Below are positions 1-64,000 of a DNA stretch of 64,000 nucleotides, one piece after another. How positions within the stretch are numbered: position 1 is the first letter of the stretch; each line of letters starts with the position of its first letter. The notes under the pieces are model-generated. The model was given only the letters and a program-made list of their open reading frames with translations, was not told the origin of the DNA and searched no databases. Source of the stretch: Lachnospiraceae bacterium (GTDB lineage: Bacteria; Bacillota; Clostridia; Lachnospirales; Lachnospiraceae). The stretch is from the NCBI GenBank assembly GCA_017938145.1, contig JAGBCB010000013.1, positions 1 through 64,000 of the forward strand, read 5' to 3'. The translations under genes were made by a program, and so were the position numbers.

Positions 1-107
1 AAAACTGTGGCAATACACTCCTTTAAATAGTCGAAGCTATAAGATAAAAATAAAAAGTCCACAGTGTTACTATTGATTATATCAGAGTTGAGAAGAAAGG
101 AGCGTAT

Positions 108-133
108 TGATGTATTTCAGTGTAAATACATCA
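108..133. promoter_or_regulatory. Perfect 10-bp inverted repeat (putative autoregulatory operator)
   Basis: The arms TGATGTATTT (108-117) and AAATACATCA (124-133) are exact reverse complements around a 6-nt spacer. The element lies between a strong Shine-Dalgarno sequence (95-102) and the start of the HTH-aminotransferase gene at 147, overlapping a short leader ORF. It could be the DNA operator of that gene's own XRE domain, or an RNA hairpin hiding translation signals. The palindrome is observed; the role is inferred. Confidence 0.7.
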
Positions 134-145
134 TACAAGTGTTAA
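110..145 (+). CDS. Putative 11-codon leader peptide
   Basis: An ATG at 110 lies 7 nt after a strong GAAAGGAG ribosome site (95-102) and opens an 11-codon frame (MYFSVNTSYKC) ending with TAA at 143-145. The main gene starts one base later at 147 and has no ribosome site of its own, so it may be translated by coupling to this leader. The frame contains the 10-bp inverted repeat. The peptide shows no run of one amino acid that would suggest classical attenuation. Confidence 0.45.
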   Translation: MYFSVNTSYKC

Positions 146-146
146 A

Positions 147-1661
147 ATGGAAAGTTCAATTTTTTCAATCCGATTAAACGAATTATTACAGCAAAAAAAG
201 ATAAAACAGGTTGATCTGGTCCGTCTGGCGGAAGAAAAAGGTATTAAGCTCGGAAAGAGCCACATCAGCCAGTATGTATCCGGAAAAACCGTTCCCCGCA
301 AGGAAATACTCCAGTTTTTGGCCGGTGTCCTTGAAGTAGAGCCGGACTGGTTATTGGGTAAAACAGAAGACTCACCAAAGGAGAATATTCCAAAGGATGT
401 TCCCGAAGAAAAGTTCAATTTCAGCAAGAAAGAAGGCAGCAGTATGAGAGAATTTAAGAAATCCAGCAAATTAGAAAATGTATTATATGACGTAAGAGGT
501 CCGGTTGTAGAAGAAGCAGCACGTATGGAGCATGAAGGCACCCAGGTATTAAAACTTAACATCGGCAATCCGGCTCCGTTTGGTTTCCGCACCCCGGACG
601 AAGTTATCTACGATATGCGCCGTCAGTTAACCGACTGTGAAGGCTACTCCGATTCCAAGGGCCTGTTTGCTGCAAGAAAAGCAATCATGCAGTATGCCCA
701 GATAAAGAACATTCCAAACGTAAGCATGGACGATATTTACACCGGTAACGGCGTCAGCGAGCTCATCAACTTAAGTATGTCCGCTCTTCTTGACGACGGC
801 GACGAAGTTTTAATTCCATCTCCGGACTATCCTCTTTGGACCGCCTGCGTAACACTTGCCGGCGGTAAAGCGGTTCACTATATCTGCGATGAGCAGTCCG
901 AGTGGAATCCGGATATTAACGACATTAAGAAGAAAGTAACCAACCGCACCAAGGCGATTGTTATTATCAATCCGAACAATCCAACCGGTGCCCTGTATCC
1001 AAAGGAAATTCTGGAACAGATTGTTGCCATTGCAAGAGAGCACCAGTTAATGATTTTCTCCGACGAAATTTATGACCGTCTGGTAATGGATGACTTAGAG
1101 CACATCTCCATTGCTTCCCTGGCTCCGGATTTATTCTGCGTTACCTTCAGCGGACTTTCCAAGTCCCATATGATTGCAGGTTTTAGAATCGGCTGGATGA
1201 TTTTAAGCGGCAACAAGAATCTGGGCAGAGATTATATCCAGGGACTTAACATGCTCTCCAACATGCGTCTTTGTTCCAACGTTCCTGCCCAGTCCATCGT
1301 ACAGACTGCCCTGTGGGGTTATCAGAGCGTTAAGAACTACATTGTTCCGGGCGGACGTGTTTACGAACAGCGCGAATATGTTTATAAGGCATTAAATGAT
1401 ATCCCGGGCATTTCCGCAGTAAAGCCAAAGGCTGCTTTTTACATCTTCCCAAAGATTGATGTGAAAAAGTTCAATATGACCAACGATGAAAAGTTTGCCC
1501 TGGATTTACTCCGCGATAAAAAGCTCCTTCTCATTAACGGCCGCGGCTTTAACTGGTCCGAACCTGACCACTTCCGTGTGGTTTACCTCCCAAGAGTAGA
1601 AGTTCTGGAAGATGCCATGGGCAAGTTGAAGGATTTCTTAAGTTATTACAGACAGGCATAA
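147..1661 (+). CDS. alaA: XRE-family HTH domain fused to AlaA-type alanine aminotransferase
   Basis: A PLP-dependent fold-type I aminotransferase, expected to interconvert pyruvate and alanine with glutamate in the cytoplasm. Residues about 5-65 form an XRE/Cro helix-turn-helix. From residue 100 (MREFKKSSKLENV) the sequence matches the start and full length of E. coli AlaA (SKLENV, LKLNIGNPAPFGF, PDYPLWTA, INPNNPTGA). The PLP lysine is K339 in SGLSKSH. The start at 147 is forced by an in-frame stop at 123 and lacks its own ribosome site, so coupling to the leader at 110 is likely. An internal ATG at 444, with a weak AAGG upstream, could give a free enzyme. The HTH could make this a self-regulating enzyme; that is inference. 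The family call is firm. Confidence 0.9.
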   Translation: MESSIFSIRLNELLQQKKIKQVDLVRLAEEKGIKLGKSHISQYVSGKTVPRKEILQFLAGVLEVEPDWLLGKTEDSPKENIPKDVPEEKFNFSKKEGSSMREFKKSSKLENVLYDVRGPVVEEAARMEHEGTQVLKLNIGNPAPFGFRTPDEVIYDMRRQLTDCEGYSDSKGLFAARKAIMQYAQIKNIPNVSMDDIYTGNGVSELINLSMSALLDDGDEVLIPSPDYPLWTACVTLAGGKAVHYICDEQSEWNPDINDIKKKVTNRTKAIVIINPNNPTGALYPKEILEQIVAIAREHQLMIFSDEIYDRLVMDDLEHISIASLAPDLFCVTFSGLSKSHMIAGFRIGWMILSGNKNLGRDYIQGLNMLSNMRLCSNVPAQSIVQTALWGYQSVKNYIVPGGRVYEQREYVYKALNDIPGISAVKPKAAFYIFPKIDVKKFNMTNDEKFALDLLRDKKLLLINGRGFNWSEPDHFRVVYLPRVEVLEDAMGKLKDFLSYYRQA

Positions 1662-1686
1662 AACGACAACAAGGAGACAAATTTTT

Positions 1687-3396
1687 ATGGCTTGGTATGA
1701 CGAGGCAATATTTTATCACATTTACCCACTGGGACTTACGGGAGCTCCAAAGCAAAACCCTTACGAAGTTCCCGATTACCGCTTGCAAAGCATTCTTCCA
1801 TGGATTTCCCATATCAAATCCATCGGTTGTAATGCACTCTATATCGGACCGCTGTTTGAATCTGTGGGACACGGTTATGAAACTACCGATTACAAAAAAC
1901 TGGATAGCCGTCTTGGCGACAACAAAGACCTGAAAAACTTTGTGGCAGAGTGCCACGCACAGGGCATCCGGGTTATTTTCGACGGTGTATTCAACCACAC
2001 CGGCAGAGACTTCTTTGCATTTAAGGATATTCAGAAGAACCGGGAGAACTCCCGCTATAAAGACTGGTATTGCAACGTAAACTTCTGGGGCAATACCGAA
2101 TACAACGATGGATTTTCCTACGAAAACTGGGGCGGTTACAACCTCCTGGTTAAACTCAACCAGCATAATCCGGAGGTTCAAAATTACATCTGCGATGTCA
2201 TCCGTTTCTGGGTTTCCGAATTTGACATTGACGGCATCCGCTTAGACGCCGCCGACGTGCTGGATTTCAATTACATGCAGTGCATGCGCCGGGTGGCTAA
2301 CGAAGTAAAGCCGGACTTTTGGCTCATGGGTGAGGTTATTCACGGCGATTACAACCGCTGGGCAAACGAAAACACCCTTCACTCCGTCACCAACTATCAC
2401 CTGCACAAAGCACTGTACTCCGGTCACAACGACCACAACTACTTCGAAATTGCCCACACCGTCAAGCGTTTAAACGATATGGGCAACTTAAAGCTTTACA
2501 ACTTCGTGGATAACCACGACGTAGAACGTATTCACACAAAGCTTACCAACAAAAACCACTTCACACCGGTGCATATTTTACTGTATACCCTTCCGGGCAT
2601 TCCGTCCGTTTACTACGGTTCGGAATTCGGCATCGAAGGCAAAAAGGAACGTTACTCCGACGACTCCCTGCGACCTGCCCTTAATCTGGCAGATTATGCA
2701 GATGCGGCAGAGTGGCATCCATATACCAAGCTGATTGCAGCTCTCGGTAAAATCCGCCGGAACACACCGGCTCTTTCCTACGGCGATTATAAAGAGCTCC
2801 GCCTTACCAACTGCCAGTATGCTTTTGCCAGAAATTATAACGGCCAGTCCGTTATTGTTACCGTAAATAATGCCGATAACGACGAAACCATGACTCTGCC
2901 TGCAGGTAACTGTGCAGAATATGTTGGCGCTTTATCCGGCACTAAAGCGGCGGTTACTAATGGTTCTATTACCGTTACCGTGAAAGCAAATTCCGGCGAT
3001 ATCTGGATTCCGGCAGAAAGTGCCAAGGAAACCTATGATGTTGTGATGGAACCGGTGGTAACAGAGAAAGTGGAGTATGTAGCGAAGGAAGAACCTATCG
3101 TAACTGAAGCTGTGCAGGAAGTTGTGGAAGAAACTGTAGTTAAAGCTGTTATGGAACCTGAAATTCCTGTAGCAGAACCACAGCCGGAAGCAGTTGCAGA
3201 ACCAATTCCGGAACCTGCAAAAGCTCCTGTTACAATTCCAAATAAACCTTACGAAGAAATGACCGTAGAAGAACTTCAAGCTGCTATCTTAGAACGCATG
3301 GCGAAGAACGGTCCGGTTACCGACCAGATGAAGAAAGACGTCACCGAAAATGTTTGGCATAATTCTCTTGTGACTTGGATTAAGAGTTTCAACTAA
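1687..3396 (+). CDS. Intracellular GH13 alpha-amylase family enzyme with Val/Glu/Pro-rich C-terminal extension
   Basis: An alpha-glucan hydrolase of the alpha-amylase family with no signal peptide, so probably acting on imported maltodextrins. The (beta/alpha)8 barrel shows the family motifs: DGVFNHTG, nucleophile D187 in GIRLDAADV, acid/base E216 in LMGEVI and D278 in FVDNHD. A C-terminal beta domain runs to about residue 448. An unusual tail follows: a Val/Glu/Pro-rich repetitive segment (about 453-525) and a short predicted helical end (about 525-569), not part of a normal GH13 protein. It sits 25 bp after the aminotransferase gene with its own ribosome site (AAGGAG) and ends at a strong terminator. 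Exact specificity (maltogenic amylase, neopullulanase or maltodextrin glucosidase) cannot be set from sequence alone. Confidence 0.88.
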   Translation: MAWYDEAIFYHIYPLGLTGAPKQNPYEVPDYRLQSILPWISHIKSIGCNALYIGPLFESVGHGYETTDYKKLDSRLGDNKDLKNFVAECHAQGIRVIFDGVFNHTGRDFFAFKDIQKNRENSRYKDWYCNVNFWGNTEYNDGFSYENWGGYNLLVKLNQHNPEVQNYICDVIRFWVSEFDIDGIRLDAADVLDFNYMQCMRRVANEVKPDFWLMGEVIHGDYNRWANENTLHSVTNYHLHKALYSGHNDHNYFEIAHTVKRLNDMGNLKLYNFVDNHDVERIHTKLTNKNHFTPVHILLYTLPGIPSVYYGSEFGIEGKKERYSDDSLRPALNLADYADAAEWHPYTKLIAALGKIRRNTPALSYGDYKELRLTNCQYAFARNYNGQSVIVTVNNADNDETMTLPAGNCAEYVGALSGTKAAVTNGSITVTVKANSGDIWIPAESAKETYDVVMEPVVTEKVEYVAKEEPIVTEAVQEVVEETVVKAVMEPEIPVAEPQPEAVAEPIPEPAKAPVTIPNKPYEEMTVEELQAAILERMAKNGPVTDQMKKDVTENVWHNSLVTWIKSFN

Positions 3397-3410
3397 ACTA
3401 CGGAATATAA

Positions 3411-3447
3411 AAAATACCACCTGCACTAAATTTGCAGGTGGTATTTT
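3411..3447. terminator. Bidirectional intrinsic terminator
   Basis: A perfect 15-bp stem with arms at 3411-3425 and 3433-3447 and a 7-nt loop. It is flanked by A-rich sequence on one side and ends in four T, so it works in both directions between the convergent amylase gene and the membrane-protein gene at 3456. Confidence 0.92.
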
Positions 3448-3455
3448 CAATTATA

Positions 3456-3815
3456 CTAGCACAAAACAAGTCCGCACAACATTACAAGACAGGCCACTAC
3501 ACTACATAAAAGTGAAACAGCAAGCTGGATTTCTTCGGATTTCCTATCAAACTTTTCCTTGAGTTCTACCCGTTCCTTTGAGTCTTTGGTATGAATTTCT
3601 TCCTCCATACGCCCGGGTATAAAACCGAACAGTGGTATCAGCACTAATAAAAGAGCACCCAACTTTGAACCGGTTTTCCCGTTGCCCACATGAAATAAAG
3701 CATTGTTATTAATAACATCCGGGAGACACAGCCAAATAACAAAGCAGATAAGCATTCCGATAATTATTGTAAAAATCCGGATGGTCCTTAATTGCTGTGA
3801 ACTAAGTTTTTTCAT
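3456..3815 (-). CDS. Small integral membrane protein of unknown function
   Basis: 119 residues. Three hydrophobic segments are visible: about 13-33 (FTIIIGMLICFVIWLCL), 52-67 (LGALLLVLIPLFGF) and 97-119. A charged region rich in Glu and Lys lies between the second and third (PGRMEEEIHTKDSKERVELKEKFDRK). The start has a good ribosome site (GGGAGG). It follows the small zinc-ribbon membrane protein on the same strand 42 bp away and the two probably form one unit from the promoter at 4131-4159. No family is recognised with confidence and no function is proposed. Confidence 0.7.
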   Translation of the reverse strand: MKKLSSQQLRTIRIFTIIIGMLICFVIWLCLPDVINNNALFHVGNGKTGSKLGALLLVLIPLFGFIPGRMEEEIHTKDSKERVELKEKFDRKSEEIQLAVSLLCSVVACLVMLCGLVLC

Positions 3816-3857
3816 TTGTTTGCCTCCCTTATTTTACTCATCTCAGAACCAATCGTT

Positions 3858-4094
3858 TTATATTTTTTGGCCTTTTCTTGTACACATATTCGTAGTATTA
3901 CAATGAGGGCACTTAAGCAGATGTTCATCAAACACATGATATACTAAAATCGCGTTCGTCCATTTGGGTTGAAACTTTGCTCCGCAGTTTCCACACGCAA
4001 AATAGTATTTACTATCTGCTAATGCGCCGGCAATGATTCCACCCGCCATTACAACAACAGTCAAGATTGCAATAATTACAAGTGTTTTACCCAT
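3858..4094 (-). CDS. Small membrane protein with C-terminal zinc-ribbon
   Basis: 78 residues. An N-terminal hydrophobic helix (about 4-26, LVIIAILTVVVMAGGIIAGAL) is followed by a cytoplasmic-sized domain with two CxxC pairs (CGNCG and CPHC) about 30 residues apart, a zinc-ribbon or rubredoxin-type knuckle layout. An upstream in-frame ATG exists at 4109, but GGAGGTG lies just in front of the ATG at 4094, so the shorter product is preferred. A near-consensus promoter is 37 bp upstream. Function is unknown. Confidence 0.7.
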   Translation of the reverse strand: MGKTLVIIAILTVVVMAGGIIAGALADSKYYFACGNCGAKFQPKWTNAILVYHVFDEHLLKCPHCNTTNMCTRKGQKI

Positions 4095-4130
4095 AAGCTG
4101 CACCTCCATAATATCTAACTTTCTAAAATA

Positions 4131-4159
4131 ATACTATCGCTTACAGGTTCTTCTGTCAA
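4131..4159 (-). promoter_or_regulatory. Sigma-A type promoter for the two small membrane genes
   Basis: Read on the minus strand: -35 TTGACA (4159-4154), a 17-bp spacer and -10 TAGTAT (4136-4131). It lies upstream of the gene starting at 4094. Confidence 0.75.
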
Positions 4160-4187
4160 TCAATATTTAATCTATTTTAGTTGAAAC

Positions 4188-4453
4188 ATAAAACCGTACT
4201 CCCGCCTGTTCCGGGGCATATAAAAAGGCTGTAACAACGTCTTATTTTTAGCCCACCGGTAACCAAGTGTCCGACCTCTCAAACGACGGCTGTTCGGATA
4301 TGGCGAACAAGCGAAATATTATTTCGGTTGCTTCGACATAGACGAATAGCTGTCGGAGGAGGCAGGCGAACACGGTTACCGGCGGGACTAAAAATATATA
4401 CCTGTTACAGCCTTTGGCTTTTGAATCCCCGGAACACCGGGAGTATGTTTTAT
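4188..4453. repeat. Giant imperfect hairpin A (about 266 nt)
   Basis: The stretch folds back on itself over its full length around the centre CGAAAT-att-ATTTCG (4312-4326). Matched blocks include ACTCCCG/CGGGAGT, TGTTCCGGGG/CCCCGGAACA, GGCTGTAACA/TGTTACAGCC, TATTTTTAG/CTAAAAATA and CCGGTAACC/GGTTACCGG, always at symmetrical distances from the centre. By eye the arms match at roughly three positions in four. The 3' arm includes the stop codon of the tldE gene. There is no credible reading frame. It could be a very long terminator-like structure, a stable RNA or a fold-back mobile element. The rest of the 4095-4449 gap holds only the promoter at 4131-4159. Confidence 0.8.
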
Positions 4454-5799
4454 TTACCTGCGATTGTCATTTCCTTAATGAGCACGGACGGAGAACCGCA
4501 TCTACTGGAACCAAGTGCAAACGGATTGAACTTTAAGTCCTCGCCAACACTTGCGATTTCCTTAAGCAAGGTAAAGAAGTTACCGGACACGGTAATGCTC
4601 TTTACCGGCTTGCCCTTCTTGCCGTCGGTAATACAGAAACCGGACGCAGCCAGGGAAAAGTCACCGGTGATTGGATTTGCACCGGCATGCATGCCTTCCA
4701 CGGAAGTTACATAAATACCATTGCCGGCTTCTGCCATTAAGTCATCTAACGTACCCTTTACCGGATTGATGTAGAAGCTGTATGGACGGATGCCTACGTT
4801 GGACGCGTAAGAAGCCTTGTGTCCGTTACCGGTGGTCTTTACGCCTGCTACCGCTGCTGTCTTTAAGTTGTGAAGCAGTGTCACAAACTGACCGCCTTCA
4901 ATAACGTTCTTCTTATAAGTTGCAACACCTTCGTCGTCGAAGGTTGCCTTAACGAGGGCATCTGCTCTCATTGGGTCGTCGGTTAAGGTTACGATATCCG
5001 CCGCAATCTTTTCGCCTTCCTTGCCCTTTAAGAGGGAAAGGCCCTTCTGGGCAGCCTCTGCGGAGAATACGGAGGAGTAGGTGGACAGCATGCTCGCCAT
5101 CACCTTGTTGGAGAAAACAACCGGATACTTTCCGCTTGGCACGGACTCTGCACCGATGGTATCTACTGCATCCTTTACTGCTTCCTTGGCAATCTTTTCG
5201 ATATCGAAGGACTCGAACTTGCCGGAGGAAACTTCCATGCCGTCATACATTTCTTCCCCTTCGGCAACAACTGCCATACCATAGGTAAAGGAGAATGCGG
5301 CGCTGTCTTCTAAATCAAGACCGTTGGAATTATACAGGGCGGTCTTACTTTCCACAAAGCCCGCATAAGCCTGGGTGCCGTCTACCACACGGTTGTCGGT
5401 GGCATAAATCTGCTTCTGTAAATCCAGAGCAAAATCAATTACTTCTGCAGCGGTCGGAAGCTTTACCTCTTCCTTTTCAATCACAGCATAGGTATCCCCC
5501 TTCGTATGAATAAATGCCTGCTCGTCGCTTTCGATGGACTTTGCATTTTCAAGTGCACGTTCCACTAAGGAAACTGCTTCTTCTTCGGATAAATGCTCGG
5601 TGGATGCGTAACCCATCTTACCATTTACCAGACACTTTAAACAAACGCCCAAATTAGAGCCGGTGGCAAATCCTTTTACCTCAGTCTTAAAAATTTCGGT
5701 CTGGGTTTCTGCAGACTCACTATAATAAAGCTCGTAATCTTTTACTTCTTTTTCTGCGGCAGCCGCAATCACTGCCTGCTTAAATTCCTGATAGTTCAT
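4450..5799 (-). CDS. pmbA: TldE/PmbA, non-metallo subunit of the TldD/TldE protease
   Basis: 449 residues, the normal length for TldE/PmbA. It pairs with TldD to form a proteolytic heterodimer that degrades unfolded or modified peptides, and in E. coli helps mature microcin B17 and degrade CcdA. Typical C-terminal family signatures are present (GNGHKASYASNVGIRPYSFYI, GMHAGANPITGDFSLAASGF). The HExxxH zinc motif of TldD is absent, as expected for TldE. The start ATG lies one base after the tldD stop, and the ribosome site AGGAGG is inside the tldD 3' end, so the two are translationally coupled. The stop codon is embedded in the outer end of giant hairpin A. Confidence 0.93.
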   Translation of the reverse strand: MNYQEFKQAVIAAAAEKEVKDYELYYSESAETQTEIFKTEVKGFATGSNLGVCLKCLVNGKMGYASTEHLSEEEAVSLVERALENAKSIESDEQAFIHTKGDTYAVIEKEEVKLPTAAEVIDFALDLQKQIYATDNRVVDGTQAYAGFVESKTALYNSNGLDLEDSAAFSFTYGMAVVAEGEEMYDGMEVSSGKFESFDIEKIAKEAVKDAVDTIGAESVPSGKYPVVFSNKVMASMLSTYSSVFSAEAAQKGLSLLKGKEGEKIAADIVTLTDDPMRADALVKATFDDEGVATYKKNVIEGGQFVTLLHNLKTAAVAGVKTTGNGHKASYASNVGIRPYSFYINPVKGTLDDLMAEAGNGIYVTSVEGMHAGANPITGDFSLAASGFCITDGKKGKPVKSITVSGNFFTLLKEIASVGEDLKFNPFALGSSRCGSPSVLIKEMTIAGK

Positions 5800-5800
5800 A

Positions 5801-7183
5801 TTAGCGACCTCCTACTGTAATGGATGATACACGGATGAGCGGCTGACCAACGTCGGTTGGGATACTGCCGGAGGATGCTCCGCACATACCCTGTCCGCGT
5901 TCTAAGTTTTTGCCTACCATGTCGATGTTCATCAAAATGTCGGAGCCCTTGCCGATTAAGCTGGCACCACGAACTGCTTCTTTAATTTCACCGTTCTTGA
6001 TGATATAACCTTCTGCAACGGAGAAATTGAACTGGCCGGTTAACGGATTTACGGAACCGCCGCCCATCTTCTTTGCGTACAGACCATTTTCGATGGAAGC
6101 GATGATGTCCTTATCTTCGTCATTACCCGCTGCAATGAAGGTATTTGTCATACGGGAGGTTGGCTCGTAAGCATAGCTCTGACGACGGGAGTTTCCGGTA
6201 GGAGCCATGCCCATACGTCTGCCGTTTAATTTATCTACCATGTAGGACTTTAAAATACCGTTTTCAATCAGCACATTCTTGCGGCCCGGAGTACCTTCAT
6301 CATCGATATTAATGGAGCCCCAAGCATTCGGAATAGAACCGTCATCAATCGCGTTAACCTTTTCATTCGCAATCTGCTGACCAAGCTTGCCTGCAAATAC
6401 TGACTGGCCCAGAGCCACACAGGAAGCCTCTAAGGCATGTCCGCAGGCTTCGTGGAAAATAACGCCGCCGAAGGCATTTTCGATAGCCACCGGCATAACG
6501 CCTGCATCGATATAGCCAGCGTTAATCATCGTGATGGCCTGTCTTGCCGCCTCTAAACCAACTTCCTTTGGTGGGAATAATTCAAATAATTCCATACCAA
6601 CCCTTGCACCTGGAGAACAGCTGCCGGTCTGGTTTTCACCGTTCTTGCTGGCGATGGCACTGACTGCGATTCTGGTACGAATCTGGCGGTCTTCTGCAAA
6701 TAAGCCTTCGCTGTTGGCAACTAAAATATTGTGGTCTACATCTAAGAAAGAACCTGTCACCTGGGAAATGTCCTGATGATAGTCCTTTGCCGTCTGGCAT
6801 GCTTCTTTTAAGAAATCTACCTTATACGCATTTTCTACGGATACCGGTACAATCTTTACCGGATGGATGTCGCCAAAACGGCGTTCTCTGAGCACTACGT
6901 TGGCAATTGCCGCACTGCCTGTTCCAAGAGCATCTGCTACACGTCTTGCGCAGGCAAGGATAGCACCTCTTTCTAAAGAAGAAGTGGAACCGGAAACACA
7001 ACGGGTTCCCTGAAATACACGGATGCCTACACCGGCAATTACCGCATCCTCAATTTTATCAACCTTCGTAGAAACCATCTGAATGGCCTTCTGGTTGGTG
7101 TGTTCTGCGAACACTTCTGCATAGTCTGCACCGGTGGATAAGGCAATTCCCAGTGCTTCTTTTACCAAACTTTGTGGTAACAT
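5801..7183 (-). CDS. tldD: TldD metalloprotease subunit
   Basis: 460 residues. The zinc-binding motif HEACGH is at about residues 244-249, and the C-terminal region shows TldD signatures (GTPGRKNVLIENG, RQSYAYEPTSRMTNTFI, GGGSVNPLTGQFNF). It is the catalytic partner of TldE. The start at 7183 (MLPQSL) is chosen because AAGGAGGG lies 5 bases before it; an upstream in-frame ATG at 7207 has no ribosome site. A stem-loop (7205-7234) sits in the leader. Confidence 0.94.
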   Translation of the reverse strand: MLPQSLVKEALGIALSTGADYAEVFAEHTNQKAIQMVSTKVDKIEDAVIAGVGIRVFQGTRCVSGSTSSLERGAILACARRVADALGTGSAAIANVVLRERRFGDIHPVKIVPVSVENAYKVDFLKEACQTAKDYHQDISQVTGSFLDVDHNILVANSEGLFAEDRQIRTRIAVSAIASKNGENQTGSCSPGARVGMELFELFPPKEVGLEAARQAITMINAGYIDAGVMPVAIENAFGGVIFHEACGHALEASCVALGQSVFAGKLGQQIANEKVNAIDDGSIPNAWGSINIDDEGTPGRKNVLIENGILKSYMVDKLNGRRMGMAPTGNSRRQSYAYEPTSRMTNTFIAAGNDEDKDIIASIENGLYAKKMGGGSVNPLTGQFNFSVAEGYIIKNGEIKEAVRGASLIGKGSDILMNIDMVGKNLERGQGMCGASSGSIPTDVGQPLIRVSSITVGGR

Positions 7184-7204
7184 ATAAACCCTCCTTACAT
7201 AATT

Positions 7205-7234
7205 CAACGGCAGAAAGCAAGCCTTCTGCCGTTG
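7205..7234. terminator. Stem-loop between clpB and tldD
   Basis: Arms CAACGGCAGAA (7205-7215) and TTCTGCCGTTG (7224-7234). It lies after clpB and before tldD. A T-rich tract follows only on the plus strand, so it is a weak terminator for the minus-strand genes and may instead be an mRNA processing or stability element. Confidence 0.5.
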
Positions 7235-7284
7235 TTATTTTCATATTCTATTTTCCTGCATCCGCAGTAGAATTTGAAGTTACA

Positions 7285-9870
7285 TTACGCCTCGACACGG
7301 GCGGTTAAGTTTCCGTTTTCCACGTCAAGCACAATGGTCTGTCCCGGTGCCACTGCATCTGAAAGAATCAGGCGGGCACTCATGGTTTCCACCGTCTTTT
7401 GCAGATAACGCTTTAACGGTCTTGCACCGTACGCTGCATCGTAGCTCTGGGCAATGGCAAATTCCTTTGCTTCTTCCGTCATGCGGATGGAAATTTCCCT
7501 GTCTGCCAGACGTTTGTTCAAATCGGAAATCAACAATTCCATGATACCACAAACATTGGATTTTGTTAATGGGCTAAAGGTAATTATTTCATCCAAACGG
7601 TTTAAAAATTCCGGACGGAAATGAGCACGAAGCTCATTCATTACCATCTGCACATTTGCTTCGTCGATGCTACCATCTTCCCTGGCACCGTCAAGCAGAT
7701 AGTGGGAACCGATGTTGGAGGTCATGATGAGAATGGTATTCTTAAAATCCACGGTTCTGCCCTGGGAATCGGTAACACGGCCGTCATCCAGAATCTGCAG
7801 CATCACGTTGAACACATCCGGATGGGCCTTTTCGATTTCATCAAAGAGCACCACGGAGTAAGGCTTTCTACGCACCGCTTCGGTAAGCTGGCCGCCTTCT
7901 TCGTAGCCAACGTATCCCGGAGGCGCTCCGATGAGTCTGGATACGGAGTATTTCTCCATGTATTCGCTCATGTCGATGCGGACCATGTTCTGCTCGTTGT
8001 CAAACAGTGCTTCCGCCAAGGATTTGGCAAGTTCTGTTTTACCAACGCCGGTAGGACCCAGGAATAAGAAGGAACCGATTGGTTTGGTCGGGTCCTTAAT
8101 GCCCGCCTTGGAACGAAGAATGGCATCTGCCACCTTTTCCACCGCCTCATCCTGACCGATGACTCTCTTATGAAGTTCTGCATCCAGATGCAGGGTTTTG
8201 TTTCTTTCACTTTCGGTAAGCTTTGCAATCGGGATGCCGGTCCAACGGGACACAATCTTTGCGATTTCTTCCTCATCCACATTTTCGTGCACCAGGGTAT
8301 GACCCTCTGCCGCCACCTTCGCCTCTTCATCCTCTAACTGCTTCTTTACTTCCGGCAGCTTGCCGTATTTTAACTCAGCGGCCTTATTTAAGTCATAATT
8401 GCGCTCCGCCATAGCAATTTCCGCGTTGATGTCTTCTAACTGCTCTCTGAGGCGCTGAACGCGTTCTACGGATGCTTTTTCATTGTCCCACTTGGCTTTC
8501 TGGCCTGCGAACTCCTCCCGAAGCTCTGCCAGCTCCTTCTGAAGATTCACCAGACGCTCTTTGCTTAAGCGGTCGTCTTCTTTCTTTAAAGCAGCCTCTT
8601 CAATTTCCATCTGCATGATACGGCGCTTTACATCGTCCAGCTCTGTCGGCATGGAATCAAGCTCGGTCTTAATTAATGCGCAGGCTTCATCTACTAAGTC
8701 GATAGCTTTATCCGGCAGGAACCGGTCGGAAATGTAACGTTTGGACAGTGTTGCCGCAGAAACCAGGGCACCGTCGTTGATTTTTACACCATGGTAAACC
8801 TCGTAGCGTTCCTTTAAACCACGCAGAATAGAGATGGTATCTTCCACGGTCGGTTCGTCTACATGCACCGGCTGGAAACGACGCTCCAGGGCCGCATCTT
8901 TTTCCACGTACATGCGATACTCATTTAAGGTAGTGGCACCGATACAATGCAGCTCGCCACGGGCAAGCATCGGCTTTAACATATTACCGGCATCCATGGA
9001 GCCCTCGGTTTTTCCGGCACCCACAATGGTATGCAGTTCATCAATGAACAGAATAATCTTTCCTTCGCTCTTCTTTACTTCTTCCAGAACCGCTTTTAAA
9101 CGTTCCTCGAATTCGCCGCGGTACTTGGCACCGGCAACGAGAGCACCCATATCCAGGGCAAATAAGGTTTTATCCTTTAATCCCTCCGGCACGTCGCCTG
9201 CCACAATACGCTGGGCAAGACCTTCCACCACCGCGGTTTTACCGACACCCGGCTCACCGATTAACACCGGATTGTTCTTTGTCTTTCTGGACAAAATGCG
9301 GATGACATTTCTGATTTCGGAGTCACGGCCAATGACCGGATCTAACTTCTGTGCTCTGGCCCGCTCCACCAGATCATAACCGTACTTTTCCAGAGTATCA
9401 TAGGTTGCCTCCGGATTGTCGGTGGTCACCTTCTGATTGCCACGTACCTCCGCAAGCACCTTAAGGAAGCGATCCTTATCGATGCGGAAGTTCTTAAACA
9501 ACTCCTTTAATTCTCTTCCGCTGTTCTTTAAAAGGCTTAAGAAAAGATGCTCCACGGACACATAGGAATCGCCCATGTGCTTTGCTTCGTCCTCAGCGTA
9601 AATCAGCACCTTGTTTAAATCATTGCCGACATACACCTGCCCTCCGGACACCTTTGGTCTCTTATTCAATAAGCCATTTAACTGTGCCAAAAATACTTCC
9701 GGCGAAATTTCCATCTTCTCAAACAGCTTTGCAATTAAACTATCTTCTGTAGTGAGCAAGCTGTAAAGCAGATGCTCCGGCACAAGCTCCTGATGACCGT
9801 AATCATATGCCATCTTTTCACAATCCTGTACCGCCTGTAACGATTTTTGAGTGAATTTGTTAATGTTCAT
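7285..9870 (-). CDS. clpB: ClpB, AAA+ protein disaggregase
   Basis: 861 residues, hexameric ATP-driven chaperone that rescues aggregated proteins with DnaK. The N-terminal Clp repeat domain covers about 1-145. NBD1 has its Walker A motif GEPGVGKT at 205-212, the long coiled-coil M domain lies at about 400-530, and NBD2 has GPTGVGKT at 605-612, the same positions as in E. coli ClpB. The ATG at 9870 is preferred over the TTG at 9876 because of spacing from AAGGAG. Its promoter overlaps a CIRCE element, indicating HrcA repression and heat-shock induction. Confidence 0.97.
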
Positions 9871-9944
9871 AATCAACTCGCTCCTTTCTCTTTCTAATCA
9901 TATCCATTTATCACTGTTTGAAACACTTTTTGTTTCTATTCATG

Positions 9945-9973
9945 GTTATAACACCTTTTGTTAGCACTGTCAA
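9945..9973 (-). promoter_or_regulatory. clpB promoter
   Basis: On the minus strand: -35 TTGACA (9973-9968), a 17-bp spacer and -10 TATAAC (9950-9945). The -35 box falls inside the CIRCE element, so HrcA binding would block RNA polymerase directly. Confidence 0.85.
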
Positions 9974-9987
9974 GAGGTGAGTGCTAA
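9961..9987. promoter_or_regulatory. CIRCE operator (HrcA binding site)
   Basis: TTAGCACTG, 9 bases, GAGTGCTAA: eight of nine positions in the left arm and all nine in the right arm match the CIRCE consensus. It overlaps the clpB promoter. Confidence 0.92.
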
Positions 9988-10120
9988 AATTGTCAGACTT
10001 TAATCTTTTTCTAATCTTTTCTCACTTTGAATACATTTCACCTTGCCATTTTGCACATTTTCCTTTATTATGATATCTGTAAATTATCTAAATCTTTTTA
10101 GATATCTAGGAGAATAACAA

Positions 10121-10831
10121 ATGAACATCAAAGCAATCTTATTCGATTTAGACGGCACCCTGCTTCCTATGGACCAGGACCTGTTTATGAAATACTATTT
10201 TGGTTCACTGGCGGCAAAGCTGGTGCCACACGGATATGACAAGGACACTTTGGTAAACAATGTTTGGGCCGGCACCAAGGCCATGGTAATGAACAATGGC
10301 AGCAAAACCAATGAAGAAGCCTTCTGGGACACTTTCTGTACTTTGGTCGGAAAAGACTGCCGTCCTGATATGCCGATATTTGATTCTTTTTACCGCAACG
10401 AATTTGCCGCTGCTAAAAATGCCTGTCAGCCAACCCCTGCTGCAAAAGAGGTCATCGACCTTATCAAAGCATCCGGTAAGCGATTGATTCTTGCCACTAA
10501 CCCGCTGTTTCCGGCAGTTGCTACCGAAAACCGCATCAGCTGGGCAGGACTTGCAAAAGAAGATTTTGAACTTATAACCACCTATGAAAACAGCCGTTAC
10601 TGTAAGCCAAATCCTAAGTACTATGTGGAGATTTTAGAAAAGACCGGACTTAAACCGGAAGAATGTCTGATGGTGGGAAACAACACCGAAGAAGACATGA
10701 TTGCAGAAACACTGGGCATGCAGGTGTTTTTACTTACCGATTGCCTGATTAATGAGAAAAATGCGGACATAACTAAATATCCGCAGGGTGGGTTTGAGGA
10801 ATTGAAAACCTTTGTTACCAAACTAATTTAA
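10121..10831 (+). CDS. HAD-superfamily hydrolase (phosphatase-like)
   Basis: 236 residues. Motif I is DLDGTLLP near the N-terminus (nucleophilic Asp and acid Asp), motif II is in LILATNP, the motif III lysine is in KPNPKYY and motif IV is MVGNNTEEDMIA. The helical cap sits after motif I, as in subfamily I. This is a Mg-dependent phosphomonoesterase acting on an unknown small metabolite. It is a single gene with its own ribosome site (AGGAG) and a strong terminator. A small hairpin (10085-10104, arms TATCTAAA/TTTAGATA) lies directly before the ribosome site. Confidence 0.85.
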   Translation: MNIKAILFDLDGTLLPMDQDLFMKYYFGSLAAKLVPHGYDKDTLVNNVWAGTKAMVMNNGSKTNEEAFWDTFCTLVGKDCRPDMPIFDSFYRNEFAAAKNACQPTPAAKEVIDLIKASGKRLILATNPLFPAVATENRISWAGLAKEDFELITTYENSRYCKPNPKYYVEILEKTGLKPEECLMVGNNTEEDMIAETLGMQVFLLTDCLINEKNADITKYPQGGFEELKTFVTKLI

Positions 10832-10847
10832 TACTCTGATAACTAAA

Positions 10848-10878
10848 AAAGAGCAGGTTGATAGCAAACCTGCTCTTT
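10848..10878. terminator. Bidirectional terminator
   Basis: Arms AAAGAGCAGGTT (10848-10859) and AACCTGCTCTTT (10867-10878), flanked by A and T runs, between the convergent HAD and HTH genes. Confidence 0.9.
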
Positions 10879-10888
10879 ACTTATTAGC

Positions 10889-11086
10889 TTACTCCGCCGT
10901 CCAGAACAATTCATCCAGCGTGCGGTTTAATGCCTTACATATATCAATACAAAGGCTAATGCTCGGATTATAGTTTCCGGACTCAATGAGACCAATGGTC
11001 TGTCTGGTGACCCCGATTTTCTCTGCCAGCTGCTCCTGGGTCAAGTCGCATTCCACCCTGGCTAACTTCATCTTCTTATTCTTCAT
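10889..11086 (-). CDS. Small XRE-family transcriptional regulator
   Basis: 65 residues made almost entirely of one helix-turn-helix domain (TQEQLAEKIGVTRQTIGLIESG), of the YozG-like single-domain type. It overlaps the upstream membrane-protein gene by 11 bp, so the two are co-translated. Such tiny HTH proteins commonly sit beside an integral membrane protein in Firmicutes and are thought to control its expression; the target here is not known. Confidence 0.88.
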   Translation of the reverse strand: MKNKKMKLARVECDLTQEQLAEKIGVTRQTIGLIESGNYNPSISLCIDICKALNRTLDELFWTAE

Positions 11087-11831
11087 TGCTCTCTTCCTTT
11101 TCTTTTACGGCTTTGTCTGCATTTTTTTCGGAAAGCTTAATCATTCCAAGCATTCCGAAATAGAACAGAACTCCCCACATTGCTGCCATTCCAAGAATCA
11201 TAAGCCAGCCCTTTGCGTAGAAGATTCCGTTTGCAATTAATTCTGGCAGACCCATAATTAAACCGAAAAACAGGGAACCAACGATAACACGCTTACCAAA
11301 TGCTTTTTTACCTGTAACCTCTCTCTTTTGACTGCCCCAGATCATCCAGCCTTTTTTCAAAGTATTCACAGTAACAATAAGGGCAGGAATAAGCCAAATC
11401 GCCAAATAAACAACCAGCCAGGTCATTTCTCTCGGCCAGCTTACTTCATCCGGTTCAATGATTCCATACCGGCCGAAATAGTCTGTCACCGCAAACATAT
11501 AAAGCACTTCGCCGATAATGATTACCCAGAAAGAAATCATAAATGCCTTGGAGTGAATGGCATCACGGATGGAAAGCAATGCATCGTCTTTCTCTTTCAT
11601 AACCAGAATACCGCTTTGTGCACGCTTTACGAGTGCATAGCCCCAGGCCGGTACCAGACATGCAATTTCTAAAACAAAGTTGTACCAAGGCTCCCTAAGC
11701 ACCAACTTTAAAACAAGACACGCCAGTAAGCCTGCGGAAAACAGATAAAACATCGGTGTCATTAACTTGTTGGTTTCTTTTTCGATTCTCTCATCTTTTA
11801 CTTGTGTTTGATTTTTCTTTTTAAATAACAT
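11076..11831 (-). CDS. Integral membrane protein paired with the small HTH regulator (DUF6773-like)
   Basis: 251 residues. A charged N-terminus with the motif VKDERIEKETNKL is followed by about six hydrophobic segments (about 24-42, 50-68, 93-112, 136-158, 185-205, 213-232) and a Lys/Glu-rich C-terminal tail. The start at 11831 follows AAGGAGGATTATATC; a longer upstream frame lacks a ribosome site. The DER motif near the N-terminus and the HTH neighbour resemble the DUF6773 family, an assignment made from memory and uncertain. The leader is unusual (see 11839-11908). Molecular function is unknown. Confidence 0.75.
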   Translation of the reverse strand: MLFKKKNQTQVKDERIEKETNKLMTPMFYLFSAGLLACLVLKLVLREPWYNFVLEIACLVPAWGYALVKRAQSGILVMKEKDDALLSIRDAIHSKAFMISFWVIIIGEVLYMFAVTDYFGRYGIIEPDEVSWPREMTWLVVYLAIWLIPALIVTVNTLKKGWMIWGSQKREVTGKKAFGKRVIVGSLFFGLIMGLPELIANGIFYAKGWLMILGMAAMWGVLFYFGMLGMIKLSEKNADKAVKEKEESNEE

Positions 11832-11838
11832 GATATAA

Positions 11839-11908
11839 TCCTCCTTGTTTTCCGAAGGAAAATGCCCGCCCGCTGACGCGGGCAGAGGATTTATCCTCCT
11901 TGTTTTCC
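11839..11908 (-). repeat. Duplicated ribosome-binding leader with short ORF and hairpin
   Basis: The 15-mer GGAAAACAAGGAGGA occurs twice on the minus strand (11908-11894 and 11853-11839), the second copy serving the gene at 11831. The first copy lies inside a six-codon frame (ATG at 11911-11909, MGKQGG, stop). A GC-rich hairpin (GCCCGC-gtca-GCGGGC) lies between them. It could be a duplication or a translational control leader. Confidence 0.55.
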
Positions 11909-12042
11909 CATGCAACAAAACTAAAGTTACCCTTCGAAGTAACTTTACTATACCATGTTATTTTGCAAAATGCAAGATATATTTTACATTTTGTTTAATT
12001 TATTTTTCTTGTTGCAATTTAGTACTTGCAATAAGCACTACG

Positions 12043-12582
12043 TTATCTGAATTTCTTCTTTACATTTCCGTCAAAATCTTTCCAAAGGAATTCCCCGTTC
12101 TCCAGCGTCATATAGCCATGGTGGCTGTCTTCCTTTGGAAGAGCGGCAGACCCCGGATTCATATAAACATAACCGTCATGCTCCGCACACTTCGGCACAT
12201 GGGTATGGCCGCAAAGTAAAATATCGCCCTTTTGTAACGGAGGAGGATTAAACTCCCCGTATACATGTCCGTGGGTAGCGTAAAGCAATCGGTTACCCAA
12301 ATCAAGTACCGCATAGTCTGCCAAAATCGGAAATTCCAACACCATCTGGTCCACCTCCGCATCACAGTTTCCCCGCACACAAAGGATGCTTTGCTTTCGC
12401 TCGTTTAACAGAGAAATTACTCTCTTCGGCGCATAATCTCTTGGCAGGTCATTTCTCGGACCATGATACAAAATATCACCCAGTAAAAGCAGGCGGTCCG
12501 CCTTCTCCCTGTCGAATGCCTTTAATACTTCCTTACAATAAAATTCCGAACCGTGAATGTCGGATGCAACTAACCACTTCAT
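12043..12582 (-). CDS. yfcE: YfcE-like metallophosphoesterase
   Basis: 179 residues. Metal-binding motifs of the calcineurin-like fold are present in order: SDIHGS, GDILYHGPRND, RGNCD, THGH and CGHTHVP. Length and motif spacing match E. coli YfcE (184 residues), a manganese-dependent phosphodiesterase of unknown natural substrate. The start at 12582 (MKWLVAS) follows GAGAGGAG; an earlier in-frame codon at 12603 lacks a site. It stands alone on the minus strand, divergent from the aldo/keto reductase. Confidence 0.87.
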   Translation of the reverse strand: MKWLVASDIHGSEFYCKEVLKAFDREKADRLLLLGDILYHGPRNDLPRDYAPKRVISLLNERKQSILCVRGNCDAEVDQMVLEFPILADYAVLDLGNRLLYATHGHVYGEFNPPPLQKGDILLCGHTHVPKCAEHDGYVYMNPGSAALPKEDSHHGYMTLENGEFLWKDFDGNVKKKFR

Positions 12583-12661
12583 AACAAACTCTCCTCTCCG
12601 CATTTGATTTTATTATAAAGCAACCGTGGCCGAATTTCCATTGCTATTTTTCCGGATTTGA

Positions 12662-12690
12662 TTTACACTGATAATGAACATTTTATTATA
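12662..12690 (+). promoter_or_regulatory. Possible promoter of the aldo/keto reductase
   Basis: TTTACA (12662-12667), 17 bp, ATTATA (12685-12690). A moderate match placed 26 bp before the start codon. Confidence 0.4.
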
Positions 12691-12716
12691 TCAAAAGCAG
12701 AAGCAAGGAGAACTAC

Positions 12717-13896
12717 ATGAACTATCGTTTTGACAAATACAACAACAAAATATCCCTTTTAGGCTTTGGCTGCATGCGTTTTCAAAACACCCTTGGAAAA
12801 ATCGATATGACAAAGGCTGAAGAACAGATTATGGCAGCATACCACGGTGGCGTCAACTATTACGACACCGCCTATGTATATCCCGGCAGCGAAACTGCTA
12901 TCGGCGAAATATTTGAGAAAAACGGCATCCGCGACCAAATTTATATTGCTACCAAGCTTCCGCACTATTTGATTAAGAGTCTGGACGGGCTGGAAAAATT
13001 ATTTCAGGAGCAATTGCGCCGTCTGCGCACCGACCACATCGACTATTATCTGATGCACATGCTCTCTGACGTTGCCACCTGGAACCGCTTAAAGGAACTT
13101 GGCATTGAACAGTGGCTGGCTGATAAAAAGGCAAGCGGTGCCATCCGCCAGATTGGTTTTTCCTACCACGGCAACTCCGATATGTTCTGTCAATTAGTCA
13201 ATGCATATCCTTGGGAATTTTGCCAGATTCAATACCAACTATATGGACGAACATACCCAGGCAGGACGCAAAGGCTTACACTATGCCCACGAAAAAGGAT
13301 TACCGGTTATTATTATGGAACCTTTACGTGGCGGTCGTCTGGTAAACAATTTGCCGGAGGAGGCAAAGAAGCTTTTCGCAGAATATAAAGATTCTTACAC
13401 ACCGGCCCAGTGGGCCTTCCGCTGGCTGTACAATCAGCCGGAGGTAACCTGTGTTCTGTCCGGTATGAACACTTTAGAAATGATTGATGATAACGTCAAG
13501 ACTGCTTCCACTACCGAGATTGGTTCCCTTGGTCCTGAGGAAGAAGAAATGCTGCAACGTGTAGTATACGCCATTAACTCCCGCATGAAGGTAGGATGTA
13601 CCGGCTGCGGTTATTGTATGCCGTGTCCAAAGGGCGTAGATATTCCGGGTACCTTTTCCTCTTACAACCGTCGCTACTATGACGGTAAGTTCTGGAGCGT
13701 TGTAGAGTACATCAAATGCACCGCCCTGCGTAAAACTTCCACCGCCGCTTCCAATTGCGTGGGCTGCGGTAACTGTGAAGCCCACTGTCCTCAGCATATT
13801 GCCATTCGTGAGGAATTAAAAAATGCAAGCAAAGAATTGGAAGGACCGGTTTATAAAGTGGTAAGAAAATTTGTAGAACTTTTCAAAGCATTTTAG
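12717..13896 (+). pseudogene. Aldo/keto reductase with C-terminal 2x[4Fe-4S] domain, split by a frameshift
   Basis: The first frame (from 12717) gives the N-terminal half of an aldo/keto reductase barrel (LLGFGCMRF, YYDTAYVYPGSE, YYLMHMLS). The second frame picks up directly with NYMDEHTQAGRKGLHYAHEK and ends at 13896 with two ferredoxin cysteine clusters (CTGCGYCMPCP and CVGCGNCEAHCP). Removing one C from the CC at 13235-13236 restores one continuous protein of about 392 residues of the known Fe-S aldo/keto reductase type (NAD(P)H or electron-carrier linked reduction of an unknown carbonyl). The rest of both halves looks intact, so this is either a recent mutation, a variable site or a sequencing error. 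Confidence 0.85.
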
Positions 13897-13907
13897 TTTT
13901 TATTAAT

Positions 13908-13975
13908 AATCCCTGTTATAATTTTATCCTTCAGAAACACGCTCGTTTCTTTCGAATAAAATTATAACAGGGATT
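13908..13975. terminator. Long bidirectional terminator
   Basis: Perfect 20-bp arms (13908-13927 and 13956-13975) enclosing a 28-nt region with a smaller AGAAAC/GTTTCT stem. It lies between the convergent reductase and the gene at 14020. Confidence 0.9.
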
Positions 13976-14019
13976 GCGTAATTAATATAAAAATTACTTC
14001 AAAAGCTTCACACATTCCG

Positions 14020-14421
14020 TTAGCGCTTTTTCAACAGTTTCCACCACTTCATCACTACTTCAAAAAGGAAACCTGCCATAATACATCCCAGAAAAACGAG
14101 CATCCAGATGCTCCACAGGTTATCTGTTTTTCCGCCACCCGGGTCTGTACCTTCCGTATGAAACAGAACTCCCAACAGAAAGCCTAAAACATAACCGCCC
14201 GCTGTAAACCACGGAACATACTGTTTTCTTGCGAACAACGAAACCAATAGTGCTACCAGACCCGCTATAAATAAATCAACCGGCCATTCTTTCATGCCGT
14301 GCAGGTCAAAGAACACATAGCGGCAAAGCACGAAGCCAAGCAACAATATGCCAAGGCAAATTAAGTGGGCAAACAAAACTTTCTTATTTTGTTGTAATAA
14401 CGCTTTGAATCCTTTACTCAT
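14020..14421 (-). CDS. Membrane protein of unknown function in the ECF sigma operon
   Basis: 133 residues with a basic N-terminus, then hydrophobic segments at about 20-40, 50-65, 72-88 and 105-125 and a basic end (KWWKLLKKR). The start at 14421 (MSKGFK) overlaps the stop of the preceding gene by 8 bp and uses GGAGG inside that gene. It is the last of four genes after an ECF sigma factor. The family is not recognised. It may be a target or a membrane component of the sigma-controlled response. Confidence 0.7.
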   Translation of the reverse strand: MSKGFKALLQQNKKVLFAHLICLGILLLGFVLCRYVFFDLHGMKEWPVDLFIAGLVALLVSLFARKQYVPWFTAGGYVLGFLLGVLFHTEGTDPGGGKTDNLWSIWMLVFLGCIMAGFLFEVVMKWWKLLKKR

Positions 14422-15283
14422 TCTCCTGCGCCTCCTGTTGTTCAATCAATTCTTTGGTTATCCGGTCCTGCTCCGCATGATATGCGTTTGCAGCATCATT
14501 TGCAGCACTCACGCGCTCTATCATACCTTCTTCGTAAATGTCTGTATACAGGAACCCATCCGCTTCCACTCTGCCTTCTTTGGTAGTGCCACCCTCCGGT
14601 TTACGCGGGTATTCCAGCACAAAATCGATAGCATAAAACGGTACATTCCTGCGGTCAAATACTTCTTTTAATTCAAGCAGCACTTCTGCCGCGCGCTCCA
14701 CCGTGACTATATCATCCTCTACGTAAACAATAAGATATCCGGCTTTTGCCCCCAGCTCTCTGATATCATACTTTTTGTCCAGCACAAGTTCTTCTATAAT
14801 GTAATAATGCTCCGGATAATAATCTGCCGGAAGTTCCACATCTGCAGGCCGGAATCCCACGTGCAAATCTCCGTAGGCAATAAAACTGGTAAAGGGATAG
14901 TCCGGCGCCTCTAACACTTCATCCGCCAGGGCACGGTACTCCATATACAACCGATTCTGTGTATTGTTACCGGTCAGCACCCGGCTTTCATAGGTGTCCA
15001 AAAGCAGCTGTCCCCACATTCCAATCCGCAATGAAAAGCTGCTGTCTTCGCTGCTCGGGGATATAACGTGGGCGTAATAATCCGTATCCTTAAAATTAAA
15101 ACCAATCTTTTCTATCACAAAATCCGTATCGCCGTACACTTCTTCCAAATGCTTTTCTGCAGTTCTGGTAGCCAACCATTTAGATACCGGATTTCCAACC
15201 AATGCATTGGCAAACACGCAAAGACCGGCAATGATAAGCAATGCAACAATCAAGGCTGCTATTTTCATCCATTTCTTTTTCAT
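14414..15283 (-). CDS. YfjL-like single-pass membrane protein
   Basis: 289 residues. One N-terminal membrane helix (about 6-28) is followed by an extracytoplasmic domain with the TAEKHLEEVYGDTDFVIEKIGFNFKD-type start seen in Bacillus YfjL-like proteins, which occur next to sigma-factor genes. The C-terminal end is rich in Gln and Glu. The ATG at 15283 is preferred over the one at 15289, which abuts the G-rich ribosome site. It is the third gene of the sigma operon. Function is not known; an envelope-stress role is inferred from context only. Confidence 0.7.
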   Translation of the reverse strand: MKKKWMKIAALIVALLIIAGLCVFANALVGNPVSKWLATRTAEKHLEEVYGDTDFVIEKIGFNFKDTDYYAHVISPSSEDSSFSLRIGMWGQLLLDTYESRVLTGNNTQNRLYMEYRALADEVLEAPDYPFTSFIAYGDLHVGFRPADVELPADYYPEHYYIIEELVLDKKYDIRELGAKAGYLIVYVEDDIVTVERAAEVLLELKEVFDRRNVPFYAIDFVLEYPRKPEGGTTKEGRVEADGFLYTDIYEEGMIERVSAANDAANAYHAEQDRITKELIEQQEAQENE

Positions 15284-15295
15284 TACCATCCCCCC

Positions 15296-15823
15296 TTACT
15301 TATCTTTCTTAAAAGCAAAATGCAGCAAACCTGCCACCAACACACCAAGTTCCACAAAGATGGTGTAAATGCCGACCCACATGAGAATTGCCACAAACGG
15401 CATATATTCCATGCCCCGGGCAAGACCCAAAAAGTTAATCAGGCACTGCATCACCAGCAGTAAAAGCGGAATCTGATAAATTGCCTTCCACCGGAAAATC
15501 ACATAGCCGAGGGCACCGATAACCGGCATAATCAGGCTGTTATAAAACATTTCCTGACTGGCGGTAAGGCTCAGGCCAAAGAATACGCCAAACATCATAA
15601 GCACCACGGAAAAAATCTGTAATTTACGCTTTAATTTGCCAAGCTCCAGTTCCAAATCCATATTGAGTTCCAAAAAATCAGTACTCTCATTTTCGTATAA
15701 CTGCTTACAGGCTTCACATTCCTTCAAATGCTCTTTTACCGCAAGGCAGCTGTCCGCACTTGCAATTCCGTCTTTCACTAACGGCATCAAATCCTTACAC
15801 ATATCACAGGTAATTTTATTCAC
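15296..15823 (-). CDS. Zinc-finger anti-sigma factor, membrane bound
   Basis: 175 residues. The N-terminus carries a Cys/His cluster (CDMCKDLMPL, then KEHLKECEAC) typical of zf-HC2/ZAS anti-sigma domains, which hold the cognate sigma factor inactive. About four hydrophobic segments follow from residue 68 to 170. It starts at a GTG overlapping the sigma gene stop by 8 bp, so the two are co-translated, as expected of a sigma/anti-sigma pair. Confidence 0.85.
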   Translation of the reverse strand: MNKITCDMCKDLMPLVKDGIASADSCLAVKEHLKECEACKQLYENESTDFLELNMDLELELGKLKRKLQIFSVVLMMFGVFFGLSLTASQEMFYNSLIMPVIGALGYVIFRWKAIYQIPLLLLVMQCLINFLGLARGMEYMPFVAILMWVGIYTIFVELGVLVAGLLHFAFKKDK

Positions 15824-16343
15824 GGCCCAGTCCCTCCTTTTCCAAGCTTGCTTTTATTTTTTCTTTCGTCCGAAAGTAAATTACTCTGGCAGAGCTCTCG
15901 GAAATCTTTTCCGTTTTTGCTATTTCATAAAAGGAATATCCCTCCAAGCGAAGCTTTACAATATTCCGAGTCCGCTCCGGTTCTTCTTCCAAAAGCGCGT
16001 ATACCCGTTCCAACAACTCTTTGTCTAAATACTGTTCTTCCGGTCCTTTTAGCTCTGTACCGCCATCAACTGCCGGAAAGTCACCAACCAATTCCGACAA
16101 TACTTCTGTCTCTGCCTGTCGGTTCTTTTTCCGCAGGTTATCAATCCATTTATGTCTGGCAATGGAAAACAACCAGGTCTTTACATCCGACTCTCCCCGG
16201 AAGGCGGCAATAGATTTTACCGCTTCTAAAAACGCCTCCGAAGTCAGGTCCTCTGAAAGGGAAGCATCATGGGTAAGGCTGTAAAGATAACGATATATGT
16301 CTTTGTAATAGGTATGGAATAATTTTTCCAGTAGCCGTTGCAC
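15816..16343 (-). CDS. ECF-family RNA polymerase sigma factor
   Basis: 175 residues. Sigma region 2 (FHTYYKDIYRYLYSLTHDASLSEDLTSEAFLEAV, then FRGESDVKTWLFSIARHKWIDNLRKK) and region 4 (IVKLRLEGYSFYEIAKTEKISESSARVIYFRTKEKIK) are both complete. A GTG start at 16343 is chosen because AAAGGAGG lies 7 bases before it; longer upstream starts have no site. It would direct RNA polymerase to an envelope-type regulon, including probably its own four-gene operon (16343 down to 14020). Confidence 0.9.
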   Translation of the reverse strand: MQRLLEKLFHTYYKDIYRYLYSLTHDASLSEDLTSEAFLEAVKSIAAFRGESDVKTWLFSIARHKWIDNLRKKNRQAETEVLSELVGDFPAVDGGTELKGPEEQYLDKELLERVYALLEEEPERTRNIVKLRLEGYSFYEIAKTEKISESSARVIYFRTKEKIKASLEKEGLGRE

Positions 16344-16451
16344 CCCGAAGCCTCCTTTCTGTTTCCATCTTTTCATAAGATTAGTCGATATAAATTTCGT
16401 TTTGTTACAGTATAACACATTTTTTCTTGTTTTTTCACTTTAATATCTTTT

Positions 16452-16471
16452 TGCAACTATTTTTAGTTGCA
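16452..16471. promoter_or_regulatory. Palindrome upstream of hicAB
   Basis: TGCAACTA, 4 T, TAGTTGCA: perfect 8-bp arms in the divergent region between the sigma gene and hicA. HicAB systems are autoregulated by the antitoxin binding a palindrome at the promoter, so this is a candidate operator. With the T run after it, it could also act as a terminator. Confidence 0.5.
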
Positions 16472-16521
16472 TTTTTATTCATCATATAGTATATTACTTT
16501 TAGAAGAGGTTAGCATAAAAT

Positions 16522-16776
16522 ATGGGGCAAAAAGATAAACTGATAAAAAGACTTAAATCTCATCCGAAGGATTTCACATTCGACGAAGCTGAAACTCTAT
16601 TAAAATATCTATCGTATTCACGTTCCGACAAGGGTAAAACCAGTGGTTCCCGTGTCAAATTCGTAAGTGCCACAAAAGCACCAATTTTACTGCATAAACC
16701 ACATCCTCGCAAAGAGCTTTTAGAGTATCAGATTAAGCAATTAATCGAAACCTTAGAACAGGAGGGACTCATATGA
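16522..16776 (+). CDS. hicA: HicA-family toxin
   Basis: 84 residues. HicA is an mRNA interferase with a double-stranded-RNA-binding-like fold. The sequence has the usual order: DKLIKRLKSHPKDFTFDEAETLLKYLSY, then KGKTSGSRVKF, then the C-terminal HKPHPRKELLEYQIKQLIETL. In many HicA proteins a catalytic His follows the GS (GSHH); here the residue is Arg, as I recall for the longer Firmicutes subfamily. It overlaps hicB by 4 bp. Confidence 0.88.
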   Translation: MGQKDKLIKRLKSHPKDFTFDEAETLLKYLSYSRSDKGKTSGSRVKFVSATKAPILLHKPHPRKELLEYQIKQLIETLEQEGLI

Positions 16777-17105
16777 GCAGTACCATGGAATATAAGGGCT
16801 ATCTTGGCAGTGTTGAATTTTCCGAAGAAGATAAAGTATTTTTCGGCAAAGCCATGGGAATCCGTGCCTTGATTTCTTATGAAGGTACTACGGCCCAAGA
16901 ACTCATCGATGATTTTCATAATGCTGTAGATGATTATCTAGCACTTTGTGTAGAAGAAGGAATCCAGCCGGAAATTGCATACAAAGGCAGTTTTAATGTC
17001 CGTATATCACCAGAGCTTCACCGTCAAGCAGTTGTCTTTGCAACATCGCATCAAATGTCTCTAAATAATTTCGTAGAAAACGCTATTCGAAAACAATTAG
17101 CATAA
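16773..17105 (+). CDS. hicB: HicB-family antitoxin with ribbon-helix-helix end
   Basis: 110 residues. The N-terminal HicB partial RNase H-like fold (YKGYLGSVEFSEEDKVFFGKAMGI, then FHNAVDDYLALC) neutralises the toxin. The C-terminal part (GSFNVRISPELHRQAVVFATSHQMSLNNFVENAIRKQL) is a ribbon-helix-helix DNA-binding domain that would repress the operon. The order toxin then antitoxin is normal for HicAB. Confidence 0.92.
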   Translation: MSSTMEYKGYLGSVEFSEEDKVFFGKAMGIRALISYEGTTAQELIDDFHNAVDDYLALCVEEGIQPEIAYKGSFNVRISPELHRQAVVFATSHQMSLNNFVENAIRKQLA

Positions 17106-17113
17106 CAACAAGA

Positions 17114-17156
17114 GCCACATATATGTCTGCCCAAACCGGCACATCATGTATGTGGC
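17114..17156. terminator. Terminator after hicAB
   Basis: Arms GCCACATA (17114-17121) and TATGTGGC (17149-17156) with a smaller inner stem, followed by a T-rich tract. It lies between convergent hicB and the MATE gene. Confidence 0.75.
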
Positions 17157-17199
17157 CCTATTATATTTATTCCAAATAATTATGTTACTGTAACCATTT

Positions 17200-18552
17200 T
17201 TACAACGGTTTAATTACCTTCTTATAAATCTTATACAGGAATAATCCGGACAATGCCACCGACATCAGTTCTGCAATCGGGAAGGACAGCCAGATTAAAT
17301 TTAAGTTTCCGGTTAAGGAAAGCAAATATGCCACCGGAAGCAGCACCACCAGCTGTCTTGCAATGGAAACAATCATGCTTAACATACCGTTTCCAAGTGC
17401 CTGGAAGGTGGAACCGGCAATGATGCAAAAACCGGCAAACAAAAAGCTGATACTGATAAAACGCAGCGCAGGAACACCGATAGCAAGCATATCTGCAGAT
17501 GCTTCAAACAGGCTGAACAACTGTGCCGGGAAAATCTGCATCACTAAAAATCCTACAAACATAATGGCAACTGCATAAGTAATTGCCAGCTTCATTGTTC
17601 GGAGCATACGGTCCTTATTCTTTGCACCGTAATTGTACGCAATAATCGGCACCATACCGTTATTTAAACCGAATACCGGCATGAAGATAAAGCTCTGGAG
17701 CTTAAAATACACACCGAATACCGCTGCCGCTGTAGAAGAAAATCCCATCAGGATACGGTTCATACCATAGGTCATCACAGAACCGATGGAGCCCATAATA
17801 ATGGACGGGATACCTACGGAATAAATCTTTTTGATAACCGCACCGTCCGGCACCAGTTCCTTTACACTCAACTGAATTTCCGGATTTTTCTTTATATTCA
17901 GCCAGAGGCCAAAGCAGGCAGAAATAATCTGTCCGATAACAGTAGCTACAGCCGCGCCGGTAATACCCATGGCAGGCAGGCCAAACCAACCGAAAATCAA
18001 GATTGGGTCAAGAATCAGGTTGGTAACCGCACCAAGCAGCTGGGTATACATACTGAGAGTAGTACGGCCCGTTGCCTGAAGTAAACGTTCTGTAATAAAC
18101 TGGCCGAAGATACCGAAGGAGCATGCCATAACAATGGTCAGATACTGTGTTCCGTACTCAATTAAAACCAAATCATCCGTCTGGGTGGTAAAAAACCAGC
18201 GGCTTCCGAAAATACCGAATAATGCACAGGCAACGGCACTAAACATCATAAGCAATATACCGTTGTGCGCCACCTTATTCGCCAGCTTCTGATTCTTTTC
18301 GCCAAGGCTCTTGGAAAGCAATGCATTGATACCCACACCGGTGCCGGTGCCAAGAGCAATCAATAGATTTTGCACCGGGAAAGCCAGGGAAACGGCAGTC
18401 AGGGCATCTTCGCTGATTTTTGCAACAAAGATACTGTCCACCACATTGTAAAGAGCCTGCACCAGCATGGAGAGCATCATTGGCACTGCCATACTGATAA
18501 GGAGTTTATTTTCGGGCATAGTGCCCATTTTATTTTCTTTTGTAGGTTCCAT
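17200..18552 (-). CDS. MATE-family multidrug/metabolite efflux protein
   Basis: 450 residues, about twelve membrane helices in two homologous halves. Family signatures include LLISMAVPMMLSMLVQALYNVVDSIFVAKI at the start, FPVQNLLIALGTGTGVGINALLSKSLGE, and LGAVTNLILDPILIFGWFGLPAMGITGAAVATVIGQ. It exports cationic compounds using a Na+ or H+ gradient; the substrate is unknown. It starts one base after the pepF stop, so it is translationally coupled. Confidence 0.92.
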   Translation of the reverse strand: MEPTKENKMGTMPENKLLISMAVPMMLSMLVQALYNVVDSIFVAKISEDALTAVSLAFPVQNLLIALGTGTGVGINALLSKSLGEKNQKLANKVAHNGILLMMFSAVACALFGIFGSRWFFTTQTDDLVLIEYGTQYLTIVMACSFGIFGQFITERLLQATGRTTLSMYTQLLGAVTNLILDPILIFGWFGLPAMGITGAAVATVIGQIISACFGLWLNIKKNPEIQLSVKELVPDGAVIKKIYSVGIPSIIMGSIGSVMTYGMNRILMGFSSTAAAVFGVYFKLQSFIFMPVFGLNNGMVPIIAYNYGAKNKDRMLRTMKLAITYAVAIMFVGFLVMQIFPAQLFSLFEASADMLAIGVPALRFISISFLFAGFCIIAGSTFQALGNGMLSMIVSIARQLVVLLPVAYLLSLTGNLNLIWLSFPIAELMSVALSGLFLYKIYKKVIKPL

Positions 18553-18553
18553 A

Positions 18554-20353
18554 TTACTTCATTAATTCTTCCATTTCGTCTAATAATCTGCCAAACATCT
18601 CCAGGCCGGAATTTACAGCCGCAGGAGTTGTCATATCCACACCTGCAATCTTAAGCAGATCGATTGGAGACTTGGAGCAGCCGCCGCTTAAGAACTTTAA
18701 GTAATCATCCACAGCCGGCTGACCTTCCTTTAAAATACGGTTTGCCAGTGCCACTGCAGCAGAGAAACCGGTTGCGTACTGGTAAACATAGAAGTTGTAA
18801 TAGAAGTGAGGAATTCTTGCCCATTCCATCGCAATGTCTTCATCCACAACCATGTCGTCACCAAAGTACTTCTTGTTCAAGTCATAATATACCGAACTCA
18901 GTGCATCCGGAGTAAGACTTTCGCCGCGCTCGCACATCTGGTGGGTTAATAATTCAAACTCAGCAAACATGGTCTGACGGTACACGGTACCACGGAAGCT
19001 CTCTAAAAAGTGATTGATTAAGTATGCTCTCTGAACCTTATCGGTAGTGTTCTTTAAGAGATGCTCCATCAAAAGTACTTCGTTACAAGTAGAAGCTACT
19101 TCTGCCACGAAAATCACATAGCCTGCATCTACATGAGGCTGTGTCTTATTGGACAGGTAGGAGTGCATTGCGTGACCCATTTCGTGAGCCAGTGTGAACA
19201 TGTTATCCAGTGTATCGTTGTGGTTTAACAATACATACGGATGCACGCCGTAAACACCTGCGGAGTAAGCACCGCTTCTCTTACCTTCGTTCTCATAAAC
19301 GTCAATCCAGCGGTTTTCAAAACCTTCTTTGATAACAGCACGGTATTCCTCACCAAGAGGTGCCAGCGCTTCGTATACGGTCTTCTTTGCCTGCTCGTAA
19401 GGAATCTTTACATCGGCTTCCTTTACAAGCGGGGTATATAAATCATACATATGAAGTTCATCCAGGCCAAGAAGCTTCTTACGGATGGATACGTAACGGT
19501 GCATCTTGTCTAAGTTCTGATGAATTGCTTCGATTAAGTTTGTGTAAACAGAAGCAGGAACATTGGTACCGTCTACGGCCGCCTCTAAGCAGCTGTTGTA
19601 CTTTCTTGCCTTTGCGTAGAACCAGTGTGCCTTTAACTTACCGGAATAAGTTGCAGCTAAAGTGTTACGGTAGCTCTTGTAAGTGGAGTACATTGCCTTA
19701 AATGCTTCTTCACGTACTCTGCGGTCGCTGCTCTCCAAGAACGGAACATATCTGCCGTGGGTTAAGCGGACCTTCTCGCCGTTTTCATCAGTAATTTCAG
19801 GGAATACCAAATCTGCATTGTTAAACATGGAAAATACGTTGTCGGAGGTGCCGGTGATATCTCCTGCGGAAGCAAGTAACTGCTCCATTTCTGCAGAAAG
19901 CATGTGAGCCTTTCTGCGTAAAATATTGTCTAACATTCTGCGGTATACCTCTAACTCCGGCTTTTCAGCGTAGAACTTTTCTAAGGTTTCTTCCGGAATT
20001 GCTAAAATTTCCGGTGTCATGAATGCGGTCTTTTCGCCCAAAGTAACAAACAGGGTTCTTACCTGCATTACAAGTGCCTGGTTCTCGGTATTTGTGGTAT
20101 CCACATCGGAACAACGGCTGGCATAGCTGTAAGCCTTACCTCCGATACGGCCGATTTCATCATCTAAATAAAGTGCCTGATAAAAGCTTTCTGCGGACTC
20201 GCCCATGCGGCCCTGATAAGTTACCAGTTCCTCTGCTAATTTTTTAACTACTTCTAAATCTGCTTTCCAATCGTCTACAGTAGCATACATATCTTCCACT
20301 TTCCAGGTGTCTTCTACTCTAACTTGACTTCTCTTCAATAATTCTTTTGCCAT
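18554..20353 (-). CDS. pepF: Oligoendopeptidase F (M3 family zinc peptidase)
   Basis: 599 residues, the usual length. The zinc motif HEMGH is at about 390-394, preceded by the family block GVHPYVLLN and followed by a conserved downstream Glu (FVAEVASTCNE). It cleaves cytoplasmic peptides of about 7-17 residues and may also process signal-peptide remnants. The start at 20353 (MAKELLKRS) follows an AAAGGAAAAG site; an upstream in-frame start at 20419 would overlap the HflC-like gene. Confidence 0.94.
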   Translation of the reverse strand: MAKELLKRSQVRVEDTWKVEDMYATVDDWKADLEVVKKLAEELVTYQGRMGESAESFYQALYLDDEIGRIGGKAYSYASRCSDVDTTNTENQALVMQVRTLFVTLGEKTAFMTPEILAIPEETLEKFYAEKPELEVYRRMLDNILRRKAHMLSAEMEQLLASAGDITGTSDNVFSMFNNADLVFPEITDENGEKVRLTHGRYVPFLESSDRRVREEAFKAMYSTYKSYRNTLAATYSGKLKAHWFYAKARKYNSCLEAAVDGTNVPASVYTNLIEAIHQNLDKMHRYVSIRKKLLGLDELHMYDLYTPLVKEADVKIPYEQAKKTVYEALAPLGEEYRAVIKEGFENRWIDVYENEGKRSGAYSAGVYGVHPYVLLNHNDTLDNMFTLAHEMGHAMHSYLSNKTQPHVDAGYVIFVAEVASTCNEVLLMEHLLKNTTDKVQRAYLINHFLESFRGTVYRQTMFAEFELLTHQMCERGESLTPDALSSVYYDLNKKYFGDDMVVDEDIAMEWARIPHFYYNFYVYQYATGFSAAVALANRILKEGQPAVDDYLKFLSGGCSKSPIDLLKIAGVDMTTPAAVNSGLEMFGRLLDEMEELMK

Positions 20354-20375
20354 CTCTTTCTTTTCCTTTCTGTAA

Positions 20376-21290
20376 CTATTCGACCGTATTGAAGATTTGA
20401 GCGATCGGAGAATCCTCATCCAGAATCAGTGTCTTGTTTTCGCCAACCAAAGATGCCTTTGCCGCATCTAAGGATAATACGAAGGTATAAAAATCACTTC
20501 TTTGCTGGTCTGCATATACGGAAGATAAAACCTTCATGTATTCCGCTTCACCGGCTGCCACCGTAGCTTCTGCCTCCGCTTTTGCTTCGGAAATGCTGAC
20601 AGTGATTTCGTAGTCGGTCTGGGTACGGATCTTGGTTGCTTCCGCTTCACCTTCTGCGATATAGGATGCCGCGATGTTGTTACGCTCGGAAATCATACGC
20701 TCGTACACCGCATTCTTATTGTCATCCGGAAGATCCAAACGCTTAATTTCTACCGTGATAAGCTCAATACCGTACTGCTCCATGGAGTTACCGATATTGC
20801 CCATAATCATCTTGGTGAGCTCGCCGTCACGTCCGTTAATAACCTCCGTCTGATCCAGACTGGAGATAATATTTTTCATGGACATGAACACCTGCGCATT
20901 GATTCTGCTTTCTGCATTTGCCACCTGGGAATTTAAGGTCTGCACAAACAGCTGTGGGTCGTTAATTCTCCAGAGAACATAGCTGTCTGCCACCATGGTC
21001 TTTTTATCCATGGTAAATACCTCAGACGCAGCCAGGTCATAAATCAAAATCTGCTTTGGCAGGGTATCGGTACTCTGGATAAACGGAATCTTAAAGCTGA
21101 GACCCGCTTTGTCAACAATACGTTCAATCTTTCCGAACTGCTTTACTAAAGTATATTTGTTTTCGGCGGTTACAACCAGGGAATTGGCAAGCACAATCAG
21201 TGCCACAAAAGCTACTACAAGTAACACTATTTTGCCGAATCCGCCGCCGGATTTTTTCTTATTCTTTTCAGGCATTACATATTCTTCCAT
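20376..21290 (-). CDS. hflC: HflC-like SPFH membrane protease regulator
   Basis: 304 residues. A short basic N-terminus and one membrane helix (about 16-40) precede an SPFH/prohibitin domain (LVVTAENKYTLVKQFGKIERIVDKAGLSFKIPFI) and an Ala/Glu-rich coiled-coil (EGEAEATKIRTQTDYEITVSISEAKAEAEATVAAGEAEY). HflC and HflK form a large membrane cage around FtsH in E. coli and modulate its proteolysis. It follows the hflK-like gene by 18 bp. Naming by pair order and similarity; the exact orthology to E. coli HflC is moderate. Confidence 0.85.
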   Translation of the reverse strand: MEEYVMPEKNKKKSGGGFGKIVLLVVAFVALIVLANSLVVTAENKYTLVKQFGKIERIVDKAGLSFKIPFIQSTDTLPKQILIYDLAASEVFTMDKKTMVADSYVLWRINDPQLFVQTLNSQVANAESRINAQVFMSMKNIISSLDQTEVINGRDGELTKMIMGNIGNSMEQYGIELITVEIKRLDLPDDNKNAVYERMISERNNIAASYIAEGEAEATKIRTQTDYEITVSISEAKAEAEATVAAGEAEYMKVLSSVYADQQRSDFYTFVLSLDAAKASLVGENKTLILDEDSPIAQIFNTVE

Positions 21291-21308
21291 AACTTCGTTC
21301 CTCCCTTC

Positions 21309-22226
21309 CTAGTTTCCAAAGGAGTCCAGCGGTAAAATCTTTTGCACGCTGCCGTCCCCGTTGTCGATGATAACTTCTAAATCAGGAAGGATTTCCTGCA
21401 TGGTTTCAAAAAACATTCTCTGCTTGGTAATCAGCGGATACTTAATGTATTCCTCGTACAGCGCATTAAAACGTGCCGCCTGACCGTTTGCTTCGTTAAT
21501 GCGGGCTTCTTTTTCTGCTTCCGCCTGCTTCTTAATCTGGTCTACCTGGGCCTCTGCCTGAGGGAGCTGCTCACTGCGGTATTTCTTTGCATTATTGATG
21601 GCTGTTTCCTTGCCCTGCTTTGCGGTTTCTACCGCTTTGAACGCCTCAATGACCTGTGCTGTCGGAGGCTCTGCATCCTGAATGGACAGGTTTACCAGCT
21701 GGATACCGATGTCCTTATCCTCTAACTGCGCCATCAGCTCTTCTCTGATTTTGGACTGGATTTCGCTCTTTCCGGTGGTAATAACACTGTCTACATCGTA
21801 GGAACCGATTACGGAACGGATACAGCCCTGTGCCATATTCTTTAAAATCAACACCGGATTCTGGGAGGCATATAATGCCTTAATCGGGTCGTTTACCTTG
21901 TATTCCAGGAAGAAATCCACATTTACAAAATTATAGTCGGAAGTAATCATTAAAGATTCATCCTCCACCGACATACCGGTATTTGCATCATAACCGATAG
22001 CCAGACCCTTAATTGTTGTGTCCACTTTGGTTACCTTTTGGATAAACGGAACCTTAAAGTGCAGACCCGGTGTGCTGACTGCGTCTGCCTTACCAAAGGT
22101 TGTAACTACCGCCTGCTCCTGCTCCCCGATGGTATAATAGCAATTAAACCCGAGAATCAGAATAACCAGAACCGCTGCTACAATTTTCACCACCCGAAGG
22201 ACGGTTTTTGCATCGTTCGAATTCAT
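21309..22226 (-). CDS. hflK: HflK-like SPFH membrane protease regulator
   Basis: 305 residues. A membrane helix at about 10-30, then the SPFH domain (YTIGEQEQAVVTTFGKADAVSTPGLHFKVPFIQKVTKVD), and a long coiled-coil tail (ETAKQGKETAINNAKKYR, then QAEAEKEARINEANGQAARFNALYEEY). It is shorter at both ends than E. coli HflK (419 residues), as is common in Firmicutes. First gene of a probable hflK-hflC-pepF-MATE unit. Confidence 0.85.
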   Translation of the reverse strand: MNSNDAKTVLRVVKIVAAVLVILILGFNCYYTIGEQEQAVVTTFGKADAVSTPGLHFKVPFIQKVTKVDTTIKGLAIGYDANTGMSVEDESLMITSDYNFVNVDFFLEYKVNDPIKALYASQNPVLILKNMAQGCIRSVIGSYDVDSVITTGKSEIQSKIREELMAQLEDKDIGIQLVNLSIQDAEPPTAQVIEAFKAVETAKQGKETAINNAKKYRSEQLPQAEAQVDQIKKQAEAEKEARINEANGQAARFNALYEEYIKYPLITKQRMFFETMQEILPDLEVIIDNGDGSVQKILPLDSFGN

Positions 22227-22264
22227 TTTTTATTCTCCTTTTTCCTTTTTATTTAAGCGCAAGA

Positions 22265-22303
22265 GGGTTACAGTAAAATACATTACGTACTTTACTGCAA
22301 CCC
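22265..22303 (-). terminator. Stem-loop between HAD and hflK genes
   Basis: Arms GGGTTaCAGTAAA (22265-22277) and TTTACTGcAACCC (22291-22303) with one mismatch. The U tract on the minus strand is weak, so read-through is possible. Confidence 0.6.
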
Positions 22304-22313
22304 CTCCCCTGCT

Positions 22314-22961
22314 TTATATCGACACGATAATCCGTGCCATATCTTCCACTGTTTCTGCAATGTAGGCTGCACCGGCTGTTTCCAACTCCTTACGGTCGCC
22401 AAAACCATACAATACACCCATACATTTTAGACCGCACTTTTGTGCACCGATGACATCAAATTTCCGGTCACCCACCATCAGAACATCTGACGCATCGGCA
22501 ATTCCATGCTTCTCCAATGCATAACGGATTACTTCATCTTTTTCGTTACGGTTTGCATCGTCACAGGAACCGCATATATCGTCAAAATAGACGTCCAGAT
22601 GAAAATGCGCCAAAATCTTTTTTGCCATATGTTCCGGCTTGGAGGTAGCAACAATTAACACCTTACCTGCTTCTTTTAAGCTCTGCAACGCCTGCTCCAT
22701 TCCGGAATATACTTCGTTTTCGTACATGCCGACAGGAGTAAAACGTTCTCTGTATTTTGCTATTGCCTCTGTAGCCTTTGCATCATCAAAGCCAAAGCCT
22801 TCTTTGAAGCTTTGCCGGAGAGGCGGACCGATAAACTGCTCCAGCTGAGTTCTGCTTTCCACCTGAATTCCAAAATGGTTCAGTGCATATTCAAAACATT
22901 TCGTAATGCCCTCAGCAGGATTTGTTATGGTGCCATCCAAATCCATGAAAATATATTTCAT
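22314..22961 (-). CDS. HAD hydrolase, phosphoglycolate phosphatase/5'-nucleotidase-like
   Basis: 215 residues. Motif I is FMDLDGTITNP, the helical cap follows (GITKCFEYALNHFG, then EQFIGPPLRQSF), motif II is VATSKPEH, the motif III Lys is in NRNEKDEVI and motif IV is LMVGDRKFDVIGA. This layout is that of the Gph/YfnB-type phosphatases. The substrate cannot be fixed. It lies 12 bp after the phosphoglucomutase gene and is probably co-transcribed. Confidence 0.88.
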   Translation of the reverse strand: MKYIFMDLDGTITNPAEGITKCFEYALNHFGIQVESRTQLEQFIGPPLRQSFKEGFGFDDAKATEAIAKYRERFTPVGMYENEVYSGMEQALQSLKEAGKVLIVATSKPEHMAKKILAHFHLDVYFDDICGSCDDANRNEKDEVIRYALEKHGIADASDVLMVGDRKFDVIGAQKCGLKCMGVLYGFGDRKELETAGAAYIAETVEDMARIIVSI

Positions 22962-22973
22962 TAAAAACCTCTC

Positions 22974-24704
22974 TTAGAACGCGTTAATCATATCATTTAC
23001 GCTGTCTGCCAGTGCCTTGGACTTAGCATCTGCGTCTTCTAAGGATGTACCAACTACGCCGTAGTACAGCTTAATCTTTGGCTCTGTACCGGATGGACGA
23101 ACACAAATCCAGGTGTTGTTTTCCATCTCAAAGTAAAGAACATTGGAGGAAGGCAATCCGGTAGGAGTAACTTCGCCGGTAACAAGGTTCTTGATAGTGT
23201 CCTTCTTGTAGTCGCGGATAGCAAGAATCTTGTAACCGCCAACCTCAGCAGGTGGGTTCTCACGGAGAGAAGCCATGATGCTCTGAATCTTGTCAAGACC
23301 TTCGATACCCTTCATGGTAACGGATACGATACCGTCCTTGTAGTAACCGTAACGGTCGTACAGTTCAATCATAGCATCCCATAAGGTCATGTTCTTTGTC
23401 TTATAATAAGCTGCTGCTTCGCAAAGTGCCATAGTAGCAACAATAGCATCCTTATCTCTTGCGTGGTCACCGATAAGACAGCCGTAGCTTTCTTCGAAAC
23501 CGAAGAGGTAAGTACCTGTACCCTGGGTTTCGAACTCTAACATCTTCTGACCGATGAACTTAAAGCCGGTTAAGCACTCGTAAAGAGCGATGCCGTAGTA
23601 CTTAGCGATTGCCTTTGCCATGTCGGTGGAAACGATAGTTTCGATTAAAGCACCGTCTGCAGGGAGACCGCGAAGTTCCTTCATCTGGCCGATTTCGTAA
23701 TCTGCAAGGAGACATCCGGACATATTACCGGTTAAGGAAATGTATTCGCCGGACTTGGTATCCTTTACATAAACGCCGAGACGGTCTGCGTCAGGGTCAT
23801 TTGCAAGAACTAAGTCTGCATCTACTTCCTTAGCAAGCTTTAAGCCAAGCGCAAATGCTTCTGCTGCTTCCGGATTTGGATAGCTTACGGTTGGGAAGTT
23901 GCCGTCCGGTAACTCCTGTTCCTTAACTACATAAACGTTTTCAAAGCCAAGCTCTGCTAAAACTCTTCTTACCGGAAGATTACCTGTACCGTGAAGAGGT
24001 GTGTAAACAATCTTTAATTCCTTCGCCATAGCCTTGATGCAGTCAGGACGAAGAACTAACTTCTTTAAAGTTTCGATGTACTTGTCGTCGATTTCCTTGC
24101 CAATAACATGATATAAACCTGCTGCCACAGCGTCTGCCTCAGACATGGTCTTTGCAGCAGCGAAATCGGTAATTGCCTTAACTTCCTTTAAGATTTCTAC
24201 ATCATGAGGAGGTGTAATCTGTGCGCCGTCTTCCCAGTATGCCTTGTAACCGTTGTATTCCGGTGGGTTATGGCTGGCAGTAATGTTAACACCGGCAACA
24301 CATCCTAATTCTCTTAATGCGAAAGATAATTCAGGGGTTGGACGGAGGCTCTCAAAAATATACACAGGAATGCCGTTTGCACAAAGACAAAGCGCTGTTT
24401 CCTTAGCAAATTCAGGAGACATACGGCGGGAGTCAAATGCAATTGCAACACCCTTGTCCTGCTTACCTGCACGGATAATATAGTTTGCCAGACCCTGGGT
24501 AGCCTTACGAACAGTGTAGATGTTCATGCGGTTAATACCTGCACCGATAATGCCGCGAAGACCGCCGGTACCGAACTCTAACTCGGTATAGAAGCGTTCT
24601 TTGATTTCTTTTTCGTCATCCTTGATGCTTTCCAGTTCTTTTTTTGTTTCTGCGTCGAAGTACGGATTGCTTAACCATTCTTCATACATTTTCTTGTAGT
24701 CCAT
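22974..24704 (-). CDS. pgcA: Phosphoglucomutase/phosphomannomutase
   Basis: 576 residues, alpha-D-phosphohexomutase family, interconverting glucose 1-phosphate and 6-phosphate. The phosphoserine loop is TASHNPPEYNGYK, the metal loop is NDPDADRLG, the sugar-specificity loop is FGFEESYGCLIG and the phosphate-binding loop is VRPSGTEPKIKLYY, in the correct order. Length is as in Bacillus PgcA. The start at 24704 (MDYKK) follows GAGGAGG; an upstream start at 24719 has no site. Confidence 0.95.
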   Translation of the reverse strand: MDYKKMYEEWLSNPYFDAETKKELESIKDDEKEIKERFYTELEFGTGGLRGIIGAGINRMNIYTVRKATQGLANYIIRAGKQDKGVAIAFDSRRMSPEFAKETALCLCANGIPVYIFESLRPTPELSFALRELGCVAGVNITASHNPPEYNGYKAYWEDGAQITPPHDVEILKEVKAITDFAAAKTMSEADAVAAGLYHVIGKEIDDKYIETLKKLVLRPDCIKAMAKELKIVYTPLHGTGNLPVRRVLAELGFENVYVVKEQELPDGNFPTVSYPNPEAAEAFALGLKLAKEVDADLVLANDPDADRLGVYVKDTKSGEYISLTGNMSGCLLADYEIGQMKELRGLPADGALIETIVSTDMAKAIAKYYGIALYECLTGFKFIGQKMLEFETQGTGTYLFGFEESYGCLIGDHARDKDAIVATMALCEAAAYYKTKNMTLWDAMIELYDRYGYYKDGIVSVTMKGIEGLDKIQSIMASLRENPPAEVGGYKILAIRDYKKDTIKNLVTGEVTPTGLPSSNVLYFEMENNTWICVRPSGTEPKIKLYYGVVGTSLEDADAKSKALADSVNDMINAF

Positions 24705-24811
24705 TATAAACCTCCTCATATGATAAGTTTCATTTTACACAAATTTCATAACAGGGTACTAAACCCCGATTACATACATTTTACCATTTTATGAACCAAT
24801 TCGCAATAGAT

Positions 24812-26302
24812 TTAATCAATCCAGCTGAAGTTATAATAGGAATCTTTGCCGTTGTCGGTCTCCGTGCAGTTAAAGTTCTTTACTGCACCGTCACTGCGGA
24901 TGATTGTTATAATATAGGAACCAATAATTTTTTCAAAATCCATCGGTGCAGTACCCAATTCCACACCATCCAAAAGAACGGTTGCCCCGCTTGGACCCAA
25001 TACATAAATAGCGCTTTCCAAATCCAGATTATACCCCATTTCCGTCACGGAAACACTGGTCATAATCCCGGACATAGGGTCCTCACCGGAAGTGTTGCCG
25101 GGGTAGTCTCCGACACCGTCACCTGTTTCTTCTCCGGGGTTATTATCCGGTTCATCCGGATTAGTGCCGGTATCATCGCCATCATCAGGCTCGTTTGGGT
25201 CGGTGGTAGTGTCGTCATCATCCGGATTAGTTTCCTCCGGTTTCTTCTCAATCAGGAATACCGACAGACTCTGCTTTGGCTGGTCAATCAGCACCGTTGC
25301 ATTATAAGAAGTATATCCGCCTTCGGAAAATTCAAACCTGTAAGTGCCGTATTCCAGTTCTACACCGTCGGTATACGCGGTTTTCACGCCGTCAATATAC
25401 AAATCTGCACCCAACGGGTCAATGTTAATGGTAAGCCAGCCCTTTTTTATCGGACCGCTGCCGTATTCAAACACATCGAATACCGCTGTGGCATCCCTTG
25501 CCACCGTGATATCTTCCCGGCCTGCATACTTACCGCACTCTACCGCCACGTTATAAGTACCTTCTCTCACCAGATAGGTAGCGTCTTCATACACGGAATC
25601 CACTCTGGTACTGCCGATGGTAATTACCCCGCCGATAAAATCCCCATGGTTTTTCAGGGTAATATACCCATGGCCTTTGGTCACGTCAATTTCGTAAATA
25701 ACCTGTCCCACACCGCGGACCGTAACAATATCCACGGTAGGCTGAATGTCGCCGAGAGTAATCTGCTTACCGTTGCTCATTACGCAGATGCCGTCGTTAT
25801 AACGGTAATTCTGACCCCGGAAGGATATTTTCCCCTGATCAATCGTCATGTAATCAACGTCCGTTTTTTCCCAGACTTTTGTGTTCTGCGGTTTTTCCCT
25901 CCGGTCTACCGCTTCATAAGCATTGGAAATCCACTCTTCTTTTACATTGATGTGAAACCGGTACATGTCGCCTTTCTTTAACTGCATTGCGGATATCTGG
26001 ATACCGTAACCATCGTAGAAGGAGGTGGCGCCGGTGTACACCAGACGCTTTGTTTCCTCTGCTTCCACATCGTATACCGTTATCATTTTTACTTCCGTAT
26101 CTACTTCCAACACCACCGCCAATGTTTCGGACTCCACCGGAATAGACGTAATCGCCCCGGTAGGAGTTACTGTGGCAGTAGGCACAGGATTCTTCGTTTT
26201 AGGCTTTTCCTCCGGGAGAAACAGAAGGACTGTGCTAAAGACGATTAATACAATCAAGGTTACCATTACAGCAATGGCACCGCTTTGGCTTTTTTTCTTC
26301 AT
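24812..26302 (-). CDS. Membrane-anchored PEGA-domain protein with acidic linker
   Basis: 496 residues. One N-terminal membrane helix (about 10-29) places the rest outside the cell. A short Thr/Pro stretch follows, then beta-rich domains, a PEGA domain at about 300-350 (KKGWLTINIDPLGADLYIDG), a very acidic Asp/Asn/Pro/Thr linker (about 360-410), and a second PEGA-like end (YVLGPSGATVLLDGVELGTAPMDF). PEGA domains occur on bacterial surface proteins and may contact the cell wall. The neighbour upstream is a CotS-like gene. No enzymatic motif is seen. Confidence 0.78.
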   Translation of the reverse strand: MKKKSQSGAIAVMVTLIVLIVFSTVLLFLPEEKPKTKNPVPTATVTPTGAITSIPVESETLAVVLEVDTEVKMITVYDVEAEETKRLVYTGATSFYDGYGIQISAMQLKKGDMYRFHINVKEEWISNAYEAVDRREKPQNTKVWEKTDVDYMTIDQGKISFRGQNYRYNDGICVMSNGKQITLGDIQPTVDIVTVRGVGQVIYEIDVTKGHGYITLKNHGDFIGGVITIGSTRVDSVYEDATYLVREGTYNVAVECGKYAGREDITVARDATAVFDVFEYGSGPIKKGWLTINIDPLGADLYIDGVKTAYTDGVELEYGTYRFEFSEGGYTSYNATVLIDQPKQSLSVFLIEKKPEETNPDDDDTTTDPNEPDDGDDTGTNPDEPDNNPGEETGDGVGDYPGNTSGEDPMSGIMTSVSVTEMGYNLDLESAIYVLGPSGATVLLDGVELGTAPMDFEKIIGSYIITIIRSDGAVKNFNCTETDNGKDSYYNFSWID

Positions 26303-26330
26303 TTGTACCTGTTCTCCTCTCTTACGTAAT

Positions 26331-27323
26331 TTATGTAAACAACGCTTTCAGGCTGGCTTCTTTCTTGTCTGCCTGCTCCATGGTCTGCAAAAGCTTTTGC
26401 ATATTCTTTTCCGGAATCCAGGACTTCCGGTTATTATAGTAACGGTTTGCCACCTTCCAGAATTTTTCCGGATAAATGAGCATTACCTGCAGTAACTGCC
26501 ATTCTTCTTTCGGAACCGGACGGATTTTCTGATAGGTTTCTAACATGCTTTCTCCTAAAGACGCATCCCAGTCCCACTTTTCCATTATTTTGCGGAACAG
26601 CTGATAAAAGTCCTGAATCCGGATACCTGTCTCTGCCTTATCAAACCCTGTGACCGCCATGCTGCCTTCCGGAAGCAACAGTACACTATGATGGGTAAAG
26701 TTTCCGTGAAGCATACATCCCTCTTCTACTGCATGGCAATAATAGCGTTCATAGTTCTCATTATCCAGCATGGAAAATGCTTCTTCTGCCCTGGCCGCCT
26801 GTGCATCAAATTGGGACAGAAAGTTCTGTTCAAACACCGTTTTCTGCTTTTTACCACGGATATAGGTGCGGACTCTGCGAAGCTCTTTATTTCTCCGTTC
26901 CAACAGTTCCGGAACCCGTTGCTGCAAGCAAAAGCTCTGTTCCTCCGAAGAAAGTGATAATCCTTTCAGACTGTTGTGCAGCCTGGCTAAGGTTTCTACT
27001 GCCAGTAAAACATGCTCTCTGTTTTTTGCATCGCATTCGTCTCCGTAAAACCAGTCCCGCATAACAAACTGCTCATTGTACGGACCCTGCACCAAAAATC
27101 CCTGCTCTTTATTTTCCACATAAAGGTCCAGCGCTGGGAACCCGTGCTCTGCAGCATGCAGCTTTACCTTCTGTTCAAAGGCTACTTTGCCTTCACTATA
27201 GCTGCAGCCTCCGAGACTTTTTAACCCCCGGTCTGTTTCCAGAATCCAGGCTCCTTTGACACGGCCGGCTCTGTAAACCACCAAGTCGTACTGCGCCAAT
27301 AAATCCGAAATTTTGTCCTCCAT
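26331..27323 (-). CDS. CotS-family spore coat protein / kinase-like fold
   Basis: 330 residues with the aminoglycoside-phosphotransferase-like layout of CotS/YtaA proteins. It has an N-terminal lobe with a KGAWILET strand, then HAAEHGFPALDLYVENKEQGFLVQG, and a catalytic-like loop CMLHGNFTHHSVLLLPEGSM, where the usual HGDxxxxN is changed to HGN with no following metal Asn. That suggests weak or absent kinase activity. The start at 27323 (MEDKIS) follows GGAGGAAGAGG. CotS proteins sit in the endospore coat, so the organism is probably a spore former or a recent descendant of one. Confidence 0.75.
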   Translation of the reverse strand: MEDKISDLLAQYDLVVYRAGRVKGAWILETDRGLKSLGGCSYSEGKVAFEQKVKLHAAEHGFPALDLYVENKEQGFLVQGPYNEQFVMRDWFYGDECDAKNREHVLLAVETLARLHNSLKGLSLSSEEQSFCLQQRVPELLERRNKELRRVRTYIRGKKQKTVFEQNFLSQFDAQAARAEEAFSMLDNENYERYYCHAVEEGCMLHGNFTHHSVLLLPEGSMAVTGFDKAETGIRIQDFYQLFRKIMEKWDWDASLGESMLETYQKIRPVPKEEWQLLQVMLIYPEKFWKVANRYYNNRKSWIPEKNMQKLLQTMEQADKKEASLKALFT

Positions 27324-27387
27324 ACCTCTTCCTCCGACCAAAATCATACTCCTTAGAGTTTATGTCATGGAAGAGGCGGTTATTCCT

Positions 27388-28695
27388 CTATACGATATGT
27401 TGTTTTGCTAAAGAAAGCAATATTTCTCTCTCATTCAGTTCAGGCTTGTCTAACACCTGCTGTAATAGCTGATCTAAAATATCTCCCAGCTGTCTTCCGG
27501 GAGTTGCTCCGATTCCGATAATATCCTTACCGTTTACAGCCAGCTGCTTTAGGGAAACGCAATCCCCTCTTGCTACTACTTCCCGGTAAAGCACTCTTGT
27601 TTTTGCAAGAACCGCTGATTTGTGTTCCATGATTTCCGGATTTCCGGACACAATCTGCGCCCTCTGCAGCTCCCACAAAAGTTCCATCATGTCCGGGCCA
27701 AGACGGTGCATCATATGACGCATAGCCACCGGATGTTCTTCTTTGGAACCGGACAAATCAATATATTCATCATAAGCCGTCACCAGACGGACTACCATAT
27801 CCGTTGTTTCGTTATCGAATTTCAGACGGCGCATTACCGCTTTTGCTGCCACTCCCGACAAAGAATGCAGCAATGCCGCAAACTTTAACATCTGCAGTTC
27901 CTTTTTAGACCAATTGCCTTCTGTTCCTGCCTGTTCGATTACCTTTAGGGTATATACACCTAAATTAAAGGCATATTTTCCTTCCTGTAAAAAGGTTGCC
28001 ACCATAGCATCATATTCCGGCAAAACAATTTCGGTTATGCCGTTTTGCTGCATCCAAAGAAGCCGGTCCGGATGCGGAGATAACAACAATTTTGTTAATT
28101 CTACACGAATTCGTTCCGCACTGATTTTCTTTAAATTTTCCGCCCGCTCGGCAGCCGCAATCCGGGTTTTTTCCTCGATAGAAAAGCCCAACTGCGCCGA
28201 AAACCGGAAGGCACGCATAATGCGCAGGGCGTCCTCGTCAAAACGGTCTCCTGCCACACCCACACAGCGGATGATTTTATCGTTTAAATCCTGTACCCCG
28301 CCAAAAATGTCCACCATACCGGTCTGCTCATTGTAAGCCATGGCATTGATAGTAAAATCCCGGCGTTTTAAATCTTCCTCCAGATTTTTGGTAAACAACA
28401 CTTCCTTCGGATGACGGCCGTCCTCATATTCACCGTCGATGCGATACGTGGTAACCTCGAATCCTTCTTTATCAAGCATTACCGTAACGGTACCGTGCTG
28501 GATTCCGGTATCGATGGTGCGCCTAAACAGCGCCTTTACCTCATAAGGGCTGGCGGAGGTGGTAATGTCCCAGTCGTCTGCCTCTCTGCCAAGCAAGCCG
28601 TCTCTTACACAGCCACCCACAGCATAGGCTTCAAACCCGTGTGCCAGTAAGGTTTCGATAATCGTATTCACTTTTTCCGGCACCTGGATGTTCAT
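27388..28695 (-). CDS. cca: CCA tRNA nucleotidyltransferase
   Basis: 435 residues, class II polymerase beta-fold enzyme that adds or repairs CCA at tRNA 3' ends. The nucleotidyltransferase core is GGCVRDGLLGREADDWDITTSA with both metal Asp residues, followed by RRDFTINAMAYN, the RxxR-type motif region EDALRIMRAFRFSAQLGF, and an HD-type C-terminal part (FAALLHSL). The start follows AAGGAG. Confidence 0.93.
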   Translation of the reverse strand: MNIQVPEKVNTIIETLLAHGFEAYAVGGCVRDGLLGREADDWDITTSASPYEVKALFRRTIDTGIQHGTVTVMLDKEGFEVTTYRIDGEYEDGRHPKEVLFTKNLEEDLKRRDFTINAMAYNEQTGMVDIFGGVQDLNDKIIRCVGVAGDRFDEDALRIMRAFRFSAQLGFSIEEKTRIAAAERAENLKKISAERIRVELTKLLLSPHPDRLLWMQQNGITEIVLPEYDAMVATFLQEGKYAFNLGVYTLKVIEQAGTEGNWSKKELQMLKFAALLHSLSGVAAKAVMRRLKFDNETTDMVVRLVTAYDEYIDLSGSKEEHPVAMRHMMHRLGPDMMELLWELQRAQIVSGNPEIMEHKSAVLAKTRVLYREVVARGDCVSLKQLAVNGKDIIGIGATPGRQLGDILDQLLQQVLDKPELNEREILLSLAKQHIV

Positions 28696-28780
28696 GGTGG
28701 GCTCCTTTTTACTACGTTATTATTTTTTTATTGTACCATACAAGAAGCCAACCCGCAAGGTAGGGAATTTCAGATACAGC

Positions 28781-28809
28781 TTTTCTGCCGTGTAAAAATA
28801 TGATATAAT
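28781..28809 (+). promoter_or_regulatory. Promoter of the GNAT gene
   Basis: TATAAT at 28804-28809 with a weak -35 (TTTTCT, 28781-28786) at 17 bp, 42 bp before the start codon at 28852. Confidence 0.5.
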
Positions 28810-28851
28810 GACAAAAATTGAATTTTATTAGACGCAGGGGAGAACAACCTT

Positions 28852-29625
28852 ATGATAAAAAAAGTAACTGACACAAAAACCGTAGAATATCTTTTTGCTA
28901 CCTGGCAGGAAACCTGCATCTGGTCCGCCCTGCAGGGCATTATGGGGGATATCTACGCAGAAGATACAGAGAAGCCGGATGCTGCCATGGTAATTTTAGG
29001 AGACTTCTGTTTTCTTGCAGGAACTCCGAGCTCCGAGCTTGTGGCATATAAACCATCCACATACAAGAAAAATTACATCATCATGGTACCGGAAAACGAA
29101 GTGTGGGCTGCACTGATTGAAAAGAATTATAAAGACGGTGCGGAAAAAAACTTCCGCTATGCCATCAAAAAGAATACGGCAAACTTCGACAGAGAAAAGC
29201 TGGAGCAGGCAGTGGCAACCGTACCGGAAGGCTTAGAGCTGAAAATGATTGACGAAACGCTTTACAATGCCTGCCTCAAAGAAGACTGGAGCGAGGATTT
29301 TGTGTCCAATTATAAAGACTACGCCATGTTCGAAAAGCTTGGTCTTGGCGCCCTGATAGTAAAAAAAGACACGGTCGAAATTGTAGCCGGTGCCTCTTCC
29401 TACTCCACCTATAAAGATGGTATCGAAAGCGAAATTGTTACCAGAGAAGACTATCGCAAGCAAGGGCTGGCCTACCGTTGCGCCTCCAAACTGATATTAG
29501 AGTGTTTAAAGCGTAATCTCTACCCAAGCTGGGATGCCAGAACCAAAATTTCCGTGGCACTGGCAGAGAAGCTGGGGTATGTGTATAGTCATGAATACGT
29601 GGCGTATGAGATAAATAATTATTGA
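28852..29625 (+). CDS. GNAT-family N-acetyltransferase
   Basis: 257 residues. The C-terminal half has the acetyl-CoA fold of the PF12746-type GNAT group (AGASSYSTYKDGIESEIVTREDYRKQGLAYRCASKLILECL, then PSWDARTKISVALAEKLGY), where the RKQGLA stretch is the acetyl-CoA pyrophosphate loop. The N-terminal half is a family-specific domain. The acceptor is unknown. Its 3' end overlaps the convergent DUF3021 gene by 7 bp. Confidence 0.85.
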   Translation: MIKKVTDTKTVEYLFATWQETCIWSALQGIMGDIYAEDTEKPDAAMVILGDFCFLAGTPSSELVAYKPSTYKKNYIIMVPENEVWAALIEKNYKDGAEKNFRYAIKKNTANFDREKLEQAVATVPEGLELKMIDETLYNACLKEDWSEDFVSNYKDYAMFEKLGLGALIVKKDTVEIVAGASSYSTYKDGIESEIVTREDYRKQGLAYRCASKLILECLKRNLYPSWDARTKISVALAEKLGYVYSHEYVAYEINNY

Positions 29626-30023
29626 TTCTTTTTTAACAGCTCATTGAGCTCTTTCGTACGCAGCTTATAACGGTAATTTAAATACATAACACCGCTTACC
29701 GAGCAAATCAGGAACAGAACGGTTGCCGCCAGGAGGTTCCCCGGTGTAAATGATATCCAGTGAAACATGTAACCAAACAACAGAAACAAAACATATCCCA
29801 TAACAAATTCAGCAATGGTATAACTCAAGTCACTTTTAAAATTGATAACAGCAAGTACCCGTTCCAGAAGAGCATATAGTACCAAAAACGCAAACAGTTC
29901 AAGAAACCACTGGATTTCTATCAATGTATTTCCCAACAACAAATTGTAAATACAGCATACCAAAATAATAATTGTATAAAACGCAAAGATAAACGGCAAC
30001 CGTTTCATAATTTTTTCTTTCAT
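29619..30023 (-). CDS. DUF3021-family membrane protein
   Basis: 134 residues with four hydrophobic helices (about 9-29, 37-57, 68-89, 97-115) and a basic C-terminal tail (YRYKLRTKELNELLKKNQ). Order and size match DUF3021 proteins, which are encoded right after LytTR regulators in many Firmicutes. It lies 15 bp after the LytTR gene. Role unknown; it may modulate the regulator or be its target. Confidence 0.85.
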   Translation of the reverse strand: MKEKIMKRLPFIFAFYTIIILVCCIYNLLLGNTLIEIQWFLELFAFLVLYALLERVLAVINFKSDLSYTIAEFVMGYVLFLLFGYMFHWISFTPGNLLAATVLFLICSVSGVMYLNYRYKLRTKELNELLKKNQ

Positions 30024-30038
30024 CCTATACCATCCTTT

Positions 30039-30476
30039 CTACGACTTGATTTTTTTATATAAATTATCAATATAGTTTCTGGAGATAATAATCTGCTCTC
30101 CGTTGCCCAGTTCCGCCTTTAATCGATGATTCGGATAAGTTTCCACACATCGTAAATAAAAGGTATTCAGCAGGCAGGTTTTGCTTACCCTTACAAAAGG
30201 AGTATTGCCCAGTTCTTCCTCCAATGCCTGTAAGCTCTTTTTACATAAATACGAATTAGCCTTATCATACAAATAGGTTCTTCCGTCCACGGATTCTATG
30301 TAAAAGATTTTATCCATCGGCAGTTGATACAGCTTCCCATTATTCTCTCCCTCAATAGTAAAGGTGAACTGCGTAATGTAGTCGATAATCTTCTTCAATG
30401 TTTTATCCACATAAGAACAGTTGATGATAATTTCCGGTTCGTCCTGATTGCTGTTTTGATTTATCGTTACTTTCAA
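30039..30476 (-). CDS. LytTR-domain transcriptional regulator
   Basis: 145 residues. A short N-terminal region leads into a LytTR DNA-binding domain at about 45-145 (YQLPMDKIFYIESVDGRTYLYDKANSYLC, then LGNTPFVRVSKTCLLNTFYLRCVE and LGNGEQIIISRNYIDNLYKKI). No receiver domain is present. A TTG start at 30476 is chosen because GGAGG lies 7 bases before it and the product then begins MKVTINQ as in relatives; a longer frame from 30512 has no ribosome site. It forms an operon with the DUF3021 gene. Confidence 0.88.
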   Translation of the reverse strand: MKVTINQNSNQDEPEIIINCSYVDKTLKKIIDYITQFTFTIEGENNGKLYQLPMDKIFYIESVDGRTYLYDKANSYLCKKSLQALEEELGNTPFVRVSKTCLLNTFYLRCVETYPNHRLKAELGNGEQIIISRNYIDNLYKKIKS

Positions 30477-30629
30477 AAACACACCTCCAAAGCATTTTTG
30501 ATTCATGCACATGTATCATGTCTGTATGGTAACAAATGCCACCAGGAAAAACAAGTGGTGTGGGGCTAAAATACCCGGAGCACAAGGCAAGATGCCAAAA
30601 ATCAGGATACGAACAATGCACAGAAAGAA

Positions 30630-30689
30630 AAAAAGACATATAGGACACCTCGCACAACTTGTTGTCTGCGATTGCCTATATGTCTTTTT
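30630..30689. terminator. proS terminator, long stem
   Basis: Arms AAAAGACATATAGG (30631-30644) and CCTATATGTCTTTT (30675-30688) around an inner stem whose tip is ACAA-cttg-TTGT. A- and T-runs on both sides make it work in either direction. A smaller TGTCC-gaa-GGACA stem lies next to it. Confidence 0.88.
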
Positions 30690-30721
30690 ATATATGTCCG
30701 AAGGACACTTATGTCAACTAA

Positions 30722-32155
30722 TTAATACGCCTTTCCCCAGTAAACCAGCTTCTTAGCAGGCTTGCCACAGCATACGCAGGTGTCTGCGATTGTTTCCTGC
30801 GCAAATGGCATACAACGGGAAGTAACGCCTGCAGTTTCCTTTAAGCTGTCTTCGCAGGCTCTGTCGCCGCACCACATAGCGCGGATGAAACCAGGCTTGT
30901 TAGCAGCGATATCTGCCATTTCTTCTGCGTTGTGAGCGTCATAGGTGTGCTCATCACGATGCACTCTGGCACGCTCTAACATTTCCTTCTGGATTCTTTC
31001 TAAAAGCTTTGGAATCTCGGTTTCTAAATCTGCAATGGCAATGGCCATCTTTTCACCGGTATCACGTCTTGCTACCATAGCCTGACCTGCCTCGATGTCC
31101 TTTGGTCCGATTTCGATACGAACCGGAACACCGCGCATTTCGTGCTCTGCAAACTTCCAGCCGGGGCTCTTGTCGGAATCGTCAACCTTAACGCGGCAGC
31201 CGCCAAGCTTTTCGCGAATCTTGTCAGCGGTTTCCAGAACGCCTTCAGCCTGCTGGCGGATTGGGATAATAACAACCTGAGTTGGTGCAATAGCCGGTGG
31301 CAGAACGAGACCGTTGTTGTCACCGTGAACCATGATAACCGCACCGATGAGACGGGTGGTCATGCCCCAGGAAGTCTGGTGAACATACTGTAACTTGTTT
31401 TCCTTATCGGTGTACTGAATATCAAACGCCTTAGCGAAACCGTCACCGAAGTTGTGGCTGGTACCGGACTGAAGCGCCTTACCGTCGTGCATGAGAGCTT
31501 CGATAGTGTAAGTAGCCTTAGCGCCTGCAAACTTTTCCTTGTCGGTCTTCTGGCCGCGAACCATAGGAATTGCCAGAGTATCTTCACAGAAATCTGCATA
31601 CAGATTTAACATCTGGATAGTTCTTTCCTGAGCTTCTTCTGCTGTTGCATGAGCAGTATGACCCTCCTGCCATAAGAATTCCATGGAACGGAGGAATGGT
31701 CTTGTGGTCTTCTCCCAACGCACAACGGAACACCACTGGTTATATAACTTTGGTAAGTCTCTGTGGGACTCGATGATTCTGGAGTAGAAATCACAGAACA
31801 GAGTCTCAGAGGTAGGTCTTACACACATTCTCTCCTGCAGCTTTTCACCGCCGCCGTGGGTAACCCAGGCTACTTCCGGTGCAAAACCTTCTACGTGATC
31901 CTTTTCCTTGTTTAAAAGACTTTCCGGAATGAACATTGGCATGTAAACATTCTCTACGCCGGTTGCCTTAAAACGGGCATCCAGTTCCTTCTGGATTAAC
32001 TCCCAGATAGCGTAACCGGTTGGGCGGATAATCATACAACCCTTAATACCGGAATACTCCACTAATTCGGCTTTCTTCACAATGTCGGTATACCACTGTG
32101 CGAAATCCACGTCCATAGAGGTAATTGCCTCTACCTGCTTCTTTTCTTTTGCCAT
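30722..32155 (-). CDS. proS: Prolyl-tRNA synthetase, ProS type 3 (archaeal/eukaryotic-like)
   Basis: 477 residues, class II aminoacyl-tRNA synthetase charging tRNA-Pro. Motif 2 region [25 protein letters not shown], motif 3 region [27 protein letters not shown], anticodon-binding domain ([13 protein letters not shown]) and C-terminal zinc-like domain ([30 protein letters not shown]) are all present. The short form lacking the INS editing domain is the archaeal-like class common in Clostridia. Expression is controlled by the proline T-box upstream. Confidence 0.97.
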
Positions 32156-32197
32156 TTTTCTCTCTCCTTTTCTATAAAAACTTTGAATTCAGCATAC

Positions 32198-32448
32198 AAA
32201 AAGGTCCCTCTTGTATGCCATGATACAAAAGGGACCGAAACTTCGGCGGTACCACCCTAATTAGTAAATGGATTGTTTGCACTATCTATTTACTCTCTCT
32301 CCTTGTCTTTATCGCAGACCTACGCTGCATTTTCATGCAGGGCTCCAAGGCAGGTTCCAAACCAACTGTGGGAAGCTTTCACCATCCGCTTCTTCTCTAA
32401 ACACACATTGCTTTGTACTATTCCTTTTCGTCGCCACGTTACTTATGT
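32198..32448 (-). promoter_or_regulatory. T-box riboswitch, proline specific
   Basis: On the minus strand the antiterminator core AGGGTGGTACCGC is followed by a strong terminator with arms at 32236-32223 and 32216-32203 and a U run. Upstream, stem I shows the AGAGAA motif and GGTGAAAGCTTCC block, then a specifier region where CCT (proline) is read at 32354-32352 in GAACCTGCC. Uncharged tRNA-Pro would pair here and allow proS transcription. Confidence 0.95.
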
Positions 32449-32454
32449 TTCTTT

Positions 32455-32483
32455 ATTTTATGATGGTTCCCCTGATTTGTCAA
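32455..32483 (-). promoter_or_regulatory. proS promoter
   Basis: On the minus strand: -35 TTGACA (32483-32478), exactly 17 bp, -10 TAAAAT (32460-32455), just upstream of the T-box stem I. The stretch from here to the esterase stop at 32523 has only a short CCGGG/CCCGG stem without a U tract. Confidence 0.85.
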
Positions 32484-32522
32484 GCATCTTCCGGGAATTC
32501 CCCGGCAAAAAGAATAGTAAAA

Positions 32523-33866
32523 TTAATCGGTATAACCAAAGCAAAGAATGGTAAAGGACTTATCCTCCTGACCTTCCTTCATGCGGATTTCTACCGTATG
32601 CTCTGCTGCTTCCTTTTCATCGATGATGAGAATCACATTGTTGTTATTCCAACCACCGGCACTAAAGCAGTTCAGACTCATTTTGTACTCGCCGTCCACA
32701 TAAATGTCTGCTTCGCCGAATTTCTGGTTGTTGGCTGTCTTGTAATTGAGCATCAGGTTCTTACAGGTTAAGGTCATGGTAAAGCTTTCGTTGCCTGCAG
32801 AAACATCTCTCATCCAGTTCTTCGGGAAGGATGGCTTACGGTCCAGACCAAAGTGCTGGATTTCGGTATCCTTTGCGGTAAAGCTGCCCGGATTGATGGT
32901 GATTCCTTCGTAGGTTACATCACTTTCTAACATTACCACATGCTTAAACTCTAAGCCCTTCTTTCCGGTTTCAGGTAAAGAATTCATTTCTTCTGCTTCT
33001 TCCGCATCCACCACAGCAAGCAGGTTCATCAAATAGTCGCACATCATACGGTGACCGTAGTTTGCCGGATGGTAATCATCGGTATAGAATAACTTCTTAT
33101 CCAGCTTTTTCACGGTCATCGGCTCTTTGATGGCATTTGCCACGCTGACCATCGGAAGGTCGTAATGCTTGCCTACCGGAATATAGTTATCCTGAACATT
33201 CCAGAAATCACTTCTGGAAGCAAACAGTAAAATAACCGCCGCGTTGTTTTCCTGGGACAGCACATCGTGCACCAGGCTCTCATAAGCTCTGGTATTGGTA
33301 GTTTCACCCCAGTCGTTTACCGCAAATTCAATAATGAATAAATCCGGTTCAGTGCCAAGGACATCCAGAACATCCTTCTTAAAGCGGATAGCACCAAGAC
33401 AGGATGGGGTGCCGGAAAGACCTGCATTTACAAAGTTGATATTATCCCCGTTTCCGTAGGTTTCTTTAAATGCTTCCGCAAACAAATAAGCATAACCTTT
33501 AGAATTCTGGGACGCACCACCGCCTTCGGTAACGGAACCGCCAAGAATTGCGATGTTCACCTGCTCTCCGCTTCTTGCCTTTTCTAATACCTTCTTAAGT
33601 CTTGCATTATTACCTGTGGAAACTATGGAATCTTTCATCATTTCTTCCTTCCAATCTATCTCCGGTTTTGGAGTTGCTGTCGGCTTTGGTGTTGCGGTAG
33701 GCTTTGGAGTAGCCGTAGGTTCCGGTGTTGGTGTGGCAGTTGGCGGAACCGTTACTTCAACCGCTTCGGTTGGAGTCGCCTCCGGTGCATCATTTTGCTG
33801 CTCTACTCCACAGCCTGCCAGCATAAGCACTGCTGCCAGCAAAAACATATACTTTATATTTTTCAT
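32523..33866 (-). CDS. SGNH/GDSL esterase lipoprotein (probable acetylxylan esterase)
   Basis: 447 residues. A lipoprotein signal ends at LAGC with lipidated C19. A Pro/Thr-rich spacer of PTATPK repeats (about 40-68) lifts the enzyme off the membrane. The SGNH hydrolase domain (about 85-290) has Ser111 in GGSVTEG, an Asn in EFAVNDW, and Asp263/His266 in DDYHPANYGH. A beta-rich C-terminal domain (about 300-447) follows. It is the last gene of the large xylan operon, so removal of acetyl groups from xylan at the cell surface is the likely role. Substrate is inferred from context; the fold is firm. Confidence 0.87.
   Translation of the reverse strand: MKNIKYMFLLAAVLMLAGCGVEQQNDAPEATPTEAVEVTVPPTATPTPEPTATPKPTATPKPTATPKPEIDWKEEMMKDSIVSTGNNARLKKVLEKARSGEQVNIAILGGSVTEGGGASQNSKGYAYLFAEAFKETYGNGDNINFVNAGLSGTPSCLGAIRFKKDVLDVLGTEPDLFIIEFAVNDWGETTNTRAYESLVHDVLSQENNAAVILLFASRSDFWNVQDNYIPVGKHYDLPMVSVANAIKEPMTVKKLDKKLFYTDDYHPANYGHRMMCDYLMNLLAVVDAEEAEEMNSLPETGKKGLEFKHVVMLESDVTYEGITINPGSFTAKDTEIQHFGLDRKPSFPKNWMRDVSAGNESFTMTLTCKNLMLNYKTANNQKFGEADIYVDGEYKMSLNCFSAGGWNNNNVILIIDEKEAAEHTVEIRMKEGQEDKSFTILCFGYTD
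33661..33750. repeat. Imperfect 18-nt tandem repeats coding the PTATPK linker
   Basis: About five copies of an 18-nt unit (minus strand CCGACAGCAACTCCAAAA-like, with third-position changes) encode the repeated Pro-Thr-Ala-Thr-Pro-Lys linker of the esterase. Such tracts can change copy number by slippage. Confidence 0.65.
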
Positions 33867-33884
33867 GATTATTCCCTCTTCCTA

Positions 33885-36470
33885 TTACTCTTCCGGTCCT
33901 AAGTAAGACTGTGGAAGCTCGCCGCGGTAAACCACGATTTTCTGTAAAACAACGCCTGCATCGATGCCGTAGAAACGGAGCTTGTGTGTACCTGCTGCAA
34001 GCTTACACTTGCTCTCGTTAATGTGGGCATTGATAATTACCGCACGGCACCACTGCGGTTCCCAGTAATCGCCGGCAATATATCCCTTTGGCAGGGCGTT
34101 CACCACGATAGGCTCTGCCTCATCTGCCTGCAGCGCATAACGGAGTTCTACCTTATCGCCGTCTAAGTTATTGCTTGGCGCCAGATAGGTGCGGATGGTG
34201 TATTCCGTATCCTCGGATACCTCGAATTCGTATTCCAGATACGGAAGATTTGCTACGCTGCCGGTGGCATCAAACTGCTTTCCGGTTTCCATGGTAATCG
34301 GGAATACCTTCGCCGCCGCATCGGAACGTCCGTAGTTTGGAATCACCCTGAACTGGGCAGCAAAAATCCTTTCCTGCTCTCCTACGGTTTCTCTCATTGC
34401 AACCGGAACATTTTCCTTAAAGGAATCTGCCTGTAAGACTACATAACCATCCGGACGGACAAATTCTGCTTCCATTAATTCTTCAATCAAAGTATCCTTA
34501 CCAAACGGACAATTTACACCTTCTAAAACAACAGGAGTAGGAGGTGCTGCATTTTCTGCATTCCATGCCACGTAACCGATATGAGTCTGGCTCATCATCT
34601 TGTTCCACTTGCCACCGGACATTTCTTCGTTATAATGGCGCATCAGTTCTTTATCTTTTGCAATGGCTTCTTCCACAAGGGCTGCAAAACCATTGGTTCT
34701 TACATCTTTCTTTTCCGCATAGTAGCGGTTGTATGCAGAATAAATGTACAGTGCCACTACGTTGGCGGATGCGGTTACCGGATAATATACCAGCTGTTCA
34801 TAGGCATCCTGCAGGTCTGCAGGAATTTCTGTTTTACAAAGTTCTGCGCCTTCCATGAGGAACAGGGCAAAGTCCAGCATGCTCTTTGCTTCGCAGAAGT
34901 TTTCCAGACTGTAAATATTCTCTCTCATGTATTCCGGCTTGCAGATACCGTTTAACTTGGAATAGCCTGCAAGTAATCCTGCCATCTGTGCCTGGATTAC
35001 TTCGGAAACACCATGGGAAAACTGCTGTTTTACAAACTGCAGATAATAGTCGCCCGGTGTCACGCTGCCGTTGGTACCGTACTTCTCGAAATCGTAAGCT
35101 AAGTCCATGTAGTAGGAAATCTGCATTTCCATCGGCTTTAAGTCACCTACGTTTACAATCCAGATATCTCTTACGCCGCAGTCATAGGTTTCGGACAACT
35201 GCTCCCAGGTCTTTTCCAACTGCATAACGTTAAGCCACATGTAACCTCTTGGAGCACCGTTATAATCGAAATGGTAATACATACCCCAGCCGCCCTTACG
35301 GTTCTTTAACTTATCGGTTACCGGCAGGGAACGCACATTACCGAAGTTATCCTCACAAAGCATAATAACCACGTCATCCAGCGGGGAATTGCCGTTTTCA
35401 TCCTTCCAGTTCTTTAAGCCTTCGCACTCCTCGTTGCCGTTCCAGTATTTTTCAACTTCCTTATAAACCACCAGCATCTTTGGCGCATGTTCAAGACCTT
35501 CTGCTTTAAGCTGGCTCTTCTGGGTTAAAATAATATCCTTTAACAGGTCAATGTTATACTGCATGCTGCCTGCCAGCTCAGAGTCTGCCTCGCCACGCAT
35601 ACCAACGGTAATAACGCTCTCGTATGGCTTGTTACGCTTGATGCCGTCTTCCCAGAACTTAGAGATGCCTTCTCTGTTTACGGCAAAATCCCAGTTGTAT
35701 TTATCGGTATACTGCTGCCAGAGATGACGCCATTCCTCACCGGCACGGCACATCGGTTCGTGGTGGGAAGTTCCCATTACCACGCCGTATTCATCCGCCA
35801 CACGGATGTTATCGTGAGGGTGCTCACTTCCCTCCTCGGAAAAGATGTTGCCCCACATGGCTGGCCATAAGTAGTTACCCTTTAAACGTAAAATCAATTC
35901 AAATACATGGCTGTACATCTTGTCATTCAGACCACCGAACTTTCCGTAAACCCAGCCGGTAAAGGACGGGGATTCATCGTTGATGAAAATACCACGGTAT
36001 TTTACGGAAGGCTCCTTGGATACACAATCCAGTTCTTCTGCGGTAAATTTAAGTTCTTCCTTCTTTTCCGGTGCCACATCAGCAAACCATACCCACGGGC
36101 TGACACCAATCCGTTCGGAGAGGCGGTAAATACCGTAAATACAACCACGTTTGTCGCTGCCGGCAATATATAACACATTATCTGCAAGCTTGGTAATATA
36201 GCACTCCCACTTGCCGTCAATTTCGGAAAGATTCAGTACTCCTGCTTCCGCTGCCTTTGCAATAAGCGGATTTTGTTTCATTGTACCAACCACAATAACC
36301 GGGCCGGTTATTTTATCAGCTGCCTCTACCAGTTCCGGCTTTTTTCCGGATACCAGTTCCACATCCCCGGCAAACGCCTCTGCCGCAATGCGGATGCCCT
36401 TATAATTGGTATCTGCAGGATCAATATAAATCTGTGCCGGAACATTTCCGGCTAATATAAATTCTGCCAT
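33885..36470 (-). CDS. GH115 xylan alpha-1,2-glucuronidase
   Basis: 861 residues with no signal peptide, thus cytoplasmic. The multi-domain GH115 layout is visible: an N-terminal beta/alpha domain (IYGIYRLSERIGVSPWVWFADV), a central barrel (KYRGIFINDESPSFTGWVYGKFGGLNDKMYSHVFELILRLKGNYLWPAMWGN, GTSHHEPMCRA, VGMRGEADSE, DDVVIMLCEDNFGN), a helical region with long aromatic helices, and a C-terminal beta domain. GH115 enzymes remove (4-O-methyl)glucuronic acid from internal and terminal xylose residues. A second, different alpha-glucuronidase (GH67) is encoded in the same locus. Confidence 0.93.
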   Translation of the reverse strand: MAEFILAGNVPAQIYIDPADTNYKGIRIAAEAFAGDVELVSGKKPELVEAADKITGPVIVVGTMKQNPLIAKAAEAGVLNLSEIDGKWECYITKLADNVLYIAGSDKRGCIYGIYRLSERIGVSPWVWFADVAPEKKEELKFTAEELDCVSKEPSVKYRGIFINDESPSFTGWVYGKFGGLNDKMYSHVFELILRLKGNYLWPAMWGNIFSEEGSEHPHDNIRVADEYGVVMGTSHHEPMCRAGEEWRHLWQQYTDKYNWDFAVNREGISKFWEDGIKRNKPYESVITVGMRGEADSELAGSMQYNIDLLKDIILTQKSQLKAEGLEHAPKMLVVYKEVEKYWNGNEECEGLKNWKDENGNSPLDDVVIMLCEDNFGNVRSLPVTDKLKNRKGGWGMYYHFDYNGAPRGYMWLNVMQLEKTWEQLSETYDCGVRDIWIVNVGDLKPMEMQISYYMDLAYDFEKYGTNGSVTPGDYYLQFVKQQFSHGVSEVIQAQMAGLLAGYSKLNGICKPEYMRENIYSLENFCEAKSMLDFALFLMEGAELCKTEIPADLQDAYEQLVYYPVTASANVVALYIYSAYNRYYAEKKDVRTNGFAALVEEAIAKDKELMRHYNEEMSGGKWNKMMSQTHIGYVAWNAENAAPPTPVVLEGVNCPFGKDTLIEELMEAEFVRPDGYVVLQADSFKENVPVAMRETVGEQERIFAAQFRVIPNYGRSDAAAKVFPITMETGKQFDATGSVANLPYLEYEFEVSEDTEYTIRTYLAPSNNLDGDKVELRYALQADEAEPIVVNALPKGYIAGDYWEPQWCRAVIINAHINESKCKLAAGTHKLRFYGIDAGVVLQKIVVYRGELPQSYLGPEE

Positions 36471-36492
36471 AACAATCCTCCTTGTTTATAGC

Positions 36493-36534
36493 TACAGGCA
36501 GGCAAGCCCTGTTCTCCCGAGCCGCCTGCCTGTA
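36493..36534 (-). other. Intercistronic stem-loop
   Basis: Perfect 11-bp arms TACAGGCAGGC (36493-36503) and GCCTGCCTGTA (36524-36534) between the GH43 and GH115 genes. No U tract follows on the minus strand, so it is more likely an mRNA stability or processing element than a full terminator. Confidence 0.75.
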
Positions 36535-36543
36535 ATATTTTTC

Positions 36544-38196
36544 TTAACGGAACTTCCAGGTATCTAAGCTGTATCCGTTGCCATAGAATGTAAAGTATAA
36601 ATCGTGTACGCCGGTAATGGTTTCTAAAAGCTTACTGCTTTGTTCGATGTAAGTCTTTCCATCGCCATCTTTGGATACTTCCAGATAACCAACAATATCA
36701 CCCATTAAGCGGTCGATACGGATCTGGATTACACCGGTTACTTCTGTACCTGCGCAAATGGATGCTACAAATTCAGTTGCTCCCTTATCGCCAAAGTCTA
36801 CACCCTTTAAGCCAATCCAGGAACCGGTTTCGATACCGCATACTACCATGTTGCCGGAGCCGCATGCTACGCTTGTTTCACCGTACTGTGTGGTGCTGAC
36901 ACCTGCACTGTTCCAGATGGTTTCAGCTTCTACAGTTTCATAAGGATTTAAATAACCGCTCTGTTCCACACCTGCTCTGGTTCCCTTGGTTCTGCCAAGA
37001 GTTCCGTCTTCGTTGATTGCCAGCTTGTCAATGTGGGTGGAACGGTAGCCGGAACCCGGACGGTAACCGAGTCTGTCAACTACAGACTGCGCATGATAGG
37101 TAATATACCAATCGCCGCGGAAGTTAAATACGCAGTGATGGTTGTTGCCGCCTGTACCAAAGAATTCACCCGGATTCGGTAAAATTACACCCTGGTAAGT
37201 GAATGGGCCCATTGGGCTGTCACTGGTCATGTAACAGATTTCGCCGTTCTTTAAGCCATACTCTTTTGTACCTGCACTGTCTACGCTGAAGTTAGAGCTG
37301 TAGGTATAGTAATAGGTATTACCCATCTTATGAATACCGGAATCCTCGAACAAGTATGGAGGATCGATAGCAACAGGATCGCCGTCTAAGCTAATCATAT
37401 CATCGCCAAGCTTTGCCACTCTGGCTGTATACGGATGTGCCGGATTATTCTGTGGAACGCCACCGCCAAAGTAGATATATGCGGAACCATCATCATCCAC
37501 AAACACTGCCGGGTCAAAGAGCCAAAGCACGGATGCACAGGTTGGTGTGTTTCTGGAAATAAGCTCGGTTCCCAGTGGGTCTGTAAACGGACCGGTTGGA
37601 CTGTCGGAAGTTAAGACAAAAATGCCGCTGCCGTTGTTGGCAAAATATAAGAAAAACTTTGGCTTTCCGTCAATCATCTTCCAGGCAGCAGCCGGAGCCC
37701 AGGAATTATTTGCGGTCTTTGCCGCACCATCTTTTCCTGCTGCATAAATGGAACCATGGTCAGTCCAGTTTACCATATCCTTAGTGGAAATTACGTTAAT
37801 GGATCTGATAATGCCATAGGAATTATCCTTCAGTTCACCGTTGGCATCGTATTCCGGGGTATCAGCAGTCATATAAATGTACAGTGTGTCGTCATACACC
37901 AACGCATATGGGTCTGCACCGAAACGCTGTGTCATCAGTGGGTTGTTGTCTAACATACCCTTGGCATTCTTTGCCTTTTCAATGCCCTTAAAAAGAGCAG
38001 CCATCTCATCTACCGGAGTAGGTGTAGGTGTGTTTGTCGGCGCAACTGTTGCGGTTGCTTCCGGCGCCTTTGTTACTTCTTCACTCATTGTTTCATTCTC
38101 CCTGTTATTATTCTCCTTATTTTCCGGGGCACAGCCGGTAATTGTCAACAGTGCCGCCAAAATTATACATATCCCTATTGTTTTTACGTTCTTCAT
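36544..38196 (-). CDS. GH43 arabinoxylan arabinofuranohydrolase/xylosidase lipoprotein with CBM6
   Basis: 550 residues. A lipoprotein signal ends at TITGC (C22). A short Thr/Pro linker (about 43-62) precedes a five-bladed GH43 catalytic domain (about 80-405) with base D95 in FGADPYA, pKa-modulating D228 in LFDPAVF and acid E284 in LFEDSGIHK; the spacing is close to Bacillus XynD. A C-terminal CBM6-type xylan-binding domain follows (about 418-550, VEAETIWNSAGV). The likely task is removing arabinose from xylan at the cell surface. It lies in the operon between the U32-like genes and GH115. Confidence 0.9.
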   Translation of the reverse strand: MKNVKTIGICIILAALLTITGCAPENKENNNRENETMSEEVTKAPEATATVAPTNTPTPTPVDEMAALFKGIEKAKNAKGMLDNNPLMTQRFGADPYALVYDDTLYIYMTADTPEYDANGELKDNSYGIIRSINVISTKDMVNWTDHGSIYAAGKDGAAKTANNSWAPAAAWKMIDGKPKFFLYFANNGSGIFVLTSDSPTGPFTDPLGTELISRNTPTCASVLWLFDPAVFVDDDGSAYIYFGGGVPQNNPAHPYTARVAKLGDDMISLDGDPVAIDPPYLFEDSGIHKMGNTYYYTYSSNFSVDSAGTKEYGLKNGEICYMTSDSPMGPFTYQGVILPNPGEFFGTGGNNHHCVFNFRGDWYITYHAQSVVDRLGYRPGSGYRSTHIDKLAINEDGTLGRTKGTRAGVEQSGYLNPYETVEAETIWNSAGVSTTQYGETSVACGSGNMVVCGIETGSWIGLKGVDFGDKGATEFVASICAGTEVTGVIQIRIDRLMGDIVGYLEVSKDGDGKTYIEQSSKLLETITGVHDLYFTFYGNGYSLDTWKFR

Positions 38197-38208
38197 CCTA
38201 TCTCCTTA

Positions 38209-39111
38209 CTACCGACGAACCGGAATTCTGGTCAAATCAATCAAAGTCTGATTCATTTTATTACGGATAAATTCTCTGTGCTCGTCTTTTGCAAGAAAGT
38301 ATGCGTAGGAGTCCATCAAAAACTCCGGAGACAATCCTCGTCCTACAATTTTAAAGTTCACATAGCCTCTGTCGATGTAACTTCCGATTTCTTCGTTGGA
38401 TATAAAGGCCGGACGCTTCATGCTCTCGTTAAAGCCCCGCTTTGCATTCTGATGAGGACATTTAAAATCCGTAGCCTGGTCAAACTCTAACTGGGATAAG
38501 GATTCTGCCCTGTAATGCTCCGCACGCTTCGGACAGTTCGGGGAACAGATTTCATTGACCAGAATTTCGATTCTATCTGCCACCGGCTCCAGTTCTTTTA
38601 ATACTTCCTCGTTATGATTTAAATCATAGTCCAGAACCACAAGATAATAGTCCTTTTCCAATTCCTCTTTAATTGCTGCCGGGTCTGTTAACCGCTTAGT
38701 TGTAGAGGAAATCACTGCAAAGTCCGGATACTCCTTGCGGATATACTCTTCCAGACTAGGCGCATTTACAAGAACCTGGTTCTTTTTATGGTCTGCAAGC
38801 TTCATGACCAGATTGCAGTAGGTATCTAAATTGTGCTTTTCCTCCAGCAAGGTGTTTGTCCAGGTAAAACGTACCGGAACCCCTCTGGAGTTGTAGATTT
38901 TAATTATTCTGTCGATGTCGCCCTTATATGCAGTGCCAAACACCGCACGGCCGCCGTTCCAGATGGCACCCGGGAAAGTTCCGTACACGGAACCAATTTT
39001 GTATCCTTCCCGGAACTTACTTGGGTAGTCTTTCATTAAATTCAGTAAAATCTGATTAATTACCCGGAAATTACAAAGTCCCGGCAAATGCCAGTATACT
39101 TCTTTTGCCAT
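38209..39111 (-). CDS. U32-like (peptidase U32/UbiU-UbiV-type fold) protein, copy 2
   Basis: 300 residues, cytoplasmic. Recognisable blocks are WHLPGLCNF at the start, REGYKIGSVYGTFPGAIWNGGRAVFG, YYLVVLDYDLNHNEEVL and EILVNEICSPNCPKRAEHYRA, then a later Cys in FKCPHQ. The Cys-rich CSPNCPKRAEHY stretch resembles the conserved cysteine region of U32 proteins, some of which bind a 4Fe-4S cluster and act in hydroxylation rather than proteolysis. It is a clear paralogue of the adjacent gene. Its presence in a xylan operon is unexplained; no function is assigned. Confidence 0.6.
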   Translation of the reverse strand: MAKEVYWHLPGLCNFRVINQILLNLMKDYPSKFREGYKIGSVYGTFPGAIWNGGRAVFGTAYKGDIDRIIKIYNSRGVPVRFTWTNTLLEEKHNLDTYCNLVMKLADHKKNQVLVNAPSLEEYIRKEYPDFAVISSTTKRLTDPAAIKEELEKDYYLVVLDYDLNHNEEVLKELEPVADRIEILVNEICSPNCPKRAEHYRAESLSQLEFDQATDFKCPHQNAKRGFNESMKRPAFISNEEIGSYIDRGYVNFKIVGRGLSPEFLMDSYAYFLAKDEHREFIRNKMNQTLIDLTRIPVRR

Positions 39112-39126
39112 AAGATTTCTCCTCCT

Positions 39127-40077
39127 TTACGGCCATACACCCGGTCTTGGCTTCATAATATTTATAATACGGCTGTTGGATAAATTATTTAACAACTGGA
39201 TGCGCACAAAGCCCTGATATTCCGGCTTAATGAGATAGTGGGTATAAGTTTCTACCAAGGAGAAAAGATTTGCGGTTCTGCCCTCAATCTTAAAGTTATT
39301 AAAGCCCATTGGTAAGTACTTTTCGTAAATATCCTCCGGAGATACGTAAGTAGGATAATTCTGAATGGTGTGAATACAGTTCATATCACCGTACTCGCAC
39401 TTCCACGGAATAATCGGAATCTTTTTATCCTCCGGCAGCTTTCTGTTTTCTAACTCAATGCGGTGGTTTTGTGCTACGTTTTTATAATGGGCACCACGGC
39501 GAGGACAATTTGGCACGCACAGGGCATTTACCAGCACCTCACACTTTTCAGGCTTTTTCACCTTCTTTAAGATGTCCCATTGGTTGTTCATATTGTAATC
39601 CAGTACAACCAGATAATAGTCACGTTCAAGTTCTGCGTTTAACGCATCAATGTCCCTGATTTCCTTGCAGGTGGAACTATTGATTTTAAACCTCGGATAG
39701 GTCTTACGGATATATTCTTCTAAGATAGGAGATACCACCAGTACCTCGTTCATTCCGTTGTCTGCTTCCTGCATGCAGAAATTACAATAAAAGTCGTCTA
39801 AATCTTCTTTTTCAATGATTGGATTGGTAAAGGTGTAACGAATCGGAACACCCTTACTATTAATGGATTTAATTACATTTCTAACATACGGTGTATCGCA
39901 CTGATCTCCAACAATCAGTCTTCCGCCTGCCCAAAGGGAGGTTGGAAACTCTCCAAAAAAAGAAGCAATTTTTATCCCCTCTCTGAAAAAATCCGGTCTC
40001 TGCTCCAAAAGACTTAATAAAAGCATATTCAGCGGATAATTTCCTCTAAGACCTGGTAAATGAAATTTAACTTCCAT
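39127..40077 (-). CDS. U32-like protein, copy 1
   Basis: 316 residues, cytoplasmic. It aligns along its length with the following gene: FHLPGLRGNYPL, REGIKIASFFGEFPTSLWAGGRLIVG, YYLVVLDYNMNNQWDIL, CEVLVNALCVPNCPRRGAHYKN, WKCEYGDMNC. All positions with paired cysteines are kept, which fits a metal or Fe-S site. The start at 40077 (MEVKFHL) follows AAGGAGAG; an upstream start at 40110 has no site. It lies just after the binding-protein gene and its stem-loop. Function unknown; possible modification of a sugar acid or a cofactor is speculation. Confidence 0.6.
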   Translation of the reverse strand: MEVKFHLPGLRGNYPLNMLLLSLLEQRPDFFREGIKIASFFGEFPTSLWAGGRLIVGDQCDTPYVRNVIKSINSKGVPIRYTFTNPIIEKEDLDDFYCNFCMQEADNGMNEVLVVSPILEEYIRKTYPRFKINSSTCKEIRDIDALNAELERDYYLVVLDYNMNNQWDILKKVKKPEKCEVLVNALCVPNCPRRGAHYKNVAQNHRIELENRKLPEDKKIPIIPWKCEYGDMNCIHTIQNYPTYVSPEDIYEKYLPMGFNNFKIEGRTANLFSLVETYTHYLIKPEYQGFVRIQLLNNLSNSRIINIMKPRPGVWP

Positions 40078-40107
40078 ATCTATACTCTCCTTCTTTTTTA
40101 TATAGAA

Positions 40108-40139
40108 CAAGGAATGGTACCCGGAAATACCATTCCTTG
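40108..40139 (-). other. Intercistronic stem-loop after the binding-protein gene
   Basis: Perfect 12-bp arms CAAGGAATGGTA (40108-40119) and TACCATTCCTTG (40128-40139). Such structures after ABC binding-protein genes usually protect the upstream mRNA and attenuate the downstream genes. Confidence 0.8.
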
Positions 40140-40194
40140 CCTGTTGTGAATCAGTTTTCGAACCGAGTCAATTTACTAAAATACCGTTATGCAA

Positions 40195-41718
40195 TTAGTT
40201 GTTGTTTGCGTTCTCAATCTTTGCATTCCAGGAATCACGTAATCTTTCAGCAGCTTCTGCAGGAGTTTCGATAACGCCGTCTGCATTTGCATTACCTAAG
40301 CCCCAAAGAAGGTCTTCACCCATGTTGATATCGGTGATGAATGTGTGATGAAGAACTTCACCTCTGTTTAATAAGTAGGTCATAGTTTCATCAACGGATT
40401 CAGTATCACAGAAGTTTGGATACTGACCATTCTGCCAAGCACTATAATCTTCGTAGCCTGGGATTGGCTGTGTGTAAAGGTCATAAGCGAAAGCAACCTT
40501 CCAAGCCTTTTCTTCGTCGTAGCAAGCTGGGATACAGTAAATGTTATCTTCGTAGAAGGAAACGTACTCATCAAATCTTGTGTTGTTTTCGTTCTTAGGG
40601 AATACGATACAACCAAAGTCATCAAGTCTAGCTTCGTCATTGATCATCTGACCAGCTCTGTAAACCTGATCTGCGAAGAAGCAAGCCTTACCTTCCTTGA
40701 ACGCTGCGATGAAGTAGTCCCAAGAACCTTCGCCCTGTGGCATTAAGTACTTGTTCTGCATCTGAACGGACCAGTTAAGAGCTTCTAATGTTTCCTTAGC
40801 TTCAAGGTTATTGAAGAACTTACCATTTGCATCCTTACCAATGAAGGAACCGCCGTTTGCGATAACTGCTGCCTTATGGAATTCGGACTGCTGCTGAACC
40901 ATACCGTAGATATCGATGATACCGTCAGCGTCTACGTCTCTCTGAACCTTACTACAAAGTTCATCGAACTTAGCCCATGTCCATTCGCCGTTTCTCTGAA
41001 GCTCGTACAGGTAGTTAGGGTCGATACCAGCTTCCTGTAAAAGTCTCTTGTTAAAGTACATACATCCTCTTGGTTCTGGGTCAATACCTCTGAAGCCGTA
41101 GATAGCGCCGTTCTTAGATAAGAGATTATGAACACCGCTGCTCCACTTATCCTTAGAGAAGTCTAAGCAGTCTAAACCGGAAACATCATACATAAGACCA
41201 CTGTTCATAGCGGAAATCATTTCGCCGCCCTGACGGAGACAGAATACATAGTATTCGTCGCCACCTGTTGTAGCGTAGTCGATGAAATCCTGTGGGTTGG
41301 AGCCCCAGTCACCGATAGCCATTTCCTTAATTGTGAAGTTATATGTATCCATTGCCCAAAGTAAGTATTCCTTACGAGCTTCATCAAAGTCATCCTTTGG
41401 AACTAAATCAGCGATGTTATCGCCTGCGGACCACCAGTCACGGATGATAACTTCGATACCGCCAAGGTCTACTGTGTTACCGTTAGCATCTGTTCTGATA
41501 ACATATGCTTCTGGGATTGGGGTAGGTGTTGCTGTTGCTTCAGGCTCTTCTGTCTTGCCTGGATCTACAGTACCCTCATCAGTCTTACCTGTGTCAGGTG
41601 CCTTTGTTGGGTCAGTTGTAGTACCTGGATCCTTAGAACCACAACCAGCCATTGCTCCCACCGCTGTGATAGCTGCTAAGGAAACTGCTAACATTTTTCT
41701 TACTGTCTTACTAATCAT
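40195..41718 (-). CDS. ABC transporter sugar-binding lipoprotein (CUT1 family)
   Basis: 507 residues. A lipoprotein signal ends at AMAGC (C26), then a Thr/Pro/Asp-rich linker (about 27-65), then a family 1 extracellular solute-binding domain with typical blocks (RGCMYFNKRLLQEAGIDPNYLYELQRNGEWTWAKFDELC, GKACFFADQVYRAGQM, AWKVAFAYDLY). Aromatic residues are abundant, as in oligosaccharide binders. The start at 41718 (MISKTV) follows GAGGAGG. It belongs with the two permeases encoded just upstream. Ligand inferred as xylo-oligosaccharide. Confidence 0.9.
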   Translation of the reverse strand: MISKTVRKMLAVSLAAITAVGAMAGCGSKDPGTTTDPTKAPDTGKTDEGTVDPGKTEEPEATATPTPIPEAYVIRTDANGNTVDLGGIEVIIRDWWSAGDNIADLVPKDDFDEARKEYLLWAMDTYNFTIKEMAIGDWGSNPQDFIDYATTGGDEYYVFCLRQGGEMISAMNSGLMYDVSGLDCLDFSKDKWSSGVHNLLSKNGAIYGFRGIDPEPRGCMYFNKRLLQEAGIDPNYLYELQRNGEWTWAKFDELCSKVQRDVDADGIIDIYGMVQQQSEFHKAAVIANGGSFIGKDANGKFFNNLEAKETLEALNWSVQMQNKYLMPQGEGSWDYFIAAFKEGKACFFADQVYRAGQMINDEARLDDFGCIVFPKNENNTRFDEYVSFYEDNIYCIPACYDEEKAWKVAFAYDLYTQPIPGYEDYSAWQNGQYPNFCDTESVDETMTYLLNRGEVLHHTFITDINMGEDLLWGLGNANADGVIETPAEAAERLRDSWNAKIENANNN

Positions 41719-41764
41719 TGTTTTTGTCCTCCTCTTTTTTATTTCTCGCCCATCCTTCTCCTGC

Positions 41765-41791
41765 AACCGGAGGTTTCCGGGTCCTCCGGTT
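41765..41791 (-). other. Stem-loop between permease and binding-protein genes
   Basis: Arms AACCGGAGG (41765-41773) and CCTCCGGTT (41783-41791), with an outer partial stem. It lies in the leader of the binding-protein cistron and may mark an mRNA processing point giving the binding protein a more abundant message. Confidence 0.65.
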
Positions 41792-41816
41792 ACGGACGGG
41801 AAAAATACTATGTAAG

Positions 41817-42824
41817 TTAACCCTTAATACCGGTGTTTGCCAAGCTCTCAACGAAGCCCTTCTGTGCAAACAGATACAGTACTAATAACGGGATAATTAC
41901 CATTAAGGTACCGGTAGAAATAATACAACTTGTGTAACCCGGGGAAGCACCCGCGGAGTTCTTAAGAATAGTTGTAATATATGCTCCCAGCTGTGTAGCA
42001 ATTCTGCTCAGCTGTACGGATAATAATCTTGTATTACCCAGGAACATCTTGGAATAGAAGCCGTCTGTCCACTGCCATACAAAAGAGAACAGGAAACAGG
42101 AAACTAAAATCGGCTTTGCATCCGGAAGCATGATCTTTAAGAAGGTTCTTAAAGTACCGCATCCGTCTACGTAAGCTGCTTCCTCCAGCTCGATTGGCTG
42201 GTTACGGAAGTACTGACGTAATAAGTAAATGTATAATCCGTTCTTTAAGCCCATACAGCCCGCACTCATTAAGTAGTACGGAAGAACGGAACCACGCAGG
42301 TTCAATGCTTCTCCGTTGATTGCCTTGAAGATTCCGAAGATATCGAAGAATCTGAAGTGCAAATGTAACGGTGTTGCAAGAATCTGTGGTGGAATTACAA
42401 TAAGTAAAATTACACAGGCAAACCAGAAATTCTTAAGCGGGAACTTAAATCTGGCAAAACCGTATCCTACTAAGGTACACATGGATACCTGCAGGATGGC
42501 AATGGTAAGGGAAATAATAAACGTATTTCTTAATGCCTCGCCATATCCCATGAACTGTGCTGCCAGTTCATAGTTTGCTGTAGTAAAGTTTGCAGGAATG
42601 TTAACAACCATGGTGTTGTATAAGTCCTGCTCATCCATGAAACTTACCGAAATTTTATTTAAAATCGGCTGAAGAATCAGGAAACATAAACCAAACATCA
42701 TAAACAACCGGCAGATGCGGTAGGAATAATCCATCGCAACCTTTTTTAACAGGTAGCCTTCACTTTTTTTATTTCTAATCCAGAATTTTTGCCATTTATT
42801 CAATTTTGCTTCTCTTTTAGTCAT
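41817..42824 (-). CDS. ABC sugar permease, MalG type
   Basis: 335 residues, six membrane helices. The EAA loop is ELEEAAYVDGCGTLRTFLKIMLPDAKP, which contacts the ATPase. It overlaps the preceding permease gene by 8 bp. The long N-terminal cytoplasmic part (about 25 residues) is basic. Forms the channel with the protein at 42817-43725 and uses the binding protein at 40195. Confidence 0.93.
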   Translation of the reverse strand: MTKREAKLNKWQKFWIRNKKSEGYLLKKVAMDYSYRICRLFMMFGLCFLILQPILNKISVSFMDEQDLYNTMVVNIPANFTTANYELAAQFMGYGEALRNTFIISLTIAILQVSMCTLVGYGFARFKFPLKNFWFACVILLIVIPPQILATPLHLHFRFFDIFGIFKAINGEALNLRGSVLPYYLMSAGCMGLKNGLYIYLLRQYFRNQPIELEEAAYVDGCGTLRTFLKIMLPDAKPILVSCFLFSFVWQWTDGFYSKMFLGNTRLLSVQLSRIATQLGAYITTILKNSAGASPGYTSCIISTGTLMVIIPLLVLYLFAQKGFVESLANTGIKG

Positions 42825-43725
42825 AGTAGTACACCACCTTTGACAGAATAAGTGAGGTCAAACCGATAATGGCCATTACAATGCCGAAGTATATCCAAGC
42901 CATTGCAGATGCAGGACCGTAGCTTAACTTAGCAAGCATGATATCCTGGATTTTCTTAATAACCTGATTATCTGTTCTCATACAGAAGTCTACGATTGTG
43001 TAAACCAGATTTACTAAGAGAAGAGGGCTGATCATCGGGAAAGTAATTTTCCATAAGCTTTCCCAGGAAGTACAGCCCTCAATGGAGGCTGCCTCATACA
43101 TACTCTTGGAAATGGTCTGCAAACCGGATAAGAAGATAATAATCTGGATACCGGATGCCAATACTACATCGTAAATTCTGTCGATAATATCAAATACTAC
43201 CTTAAATACACTGTTACCTACACCGGATACATTTAAAACCTCTTTAATAGTATCGGTGATGGAAACTCCGGTAGCACCTTCCATCTCAATAACGTCTCGC
43301 ATCTGAGCCATGATTGGGTTATCATATTCTACACCGAGAATAACACCGGAGGATAAGATAACCGGCAGGAAGAATACGCCTCGTACAAATGCACGGCCCT
43401 TAAATTCCTGGTTTAACAACAGGGCTGCGAAAAAGCTGAATACGATGATGGCAGGTACGTTAATAGCCATTCTGGTTAATTCTTCTGTTAATAATCTGGT
43501 AAAGGTTAAGTCTACCGTAAATGCTTCTACAAAGTTCTTTAATCCCCAAAATACATTGGTAAAGCCACCAGGACCTACCTGCACGTCACAGAAGCTCATG
43601 TACAGGGACTGGAAAAACGGTTTCACCATAAAGGCAAGAAAGCCAATTATGAAAGGGAGGATAAACAGATAGCCGGCAATTGCCTTTCTCTTCTGAAGAC
43701 CCTCATATTTTGATCTTCTCTTCAT
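42817..43725 (-). CDS. ABC sugar permease, MalF type
   Basis: 302 residues, six membrane helices, with the EAA loop MYEAASIEGCTSWESLWKITFPMISP. An extra stretch of about 60 residues (EYDNPIMAQMRDVIEMEGATGVSITDTIKEVLNVSGVGNSVFKVVFDIIDR) sits in an extracellular loop, longer than in standard CUT1 permeases. First permease of the second pair. Confidence 0.92.
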   Translation of the reverse strand: MKRRSKYEGLQKRKAIAGYLFILPFIIGFLAFMVKPFFQSLYMSFCDVQVGPGGFTNVFWGLKNFVEAFTVDLTFTRLLTEELTRMAINVPAIIVFSFFAALLLNQEFKGRAFVRGVFFLPVILSSGVILGVEYDNPIMAQMRDVIEMEGATGVSITDTIKEVLNVSGVGNSVFKVVFDIIDRIYDVVLASGIQIIIFLSGLQTISKSMYEAASIEGCTSWESLWKITFPMISPLLLVNLVYTIVDFCMRTDNQVIKKIQDIMLAKLSYGPASAMAWIYFGIVMAIIGLTSLILSKVVYYYD

Positions 43726-43755
43726 ATTATATCTCCTCTCTGTCCTTTCTGATGA

Positions 43756-46356
43756 TTACCGTGTCACGGTGTAGTCTCTTGCAGGTACCACCGTTCCCTC
43801 AGGTGTTGTATAGTCAGTGTAGTCGTAGTTTACATAAACCTTAGTACCGTCTTCATATGTGGTACAGGTTACTAATCCTGAGTCTGTAAGGAATTCATGA
43901 TTTGTCATTTCCTGACTGAATACGTGACCCAACTCGCTGTTATAGCGGTTGTAGGTTTCGTACATTTCATCCTTACAAGCTGTATATTCGGAACCGAAGT
44001 ACTGGGTGTACAACGTATTCTGCAGAGTAAACGGATTTTCCTGCATTATAGTATATGCAAGGCCTGCACCGTATTCTGCGGACTTTAACAGCTCATCTTC
44101 CGGATTTGCTGTTAAGTTTAATGGTTCACCGGTGTAATCCACAAATCCGTGGATTGCCATCTGATAGAATGGAACCTGCTTATCAATAATGGTATATTCA
44201 GGACCACCTAAAGGCATGTTCGTAACGATATCTGCGTAAGCTATGGCATATTCGTTACCTGCATTCAGCATAACCTTGGTTCCTTCGGAAACCTTTGCAA
44301 GGTAGTTAGACTGGTTTTCTCTTTCCTTTTCGCGGCTGACCGGTGTCTTTCTGGTGAAGTCGGAGGAAAGATCCCGACCCATATCCTGGAAGGAAGCTCC
44401 TGCTCCAAGAGAATTTACCTTATCAACAAAGTTGTCTGCCAGTTCATAAATCAAACTGTTCTTCACAAGATAGTAAGCAGCCAAATCTTCACGCTCGCCA
44501 AAGGTAATGTTATTGTATGTATAAATTTCTGCTTTTTCTTTACTTACCTGACGTGCAGCGTCGGTAAATACGAAGAAGCCTTCCTTTAATCCACTGTCAA
44601 TAGCATAGTTTGTAATACCATCTAAGTAAACGTCAACATTCTGATCCTTAGCTGTAGATACCAGACTTGTAAGTGCCTTATTACCACCCAGTTCCTTAAC
44701 CGCTTTTACCTTGTTGAATATGGTCTGACGGACACCGTCATTTGCCCAACCGGTAACCTTAACGGAAAGATTATTCATGCCGGAACTCTTCATTTCTGTA
44801 ATAAGGTCTGCTGCTTCGTTAAAGGTAGTAAGTGCTAACGGTTTGGAAACCGGAATACCTAATACCTGTTTAATCTTATCAACTGCTCCTACAATTTCTA
44901 CAACTGCAGGTGCTTCTTTGGTATCGTTCTTATCCATGGAATACATGGAAGTCAGATAATCTTTATAAGCCATGGCCATGTCTACATAATTGCCGGAATT
45001 TACAAGAATGTATTTCTGTCTGTAAAGTTCTCCTTCCGGAAGCTGTGGTTCATAAACGTAAACATCGCCGTTGGTCTTATTGGAAACCTCGTATTTTTCA
45101 CGCTTGGTAACAATATAAGTGGAGTTTACATAATTGTACATGTTGTATCTTCCACTGATATCTGCGGTAATAGAGGAATACGGTGCACCGTTCTCAATTA
45201 CACAGAGATAAGATGCATTGCCCTTGGATAAACCGTATACATTGAAGTTAGTTCTTGTTTCATGTACCAAAGCGGTTCTTACCTTGGACATATCCCAACC
45301 ATATACATCTGCGTAATAGCTGTTCTGTGCAAGCTTACCGTTATTGAAGTTGATTAAAGCACCGCCGCCGGCAGGAACTAATAAGAAACCTTCGTCTTCG
45401 GTTGTACCTGCACCAAAGTATGGCAGGAAGGATAAGGAGTAAACCGGAGTATCCTTTTTGCCTTCAATACTGTCTGCAGGAACCTCTACGGAGAAGCCGG
45501 TTTCATCCAGACGGTAAATTACGCTGATATTGAATGTTGGCTTATTGGTGGATTTTTCTGCAGTATCCAGTTCTTTATCAAGCTCATACTGTTCGTAAGT
45601 GTAATCGATGCTTCCGAAAATCTGCTCCAGCTTTCCTTTGATGGCGTCTGTTGCACTGTCACGGATAACGTAGATAATGCCGTCTGCCATGGATGGATAA
45701 CGCTCTAAGAGAGCATCCTTTTCTTTTTCATCACTCTTACTTAAGTTGTTGATATCAATCTTTTTGTAGTACTGGGAAAGTAAGTTTTTATTACCGCCGG
45801 TTAAGATGCCCTTGTACTCTTCGTACTTTTCCAGTGTCATAACAGGTGGAATAATGTACTCTCTCTGTACATCACCGATGGTGTAATCAACTTTGATGTA
45901 ATCTTCGCCCTGCTCAATTTCGTACAGCTTATTGGTAACACTGAATTCGTAATTGTTATAAAGAGCATTTACACCGCTTCGGTTACTATAGGTTAACATT
46001 ACTGTGGAACGTAATTCGTTCTTTTTGTTAGGTGTGGATGCCTTGGCATCTGCAGTAATTCCTGTTTCATCCGGATTGGAATACCAAACCTCACCGGTTT
46101 CTTTTACAGTAATGTTAAACTGTGTTGTTTCTGAATCCATGGAGAAGAGGAATTTGTCGTTCTCCATAACGAACTCCTGCTTATCTCCGTCGTAGCCTCT
46201 CATTTGAATTATTTCTTCTTCCACAACCTTATCCGGCCATAAGATAATTACTGCTATGGCTGCAACAATGATTGCGAGGATAACCAGAGGGCCAATCAGA
46301 CTTTTTAATTCTTTGATGATTGCAGCTTTGATTTCTGCTTTTCTTTCTTGTCTCAT
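43756..46356 (-). CDS. DUF5696-family membrane-anchored extracellular protein
   Basis: 866 residues. One N-terminal membrane helix (about 21-42) leaves a large outside part. The first half is beta-rich (about 45-450). From about 500 to 760 alternating beta/alpha segments suggest a barrel, with LDGITNYAI, GASFQDMGRDLSSDF and VMLNAGNEYAIAYADIVTNMPLGG in places where glycosidase catalytic acids usually lie. A short beta end follows (about 820-866). DUF5696 proteins are found with CUT1 transporters in Firmicutes. A carbohydrate-binding or glycosidase role is a reasonable inference; nothing proves it. Confidence 0.75.
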   Translation of the reverse strand: MRQERKAEIKAAIIKELKSLIGPLVILAIIVAAIAVIILWPDKVVEEEIIQMRGYDGDKQEFVMENDKFLFSMDSETTQFNITVKETGEVWYSNPDETGITADAKASTPNKKNELRSTVMLTYSNRSGVNALYNNYEFSVTNKLYEIEQGEDYIKVDYTIGDVQREYIIPPVMTLEKYEEYKGILTGGNKNLLSQYYKKIDINNLSKSDEKEKDALLERYPSMADGIIYVIRDSATDAIKGKLEQIFGSIDYTYEQYELDKELDTAEKSTNKPTFNISVIYRLDETGFSVEVPADSIEGKKDTPVYSLSFLPYFGAGTTEDEGFLLVPAGGGALINFNNGKLAQNSYYADVYGWDMSKVRTALVHETRTNFNVYGLSKGNASYLCVIENGAPYSSITADISGRYNMYNYVNSTYIVTKREKYEVSNKTNGDVYVYEPQLPEGELYRQKYILVNSGNYVDMAMAYKDYLTSMYSMDKNDTKEAPAVVEIVGAVDKIKQVLGIPVSKPLALTTFNEAADLITEMKSSGMNNLSVKVTGWANDGVRQTIFNKVKAVKELGGNKALTSLVSTAKDQNVDVYLDGITNYAIDSGLKEGFFVFTDAARQVSKEKAEIYTYNNITFGEREDLAAYYLVKNSLIYELADNFVDKVNSLGAGASFQDMGRDLSSDFTRKTPVSREKERENQSNYLAKVSEGTKVMLNAGNEYAIAYADIVTNMPLGGPEYTIIDKQVPFYQMAIHGFVDYTGEPLNLTANPEDELLKSAEYGAGLAYTIMQENPFTLQNTLYTQYFGSEYTACKDEMYETYNRYNSELGHVFSQEMTNHEFLTDSGLVTCTTYEDGTKVYVNYDYTDYTTPEGTVVPARDYTVTR

Positions 46357-46370
46357 ATTTTCCCTCCGAG

Positions 46371-47027
46371 TTAAATTCTAAAGAGAATTTCCCTTACAAT
46401 AGATACAAAGTATGCAATACCCTGGCTGATCATACTGAAGAACAGCAGGAGAATGAATACGATAACCAGCATTGCAAAAATGGAGAATGCTGTGAATAAA
46501 ATTGTTTTACTCATGGTGTATTCGTGAATCTGCATCATGGCAACCACAATGTAAATTCCACAGAATATTAATACGATTGTATTAATCAGGGTGTAAAACT
46601 CTGCTTCGTTTACCGTTACCACATTACTGAAAATAATCAGCGGGAACTGGAATAACGGATAAGGAAGCATTGCATAACAGGTTGCCATGTAAATCTGAGG
46701 AAGTCTTGCCTTACCATCAAACAATGTGGTAAGTGCCCAGTTACCGACTACCCACAGAGCCAGCGGAAATACGATACTTCCAAGATAAAGGAAGATATTT
46801 ACTTCCGGCCAGTAAACCCGGTTAAAAATAAAACTGGTAAACTGCAGACTGGCAATTCTGGCAACTAAAGTCAAAATCAATATGGTATTCGCTACTGCCA
46901 GGGAACCACGCTTTTCGTGGGTTAAATCCCAGTAACCATCCAACGGATGTGTCATGCAGTAAAACGCGAATTTAAAGCTTTTAAAATATCGCGTATAGGT
47001 TTCTTTCTTCTTTAATGAAGCTAACAT
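46371..47027 (-). CDS. YIP1-family membrane protein
   Basis: 218 residues with five membrane helices (about 45-65, 72-97, 110-130, 138-158, 168-195) and the start FKFAFYCMTHPLDGYWDLTHEKRGSL typical of bacterial YIP1 (PF04893) proteins. It is encoded between the DUF5696 and NHL/TPR genes. Role unknown; it may help assemble or anchor the membrane complex. Confidence 0.83.
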   Translation of the reverse strand: MLASLKKKETYTRYFKSFKFAFYCMTHPLDGYWDLTHEKRGSLAVANTILILTLVARIASLQFTSFIFNRVYWPEVNIFLYLGSIVFPLALWVVGNWALTTLFDGKARLPQIYMATCYAMLPYPLFQFPLIIFSNVVTVNEAEFYTLINTIVLIFCGIYIVVAMMQIHEYTMSKTILFTAFSIFAMLVIVFILLLFFSMISQGIAYFVSIVREILFRI

Positions 47028-47051
47028 ATCTGCCTCCGATTCTTGACGTTT

Positions 47052-48554
47052 TTACCTTCTGAAAATATCTGCAGTGTCAATTTCGTATTTAATCTTCTTA
47101 ATTCTTCCAACGATAAGAGGAATAACAATTATGACTGCTAAAACAATAACTATCCAAATAATGTTTTCTTCTACCCATTCTTTACGATAGTACTGGAATG
47201 CCTTGGAATAGTTTTCTGCATCCCACTTTAATTCAAAGTAATCCATTGCTTCACGGTAACGCTGCTGACGAAGTAATGCACGGCCGATACCGATGTAAGC
47301 CAAATCATAGTTTCCGTTTAAAGCGATTACCTTTCTCCAAGCCGCTTCAGAACCTGCATAGTCACCGGACTTGAATAAGTCCATAGCCTCGTAAATCAGG
47401 TTGCCGTACTCGGTTGGTGTGAATAAGGTAAGACTGCAGTCTACCGCATCAAGTACTAACAAATCGTAACCCATATGCTCAATAGCAGATGGTGTACGGA
47501 AGTATCCGTCTACGTTACCGCTGCCACCGAAGGCAAATAACATATTGCCCTGGTCATCGTAACCAAATAAACGACCTCTGTTTCTGTCCAGTACAACGTA
47601 GGATTCATTTTCAAATGCTGTAACATCGGTTAACAGGGATGGACCGGAATAACCACCGGCATTGCCAATCCAAACGTCACCGCAGATTACCCAGTTACCG
47701 TTACGGATTAAGATGTCGCTGCCCATCATGTTTAAACGACGGACCGGATCAACACTTCCGTTATCGATTTCAACCTCTGTTACATTAGTTGTTGTTGTGT
47801 AAATGAAGCCTTCGTGGTCGATATAGATGTTATCGTATTCGGTTGGAACGAAGTTTTCCATCTGGGCACGCTGTGCCTTGGTAGCAATCTTCTTCCAAAT
47901 ATAGTCCATAAAGTTGTAAGTAGCCGGTGTAGCACCTACGAAACCAACGAAGGTTCCGTCCGGCTCATACTTAATTAAACCTTTGTTAACGTTTGTTGCG
48001 ATGCAGTATACACGGCCCGCAGTGTCGATAACAATTTTATGCGGAAGGAATTCCATTGCCTGGTCAAAGGTTGCGTCAGTAGGCTTTGTAAAGGACATTA
48101 CATACTCTAAATCCTTTGTCAGTTTTAAAACTCTTCCGTTACTCTTGTCTGCGATGTAAAAATAATCTTCATCTACCGCAATGTCGTGCGGTGCATTAAA
48201 TGTGGTTACTTCTACGTCGCCGGTAAACTCGGTAATTTCACGAACCAATTCGATTTTTGTATCACCGGTTCTCTGAAGCTCTAAAATTCTGTTGTTATTT
48301 GTATCAACAATGTAAATATAATCTTTGTAAACGAACAATCCTTGTGGGGATGTCAATTTGTTTTCCAGACCGAAATCTACAGCAGTAAATGTTCCTGCAA
48401 CTTCGTAAGCGTCCGGTGAATATTGTACATCTCCCCAGTAGTCATATGTATAGGTATAACCCTTTTCTGCTGCCTGTGCCTGTATCGGCATACTTACGAG
48501 AATCATAAGACAAGCCGCCGCAAAGGCTCCTATTCTTTTTGCTAATCTTTTCAT
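47052..48554 (-). CDS. Secreted NHL-repeat/TPR protein with C-terminal membrane anchor
   Basis: 500 residues. A signal peptide (about 1-28) is followed by an NHL-type beta-propeller (about 55-385, units such as LTSPQGLFVYKDYIYIVDTNNNRIL, FNAPHDIAVDEDYFYIADKSNGRVL and EFLPHKIVIDTAGRVYCIA). A TPR-like pair of helices (about 395-450) and one membrane helix (about 460-480) with a basic tail come next. The propeller would face the outside. It may bind sugar or scaffold the transporter; no catalytic motif is seen. Confidence 0.85.
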   Translation of the reverse strand: MKRLAKRIGAFAAACLMILVSMPIQAQAAEKGYTYTYDYWGDVQYSPDAYEVAGTFTAVDFGLENKLTSPQGLFVYKDYIYIVDTNNNRILELQRTGDTKIELVREITEFTGDVEVTTFNAPHDIAVDEDYFYIADKSNGRVLKLTKDLEYVMSFTKPTDATFDQAMEFLPHKIVIDTAGRVYCIATNVNKGLIKYEPDGTFVGFVGATPATYNFMDYIWKKIATKAQRAQMENFVPTEYDNIYIDHEGFIYTTTTNVTEVEIDNGSVDPVRRLNMMGSDILIRNGNWVICGDVWIGNAGGYSGPSLLTDVTAFENESYVVLDRNRGRLFGYDDQGNMLFAFGGSGNVDGYFRTPSAIEHMGYDLLVLDAVDCSLTLFTPTEYGNLIYEAMDLFKSGDYAGSEAAWRKVIALNGNYDLAYIGIGRALLRQQRYREAMDYFELKWDAENYSKAFQYYRKEWVEENIIWIVIVLAVIIVIPLIVGRIKKIKYEIDTADIFRR

Positions 48555-48582
48555 AAGAATTCTCCCTGTATACGATGTACAA

Positions 48583-49485
48583 TCAATCTTTCAAACCGGA
48601 ACTTGCCATTGTCTCCAGAATCTGGCTCTGGGACAAAATGAAAGTTATAATCGGTACTATCATTAAAACTACGCTTACTGCGGCCTGCTGACCGGTTCTG
48701 GCAATACTGCCGGCTGCTACCTGATTAAGGGCAAATGCCAGCATTTTCTTTTCTTCGGAATAAATAAAGGTGGTGCCACCGTTATTCCATAAATTCTGTA
48801 CGGAGAAAATAATCAGTGTCAACCATGCCGGTTTTACGTTTGGCATTACAATGCCGGTGAAAACTTTCCATTCGTTGGCACCGTCGATTTTTGCTGCTTC
48901 GATAAGCGCCATCGGAAGACCTTCCATAAACTGTTTCATTAAGAAGAAGCCCATGGTTCCTCCGAATGCCGGAATAATAATTGACCAGTAGCTGTCAATT
49001 AAATGAAGCTTATTCATAATGATGTAGGTTGGAAGTCCTAAAACCGTGCCGTTAAACAGCATCGCGGTAGTTACAACCTTGAAGAAGAACTTTCCGCCCG
49101 GGAAATCGTACTTAGCAAGTACGAAAGCACCCATGGATGCAATAATTAAATGACCTGCGGTACCAAGCGCTGTAACAAATACGGTGTTAAACACGTATCT
49201 CGGGAAGGTTACCCAGCTCTTACCCATGGATACGAATAAGTCTGCGAAGTTGTCAAGCGTCGGGTTCTGTGCAAAAAACTTTGGTGGGAACCGGTATAAT
49301 TCATCCAAAGGCTTTAACGCATTGCTTATCGAGAATACTAACGGTACCGCCATGAGTATTGCAGTCAGCGCTAAAAACAGATAGAGGAAAATGTCGCCCC
49401 AGATGGAACGGTTGGGTTTTCTTCTCTTTATTAACTTTTTCTTGTATGGTTTTGGTTGTTTTGGTGTTTTTTGCTTTTTGCTCAT
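48583..49485 (-). CDS. ABC sugar permease, MalG type (first pair)
   Basis: 300 residues, a very basic N-terminus (SKKQKTPKQPKPYKKKLIKRRKPNR) and six membrane helices. The EAA loop is MALIEAAKIDGANEWKVFTGIVMPNVKP. It starts one base from the preceding permease stop. Partner of the protein at 49487. Confidence 0.93.
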   Translation of the reverse strand: MSKKQKTPKQPKPYKKKLIKRRKPNRSIWGDIFLYLFLALTAILMAVPLVFSISNALKPLDELYRFPPKFFAQNPTLDNFADLFVSMGKSWVTFPRYVFNTVFVTALGTAGHLIIASMGAFVLAKYDFPGGKFFFKVVTTAMLFNGTVLGLPTYIIMNKLHLIDSYWSIIIPAFGGTMGFFLMKQFMEGLPMALIEAAKIDGANEWKVFTGIVMPNVKPAWLTLIIFSVQNLWNNGGTTFIYSEEKKMLAFALNQVAAGSIARTGQQAAVSVVLMIVPIITFILSQSQILETMASSGLKD

Positions 49486-49486
49486 A

Positions 49487-50425
49487 TCATGTTCCTACTC
49501 TTCTCAACAGACTTTGAATTGCTTTGTTACATAAAATCATCATTAAGAATAAAATGGTTGCAATAGCAGATGCATAACCCATTTCGAATCTTTGGAAACC
49601 GTAGTCCTGAATATGGCTTACGATTGTTCTTGCGGCGTAGTCCGTACTTGGGAAACCGCACAATGTCTGCATGACATAACCAACACCAAAGGAACCTGTG
49701 ATGGTCATAATAGCACCGAACAGAAGCATCGGCTTCATGCCCGGTAAGGTAATGTACCAAAGCTCCTGCCAACGGTTTTTCACACCGTCCATATAACCTG
49801 CTTCATACTGGGACTGGTCTACGCCCTGTAAGCCCGCTACGAAGGAAAGGAATCCGGTACCTAAACTCATCCAGAGAGTAACCAGCATACAAATCCAAAG
49901 CATATATGCCGGATTGGTCAGCCAGAGGATTGGTGCATCGATGATACCCCACTCAATTAAGTAGGAGTTGATGTAACCGTAAGCGTCACCACGGAATAAC
50001 TGTGAGAAAATAACAACACAGGAATTCGCAAGGGATGGTGCGTAGAAAATGATTACCGCAATGGTTCTGATCCAACGCGGAAGCTCATTGATGAGCCATG
50101 CGAACAGGAAGGAGGCAATGTAGCCAAGCGGTCCTGTAATAATCGCAACCATCAGGGTATTCTTTAAACCCGTAATAAATACGTCATCGTCCAGAATCAA
50201 ACTGATGTAATTGTCTAATCCGGCCCATTTTGCCGGTTCAAAAACATTGTAATAAGTAAAGCTGTAATAAATGGATGTGATTACCGGCAAAATTGTAAAG
50301 GTAAAGAAAAGAATTGCGTACGGTGCCAGGAATAAATAACACATCTTTCTCTGCTTTGCTTTTTTCACGGCAACCTGCATATTGTGCTTACGCAGCGCCA
50401 CGTATTTTTGTAAATACTCTTTCAA
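49487..50425 (-). CDS. ABC sugar permease, MalF type (first pair)
   Basis: 312 residues, six membrane helices, EAA loop SQYEAGYMDGVKNRWQELWYITLPGMKP. A TTG start at 50425 is used with GGAG about 9 bases upstream; an internal Met 16 codons later is a less likely start. It follows the 977-residue binding protein by 17 bp, so the three form one transporter. Confidence 0.92.
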   Translation of the reverse strand: MKEYLQKYVALRKHNMQVAVKKAKQRKMCYLFLAPYAILFFTFTILPVITSIYYSFTYYNVFEPAKWAGLDNYISLILDDDVFITGLKNTLMVAIITGPLGYIASFLFAWLINELPRWIRTIAVIIFYAPSLANSCVVIFSQLFRGDAYGYINSYLIEWGIIDAPILWLTNPAYMLWICMLVTLWMSLGTGFLSFVAGLQGVDQSQYEAGYMDGVKNRWQELWYITLPGMKPMLLFGAIMTITGSFGVGYVMQTLCGFPSTDYAARTIVSHIQDYGFQRFEMGYASAIATILFLMMILCNKAIQSLLRRVGT

Positions 50426-50442
50426 AGTGTGTCACTCCTTTC

Positions 50443-53376
50443 TTAGTCTTCGTACATCGGCATGCCGAATTCTTTACGTTTCTTTTCTATTTCTTCGTTA
50501 ATCTGAAGCACGTAGTCGATAATGGTTTCTCGCGGATCTTCCTTTGCCGAGGTTACCTTACGAAGTGCGTTGGTAACATGACGGCCGGTATAGTAACCAC
50601 CTGCGATTTCCTTAATACCCTTTGCCCAATCCCACTGTTCCTGTAATACTTCGATATCGTGTGCGCTCCAGGACAGCTGTACGAAGGCGTCTCTGTTTGC
50701 AGTTGCATATCTTGCAGAGGAACCAAGAAGTGCTTCCAATTCACGTCCGTAACGAACCTGTGTATCTGCATCTGCCCACCACTTCATGAATTCCCAGGCA
50801 TTCTGCTTTAAGGTTTCGTCTTCAGTCTTAATCATCATGGTTGCGCCACCGGCGATGAATACGGAACGGTCGATGTAGGTGTTACCGTTTTCATCTACGC
50901 GTTCAGTACCAGGTACCAGTGTGAAGTCCCAAAGACCTCTGATTTCCGGTGCGGAAACCATTAAGGTGTTGTAGGTACCGTAGGATGCAATACCGATTGG
51001 CATTTCACCGGAACGGAAACGGCTTACGAAGTCATAAACTTCCGGAAGACCGTAGTCAGTAAAGTATCTTGCGTATTCTTCGAAAGCCTCTACGCCTTCT
51101 TCGGAATCGATGATTGTTTTTGTATCGGTTTCATTATATAAGTCTCCGCCCTTCTGGAAAAGAAGACTAAAGTACATATTTAAGTCTGCGGAAGTACTTT
51201 GCACTGCAAGTGCATTAGCAGCAGTGGTGCTACCGGAAGCACTAGGAATCGCTACAGTCAAGCTCTTACCCTGAATGGTTGGGAGCATTTCGATTAACTC
51301 TGTCCATGTGTTCGGAAGTCCTAATCCGAGTTCTTCCATAACATCCTTACGATAGAACATTACGCAGAAGCCCTGGGTTTCCGGTACAGCGTAAATTTCA
51401 TCACCTAAGCGGAACTGGCGGTAGGAACTTTCGGTATAAGGTGCAAGCACTTCTTTGTAATCTGCGAACTGTGTGATTGGCTCTGCCGCACCACGGAGCG
51501 CGTAGTCAACCGGCTGGTTCGTCTGGGCAGAAATCAGTATGTTTGGACCTCTGCCTGCCATAACCGCATTGAGAACTGCGTCTGCACCAACGATTTCAAG
51601 GTTAACCTTAACTCCTGTTTCCGGAGTAAAGCTGTCGTCAATCATGGTCTTTAAAATAGTACCCTGGTCACGGCCGGTGGTAACCCATACGGTGATTACA
51701 TCTTCCTTGTCGTCATAAATATCACCGACTGCATTATAGTCAACCAAGAAGGAAGCAACGAATGCTTTTACTTCATGTACTGCATTATCAAAGAAATTAC
51801 TTTCGTCTTTTTCTACTGTTGCACCGGTACCGCTTACTACTAAGTAGTCAACATCCAGTTTGATTTCGGACATACTGAGAATAGAAGTACCGATAGCGGT
51901 AATGTTATCCTTCCAGGTTGTAAACTCTACCGTGATTTTTTCAGGACGTTCTACGAATTTTTCCATCTGGTTTGCTACCGTCTGTGCGGTGGTGATGTAT
52001 TCGTTCTTCTGTCCTGTATAAGCTACCGTATCATCAACAATCTTGAAGAGACGCTTAGCTTCAATATCCATAGCCTCAATAACTTCCGGATAAACGGACT
52101 CAATGTGGTAGTCACGGTATTTATCAGGAGATGCTCCGGTATAAACCAGAATCTTACGGTACATCTGATTTAAACGGTAGGAGGAATCGGATAACTCGGA
52201 AAGAATATGACCGAGTCCGCCGAGAGTTGCCTCTAAACGGATGGTATGTGTACCTTCTGTAAGGTAAAACTCGTAAGGAGTTCCTTCTTCATCAGCAAGT
52301 GTCATGCTGTTCCAGTCATTTCCGAAACCAAAGAACACTTCCTGCATTTCAGCAAAAGGAATTTCTCCGTCGATGTATAAGCTACGGCAGGAAACGTTAC
52401 CTCTTGCATAGTTCTGACGGGCCTTTACCATAATGTTGTAGTAGCCGTCTTCCGGAACTGTGAATTCCCATTCAATCCACTGGCCTGCTGTCTTCCAGGT
52501 ATCACCACCAACGTAGTTAAGAATGGTATGCATTACGTCGTATGGAGATGTGTTAGCAGATGCCTTATCGTATTTTGCATAAAGGGAGGATTCGGAACGT
52601 CTTACGGAATCTTCACCTTCGAGCTTTGCTACATAATTAACACCCTCACCGGTAGCAGCTGCGCCGCCCTGTGCACGGTACTCTTCGTAAGAAGCTGTTG
52701 TTTCTACTGCCGCCACCTTAAAGGTACGGATAATCATTGGCTCATTTACACCTTCTAAGGTAATGGTGTTTTTGCCTTTTTCAAAATAGAAACGGTATGG
52801 TTCGATTTCGTAACCCATATCATCTCTGAAATATGTATTCTGCCAATCATAAATTTCAACCTGCATTGGTCGGATCTGATTGCCCTGGTTATCAACCACC
52901 GGCTCGCCCTTATCTGTCCAGATGCGGCCGAAGGTAATGTTTTCTGCGTCATCAAACGGAAGCTCTCCGTTAATCTTAAGGGTTCTTTCTGCAGGAACAC
53001 CTCTGGATGCTACGGTTAAATATTCTGCATAGAGATTATAAAAACCTGCCTCCGGAACATCTACTTCCCAGGTAACCTTGGAACCGATTTCGGTATAAAG
53101 AGCGTTGCCCTCGTAAACTTCCACGCCAGTTCCTTCTTTATAAGAAAGAACATCTACATCCACAGTGTGCTGAGGCATTGCCGCATCCTTATGATTCTTC
53201 TGATATCCGGTGTATGTTCCCTCCAGCATCATACCGTCTGCATCGGCAGTCAAGTCTGCTCCTGCATACTTTTCACTGAAGTTTTCCACCTCCCTGAAGT
53301 TCGACAGCCAGATTGCCACACCGGCAACTGCTATGACTCCGATGAAAATCAATAGTTTTTTAATCGCGCCTTTCAT
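50443..53376 (-). CDS. Giant membrane-anchored binding protein with two CBM-like domains and a C-terminal ABC solute-binding domain
   Basis: 977 residues, about twice the size of a normal binding protein. An uncleaved N-terminal helix (about 7-24) anchors it. Two beta-sandwich domains resembling CBM6/35 follow (about 45-225 and 245-430); each has a VPEAGFYNLYAEY or VPEDGYYNIMVKA strand and a LKINGELPF or LYIDGEIPF strand, so they are internal duplicates. After a helical linker (about 430-570), a family 1 solute-binding domain (about 580-960) has FYRKDVMEELGLGLPNTWTELIEML and AWEFMKWWADADTQVRYG. No lipobox is present. It is the first gene of the 14-gene xylan operon. Confidence 0.88.
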   Translation of the reverse strand: MKGAIKKLLIFIGVIAVAGVAIWLSNFREVENFSEKYAGADLTADADGMMLEGTYTGYQKNHKDAAMPQHTVDVDVLSYKEGTGVEVYEGNALYTEIGSKVTWEVDVPEAGFYNLYAEYLTVASRGVPAERTLKINGELPFDDAENITFGRIWTDKGEPVVDNQGNQIRPMQVEIYDWQNTYFRDDMGYEIEPYRFYFEKGKNTITLEGVNEPMIIRTFKVAAVETTASYEEYRAQGGAAATGEGVNYVAKLEGEDSVRRSESSLYAKYDKASANTSPYDVMHTILNYVGGDTWKTAGQWIEWEFTVPEDGYYNIMVKARQNYARGNVSCRSLYIDGEIPFAEMQEVFFGFGNDWNSMTLADEEGTPYEFYLTEGTHTIRLEATLGGLGHILSELSDSSYRLNQMYRKILVYTGASPDKYRDYHIESVYPEVIEAMDIEAKRLFKIVDDTVAYTGQKNEYITTAQTVANQMEKFVERPEKITVEFTTWKDNITAIGTSILSMSEIKLDVDYLVVSGTGATVEKDESNFFDNAVHEVKAFVASFLVDYNAVGDIYDDKEDVITVWVTTGRDQGTILKTMIDDSFTPETGVKVNLEIVGADAVLNAVMAGRGPNILISAQTNQPVDYALRGAAEPITQFADYKEVLAPYTESSYRQFRLGDEIYAVPETQGFCVMFYRKDVMEELGLGLPNTWTELIEMLPTIQGKSLTVAIPSASGSTTAANALAVQSTSADLNMYFSLLFQKGGDLYNETDTKTIIDSEEGVEAFEEYARYFTDYGLPEVYDFVSRFRSGEMPIGIASYGTYNTLMVSAPEIRGLWDFTLVPGTERVDENGNTYIDRSVFIAGGATMMIKTEDETLKQNAWEFMKWWADADTQVRYGRELEALLGSSARYATANRDAFVQLSWSAHDIEVLQEQWDWAKGIKEIAGGYYTGRHVTNALRKVTSAKEDPRETIIDYVLQINEEIEKKRKEFGMPMYED

Positions 53377-53429
53377 ACATGCCTCCCTGTTTGATTATTC
53401 TTCCTCTATAAAAGTTCACTAATGATATA

Positions 53430-53452
53430 TATGCTATAGGTAATATAGCATA
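53430..53452. promoter_or_regulatory. Inverted repeat in the operon leader
   Basis: TATGCTATA, 5 bases, TATAGCATA: perfect 9-bp arms just upstream of the 977-residue binding-protein gene. Confidence 0.65.
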
Positions 53453-53454
53453 AG

Positions 53455-53472
53455 AAGCAGACTAGTCTGCTT
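53455..53472. promoter_or_regulatory. Perfect 18-bp palindrome
   Basis: AAGCAGACTAGTCTGCTT is its own reverse complement. It lies two bases from the 9-bp inverted repeat and looks like an operator for a dimeric regulator, or the base of an mRNA leader hairpin. Confidence 0.7.
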
Positions 53473-53600
53473 GCGCTTTTTAATCATTTTATACAAATAG
53501 TATACTCTATCATAGTGAAGTGTGCTTATTAGATTTTGCTATCATTCTTTCACACATTGCTCAAAATTAGCTAAATTTAAATATAAATTTCAGTGAATTA

Positions 53601-53629
53601 TTTACTTTTTGAACAAATAATGATATACT
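53601..53629 (+). promoter_or_regulatory. Promoter of the AraC regulator gene
   Basis: TTTACT (53601-53606), 17 bp, TATACT (53624-53629). An inverted repeat TTGAACAA (53609-53616) / TTGTTCAA (53643-53650) brackets the -10 box. Confidence 0.65.
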
Positions 53630-53656
53630 GCTTTTAGTAAAATTGTTCAAAAACAT

Positions 53657-53670
53657 TGAAAACGCTTTCA
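53657..53670. promoter_or_regulatory. Catabolite response element (cre)
   Basis: TGAAAACGCTTTCA, a perfect palindromic match to the CcpA/LacI-family cre consensus (TGWAANCGNTNWCA). It lies about 20 bp after the predicted AraC transcription start, where bound CcpA would block elongation in the presence of preferred sugars. Confidence 0.9.
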
Positions 53671-53730
53671 CTTTTGCCAAAAACCAAAAGCAATTTTTGA
53701 TAAGTTACTAGCAAGATATGGAGGGAACAC

Positions 53731-54666
53731 ATGGCCAAACATGAAAAATTGAATCAGTTTGACGATTTAAACAGAATCAACAGTGACTGGTCCGGTGCCA
53801 AGTATATTAACAGCACCCATGAACTGGTTGCCTATCACAACGACACCATCATCCGCATATGGCGTAATGTAGAAAAAGTCGGCTTCAAAGCTCACTGGCA
53901 CTCTTCCATCGAGATTGTCATGCCGGTAGAAAATTATTATGATGTTGTTCTTGACAACACCGTACACCGCATCAATCCGGGAGAAATTTTCATCATCCCG
54001 CCAAGAGCGCTGCACGAACTGGCTGCTCCGCCAAGCGGTGTCCGTTTTATCTTCTTGTTTAATATTAATGTTCTGGCACAATTAAAGGGTTTTGCTTCCA
54101 TCCAGACCCTGTTGTCCAAGCCGCAGCACATTACAAAGGATACACATCCTCTTGTCTATAATGAAGTATACCAGACTTTGCTTGATATGTGTAAGGAATA
54201 TATTTCCGGTAACCCATACAGCGAGCTGTCCATCTTCTCCTTATTAATAAGAATGTTGATTTCCCTGTACGAAAATCACATCCAGACTACAGACCTGTTC
54301 CAGAACGTCAACGTTAACAAGCATCAGGAATACGTGGCTAAATTCGGTAATCTTTTGGAATACATCGACAGCCACTATACCGAAGACTTAACATTGGAAG
54401 AAATGGCAGATATCATCGGCTTTTCCAAATACCATTTTTCCAGATTGTTTAAGCAGTATACCAACTTTACATTCTGCGATTACTTAAAACACCGCCGTAT
54501 CCAGGCGGCAGAAATGCTTTTAGACCAGCCGGAGTATTCCATTACAGAGGTTGCGCTTCAGGCCGGTTTCCCAAGTATTTCTACCTTTAACCGTATTTTT
54601 AAAGAATACAAAAACTGTACCCCGACCGAATTCCGCAACATGCGTCAGAAGCGTCGGCACCAGTAA
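53731..54666 (+). CDS. AraC-family transcriptional regulator of the xylan locus
   Basis: 311 residues. The N-terminal half is a cupin sugar-sensing domain (HWHSSIEIVMPVENYYDVVLDNTVHRINPGEIFIIPPRALHEL). The C-terminal 100 residues contain two helix-turn-helix units (LTLEEMADIIGFSKYHFSRLFKQYTN and SITEVALQAGFPSISTFNRIFKEYK). It is divergent from the large operon and upstream of the GH26-like gene, so activation of both in response to a xylan sugar is the natural model. The gene is itself under a cre site. Confidence 0.92.
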   Translation: MAKHEKLNQFDDLNRINSDWSGAKYINSTHELVAYHNDTIIRIWRNVEKVGFKAHWHSSIEIVMPVENYYDVVLDNTVHRINPGEIFIIPPRALHELAAPPSGVRFIFLFNINVLAQLKGFASIQTLLSKPQHITKDTHPLVYNEVYQTLLDMCKEYISGNPYSELSIFSLLIRMLISLYENHIQTTDLFQNVNVNKHQEYVAKFGNLLEYIDSHYTEDLTLEEMADIIGFSKYHFSRLFKQYTNFTFCDYLKHRRIQAAEMLLDQPEYSITEVALQAGFPSISTFNRIFKEYKNCTPTEFRNMRQKRRHQ

Positions 54667-54693
54667 AACAAAAGAGAGAGCATGGAGGAAGTT

Positions 54694-56133
54694 ATGAACG
54701 AAAACAAAGTACTTGCCCTGCATATGGGCAAAGCAAAATGTGCCGTAGATTTAGGAGATGGGTCCGAACGCGGCGAATACGTGAATCAGGACTATATTTT
54801 ACACACCCTCGGCAGACCCCACAGAAGTATTTCTTTAATGTACTGCTACTATCCGTTAGATGAAGGCTGGCCGGGCAGAGCCAGCGTGGTTCATGCCAGT
54901 CCGGACGTATCCTTCGCCTGGGATTATCCTTACGACGATTACTTCACCTACAAGGGCGGCTTAAACGGCACTACCGACGACGAGCCTTTCACCTGCATGA
55001 GAGACATCCGCAGACACGGTCAGGACGTCACCCTTACCCTTACTATCGACCCACACATTTCCGACGAGCACTTAATCGCCATTGCAAAAGACTTAAGACC
55101 CTTCGGACGCATGATGCTTCGTATCAACCACGAATGTACCGGCGACTGGTTCAGCTTTACCAAGCGCAGTACCTATAAAGAAATCGGCGACTTTTTCTGC
55201 CGTGCCCACCGCATTATCAAGGAATACGCACCTAACGTGCAGACCATTCTTTGTACCGGCGGTGTAGAAGGCGGCAAAAACGTTATCGAAATGGAAGACT
55301 GTTTTGCCGACGCAGTGCGCTGCACCGACATGTGGTCCATCGACAAATACTTTGCCCTCCATTGGGGCTGGCCTTACGATGTAGCAGAGCGTGGCGGAAA
55401 TTCCCACGGCCGCAGCAACATCCGTGAAATTTACGAGTATACAAAAAAATCTTATAATCGTTTCTCCGAGCTTTGTGGCGGTGCCAAAAAGCCAATGATG
55501 ATGAGTGAATTAAACGCCGACGGTGACGTTACCGGTCCTTACGAGCAGGCCGACATGGTAAAGGAATTCTGTGACATTCTCAAAGAAGAAAATGCCACCT
55601 GGTTCACCAACTTCTCCATGTACCAGTTCCGCGACAGAGGTCGTCTCGGTCTCGAAATCGAAGACCCAAACAATCCGGAAGTGGGCATTGCACAGCCGCT
55701 TCTTGAAACCTACAAAGAAATCATCCACGATGACTACTTCAAACCGGAAATGACTATCGGTTCCGAAGTTCAGCTTCCGCTCACCCTCCGCTGGGGCGGT
55801 GCAGAAGATGCGGAAGGCATTGCCATTCCTCTTCACTTCGATGGCAACCCACACTTCTGCGAAGCAGTCTTCGAAGACGATTCCAACCTGATGATGGAAA
55901 TTAACGGCACCTGGTTCTACAAATCTCCAAAGGCAAAGACCATCGACTTCATGAGCGCTTTCTTCAAGAAGCCGCTCACCGGTCCATGTGACTTAACCTT
56001 AAAGATTTTTGCACCACCTGCCTCCGGTGAAAACGACATTTCCACCGAAGACGGTTTATACAACAGCTACACCACCATTGAAAAGCTGCCAAAGATCCGA
56101 CTGAGATTCGAGCCGGTGGAGTTGGCTAAGTAA
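54694..56133 (+). CDS. GH26-like clan GH-A glycosidase, intracellular
   Basis: 479 residues, no signal peptide. A (beta/alpha)8 barrel (about 45-345) carries NHECTGDWF with probable acid/base E147, like the HExNGxW of GH26, and KPMMMSEL with probable nucleophile E272. A beta-sandwich domain follows (about 365-479). The start at 54694 (MNENK) is favoured since GGAGG precedes it; the ATG at 54682 overlaps that site. The overall similarity to GH26 is limited to the motifs, so the family could be a distant or separate one. It is 28 bp after the AraC gene and ends at a strong terminator. Substrate unknown; a xylan or mixed-glucan oligomer is likely from context. Confidence 0.7.
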   Translation: MNENKVLALHMGKAKCAVDLGDGSERGEYVNQDYILHTLGRPHRSISLMYCYYPLDEGWPGRASVVHASPDVSFAWDYPYDDYFTYKGGLNGTTDDEPFTCMRDIRRHGQDVTLTLTIDPHISDEHLIAIAKDLRPFGRMMLRINHECTGDWFSFTKRSTYKEIGDFFCRAHRIIKEYAPNVQTILCTGGVEGGKNVIEMEDCFADAVRCTDMWSIDKYFALHWGWPYDVAERGGNSHGRSNIREIYEYTKKSYNRFSELCGGAKKPMMMSELNADGDVTGPYEQADMVKEFCDILKEENATWFTNFSMYQFRDRGRLGLEIEDPNNPEVGIAQPLLETYKEIIHDDYFKPEMTIGSEVQLPLTLRWGGAEDAEGIAIPLHFDGNPHFCEAVFEDDSNLMMEINGTWFYKSPKAKTIDFMSAFFKKPLTGPCDLTLKIFAPPASGENDISTEDGLYNSYTTIEKLPKIRLRFEPVELAK

Positions 56134-56138
56134 ATTTC

Positions 56139-56199
56139 AAAAAGGACATCTCCTGCGAACCCACTAACGCTGACGGTTCGTGCAGAGATGTCCTTTTTT
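56139..56199 (+). terminator. Intrinsic terminator of the GH26-like gene
   Basis: Outer arms AAAAAGGACATCTC (56139-56152) and GAGATGTCCTTTTT (56185-56198), inner TGCGAACC / GGTTCGTGCA stem, and a T run. Confidence 0.92.
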
Positions 56200-56206
56200 C
56201 TGCCCC

Positions 56207-56689
56207 GGAATGTACCGACGGAATATTTGCCGCAGTTTTCCTCCTTTGACTCAGCCACTTTTTACGGTTGCTTACCAAGGCCGGTGTTTCTTTTCCTAAC
56301 GTAATGCCGGTTCTTACTCCGGGTTCCCATAACTCGGTGCCGGAGAAAATTTCTCTAATGCGGCATGTTTTTGAATTCTGATTTGAAGTGTGCAAAACGT
56401 CCGATGGACGTACTTTTTAAGAACGGTCCGGCTTTTGTCGGACACATAAAGTGTCCACAGAAAGCCAAACCATTCTTAAAAGCGCTACCGTGCTTTTTGC
56501 ACAACTTCAAATCGCTTTACGTCATCCGCTTCAAATCATCCTTTTTCTCCGGCACCTCAAACAAATGGCTAACCCGCCGCGAACCGTCATCAGGGAAAGC
56601 TCCACCGCCCTTGGAGCCTGCCGAAAAAGTGCTGAACGTCAAAGTACGAAAAAGCTGCGGCAAGAAAACATTCTCCGTCGGTACATTCC
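56207..56689. repeat. Giant imperfect hairpin B (about 483 nt)
   Basis: The sequence folds on a centre at 56448 (GGACAC-ataaa-GTGTCC). The outermost 16 bases of the two arms are exact reverse complements (56207-56222 and 56674-56689). In between, matched blocks recur at symmetrical distance: TTGCCGCAG/CTGCGGCAA, CTTTGAC/GTCAAAG, CCAAGG/CCTTGG, GGTGCCGGAGAAAA/TTTTTCTCCGGCACC, ATTTGAAG/CTTCAAAT and TTTTAAGAA/TTCTTAAAA. There is no plausible gene. With hairpin C it fills the 1.1-kb gap between the GH26-like and GH8 genes. Confidence 0.85.
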
Positions 56690-56778
56690 CGCTAAGGCAA
56701 CCACCGTATTCACGACGCATTAGCACAAACTATAGTGTATGTGGCAATCTCCTTTCTCACACATATTCCAATTTACGC
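56690..56778. other. Spacer between giant hairpins B and C
   Basis: 89 bases with a small stem (GTGTATGTG / CACACATAT, within 56735-56766). No gene or clear promoter was seen. Confidence 0.5.
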
Positions 56779-57187
56779 CATTTCACACCCGTTTCGATGA
56801 ACCACGTTCAGGGCTTTTCCGGTGGCTCCGGGTTTTCTTGCAGGAAGGATATGCCTGTCCTTTGGGTTTCAGCAATCTGTTTGAGGAGGAGGGCAATAAC
56901 TTGTAGTGCAGGAATTTGAGGTGTTTCAAAAAGTGCGGAGCACTTTTTAAGGGAGGTGCATAGGGTACCTCTGAACAACTTGTTGTTCAAGAGTACCCTT
57001 GTACCTCCCTTTAAAGTTACATCCACCGGATGTTTTGAAACATCTCAAATTCAAGCCAACATTACCACCCCGACGACGAGTTATTGTGAAACCCAAAAGG
57101 GACAGGCATACGCTCTCCTCCCGGAGAGGAAACCCGGCAAGCCCCCGTGGAAAGCAGCTGAGTGGTTAGAGAAACGGGCGTGAAATG
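56779..57187. repeat. Giant imperfect hairpin C (about 409 nt)
   Basis: The centre is GAACAA-cttg-TTGTTC (56973-56988). Matched blocks on both sides include GAGGTGTTTCAAAA/TTTTGAAACATCTC, GAATTTGAG/CTCAAATTC, AAGGGAGGT/ACCTCCCTT, GGGTAC/GTACCC, ATGCCTGTCC/GGGACAGGCAT, GGGTTTCA/TGAAACCC and the outer CATTTCACxCCCGTTTC/GAAACGGGxGTGAAATG. The terminal loop on the plus strand is CUUG, one of the known extra-stable tetraloops. No reading frame has a ribosome site. Lies just before the GH8 terminator. Confidence 0.85.
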
Positions 57188-57191
57188 AATA

Positions 57192-57219
57192 CAAAAAAAG
57201 AGGGTGCGAAGCACCCTCT
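57192..57219. terminator. Terminator of the GH8 operon, bidirectional
   Basis: AGAGGGTGC-gaa-GCACCCTCT (57199-57219) with a run of seven T on the minus strand (57198-57192) and six A after it on the plus strand. Confidence 0.92.
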
Positions 57220-57226
57220 CAAAAAA

Positions 57227-58366
57227 TCACCACATACGATAGTTTCCGCTTAATGCGAGATATGCAAAGAAGTACAGGCAGTTGTCGTAGTATCTTCTCT
57301 TGCCTTCGCGAAGCGGCATCTTAAAGAAGCTTTCTACCCATTCGCGGCTTGCTTCGGTAGTTGCGGCCAGAACGCTCTGTGCAACCGTAACCTGAAGGCC
57401 CACCGGATGGAGGCAAAGTTCCTTTACGGCAATTGTGCCGTCAATTTCGTAAATATAAAATTCACCGGTGCGGAGTGCCGGAAGCAGGAACTTCTGGATG
57501 TTTGCTGCTGCATCACACTGACCGATATCAATACCGAACCATTCGTAGTCCAGACCGATGTTTGCCGCGGTACGGTAGGAGTCACTGAAGAACCAGTCAT
57601 GACGGTCACGGCTCCAAGGAAGCGGACGGCTCATAGGGGAACCATCGAACTCTGCATATTCTGCAGAGAATCCGGTTTCCGGATGACATGCCTTAATTAA
57701 ATATTCACGGCTTGCTTTGGCTGCTTCCTTCCAGAACGGTCTGTCTTCTTCATAAGCCCAAAGAGCAAACAATTCATAGAAATGAGGCAGATGATAGGAT
57801 GGATCAGTAAAATCAATGCCCGGAACAAACAAAATCTGCTTGTTTTCTAAGTTCCACATCGGAACACCCACTCTGCCGTTCTGACCCTTATGCAGGCAGG
57901 CACGCAAAATCTCTTTTGCTTCTGCTTCGTAGTTAAAGATGCCTTCGCCGTTGCCCCAACGGTGAGCCGCAAAGAACAGGGACATAGCAAAGAATTCTTC
58001 ACCGTCCGGCGCCGGACCGTCTGCATTTTTGGTTCCGTCGGTAGCACAGGACCATGCAAAGTAACCTTCATTATAGCCGGTTTCCATCCACATGTAGGTC
58101 TTCGCCCACTTCCATAAACGGTCAAATTCATCTTTCATATTTAACTGTACACAAATCATCATACCATAGGACATACCTTCGGTACGGGCGTCGTTATTGC
58201 CGGTATCCATGATGTATGCCATGTCATCCCCTACAGGGAAATAAACACGTTCGTCTTCTTTGCCGTAAAACCATGTCTGACGGATTTCCTCCAAACGCTT
58301 TGCAACCTCCGCTTCGGAAAAACCGACTTCTGTAAACACATTACGGTACTCTTTTTTCTGTAGCAT
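57227..58366 (-). CDS. GH8 reducing-end xylose-releasing exo-oligoxylanase (Rex)
   Basis: 379 residues, no signal peptide, cytoplasmic. The (alpha/alpha)6 barrel motifs of GH8 are present: NDARTEGMSYGMM with general acid E63, and the RDRHDWFFSDSYRTAANIGLDYEWFG block holding the base Asp. Length and sequence match the Bacillus halodurans Rex enzyme, which cuts xylose from the reducing end of xylo-oligosaccharides of three or more units. Downstream member of the GH10-GH3-GH67-GH8 run. Confidence 0.93.
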   Translation of the reverse strand: MLQKKEYRNVFTEVGFSEAEVAKRLEEIRQTWFYGKEDERVYFPVGDDMAYIMDTGNNDARTEGMSYGMMICVQLNMKDEFDRLWKWAKTYMWMETGYNEGYFAWSCATDGTKNADGPAPDGEEFFAMSLFFAAHRWGNGEGIFNYEAEAKEILRACLHKGQNGRVGVPMWNLENKQILFVPGIDFTDPSYHLPHFYELFALWAYEEDRPFWKEAAKASREYLIKACHPETGFSAEYAEFDGSPMSRPLPWSRDRHDWFFSDSYRTAANIGLDYEWFGIDIGQCDAAANIQKFLLPALRTGEFYIYEIDGTIAVKELCLHPVGLQVTVAQSVLAATTEASREWVESFFKMPLREGKRRYYDNCLYFFAYLALSGNYRMW

Positions 58367-58391
58367 AAGTAATTCTCCCTCCTCAAAATGA

Positions 58392-60398
58392 TTAGTAGAT
58401 TATTCTTCCCTTCTCATCCGGAATTCCGCTCTTCCGGTAAAAATATGAATTCACCTGATCTCGCCAGTCTTTTGCGTTTGTAAGCTGACGTCCAAACCGT
58501 TCTGTTACATTAGCAAAATATTCTGCAGGAACCTTTTCCTCTAAGGTCTGCCAACAGGAAATCATTGCTTCCACCTCTTCCACACCTTGGAAATGGGTGT
58601 CGTATATGTGCTGAATCAATGTTTTTCCGGTGGAAAGAACCCTGGTGTACGGCACATGATGGAAGAACAGCAAAAGTTCTTCCGGACAAGTGTCAATATC
58701 GTTGTACATGGAAGCATTCGGTTCGTTGTACTGGAACGCATAACCGGTACCCTTATCGGTACGGTCCACTCCAATACCCAGATGGTCTGCCCTGTGATAT
58801 GTACCCCAGCGGGAATACTCATAACCATCTACACTGCAGCCGTAATGTACATGAGGAGTTACCATCCAGCCGATACCAAGCGGGCTGGTGTAACGCTCAT
58901 ACACTTCTCTGGATGGAAGCAGAATGGAAAGCACTTTTTCCACCACTTCGTCTTCATTGGATAAGGTCTGGCGGATCCATTCTTCTGCAATTTCCTTTGC
59001 AGAAAGAGAATTTTCAAAAGCCAGACGACCAAAACCGTACAGGTTTGCCGCCGCCAGTACGTTGCCGGTCCAGTATATGTCGTTACCGGTGTTAATCACT
59101 GCCGCAATACCGGTATTTAAATTTCTATGTTCGGTTAATCCGCCGCCGATAATATCAGCCACGGTGTCGTTTTCTTTTCTGATATAGGTCTTGAACTCCA
59201 GAATTTCTTTGAACATCGGAATCAGATAGCATACATCAATCTGATGACCGGTGTATTCCTGGGCAATCTGCACTTCCATCATCTGGTTGGTTTTCTTTAA
59301 CCCGCCAAGAAGCGGTGCCACAGGTTCTCTTACCTGGAAGTCCATCGGACCGTTTTTAATTTGCAGGATAACGTTATCGTGATAATCGCCATCCATCTGA
59401 ATAAAGTTGTCGTACTGTGCGCGGGCTCTGTCGGTTTTGTAATCTCTCCAGTCCTGGGTACAGTTGTATACGAAGCAACGCCAGATAATCAAGGCTCCGT
59501 AAGGCTTTACGATGTCAGCCAGCATATTGGCTCCGTCTGCCTGGGTTCTGCCGTAGGTAAACGGTCCCGGGCGTCCTTCGGAATCGGCTTTTACGAGGAA
59601 GCCTCCAAGCTTTGGAACTCTGGTAAATACCTCTGCCATTTTTTCTTTCCACCAGGCAATTACTTCTTCATTTAACGGGTCTGCACTCTTTGGACCGCCA
59701 AGCTCCAACGGCGACGCAAAGTTTAAACTTAAGTAAAGCTTTATGCCGTATTCCGCAAATAACCCGGAAAGCTCGGCAACCTTGTCGAAGTAACGCTCGG
59801 TAATCAGATACGTTGCTGCATCCTTTACGTTTACATTGTTGATAACAATGCCGTTGATGCCGATGCTTGCCATGAATCTTGCAAAGTCTCTGGTACGCTC
59901 ATCAATGAAAAACTCATTGTTTCTGAAATAAAAGGACCGGCCGGAGTAGCCTCTCTCGATGCTGCCGTCCATGTTATCCCAGTGATTCATCATTCGCAGA
60001 GGCTGGGACGGGGATTTTTTCTCATCCGCACCCTGCAGGGATTTTTCCGTGGCAATGATACGGAGCACATGAAACACTCCGTATAATACGCCGCTTTCTT
60101 CTCCTGCGAGAAGAGTAAGCTTCCCGGACTTCTCTGCCAGACGGTAGGCTCCCTCTAAGTCCGGGGAAGTTGTCTCTTTTTTAATCACAAGTCCCTGTTC
60201 CAAAGGACCTGTTTTTACGGAAATTTCCTGACCGAGCATTTCTTTTACACCAAGGGCCAGTTCCGCAAGTGCATTTTTAATGATAGGATGTTCTGCCTCA
60301 AAGCCTTCCAGGCTTACGTTGCTTACGTACCCTTCATTGCCCTTACTGTTTACTTTTTTATAATCCAGCCAAAGCTGTGTCCAAGGTGTTTTGCTCAT
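58392..60398 (-). CDS. aguA: GH67 alpha-glucuronidase
   Basis: 668 residues, cytoplasmic. Family signatures include MNHWDNMDGSIERGYSGRSFYF, GINGIVINNVN, FLVKADSEGRPGPFTYGRTQADGANM (with the general acid Glu), IIWRCFVYN, VQIAQEYTGHQIDVCYL and WMVTPHVHYG. GH67 frees (4-O-methyl)glucuronic acid only from the non-reducing terminal xylose of aldouronic oligosaccharides, so it works after import. It starts 15 bp after the GH3 stop. Confidence 0.96.
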   Translation of the reverse strand: MSKTPWTQLWLDYKKVNSKGNEGYVSNVSLEGFEAEHPIIKNALAELALGVKEMLGQEISVKTGPLEQGLVIKKETTSPDLEGAYRLAEKSGKLTLLAGEESGVLYGVFHVLRIIATEKSLQGADEKKSPSQPLRMMNHWDNMDGSIERGYSGRSFYFRNNEFFIDERTRDFARFMASIGINGIVINNVNVKDAATYLITERYFDKVAELSGLFAEYGIKLYLSLNFASPLELGGPKSADPLNEEVIAWWKEKMAEVFTRVPKLGGFLVKADSEGRPGPFTYGRTQADGANMLADIVKPYGALIIWRCFVYNCTQDWRDYKTDRARAQYDNFIQMDGDYHDNVILQIKNGPMDFQVREPVAPLLGGLKKTNQMMEVQIAQEYTGHQIDVCYLIPMFKEILEFKTYIRKENDTVADIIGGGLTEHRNLNTGIAAVINTGNDIYWTGNVLAAANLYGFGRLAFENSLSAKEIAEEWIRQTLSNEDEVVEKVLSILLPSREVYERYTSPLGIGWMVTPHVHYGCSVDGYEYSRWGTYHRADHLGIGVDRTDKGTGYAFQYNEPNASMYNDIDTCPEELLLFFHHVPYTRVLSTGKTLIQHIYDTHFQGVEEVEAMISCWQTLEEKVPAEYFANVTERFGRQLTNAKDWRDQVNSYFYRKSGIPDEKGRIIY

Positions 60399-60413
60399 GT
60401 CAATTCTCCATTT

Positions 60414-62570
60414 TTATGCTAATACTTTGTTTTCTGCAATCTGAATCTTGAATTCGGTATTTGTTGTACCGGTAAGCTTATTACTTCTTGCATCCGGTGC
60501 ATGACCGCCTACATAAACGGTTGCATCGCCTGCGGTTAAACGAAGAATTCCTTCTTCATCAAACAAAGCGAAGCTTTCTACCGGAAGCTTTACGGAAACA
60601 GTCTTGCTTTCGCCGGCCTTAAGAGCAATCTTCTTAATACCCTTTAACTGTGCGTTAGGAGTGTTCTCCTGATTTACCTTTACGTAAACCTGCAGGGTTT
60701 CTGCGCCGTCCATCTTGCCTGTATTGGTTACGGTTGCAGTTACGGTTACGCCCTCTGCATCCAATGTATTCTTATCTACCTTTACGTCACTGTAAGTAAA
60801 GGTTGTATAGGAAAGACCGAAACCAAACGGATATAACGGCTCGCTCTTCATGTAACGATAGGTTCTGCCCTTCATGCTGTAGTCGGTGAACTCAGGAAGT
60901 TCATCGGTGGAGCGGTAGAAGGTTACAGGAAGTTTACCTTCCGGACTCTTTTCACCAAAGAGGATGTCGGCAATTGCCTTACCACCCTGGGCACCCGGAT
61001 ACCAGCCCTGAATAATTGCAGGAACATGTTCATCTGCCCAGTTCACTGCCAGTGCGGAACCGGATAACAGAACAAGCACTACCGGTTTGCCGCAGGCATA
61101 GATTTCTTCGAGAATATGCTGCTGTAAACCAGGAAGGTTAAGGTTTGGCTTGTCGCCGCTGGCAAATTCGTTACCGGTATCGCCTTCTTCACCTTCTAAG
61201 GTTGCATCCAGACCTAAGCATGCAATCACTACGTCGCTTTCTGCACACACGCCGCGCACTTCGGAGAGACGGTCATCCACCTCACCGAGGCCCTGTGCCT
61301 TCTGGTGGCTTAAGTGACAGCCTTCGGAAGTCATAACGCGTACGTCATCGCCAAGGTAATCCTGGAGACCTTCCAGTACGGTTACGTAACGGGATGCGGT
61401 ACCTTCGTAGTTACCAACCAAAGCCGCACGGCTGTTAGCGTTTGGTCCGATAACACCTACGGTCTTAATCTTGGACTTATCCAGTGGCAGGAAGTTATCT
61501 TCGTTCTTTAACAGAACGATACACTTTTCTGCCGCCTTGCGGTTTAACTCACGCATCGGCTTAGAGTCAACCACGGAGTAAGGAATTTCGTTAAACTTGT
61601 TGTCTTCTAACTTATCAAATACACCCAGCTTCATTCTGGTGGTGAATAAATTTACTAACGCTTCGTCAAGACGGGACTCTTTTACTCTGCCCTCTTCCAC
61701 TGCCTGCTTTAAGTAGTGGAATAAGTTACCGCAGTTTAAGTCACAACCGTTGTTCATAGCCATGGAAACAGACTCAACCGGAGTCTTGGTTACCATATGG
61801 CCTTCGTGGAAGTCCTTGATTGCCCAGCAGTCGCTGACTACATGACCTTCAAAGCCCCATTCCTCTCTTAAGATGTCCTGTAATAATTCTTTATGACCGC
61901 AGCAAGGCTGGCCGTTGGTACGGTTATAAGCACCCATAACTGCCTCTACCTTTGCTTCCTGTACACAGGCCTTAAATGCGGGCAGATAAGTTTCTCTCAT
62001 GTCCTGCTTGGATGCTACTGCATCAAAGCTGTGGCGGACACCTTCCGGACCGCTATGTACCGCAAAGTGCTTTGCACAAGCCGCTGCCTTTAAGTAGTTT
62101 TCATCATGCCCCTGTAAGCCTTGGATAAAACGCACACCCAAACGGGAGGTGAGATACGGGTCTTCACCGAAGGTTTCATGACCGCGGCCCCAACGTGGGT
62201 CACGGAAAATGTTAACGTTTGGAGACCAGAAGGTTAAGCCCTTGTAAATGTCGCCATCATCGGAAGCCTGCTGCATATTGAACTTTGCACGGCCCTCTGT
62301 GGAAATGGCATCTGCCACTTCTTCTAAAAAGTCTTCATCGAAGGTTGCCGCAAGACCGATAGCCTGAGGAAATACGGTAGCTACACCGGCACGGGCAACG
62401 CCGTGAAGCGCCTCGTTCCACCAGTTATACTTTTTGATGCCGAGGCGATCGATGCCCGGTGCCCAGTTTAATGTCTGGCCAACCTTTTCTTCCAGTGTCA
62501 TCTGTGCCACCAGCTCTGCGGCACGCTTTCTGAATTCTGCAATTTTCTCTTTGTTCTTTACGATGTCCAT
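60414..62570 (-). CDS. GH3 beta-xylosidase/beta-glucosidase
   Basis: 718 residues, no signal peptide. The GH3 N-terminal barrel has nucleophile D247 in HVVSDCWAIKDF and the substrate block GRGHETFGEDPYLTSRLG, followed by the alpha/beta sandwich domain (VGVIGPNANSRAALVGNYEG, VIACLGLDATLEGEEGD) and a fibronectin-III-like end (YSDVKVDKNTLDAEGVTVTATVTNTGKMDGAETLQVYV). Xylosidase activity is likely from the locus; glucosidase cannot be excluded. Confidence 0.93.
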   Translation of the reverse strand: MDIVKNKEKIAEFRKRAAELVAQMTLEEKVGQTLNWAPGIDRLGIKKYNWWNEALHGVARAGVATVFPQAIGLAATFDEDFLEEVADAISTEGRAKFNMQQASDDGDIYKGLTFWSPNVNIFRDPRWGRGHETFGEDPYLTSRLGVRFIQGLQGHDENYLKAAACAKHFAVHSGPEGVRHSFDAVASKQDMRETYLPAFKACVQEAKVEAVMGAYNRTNGQPCCGHKELLQDILREEWGFEGHVVSDCWAIKDFHEGHMVTKTPVESVSMAMNNGCDLNCGNLFHYLKQAVEEGRVKESRLDEALVNLFTTRMKLGVFDKLEDNKFNEIPYSVVDSKPMRELNRKAAEKCIVLLKNEDNFLPLDKSKIKTVGVIGPNANSRAALVGNYEGTASRYVTVLEGLQDYLGDDVRVMTSEGCHLSHQKAQGLGEVDDRLSEVRGVCAESDVVIACLGLDATLEGEEGDTGNEFASGDKPNLNLPGLQQHILEEIYACGKPVVLVLLSGSALAVNWADEHVPAIIQGWYPGAQGGKAIADILFGEKSPEGKLPVTFYRSTDELPEFTDYSMKGRTYRYMKSEPLYPFGFGLSYTTFTYSDVKVDKNTLDAEGVTVTATVTNTGKMDGAETLQVYVKVNQENTPNAQLKGIKKIALKAGESKTVSVKLPVESFALFDEEGILRLTAGDATVYVGGHAPDARSNKLTGTTNTEFKIQIAENKVLA

Positions 62571-62609
62571 ATGAAAATTCCTCGTTCAAATTTTATTATA
62601 ATTAAATCA

Positions 62610-64000
62610 TTAGTTCCAAAGATTGTTCCAAAAATCTTTAATAGACTGCCAGATTCTTCCGAAAAATCCAAGCTCTTCCGGTTCGTCAACTACCGGTGCC
62701 TCTGTAGGAACAGGTGTTGCACTTGGAGCAATGGTTGGTTCTGTCGTTGGTTCCGGAGTAGGGGTTGGTGCCTCCGTTGGCTTGATGGTTGGTGTAGGTG
62801 TCGGGTTTACCATCTTCTGGAATCTGGATTCATCCGCAAATGCCCAGAATGCCGGCTTTGCCTGATAACCACCGTCAAATAATAACGGATGCTGGATGGA
62901 AAGACCGTCTGCGCCGCCACCTACTGTACTTTTATCCTGTAACCAGGAACGGGTATCAATAACGCCCCAGAAAGTCATACCGGAAATATTAATGCCTTCT
63001 GCACGAAGCTTCTGAATCACTTCATAGAAGGAATGATAATAGTCCGCCTGCTTTAAATATTCGTTTTCCAGACCCTTGTCGGTTGGAATAAAGGACTGGC
63101 TGTTCTTTACATCCCACTCGGTAATCTGAATCTGGTCTACGATTTCCGCATAAGTACGTACTGCCTTTTCGAAGTCATTCGCCATCGGGCTGGACATGGT
63201 CTTGTTATGCTCCTGCATACCCATACCGTCAATACGGGTGCCTTCCGCTGCCTTTACGTCACGGAGCAGCTGGGCAATACCTGCGCTCTTCTTTACGCTG
63301 CATTCGTTATAATCGTTGTAATATAAATCAACATCTGCAGGCATATACTTATTGGCAAAACGGAATGCCTGAAGAATAAATTCATTGCTCTGGTATACCT
63401 TCCACCACATGGAATTTTCGTTATCGGAACGGTAGGTGCCGGAGCTGTCGCTGACTGCTTCGTTTACTACGTCCCATGCATAGAACATGCCGGCGTACTT
63501 ACTGTCAGGACCGGTAAAATGCTCTGCCATGGTAGCAATGTACCACTCCAGACGCTTGGACATGGTTTCTGCACTTACCAGTGGCTTTGCCAGACTGTAA
63601 TTTTCGTGGAAGAACCACTCCGGTGTCTGGGAGTGCCATACTAACACGTGACCGCGCACCTTAATGATATCCTTCGGATTCTGACTGTTCCACTTTAAAA
63701 TATAATTGAGACAACGCTCTGCACGGGAGTAATCCAGTACAGGCACCAGTAATTCTTCACCGTTAAAGGTTACGGTTTCGGTTCTTGGATTTGCGGATGC
63801 ATACCCAAACATAGCATCCGGCTTTAATTCATTACCGATGGTAACTGCATTGAAATGCTTTGTAATTAAGCCAAGTTCTTCAATGTCGGACAAGGTATCC
63901 TGGGTAAGACCGGTACCAACAATAAACTCACCGTTTCCGTTAAGCTTTTTATTAACCGCATTCTTTAAGTCTACAATGTTTGTCTGGACAAGCTTTGGCT
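62610..64000 (-). CDS. GH10 endo-xylanase with Pro/Thr linker and aromatic C-terminal tail (5' end outside window)
   Basis: At least 463 residues; the open frame continues past the window end, so the start, any signal peptide and any N-terminal binding module are unseen. GH10 motifs are present: HFNAVTIGNELKPDAMF, LVWHSQTPEWFF, the acid/base Glu in YAWDVVNEAVSD, DLYYNDYN and the nucleophile Glu in QITEWDV. After the barrel comes a Pro/Thr linker (62676-62807) and a final segment LGFFGRIWQSIKDFWNNLWN, which can form an amphipathic helix rich in Trp and Phe. That tail may hold the enzyme at the membrane or wall; this is inference. Catalyses internal cuts in xylan to feed the importer. Confidence 0.9.
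   Translation of the reverse strand, partial: PKLVQTNIVDLKNAVNKKLNGNGEFIVGTGLTQDTLSDIEELGLITKHFNAVTIGNELKPDAMFGYASANPRTETVTFNGEELLVPVLDYSRAERCLNYILKWNSQNPKDIIKVRGHVLVWHSQTPEWFFHENYSLAKPLVSAETMSKRLEWYIATMAEHFTGPDSKYAGMFYAWDVVNEAVSDSSGTYRSDNENSMWWKVYQSNEFILQAFRFANKYMPADVDLYYNDYNECSVKKSAGIAQLLRDVKAAEGTRIDGMGMQEHNKTMSSPMANDFEKAVRTYAEIVDQIQITEWDVKNSQSFIPTDKGLENEYLKQADYYHSFYEVIQKLRAEGINISGMTFWGVIDTRSWLQDKSTVGGGADGLSIQHPLLFDGGYQAKPAFWAFADESRFQKMVNPTPTPTIKPTEAPTPTPEPTTEPTIAPSATPVPTEAPVVDEPEELGFFGRIWQSIKDFWNNLWN

Follow-up and report, generated by a model that had tools for sequence, protein, structure and literature searches.

Within a 64,000-nucleotide stretch of a Lachnospiraceae genome (contig JAGBCB010000013.1, hereafter the window) two CUT1-type permease pairs are encoded in a single run of genes, with three non-transporter proteins between them. 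The question raised by this locus is whether these three proteins belong with the transporters and, if so, in what capacity. The original prediction had placed nine adjacent genes here, and an ORF and Pfam check of the window found all nine present and contiguous on the minus strand, adjoining from position 53376 down to 40195. They are listed below with the letters used for them in the text.

50443..53376, minus strand: S, giant solute-binding protein of 977 aa (Pfam SBP_bac_8, E 5.6e-20)
49487..50425, minus strand: PA1, CUT1-type permease, first of pair A (BPD_transp_1, 1.8e-12; clusters with other PA1 in the permease tree)
48583..49485, minus strand: PA2, CUT1-type permease, second of pair A (BPD_transp_1, 3e-9; clusters with other PA2, with low split support)
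47052..48554, minus strand: N, exported NHL β-propeller with TPR-like repeats and a C-terminal transmembrane segment (NHL 8.6e-10; TPR sub-threshold)
46371..47027, minus strand: Y, Yip1-family multi-helix membrane protein (Yip1, E 8.5e-11)
43756..46356, minus strand: D, DUF5696 protein with an N-terminal hydrophobic helix and a full GH129-type fold (DUF5696, E 1.1e-183)
42817..43725, minus strand: PB1, CUT1-type permease, first of pair B (BPD_transp_1, 1.3e-8; PB1 clade support 0.993)
41817..42824, minus strand: PB2, CUT1-type permease, second of pair B (BPD_transp_1, 1.7e-11; PB2 clade support 1.0)
40195..41766, minus strand: s, second solute-binding protein, of the lipoprotein-like group (SBP_bac_1, 1e-6)

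All four permeases and both binding proteins of the window exceed the Pfam cut-offs, as components of CUT1 importers. Three UgpC-type ATPases above cut-off are encoded in the same genome on contigs C23 and C67, outside the cassette contig. S consists of an N-terminal hydrophobic segment, approximately 560 residues of weakly CBM-like sequence and a C-terminal SBP domain (residues 581–874), and its profile matches the solved chain 5ysb best (E 8.6e-34, across the SBP domain). The carbohydrate-binding module previously assigned to S is reduced to sub-threshold matches (CBM_35 at 21.3 bits against a cut-off of 28, Golvesin_C at 22.3 against 31.6). Similarly, of the NHL and TPR repeats ascribed to the window's N, the former lie above cut-off and the latter below. 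The claim of membrane anchoring has a C-terminal hydrophobic segment behind it in N, whereas S and D rely on N-terminal hydrophobic segments that may alternatively be signals. Across 118 S proteins, 113 have the N-terminal hydrophobic segment and 2 a lipobox-like motif; such a motif occurs in 49 of 84 s proteins, and the C-terminal segment in all 91 unfused N proteins.

The conservation of the DUF5696, YIP1 and NHL neighbourhood had been put forward as the check on this arrangement, and 149 D loci were pooled for the purpose: 80 named loci, the window itself, 14 same-genus regions and 54 loci from a draw across the phylum. The named loci are the best 80 of 567 from a DUF5696 profile search and are therefore biased towards the window's D. 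The same-genus regions come from four genomes, with one fragment (G003:C150) left out. The phylum draw covered 398 genomes with at most 3 candidates scored per genome, and 54 of the 55 full-length DUF5696 matches outside the window's genome were used, G085:C81:478 being left out near a contig start. The last 250 residues of D distinguish 147 loci, 127 of which were kept for neighbour counts as having at least 3 kb of upstream and at least 2.5 kb of downstream flank. N lies upstream of D and pair B downstream in every one of these 127 loci. A script counted Yip1 in 126 of them, as a separate gene in 78 and fused to N in 48; the sole exception, L112, has a Yip1 gene together with an extra ORF before D. 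The phylum draw alone gives 49 of 49 for N, Yip1 and pair B, with duplicates still included. Of the 117 loci whose upstream flank reaches 7.5 kb, 103 have at least two permeases in the position of pair A, and in another 6 S and a permease pair are found downstream instead. Median intergenic gaps inside the cassette range from −8 to +15 bp. The order of N, Y and D does not vary among the loci examined, S-PA1-PA2-N-Y-D-PB1-PB2 recurs as a unit, and the arrangement is far beyond chance.

The same association is seen genome by genome. Full-length D (E < 1e-100) is present in 37 of the 398 phylum-draw genomes, as counted from the hit table. All 37 have matches to the N-Y profile at 1e-107 or better; for some genomes with unfused genes this search omits the Yip1 part, which is visible in the gene maps. 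Among genomes that lack D there is one strong N-Y match, an N fragment in G246, and 19 further genomes have weak partial NHL matches. The S profile likewise finds matches in 37 of 37 genomes with full-length D. S without D was observed in G107 and G157, near a contig end, and partly in G083, and six other genomes contain ordinary binding proteins that reach approximately 190–330 bits against this profile. The invariant order, the 48 N-Y fusions among 127 loci and the co-occurrence of D, N-Y and S together bear out the proposal that the middle proteins belong with the transporters.

The natural fusion of N to Y is also the best evidence that these two work together. In the structural model of one fused protein (L123, pLDDT 81.0) a signal-like N-terminal helix is followed by a β-propeller (residues ~45–366), TPR-like helices (368–428), a long helix and the Yip1 helices. 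The profile of fused N-Y relatives matches solved TPR proteins.

The genes around the cassette bear on the substrates it may serve. Those flanking the window's copy are as follows.

53657..53670, no strand assigned: palindrome TGAAAACGCTTTCA in the gap separating S from the divergent AraC gene, sole match of its pattern in the 64 kb
53731..54666, plus strand: divergent AraC-family regulator (HTH_AraC, 9.8e-24)
36544..38196, minus strand: GH43-CBM6 protein downstream of the cassette (Pfam)
33885..36470, minus strand: GH115 protein downstream of the cassette (Pfam)
57227..62570, minus strand: GH8, GH67 and GH3, xylan-type enzymes beyond the AraC gene (Pfam)

The Pfam scan also placed a GDSL protein downstream of the cassette with GH43-CBM6 and GH115. 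The glucuronoxylan role first envisaged fits this copy, given the neighbouring GH115, GH43, GH67, GH8 and GH3 and a xylan-induced orthologous operon in Caldicellulosiruptor bescii (see below); the window's cassette probably handles glucuronoxylan fragments. Xylan does not extend to a general role, as the two other copies in the same genome adjoin mannan-type and arabinan-type enzymes: GH5, GH130 and a protein with three CBM65 domains are found near one (L005), and near the other (L006) a GH43 with an α-L-arabinofuranosidase C-terminal domain. The CBM65 protein of L005 (1137 aa, 4508–7921, minus strand) is encoded inside that mannan-type cassette and is possibly a surface glycan-binding protein. 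When same-strand neighbours at 148 loci were clustered by single linkage, with one representative scanned per cluster, the clusters were GH3 (16 loci), GH10 (14), GH5 and GH130 (13 each), GH26 (10), GH43 (7) and GH67 (6). The recurrence of the eight-to-nine-gene block in one fixed order among many bacteria that feed on plant fibre suggests a reusable uptake machine for different plant polysaccharides.

The orthologous operon was found in G182, a genome with a plasmid that matches NC_012036.1 of C. bescii DSM 6725 at 100% identity. Its cassette (L180/L205) encodes S, two permeases, an NHL-TPR-Yip1 fusion, DUF5696, two permeases and s, and is followed on the 3′ side by a 1370-aa GH43 protein and then GH10, GH39, GH10, esterase and GH39 genes. 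According to the 2021 C. bescii study, the operon of the xylan degradation locus (XDL), xloEFG-X-GH129-axoFGE-xynF-xynE-xynD-xyn10A-xynX-xynB, is up-regulated on xylan (PMC8579813). The gene order and Pfam matches of L205/L206 correspond to this operon, and the XynR operator printed in PMC12285236 sits 150 bp before S in G182. The XDL of Caldicellulosiruptor (Anaerocellum) bescii, as published (PMC8579813), has the same genes in the same order, with X being the NHL-TPR-Yip1 fusion and, by gene order, the published label GH129 referring to the DUF5696 protein. The window's locus differs from it in its enzymes and in encoding N and Y separately. The available text of that paper names the two transporters and leaves X undescribed, and its main text makes no mention of NHL or Yip1 (PMC8579813). 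Searches of an open-licence library of papers returned no description of the cassette apart from this operon.

Taken together these data are best accommodated if the cassette encodes a conserved import apparatus of the cytoplasmic membrane that serves various plant polysaccharides from copy to copy, with N, Y and D as a non-cutting external scaffold that joins transporters A and B; a probability of roughly 0.55 is given to this reading. The propeller and TPR repeats of N would lie outside and be held in the membrane by Y, and D, as a degenerate glycosidase, would bind either glycan or a partner without cutting. Placed at the external side of the cytoplasmic membrane, N and D would form the scaffold, gather large oligosaccharides and couple the substrate-specific importer B and its s to transporter A and the giant S. 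The 2021 study, which describes an msmK deletion, reports that C. bescii needs MsmK to use oligosaccharides (PMC8579813). Both permease pairs of the cassette are probably powered by a shared ATPase of the MsmK/UgpC type encoded elsewhere. The cassette resembles CUT1 importers that share such an ATPase in having permease pairs, binding proteins and ATPase candidates elsewhere in the genome, but differs from them in its two pairs per unit, its giant binding protein and its constant N, Y and D. Against a single machine it may be said that an operon can persist without its products forming a complex. The loci with no adjacent A unit (8 of 117), the genomes with S and no D, and the N fragment of G246 speak against it as well.

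The non-cutting role of D has to be weighed against the view that D is an active GH129-like α-glycosidase that trims side chains outside the cell, with the two importers taking up the products. In support of activity, D has the complete GH129-type fold of β-sandwich, TIM barrel and C-terminal domain, and the GH129 label stands at the matching place in the C. bescii operon (PMC8579813). The fold extends over nearly all of D and is shared, with a significant profile match, by the GH129 α-N-acetylgalactosaminidase NagBb (5wzn) and the GH129-like DagB/ZgGH129 (5opq, 8rzk). Residues were counted in 147 of the 149 D, those of 700–1000 aa, a set that differs from the 147 distinct loci. The position of the Asp in the NagBb LDGW motif is acidic in 3% of these D and non-acidic in 97%. 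At the β4 and β5 catalytic positions, which were placed from strand ends in the models and not by residue superposition, both residues are acidic in 22 of 147 D, or 32 of 147 with slack. An Asp stands at the β4 position in the window's D, and this, like the D with acids at both positions, favours activity; in the D of C. bescii (L180) each of the two sites is occupied by Thr. The catalytic and sugar-site acids of GH129 are therefore poorly conserved in a family whose neighbours are constant, and a single exo-activity is hard to reconcile with xylan, mannan-type and arabinan-type loci together. Four other acids are strongly conserved (D355, D666, D725 and E761) and could form a different active site. 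D further departs from NagBb and DagB/ZgGH129 in its N-terminal hydrophobic helix and in being encoded, at every locus examined, within a transport cassette. On the residue counts the trimming suggested by the original prediction is set aside, and an active D is regarded as unlikely.

It is likewise improbable that N, Y and D insert or hold the two permease pairs and their binding proteins as factors of assembly or quality control, and handle no glycan directly. Proteins with TPR repeats and multi-helix Yip1 proteins often act in assembly and trafficking, and the occurrence of the set beside different substrate enzymes would suit such a function, but the glycosidase fold of D and the Trp conserved after its barrel strand 2 (137 of 147) argue against it.

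A third alternative is that two independent importers are merely kept in one operon and that the middle genes serve importer B only. N-D-PB loci with no adjacent A unit do exist, in 8 of the 117 loci with the long upstream flank. However, S is encoded elsewhere in the genomes of all eight, in line with the S matches in every genome with full-length D, and this alternative is considered quite doubtful. Copy numbers were compared in 16 selected genomes, which include those with N-D-PB-only loci; for G069 the comparison covers 53 of its 61 S candidates. Eleven genomes have as many D as S, five have more D than S, three of these five being of one genus, and in none is S the more numerous. The D:S ratios in the five are 11:6 (G043), 10:4 (G065), 20:10 (G085), 10:4 (G138) and 8:4 (G168), and become 7:6, 10:4, 13:7, 9:4 and 8:4 when near-full matches only are counted, most of the excess in G043 consisting of fragments. 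An expansion of DUF5696 is apparent in G085, where a genome of 3.0 Mb holds 20 matches (13 near-full), and in G065, G138 and G168 with 8 to 10; giant binding proteins in these four genomes are about half as many as the DUF5696 matches.

The two transporters also differ in their conservation. In a tree of 528 permeases the slots PA1, PA2, PB1 and PB2 each group together, with a PA2 split support of 0.026 and a background of 15 other permeases. Three non-slot permeases within the PA1 and PB1 groups come from cassette loci (L064, L176 and L189) and are probably slot members missed in parsing. Identities were calculated for the 54 of 68 non-redundant complete cassettes that have an adjacent s. The mean pairwise values are 0.56 for PA1, 0.54 for PA2 and 0.42 for both PB1 and PB2; those for N and D are 0.37 and 0.30. 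For the binding proteins they are 0.475 in the S binding domain, 0.36 in the N-terminal part of S and 0.24 in s, which was chosen as the nearest binding protein and is perhaps not orthologous everywhere. By locus pair, the S domain exceeds s thus chosen in 1431 of 1431 comparisons, PA1 exceeds PB1 in 1430 of 1431 and PA2 exceeds PB2 in 1418 of 1431. The three copies in the window's genome give the same order, with PA2 and PB1 at 0.34 versus 0.33 in one pair. Co-variation between slots over the 54 loci is 0.79–0.90, the slots being compared among themselves, and is not taken as proof of a joint function. The higher conservation of A and the genomes with more D than S, that is counts and identities, suggest that transporter A may be a common hub serving several N-D-B units. 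A tentative extension of the scaffold reading, which we regard as possible rather than probable, is a two-engine importer: the S-PA hub would be coupled through a propeller/TPR/Yip1 bridge and a dead-glycosidase glycan clamp to interchangeable PB-s units, and chains that exceed the usual length of ABC substrates would be handed or pulled in by two ABC engines acting jointly.

The pattern of TGAAAACGCTTTCA occurred on average 0.08 times in shuffled sequence, with one match in 8 of 100 shuffles, and the site is LacI/CcpA (cre)-like by its consensus. That N, Y and D are a glycan sensor controlling transport or the locus regulators is very unlikely: the divergent AraC gene and the cre-like site at the promoter, and the frequency of regulators as neighbours (LacI-type cluster at 16 of 148 loci, response-regulator cluster at 10 of 148), would suit it, but regulator types vary among loci and Pfam matched no cytoplasmic signalling domain in the window's N, Y or D.

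The likeness once drawn to a Gram-positive analogue of the Sus-like systems of Bacteroidota can be narrowed. It stands only for the general logic of glycan binding, gathering and import; the cassette differs in using ABC permeases at the cytoplasmic membrane, and no SusC/SusD-type Pfam match was obtained among the 20 proteins scanned in and around it. The label Gram-positive is too narrow, as Treponema metagenome bins supplied 20 of the 80 named loci, themselves the best 80 of 567. The cassette is therefore probably also found behind an outer membrane and is not strictly a cell-surface system. These Treponema bins are of the termite-gut type, and their cassettes are complete in L068 and others and cut short in some. 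The cassette occurs in fibre-degrading bacteria of guts, termites, soil and hot springs, some with multiple copies. Should it prove to be a single machine, the uptake of large or branched plant glycans by bacteria lacking Sus systems would have an explanation, and families annotated merely as unknown, repeat or membrane proteins would gain a role. The X-GH129 segment, passed over in a xylan operon that has otherwise been studied closely, becomes directly testable in C. bescii.

Some further features of the window may be recorded. A 569-aa ORF (1687–3396, plus strand) with a weak match to the DUF5696 profile was rejected as an α-amylase, a distant barrel relative. Between s and the GH43 gene lies a pair of U32-like peptidase genes (38209–39111 and 39127–40110, minus strand), a sub-threshold and distant likeness; among the loci searched the pair recurs only in L023, of the same genus, where it also follows s. 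Adjoining the AraC gene, a 483-aa protein with no match in the Pfam scan is encoded at 54682–56133 (plus strand), and in L024, again of the same genus, a 483-aa ORF occupies the corresponding position.
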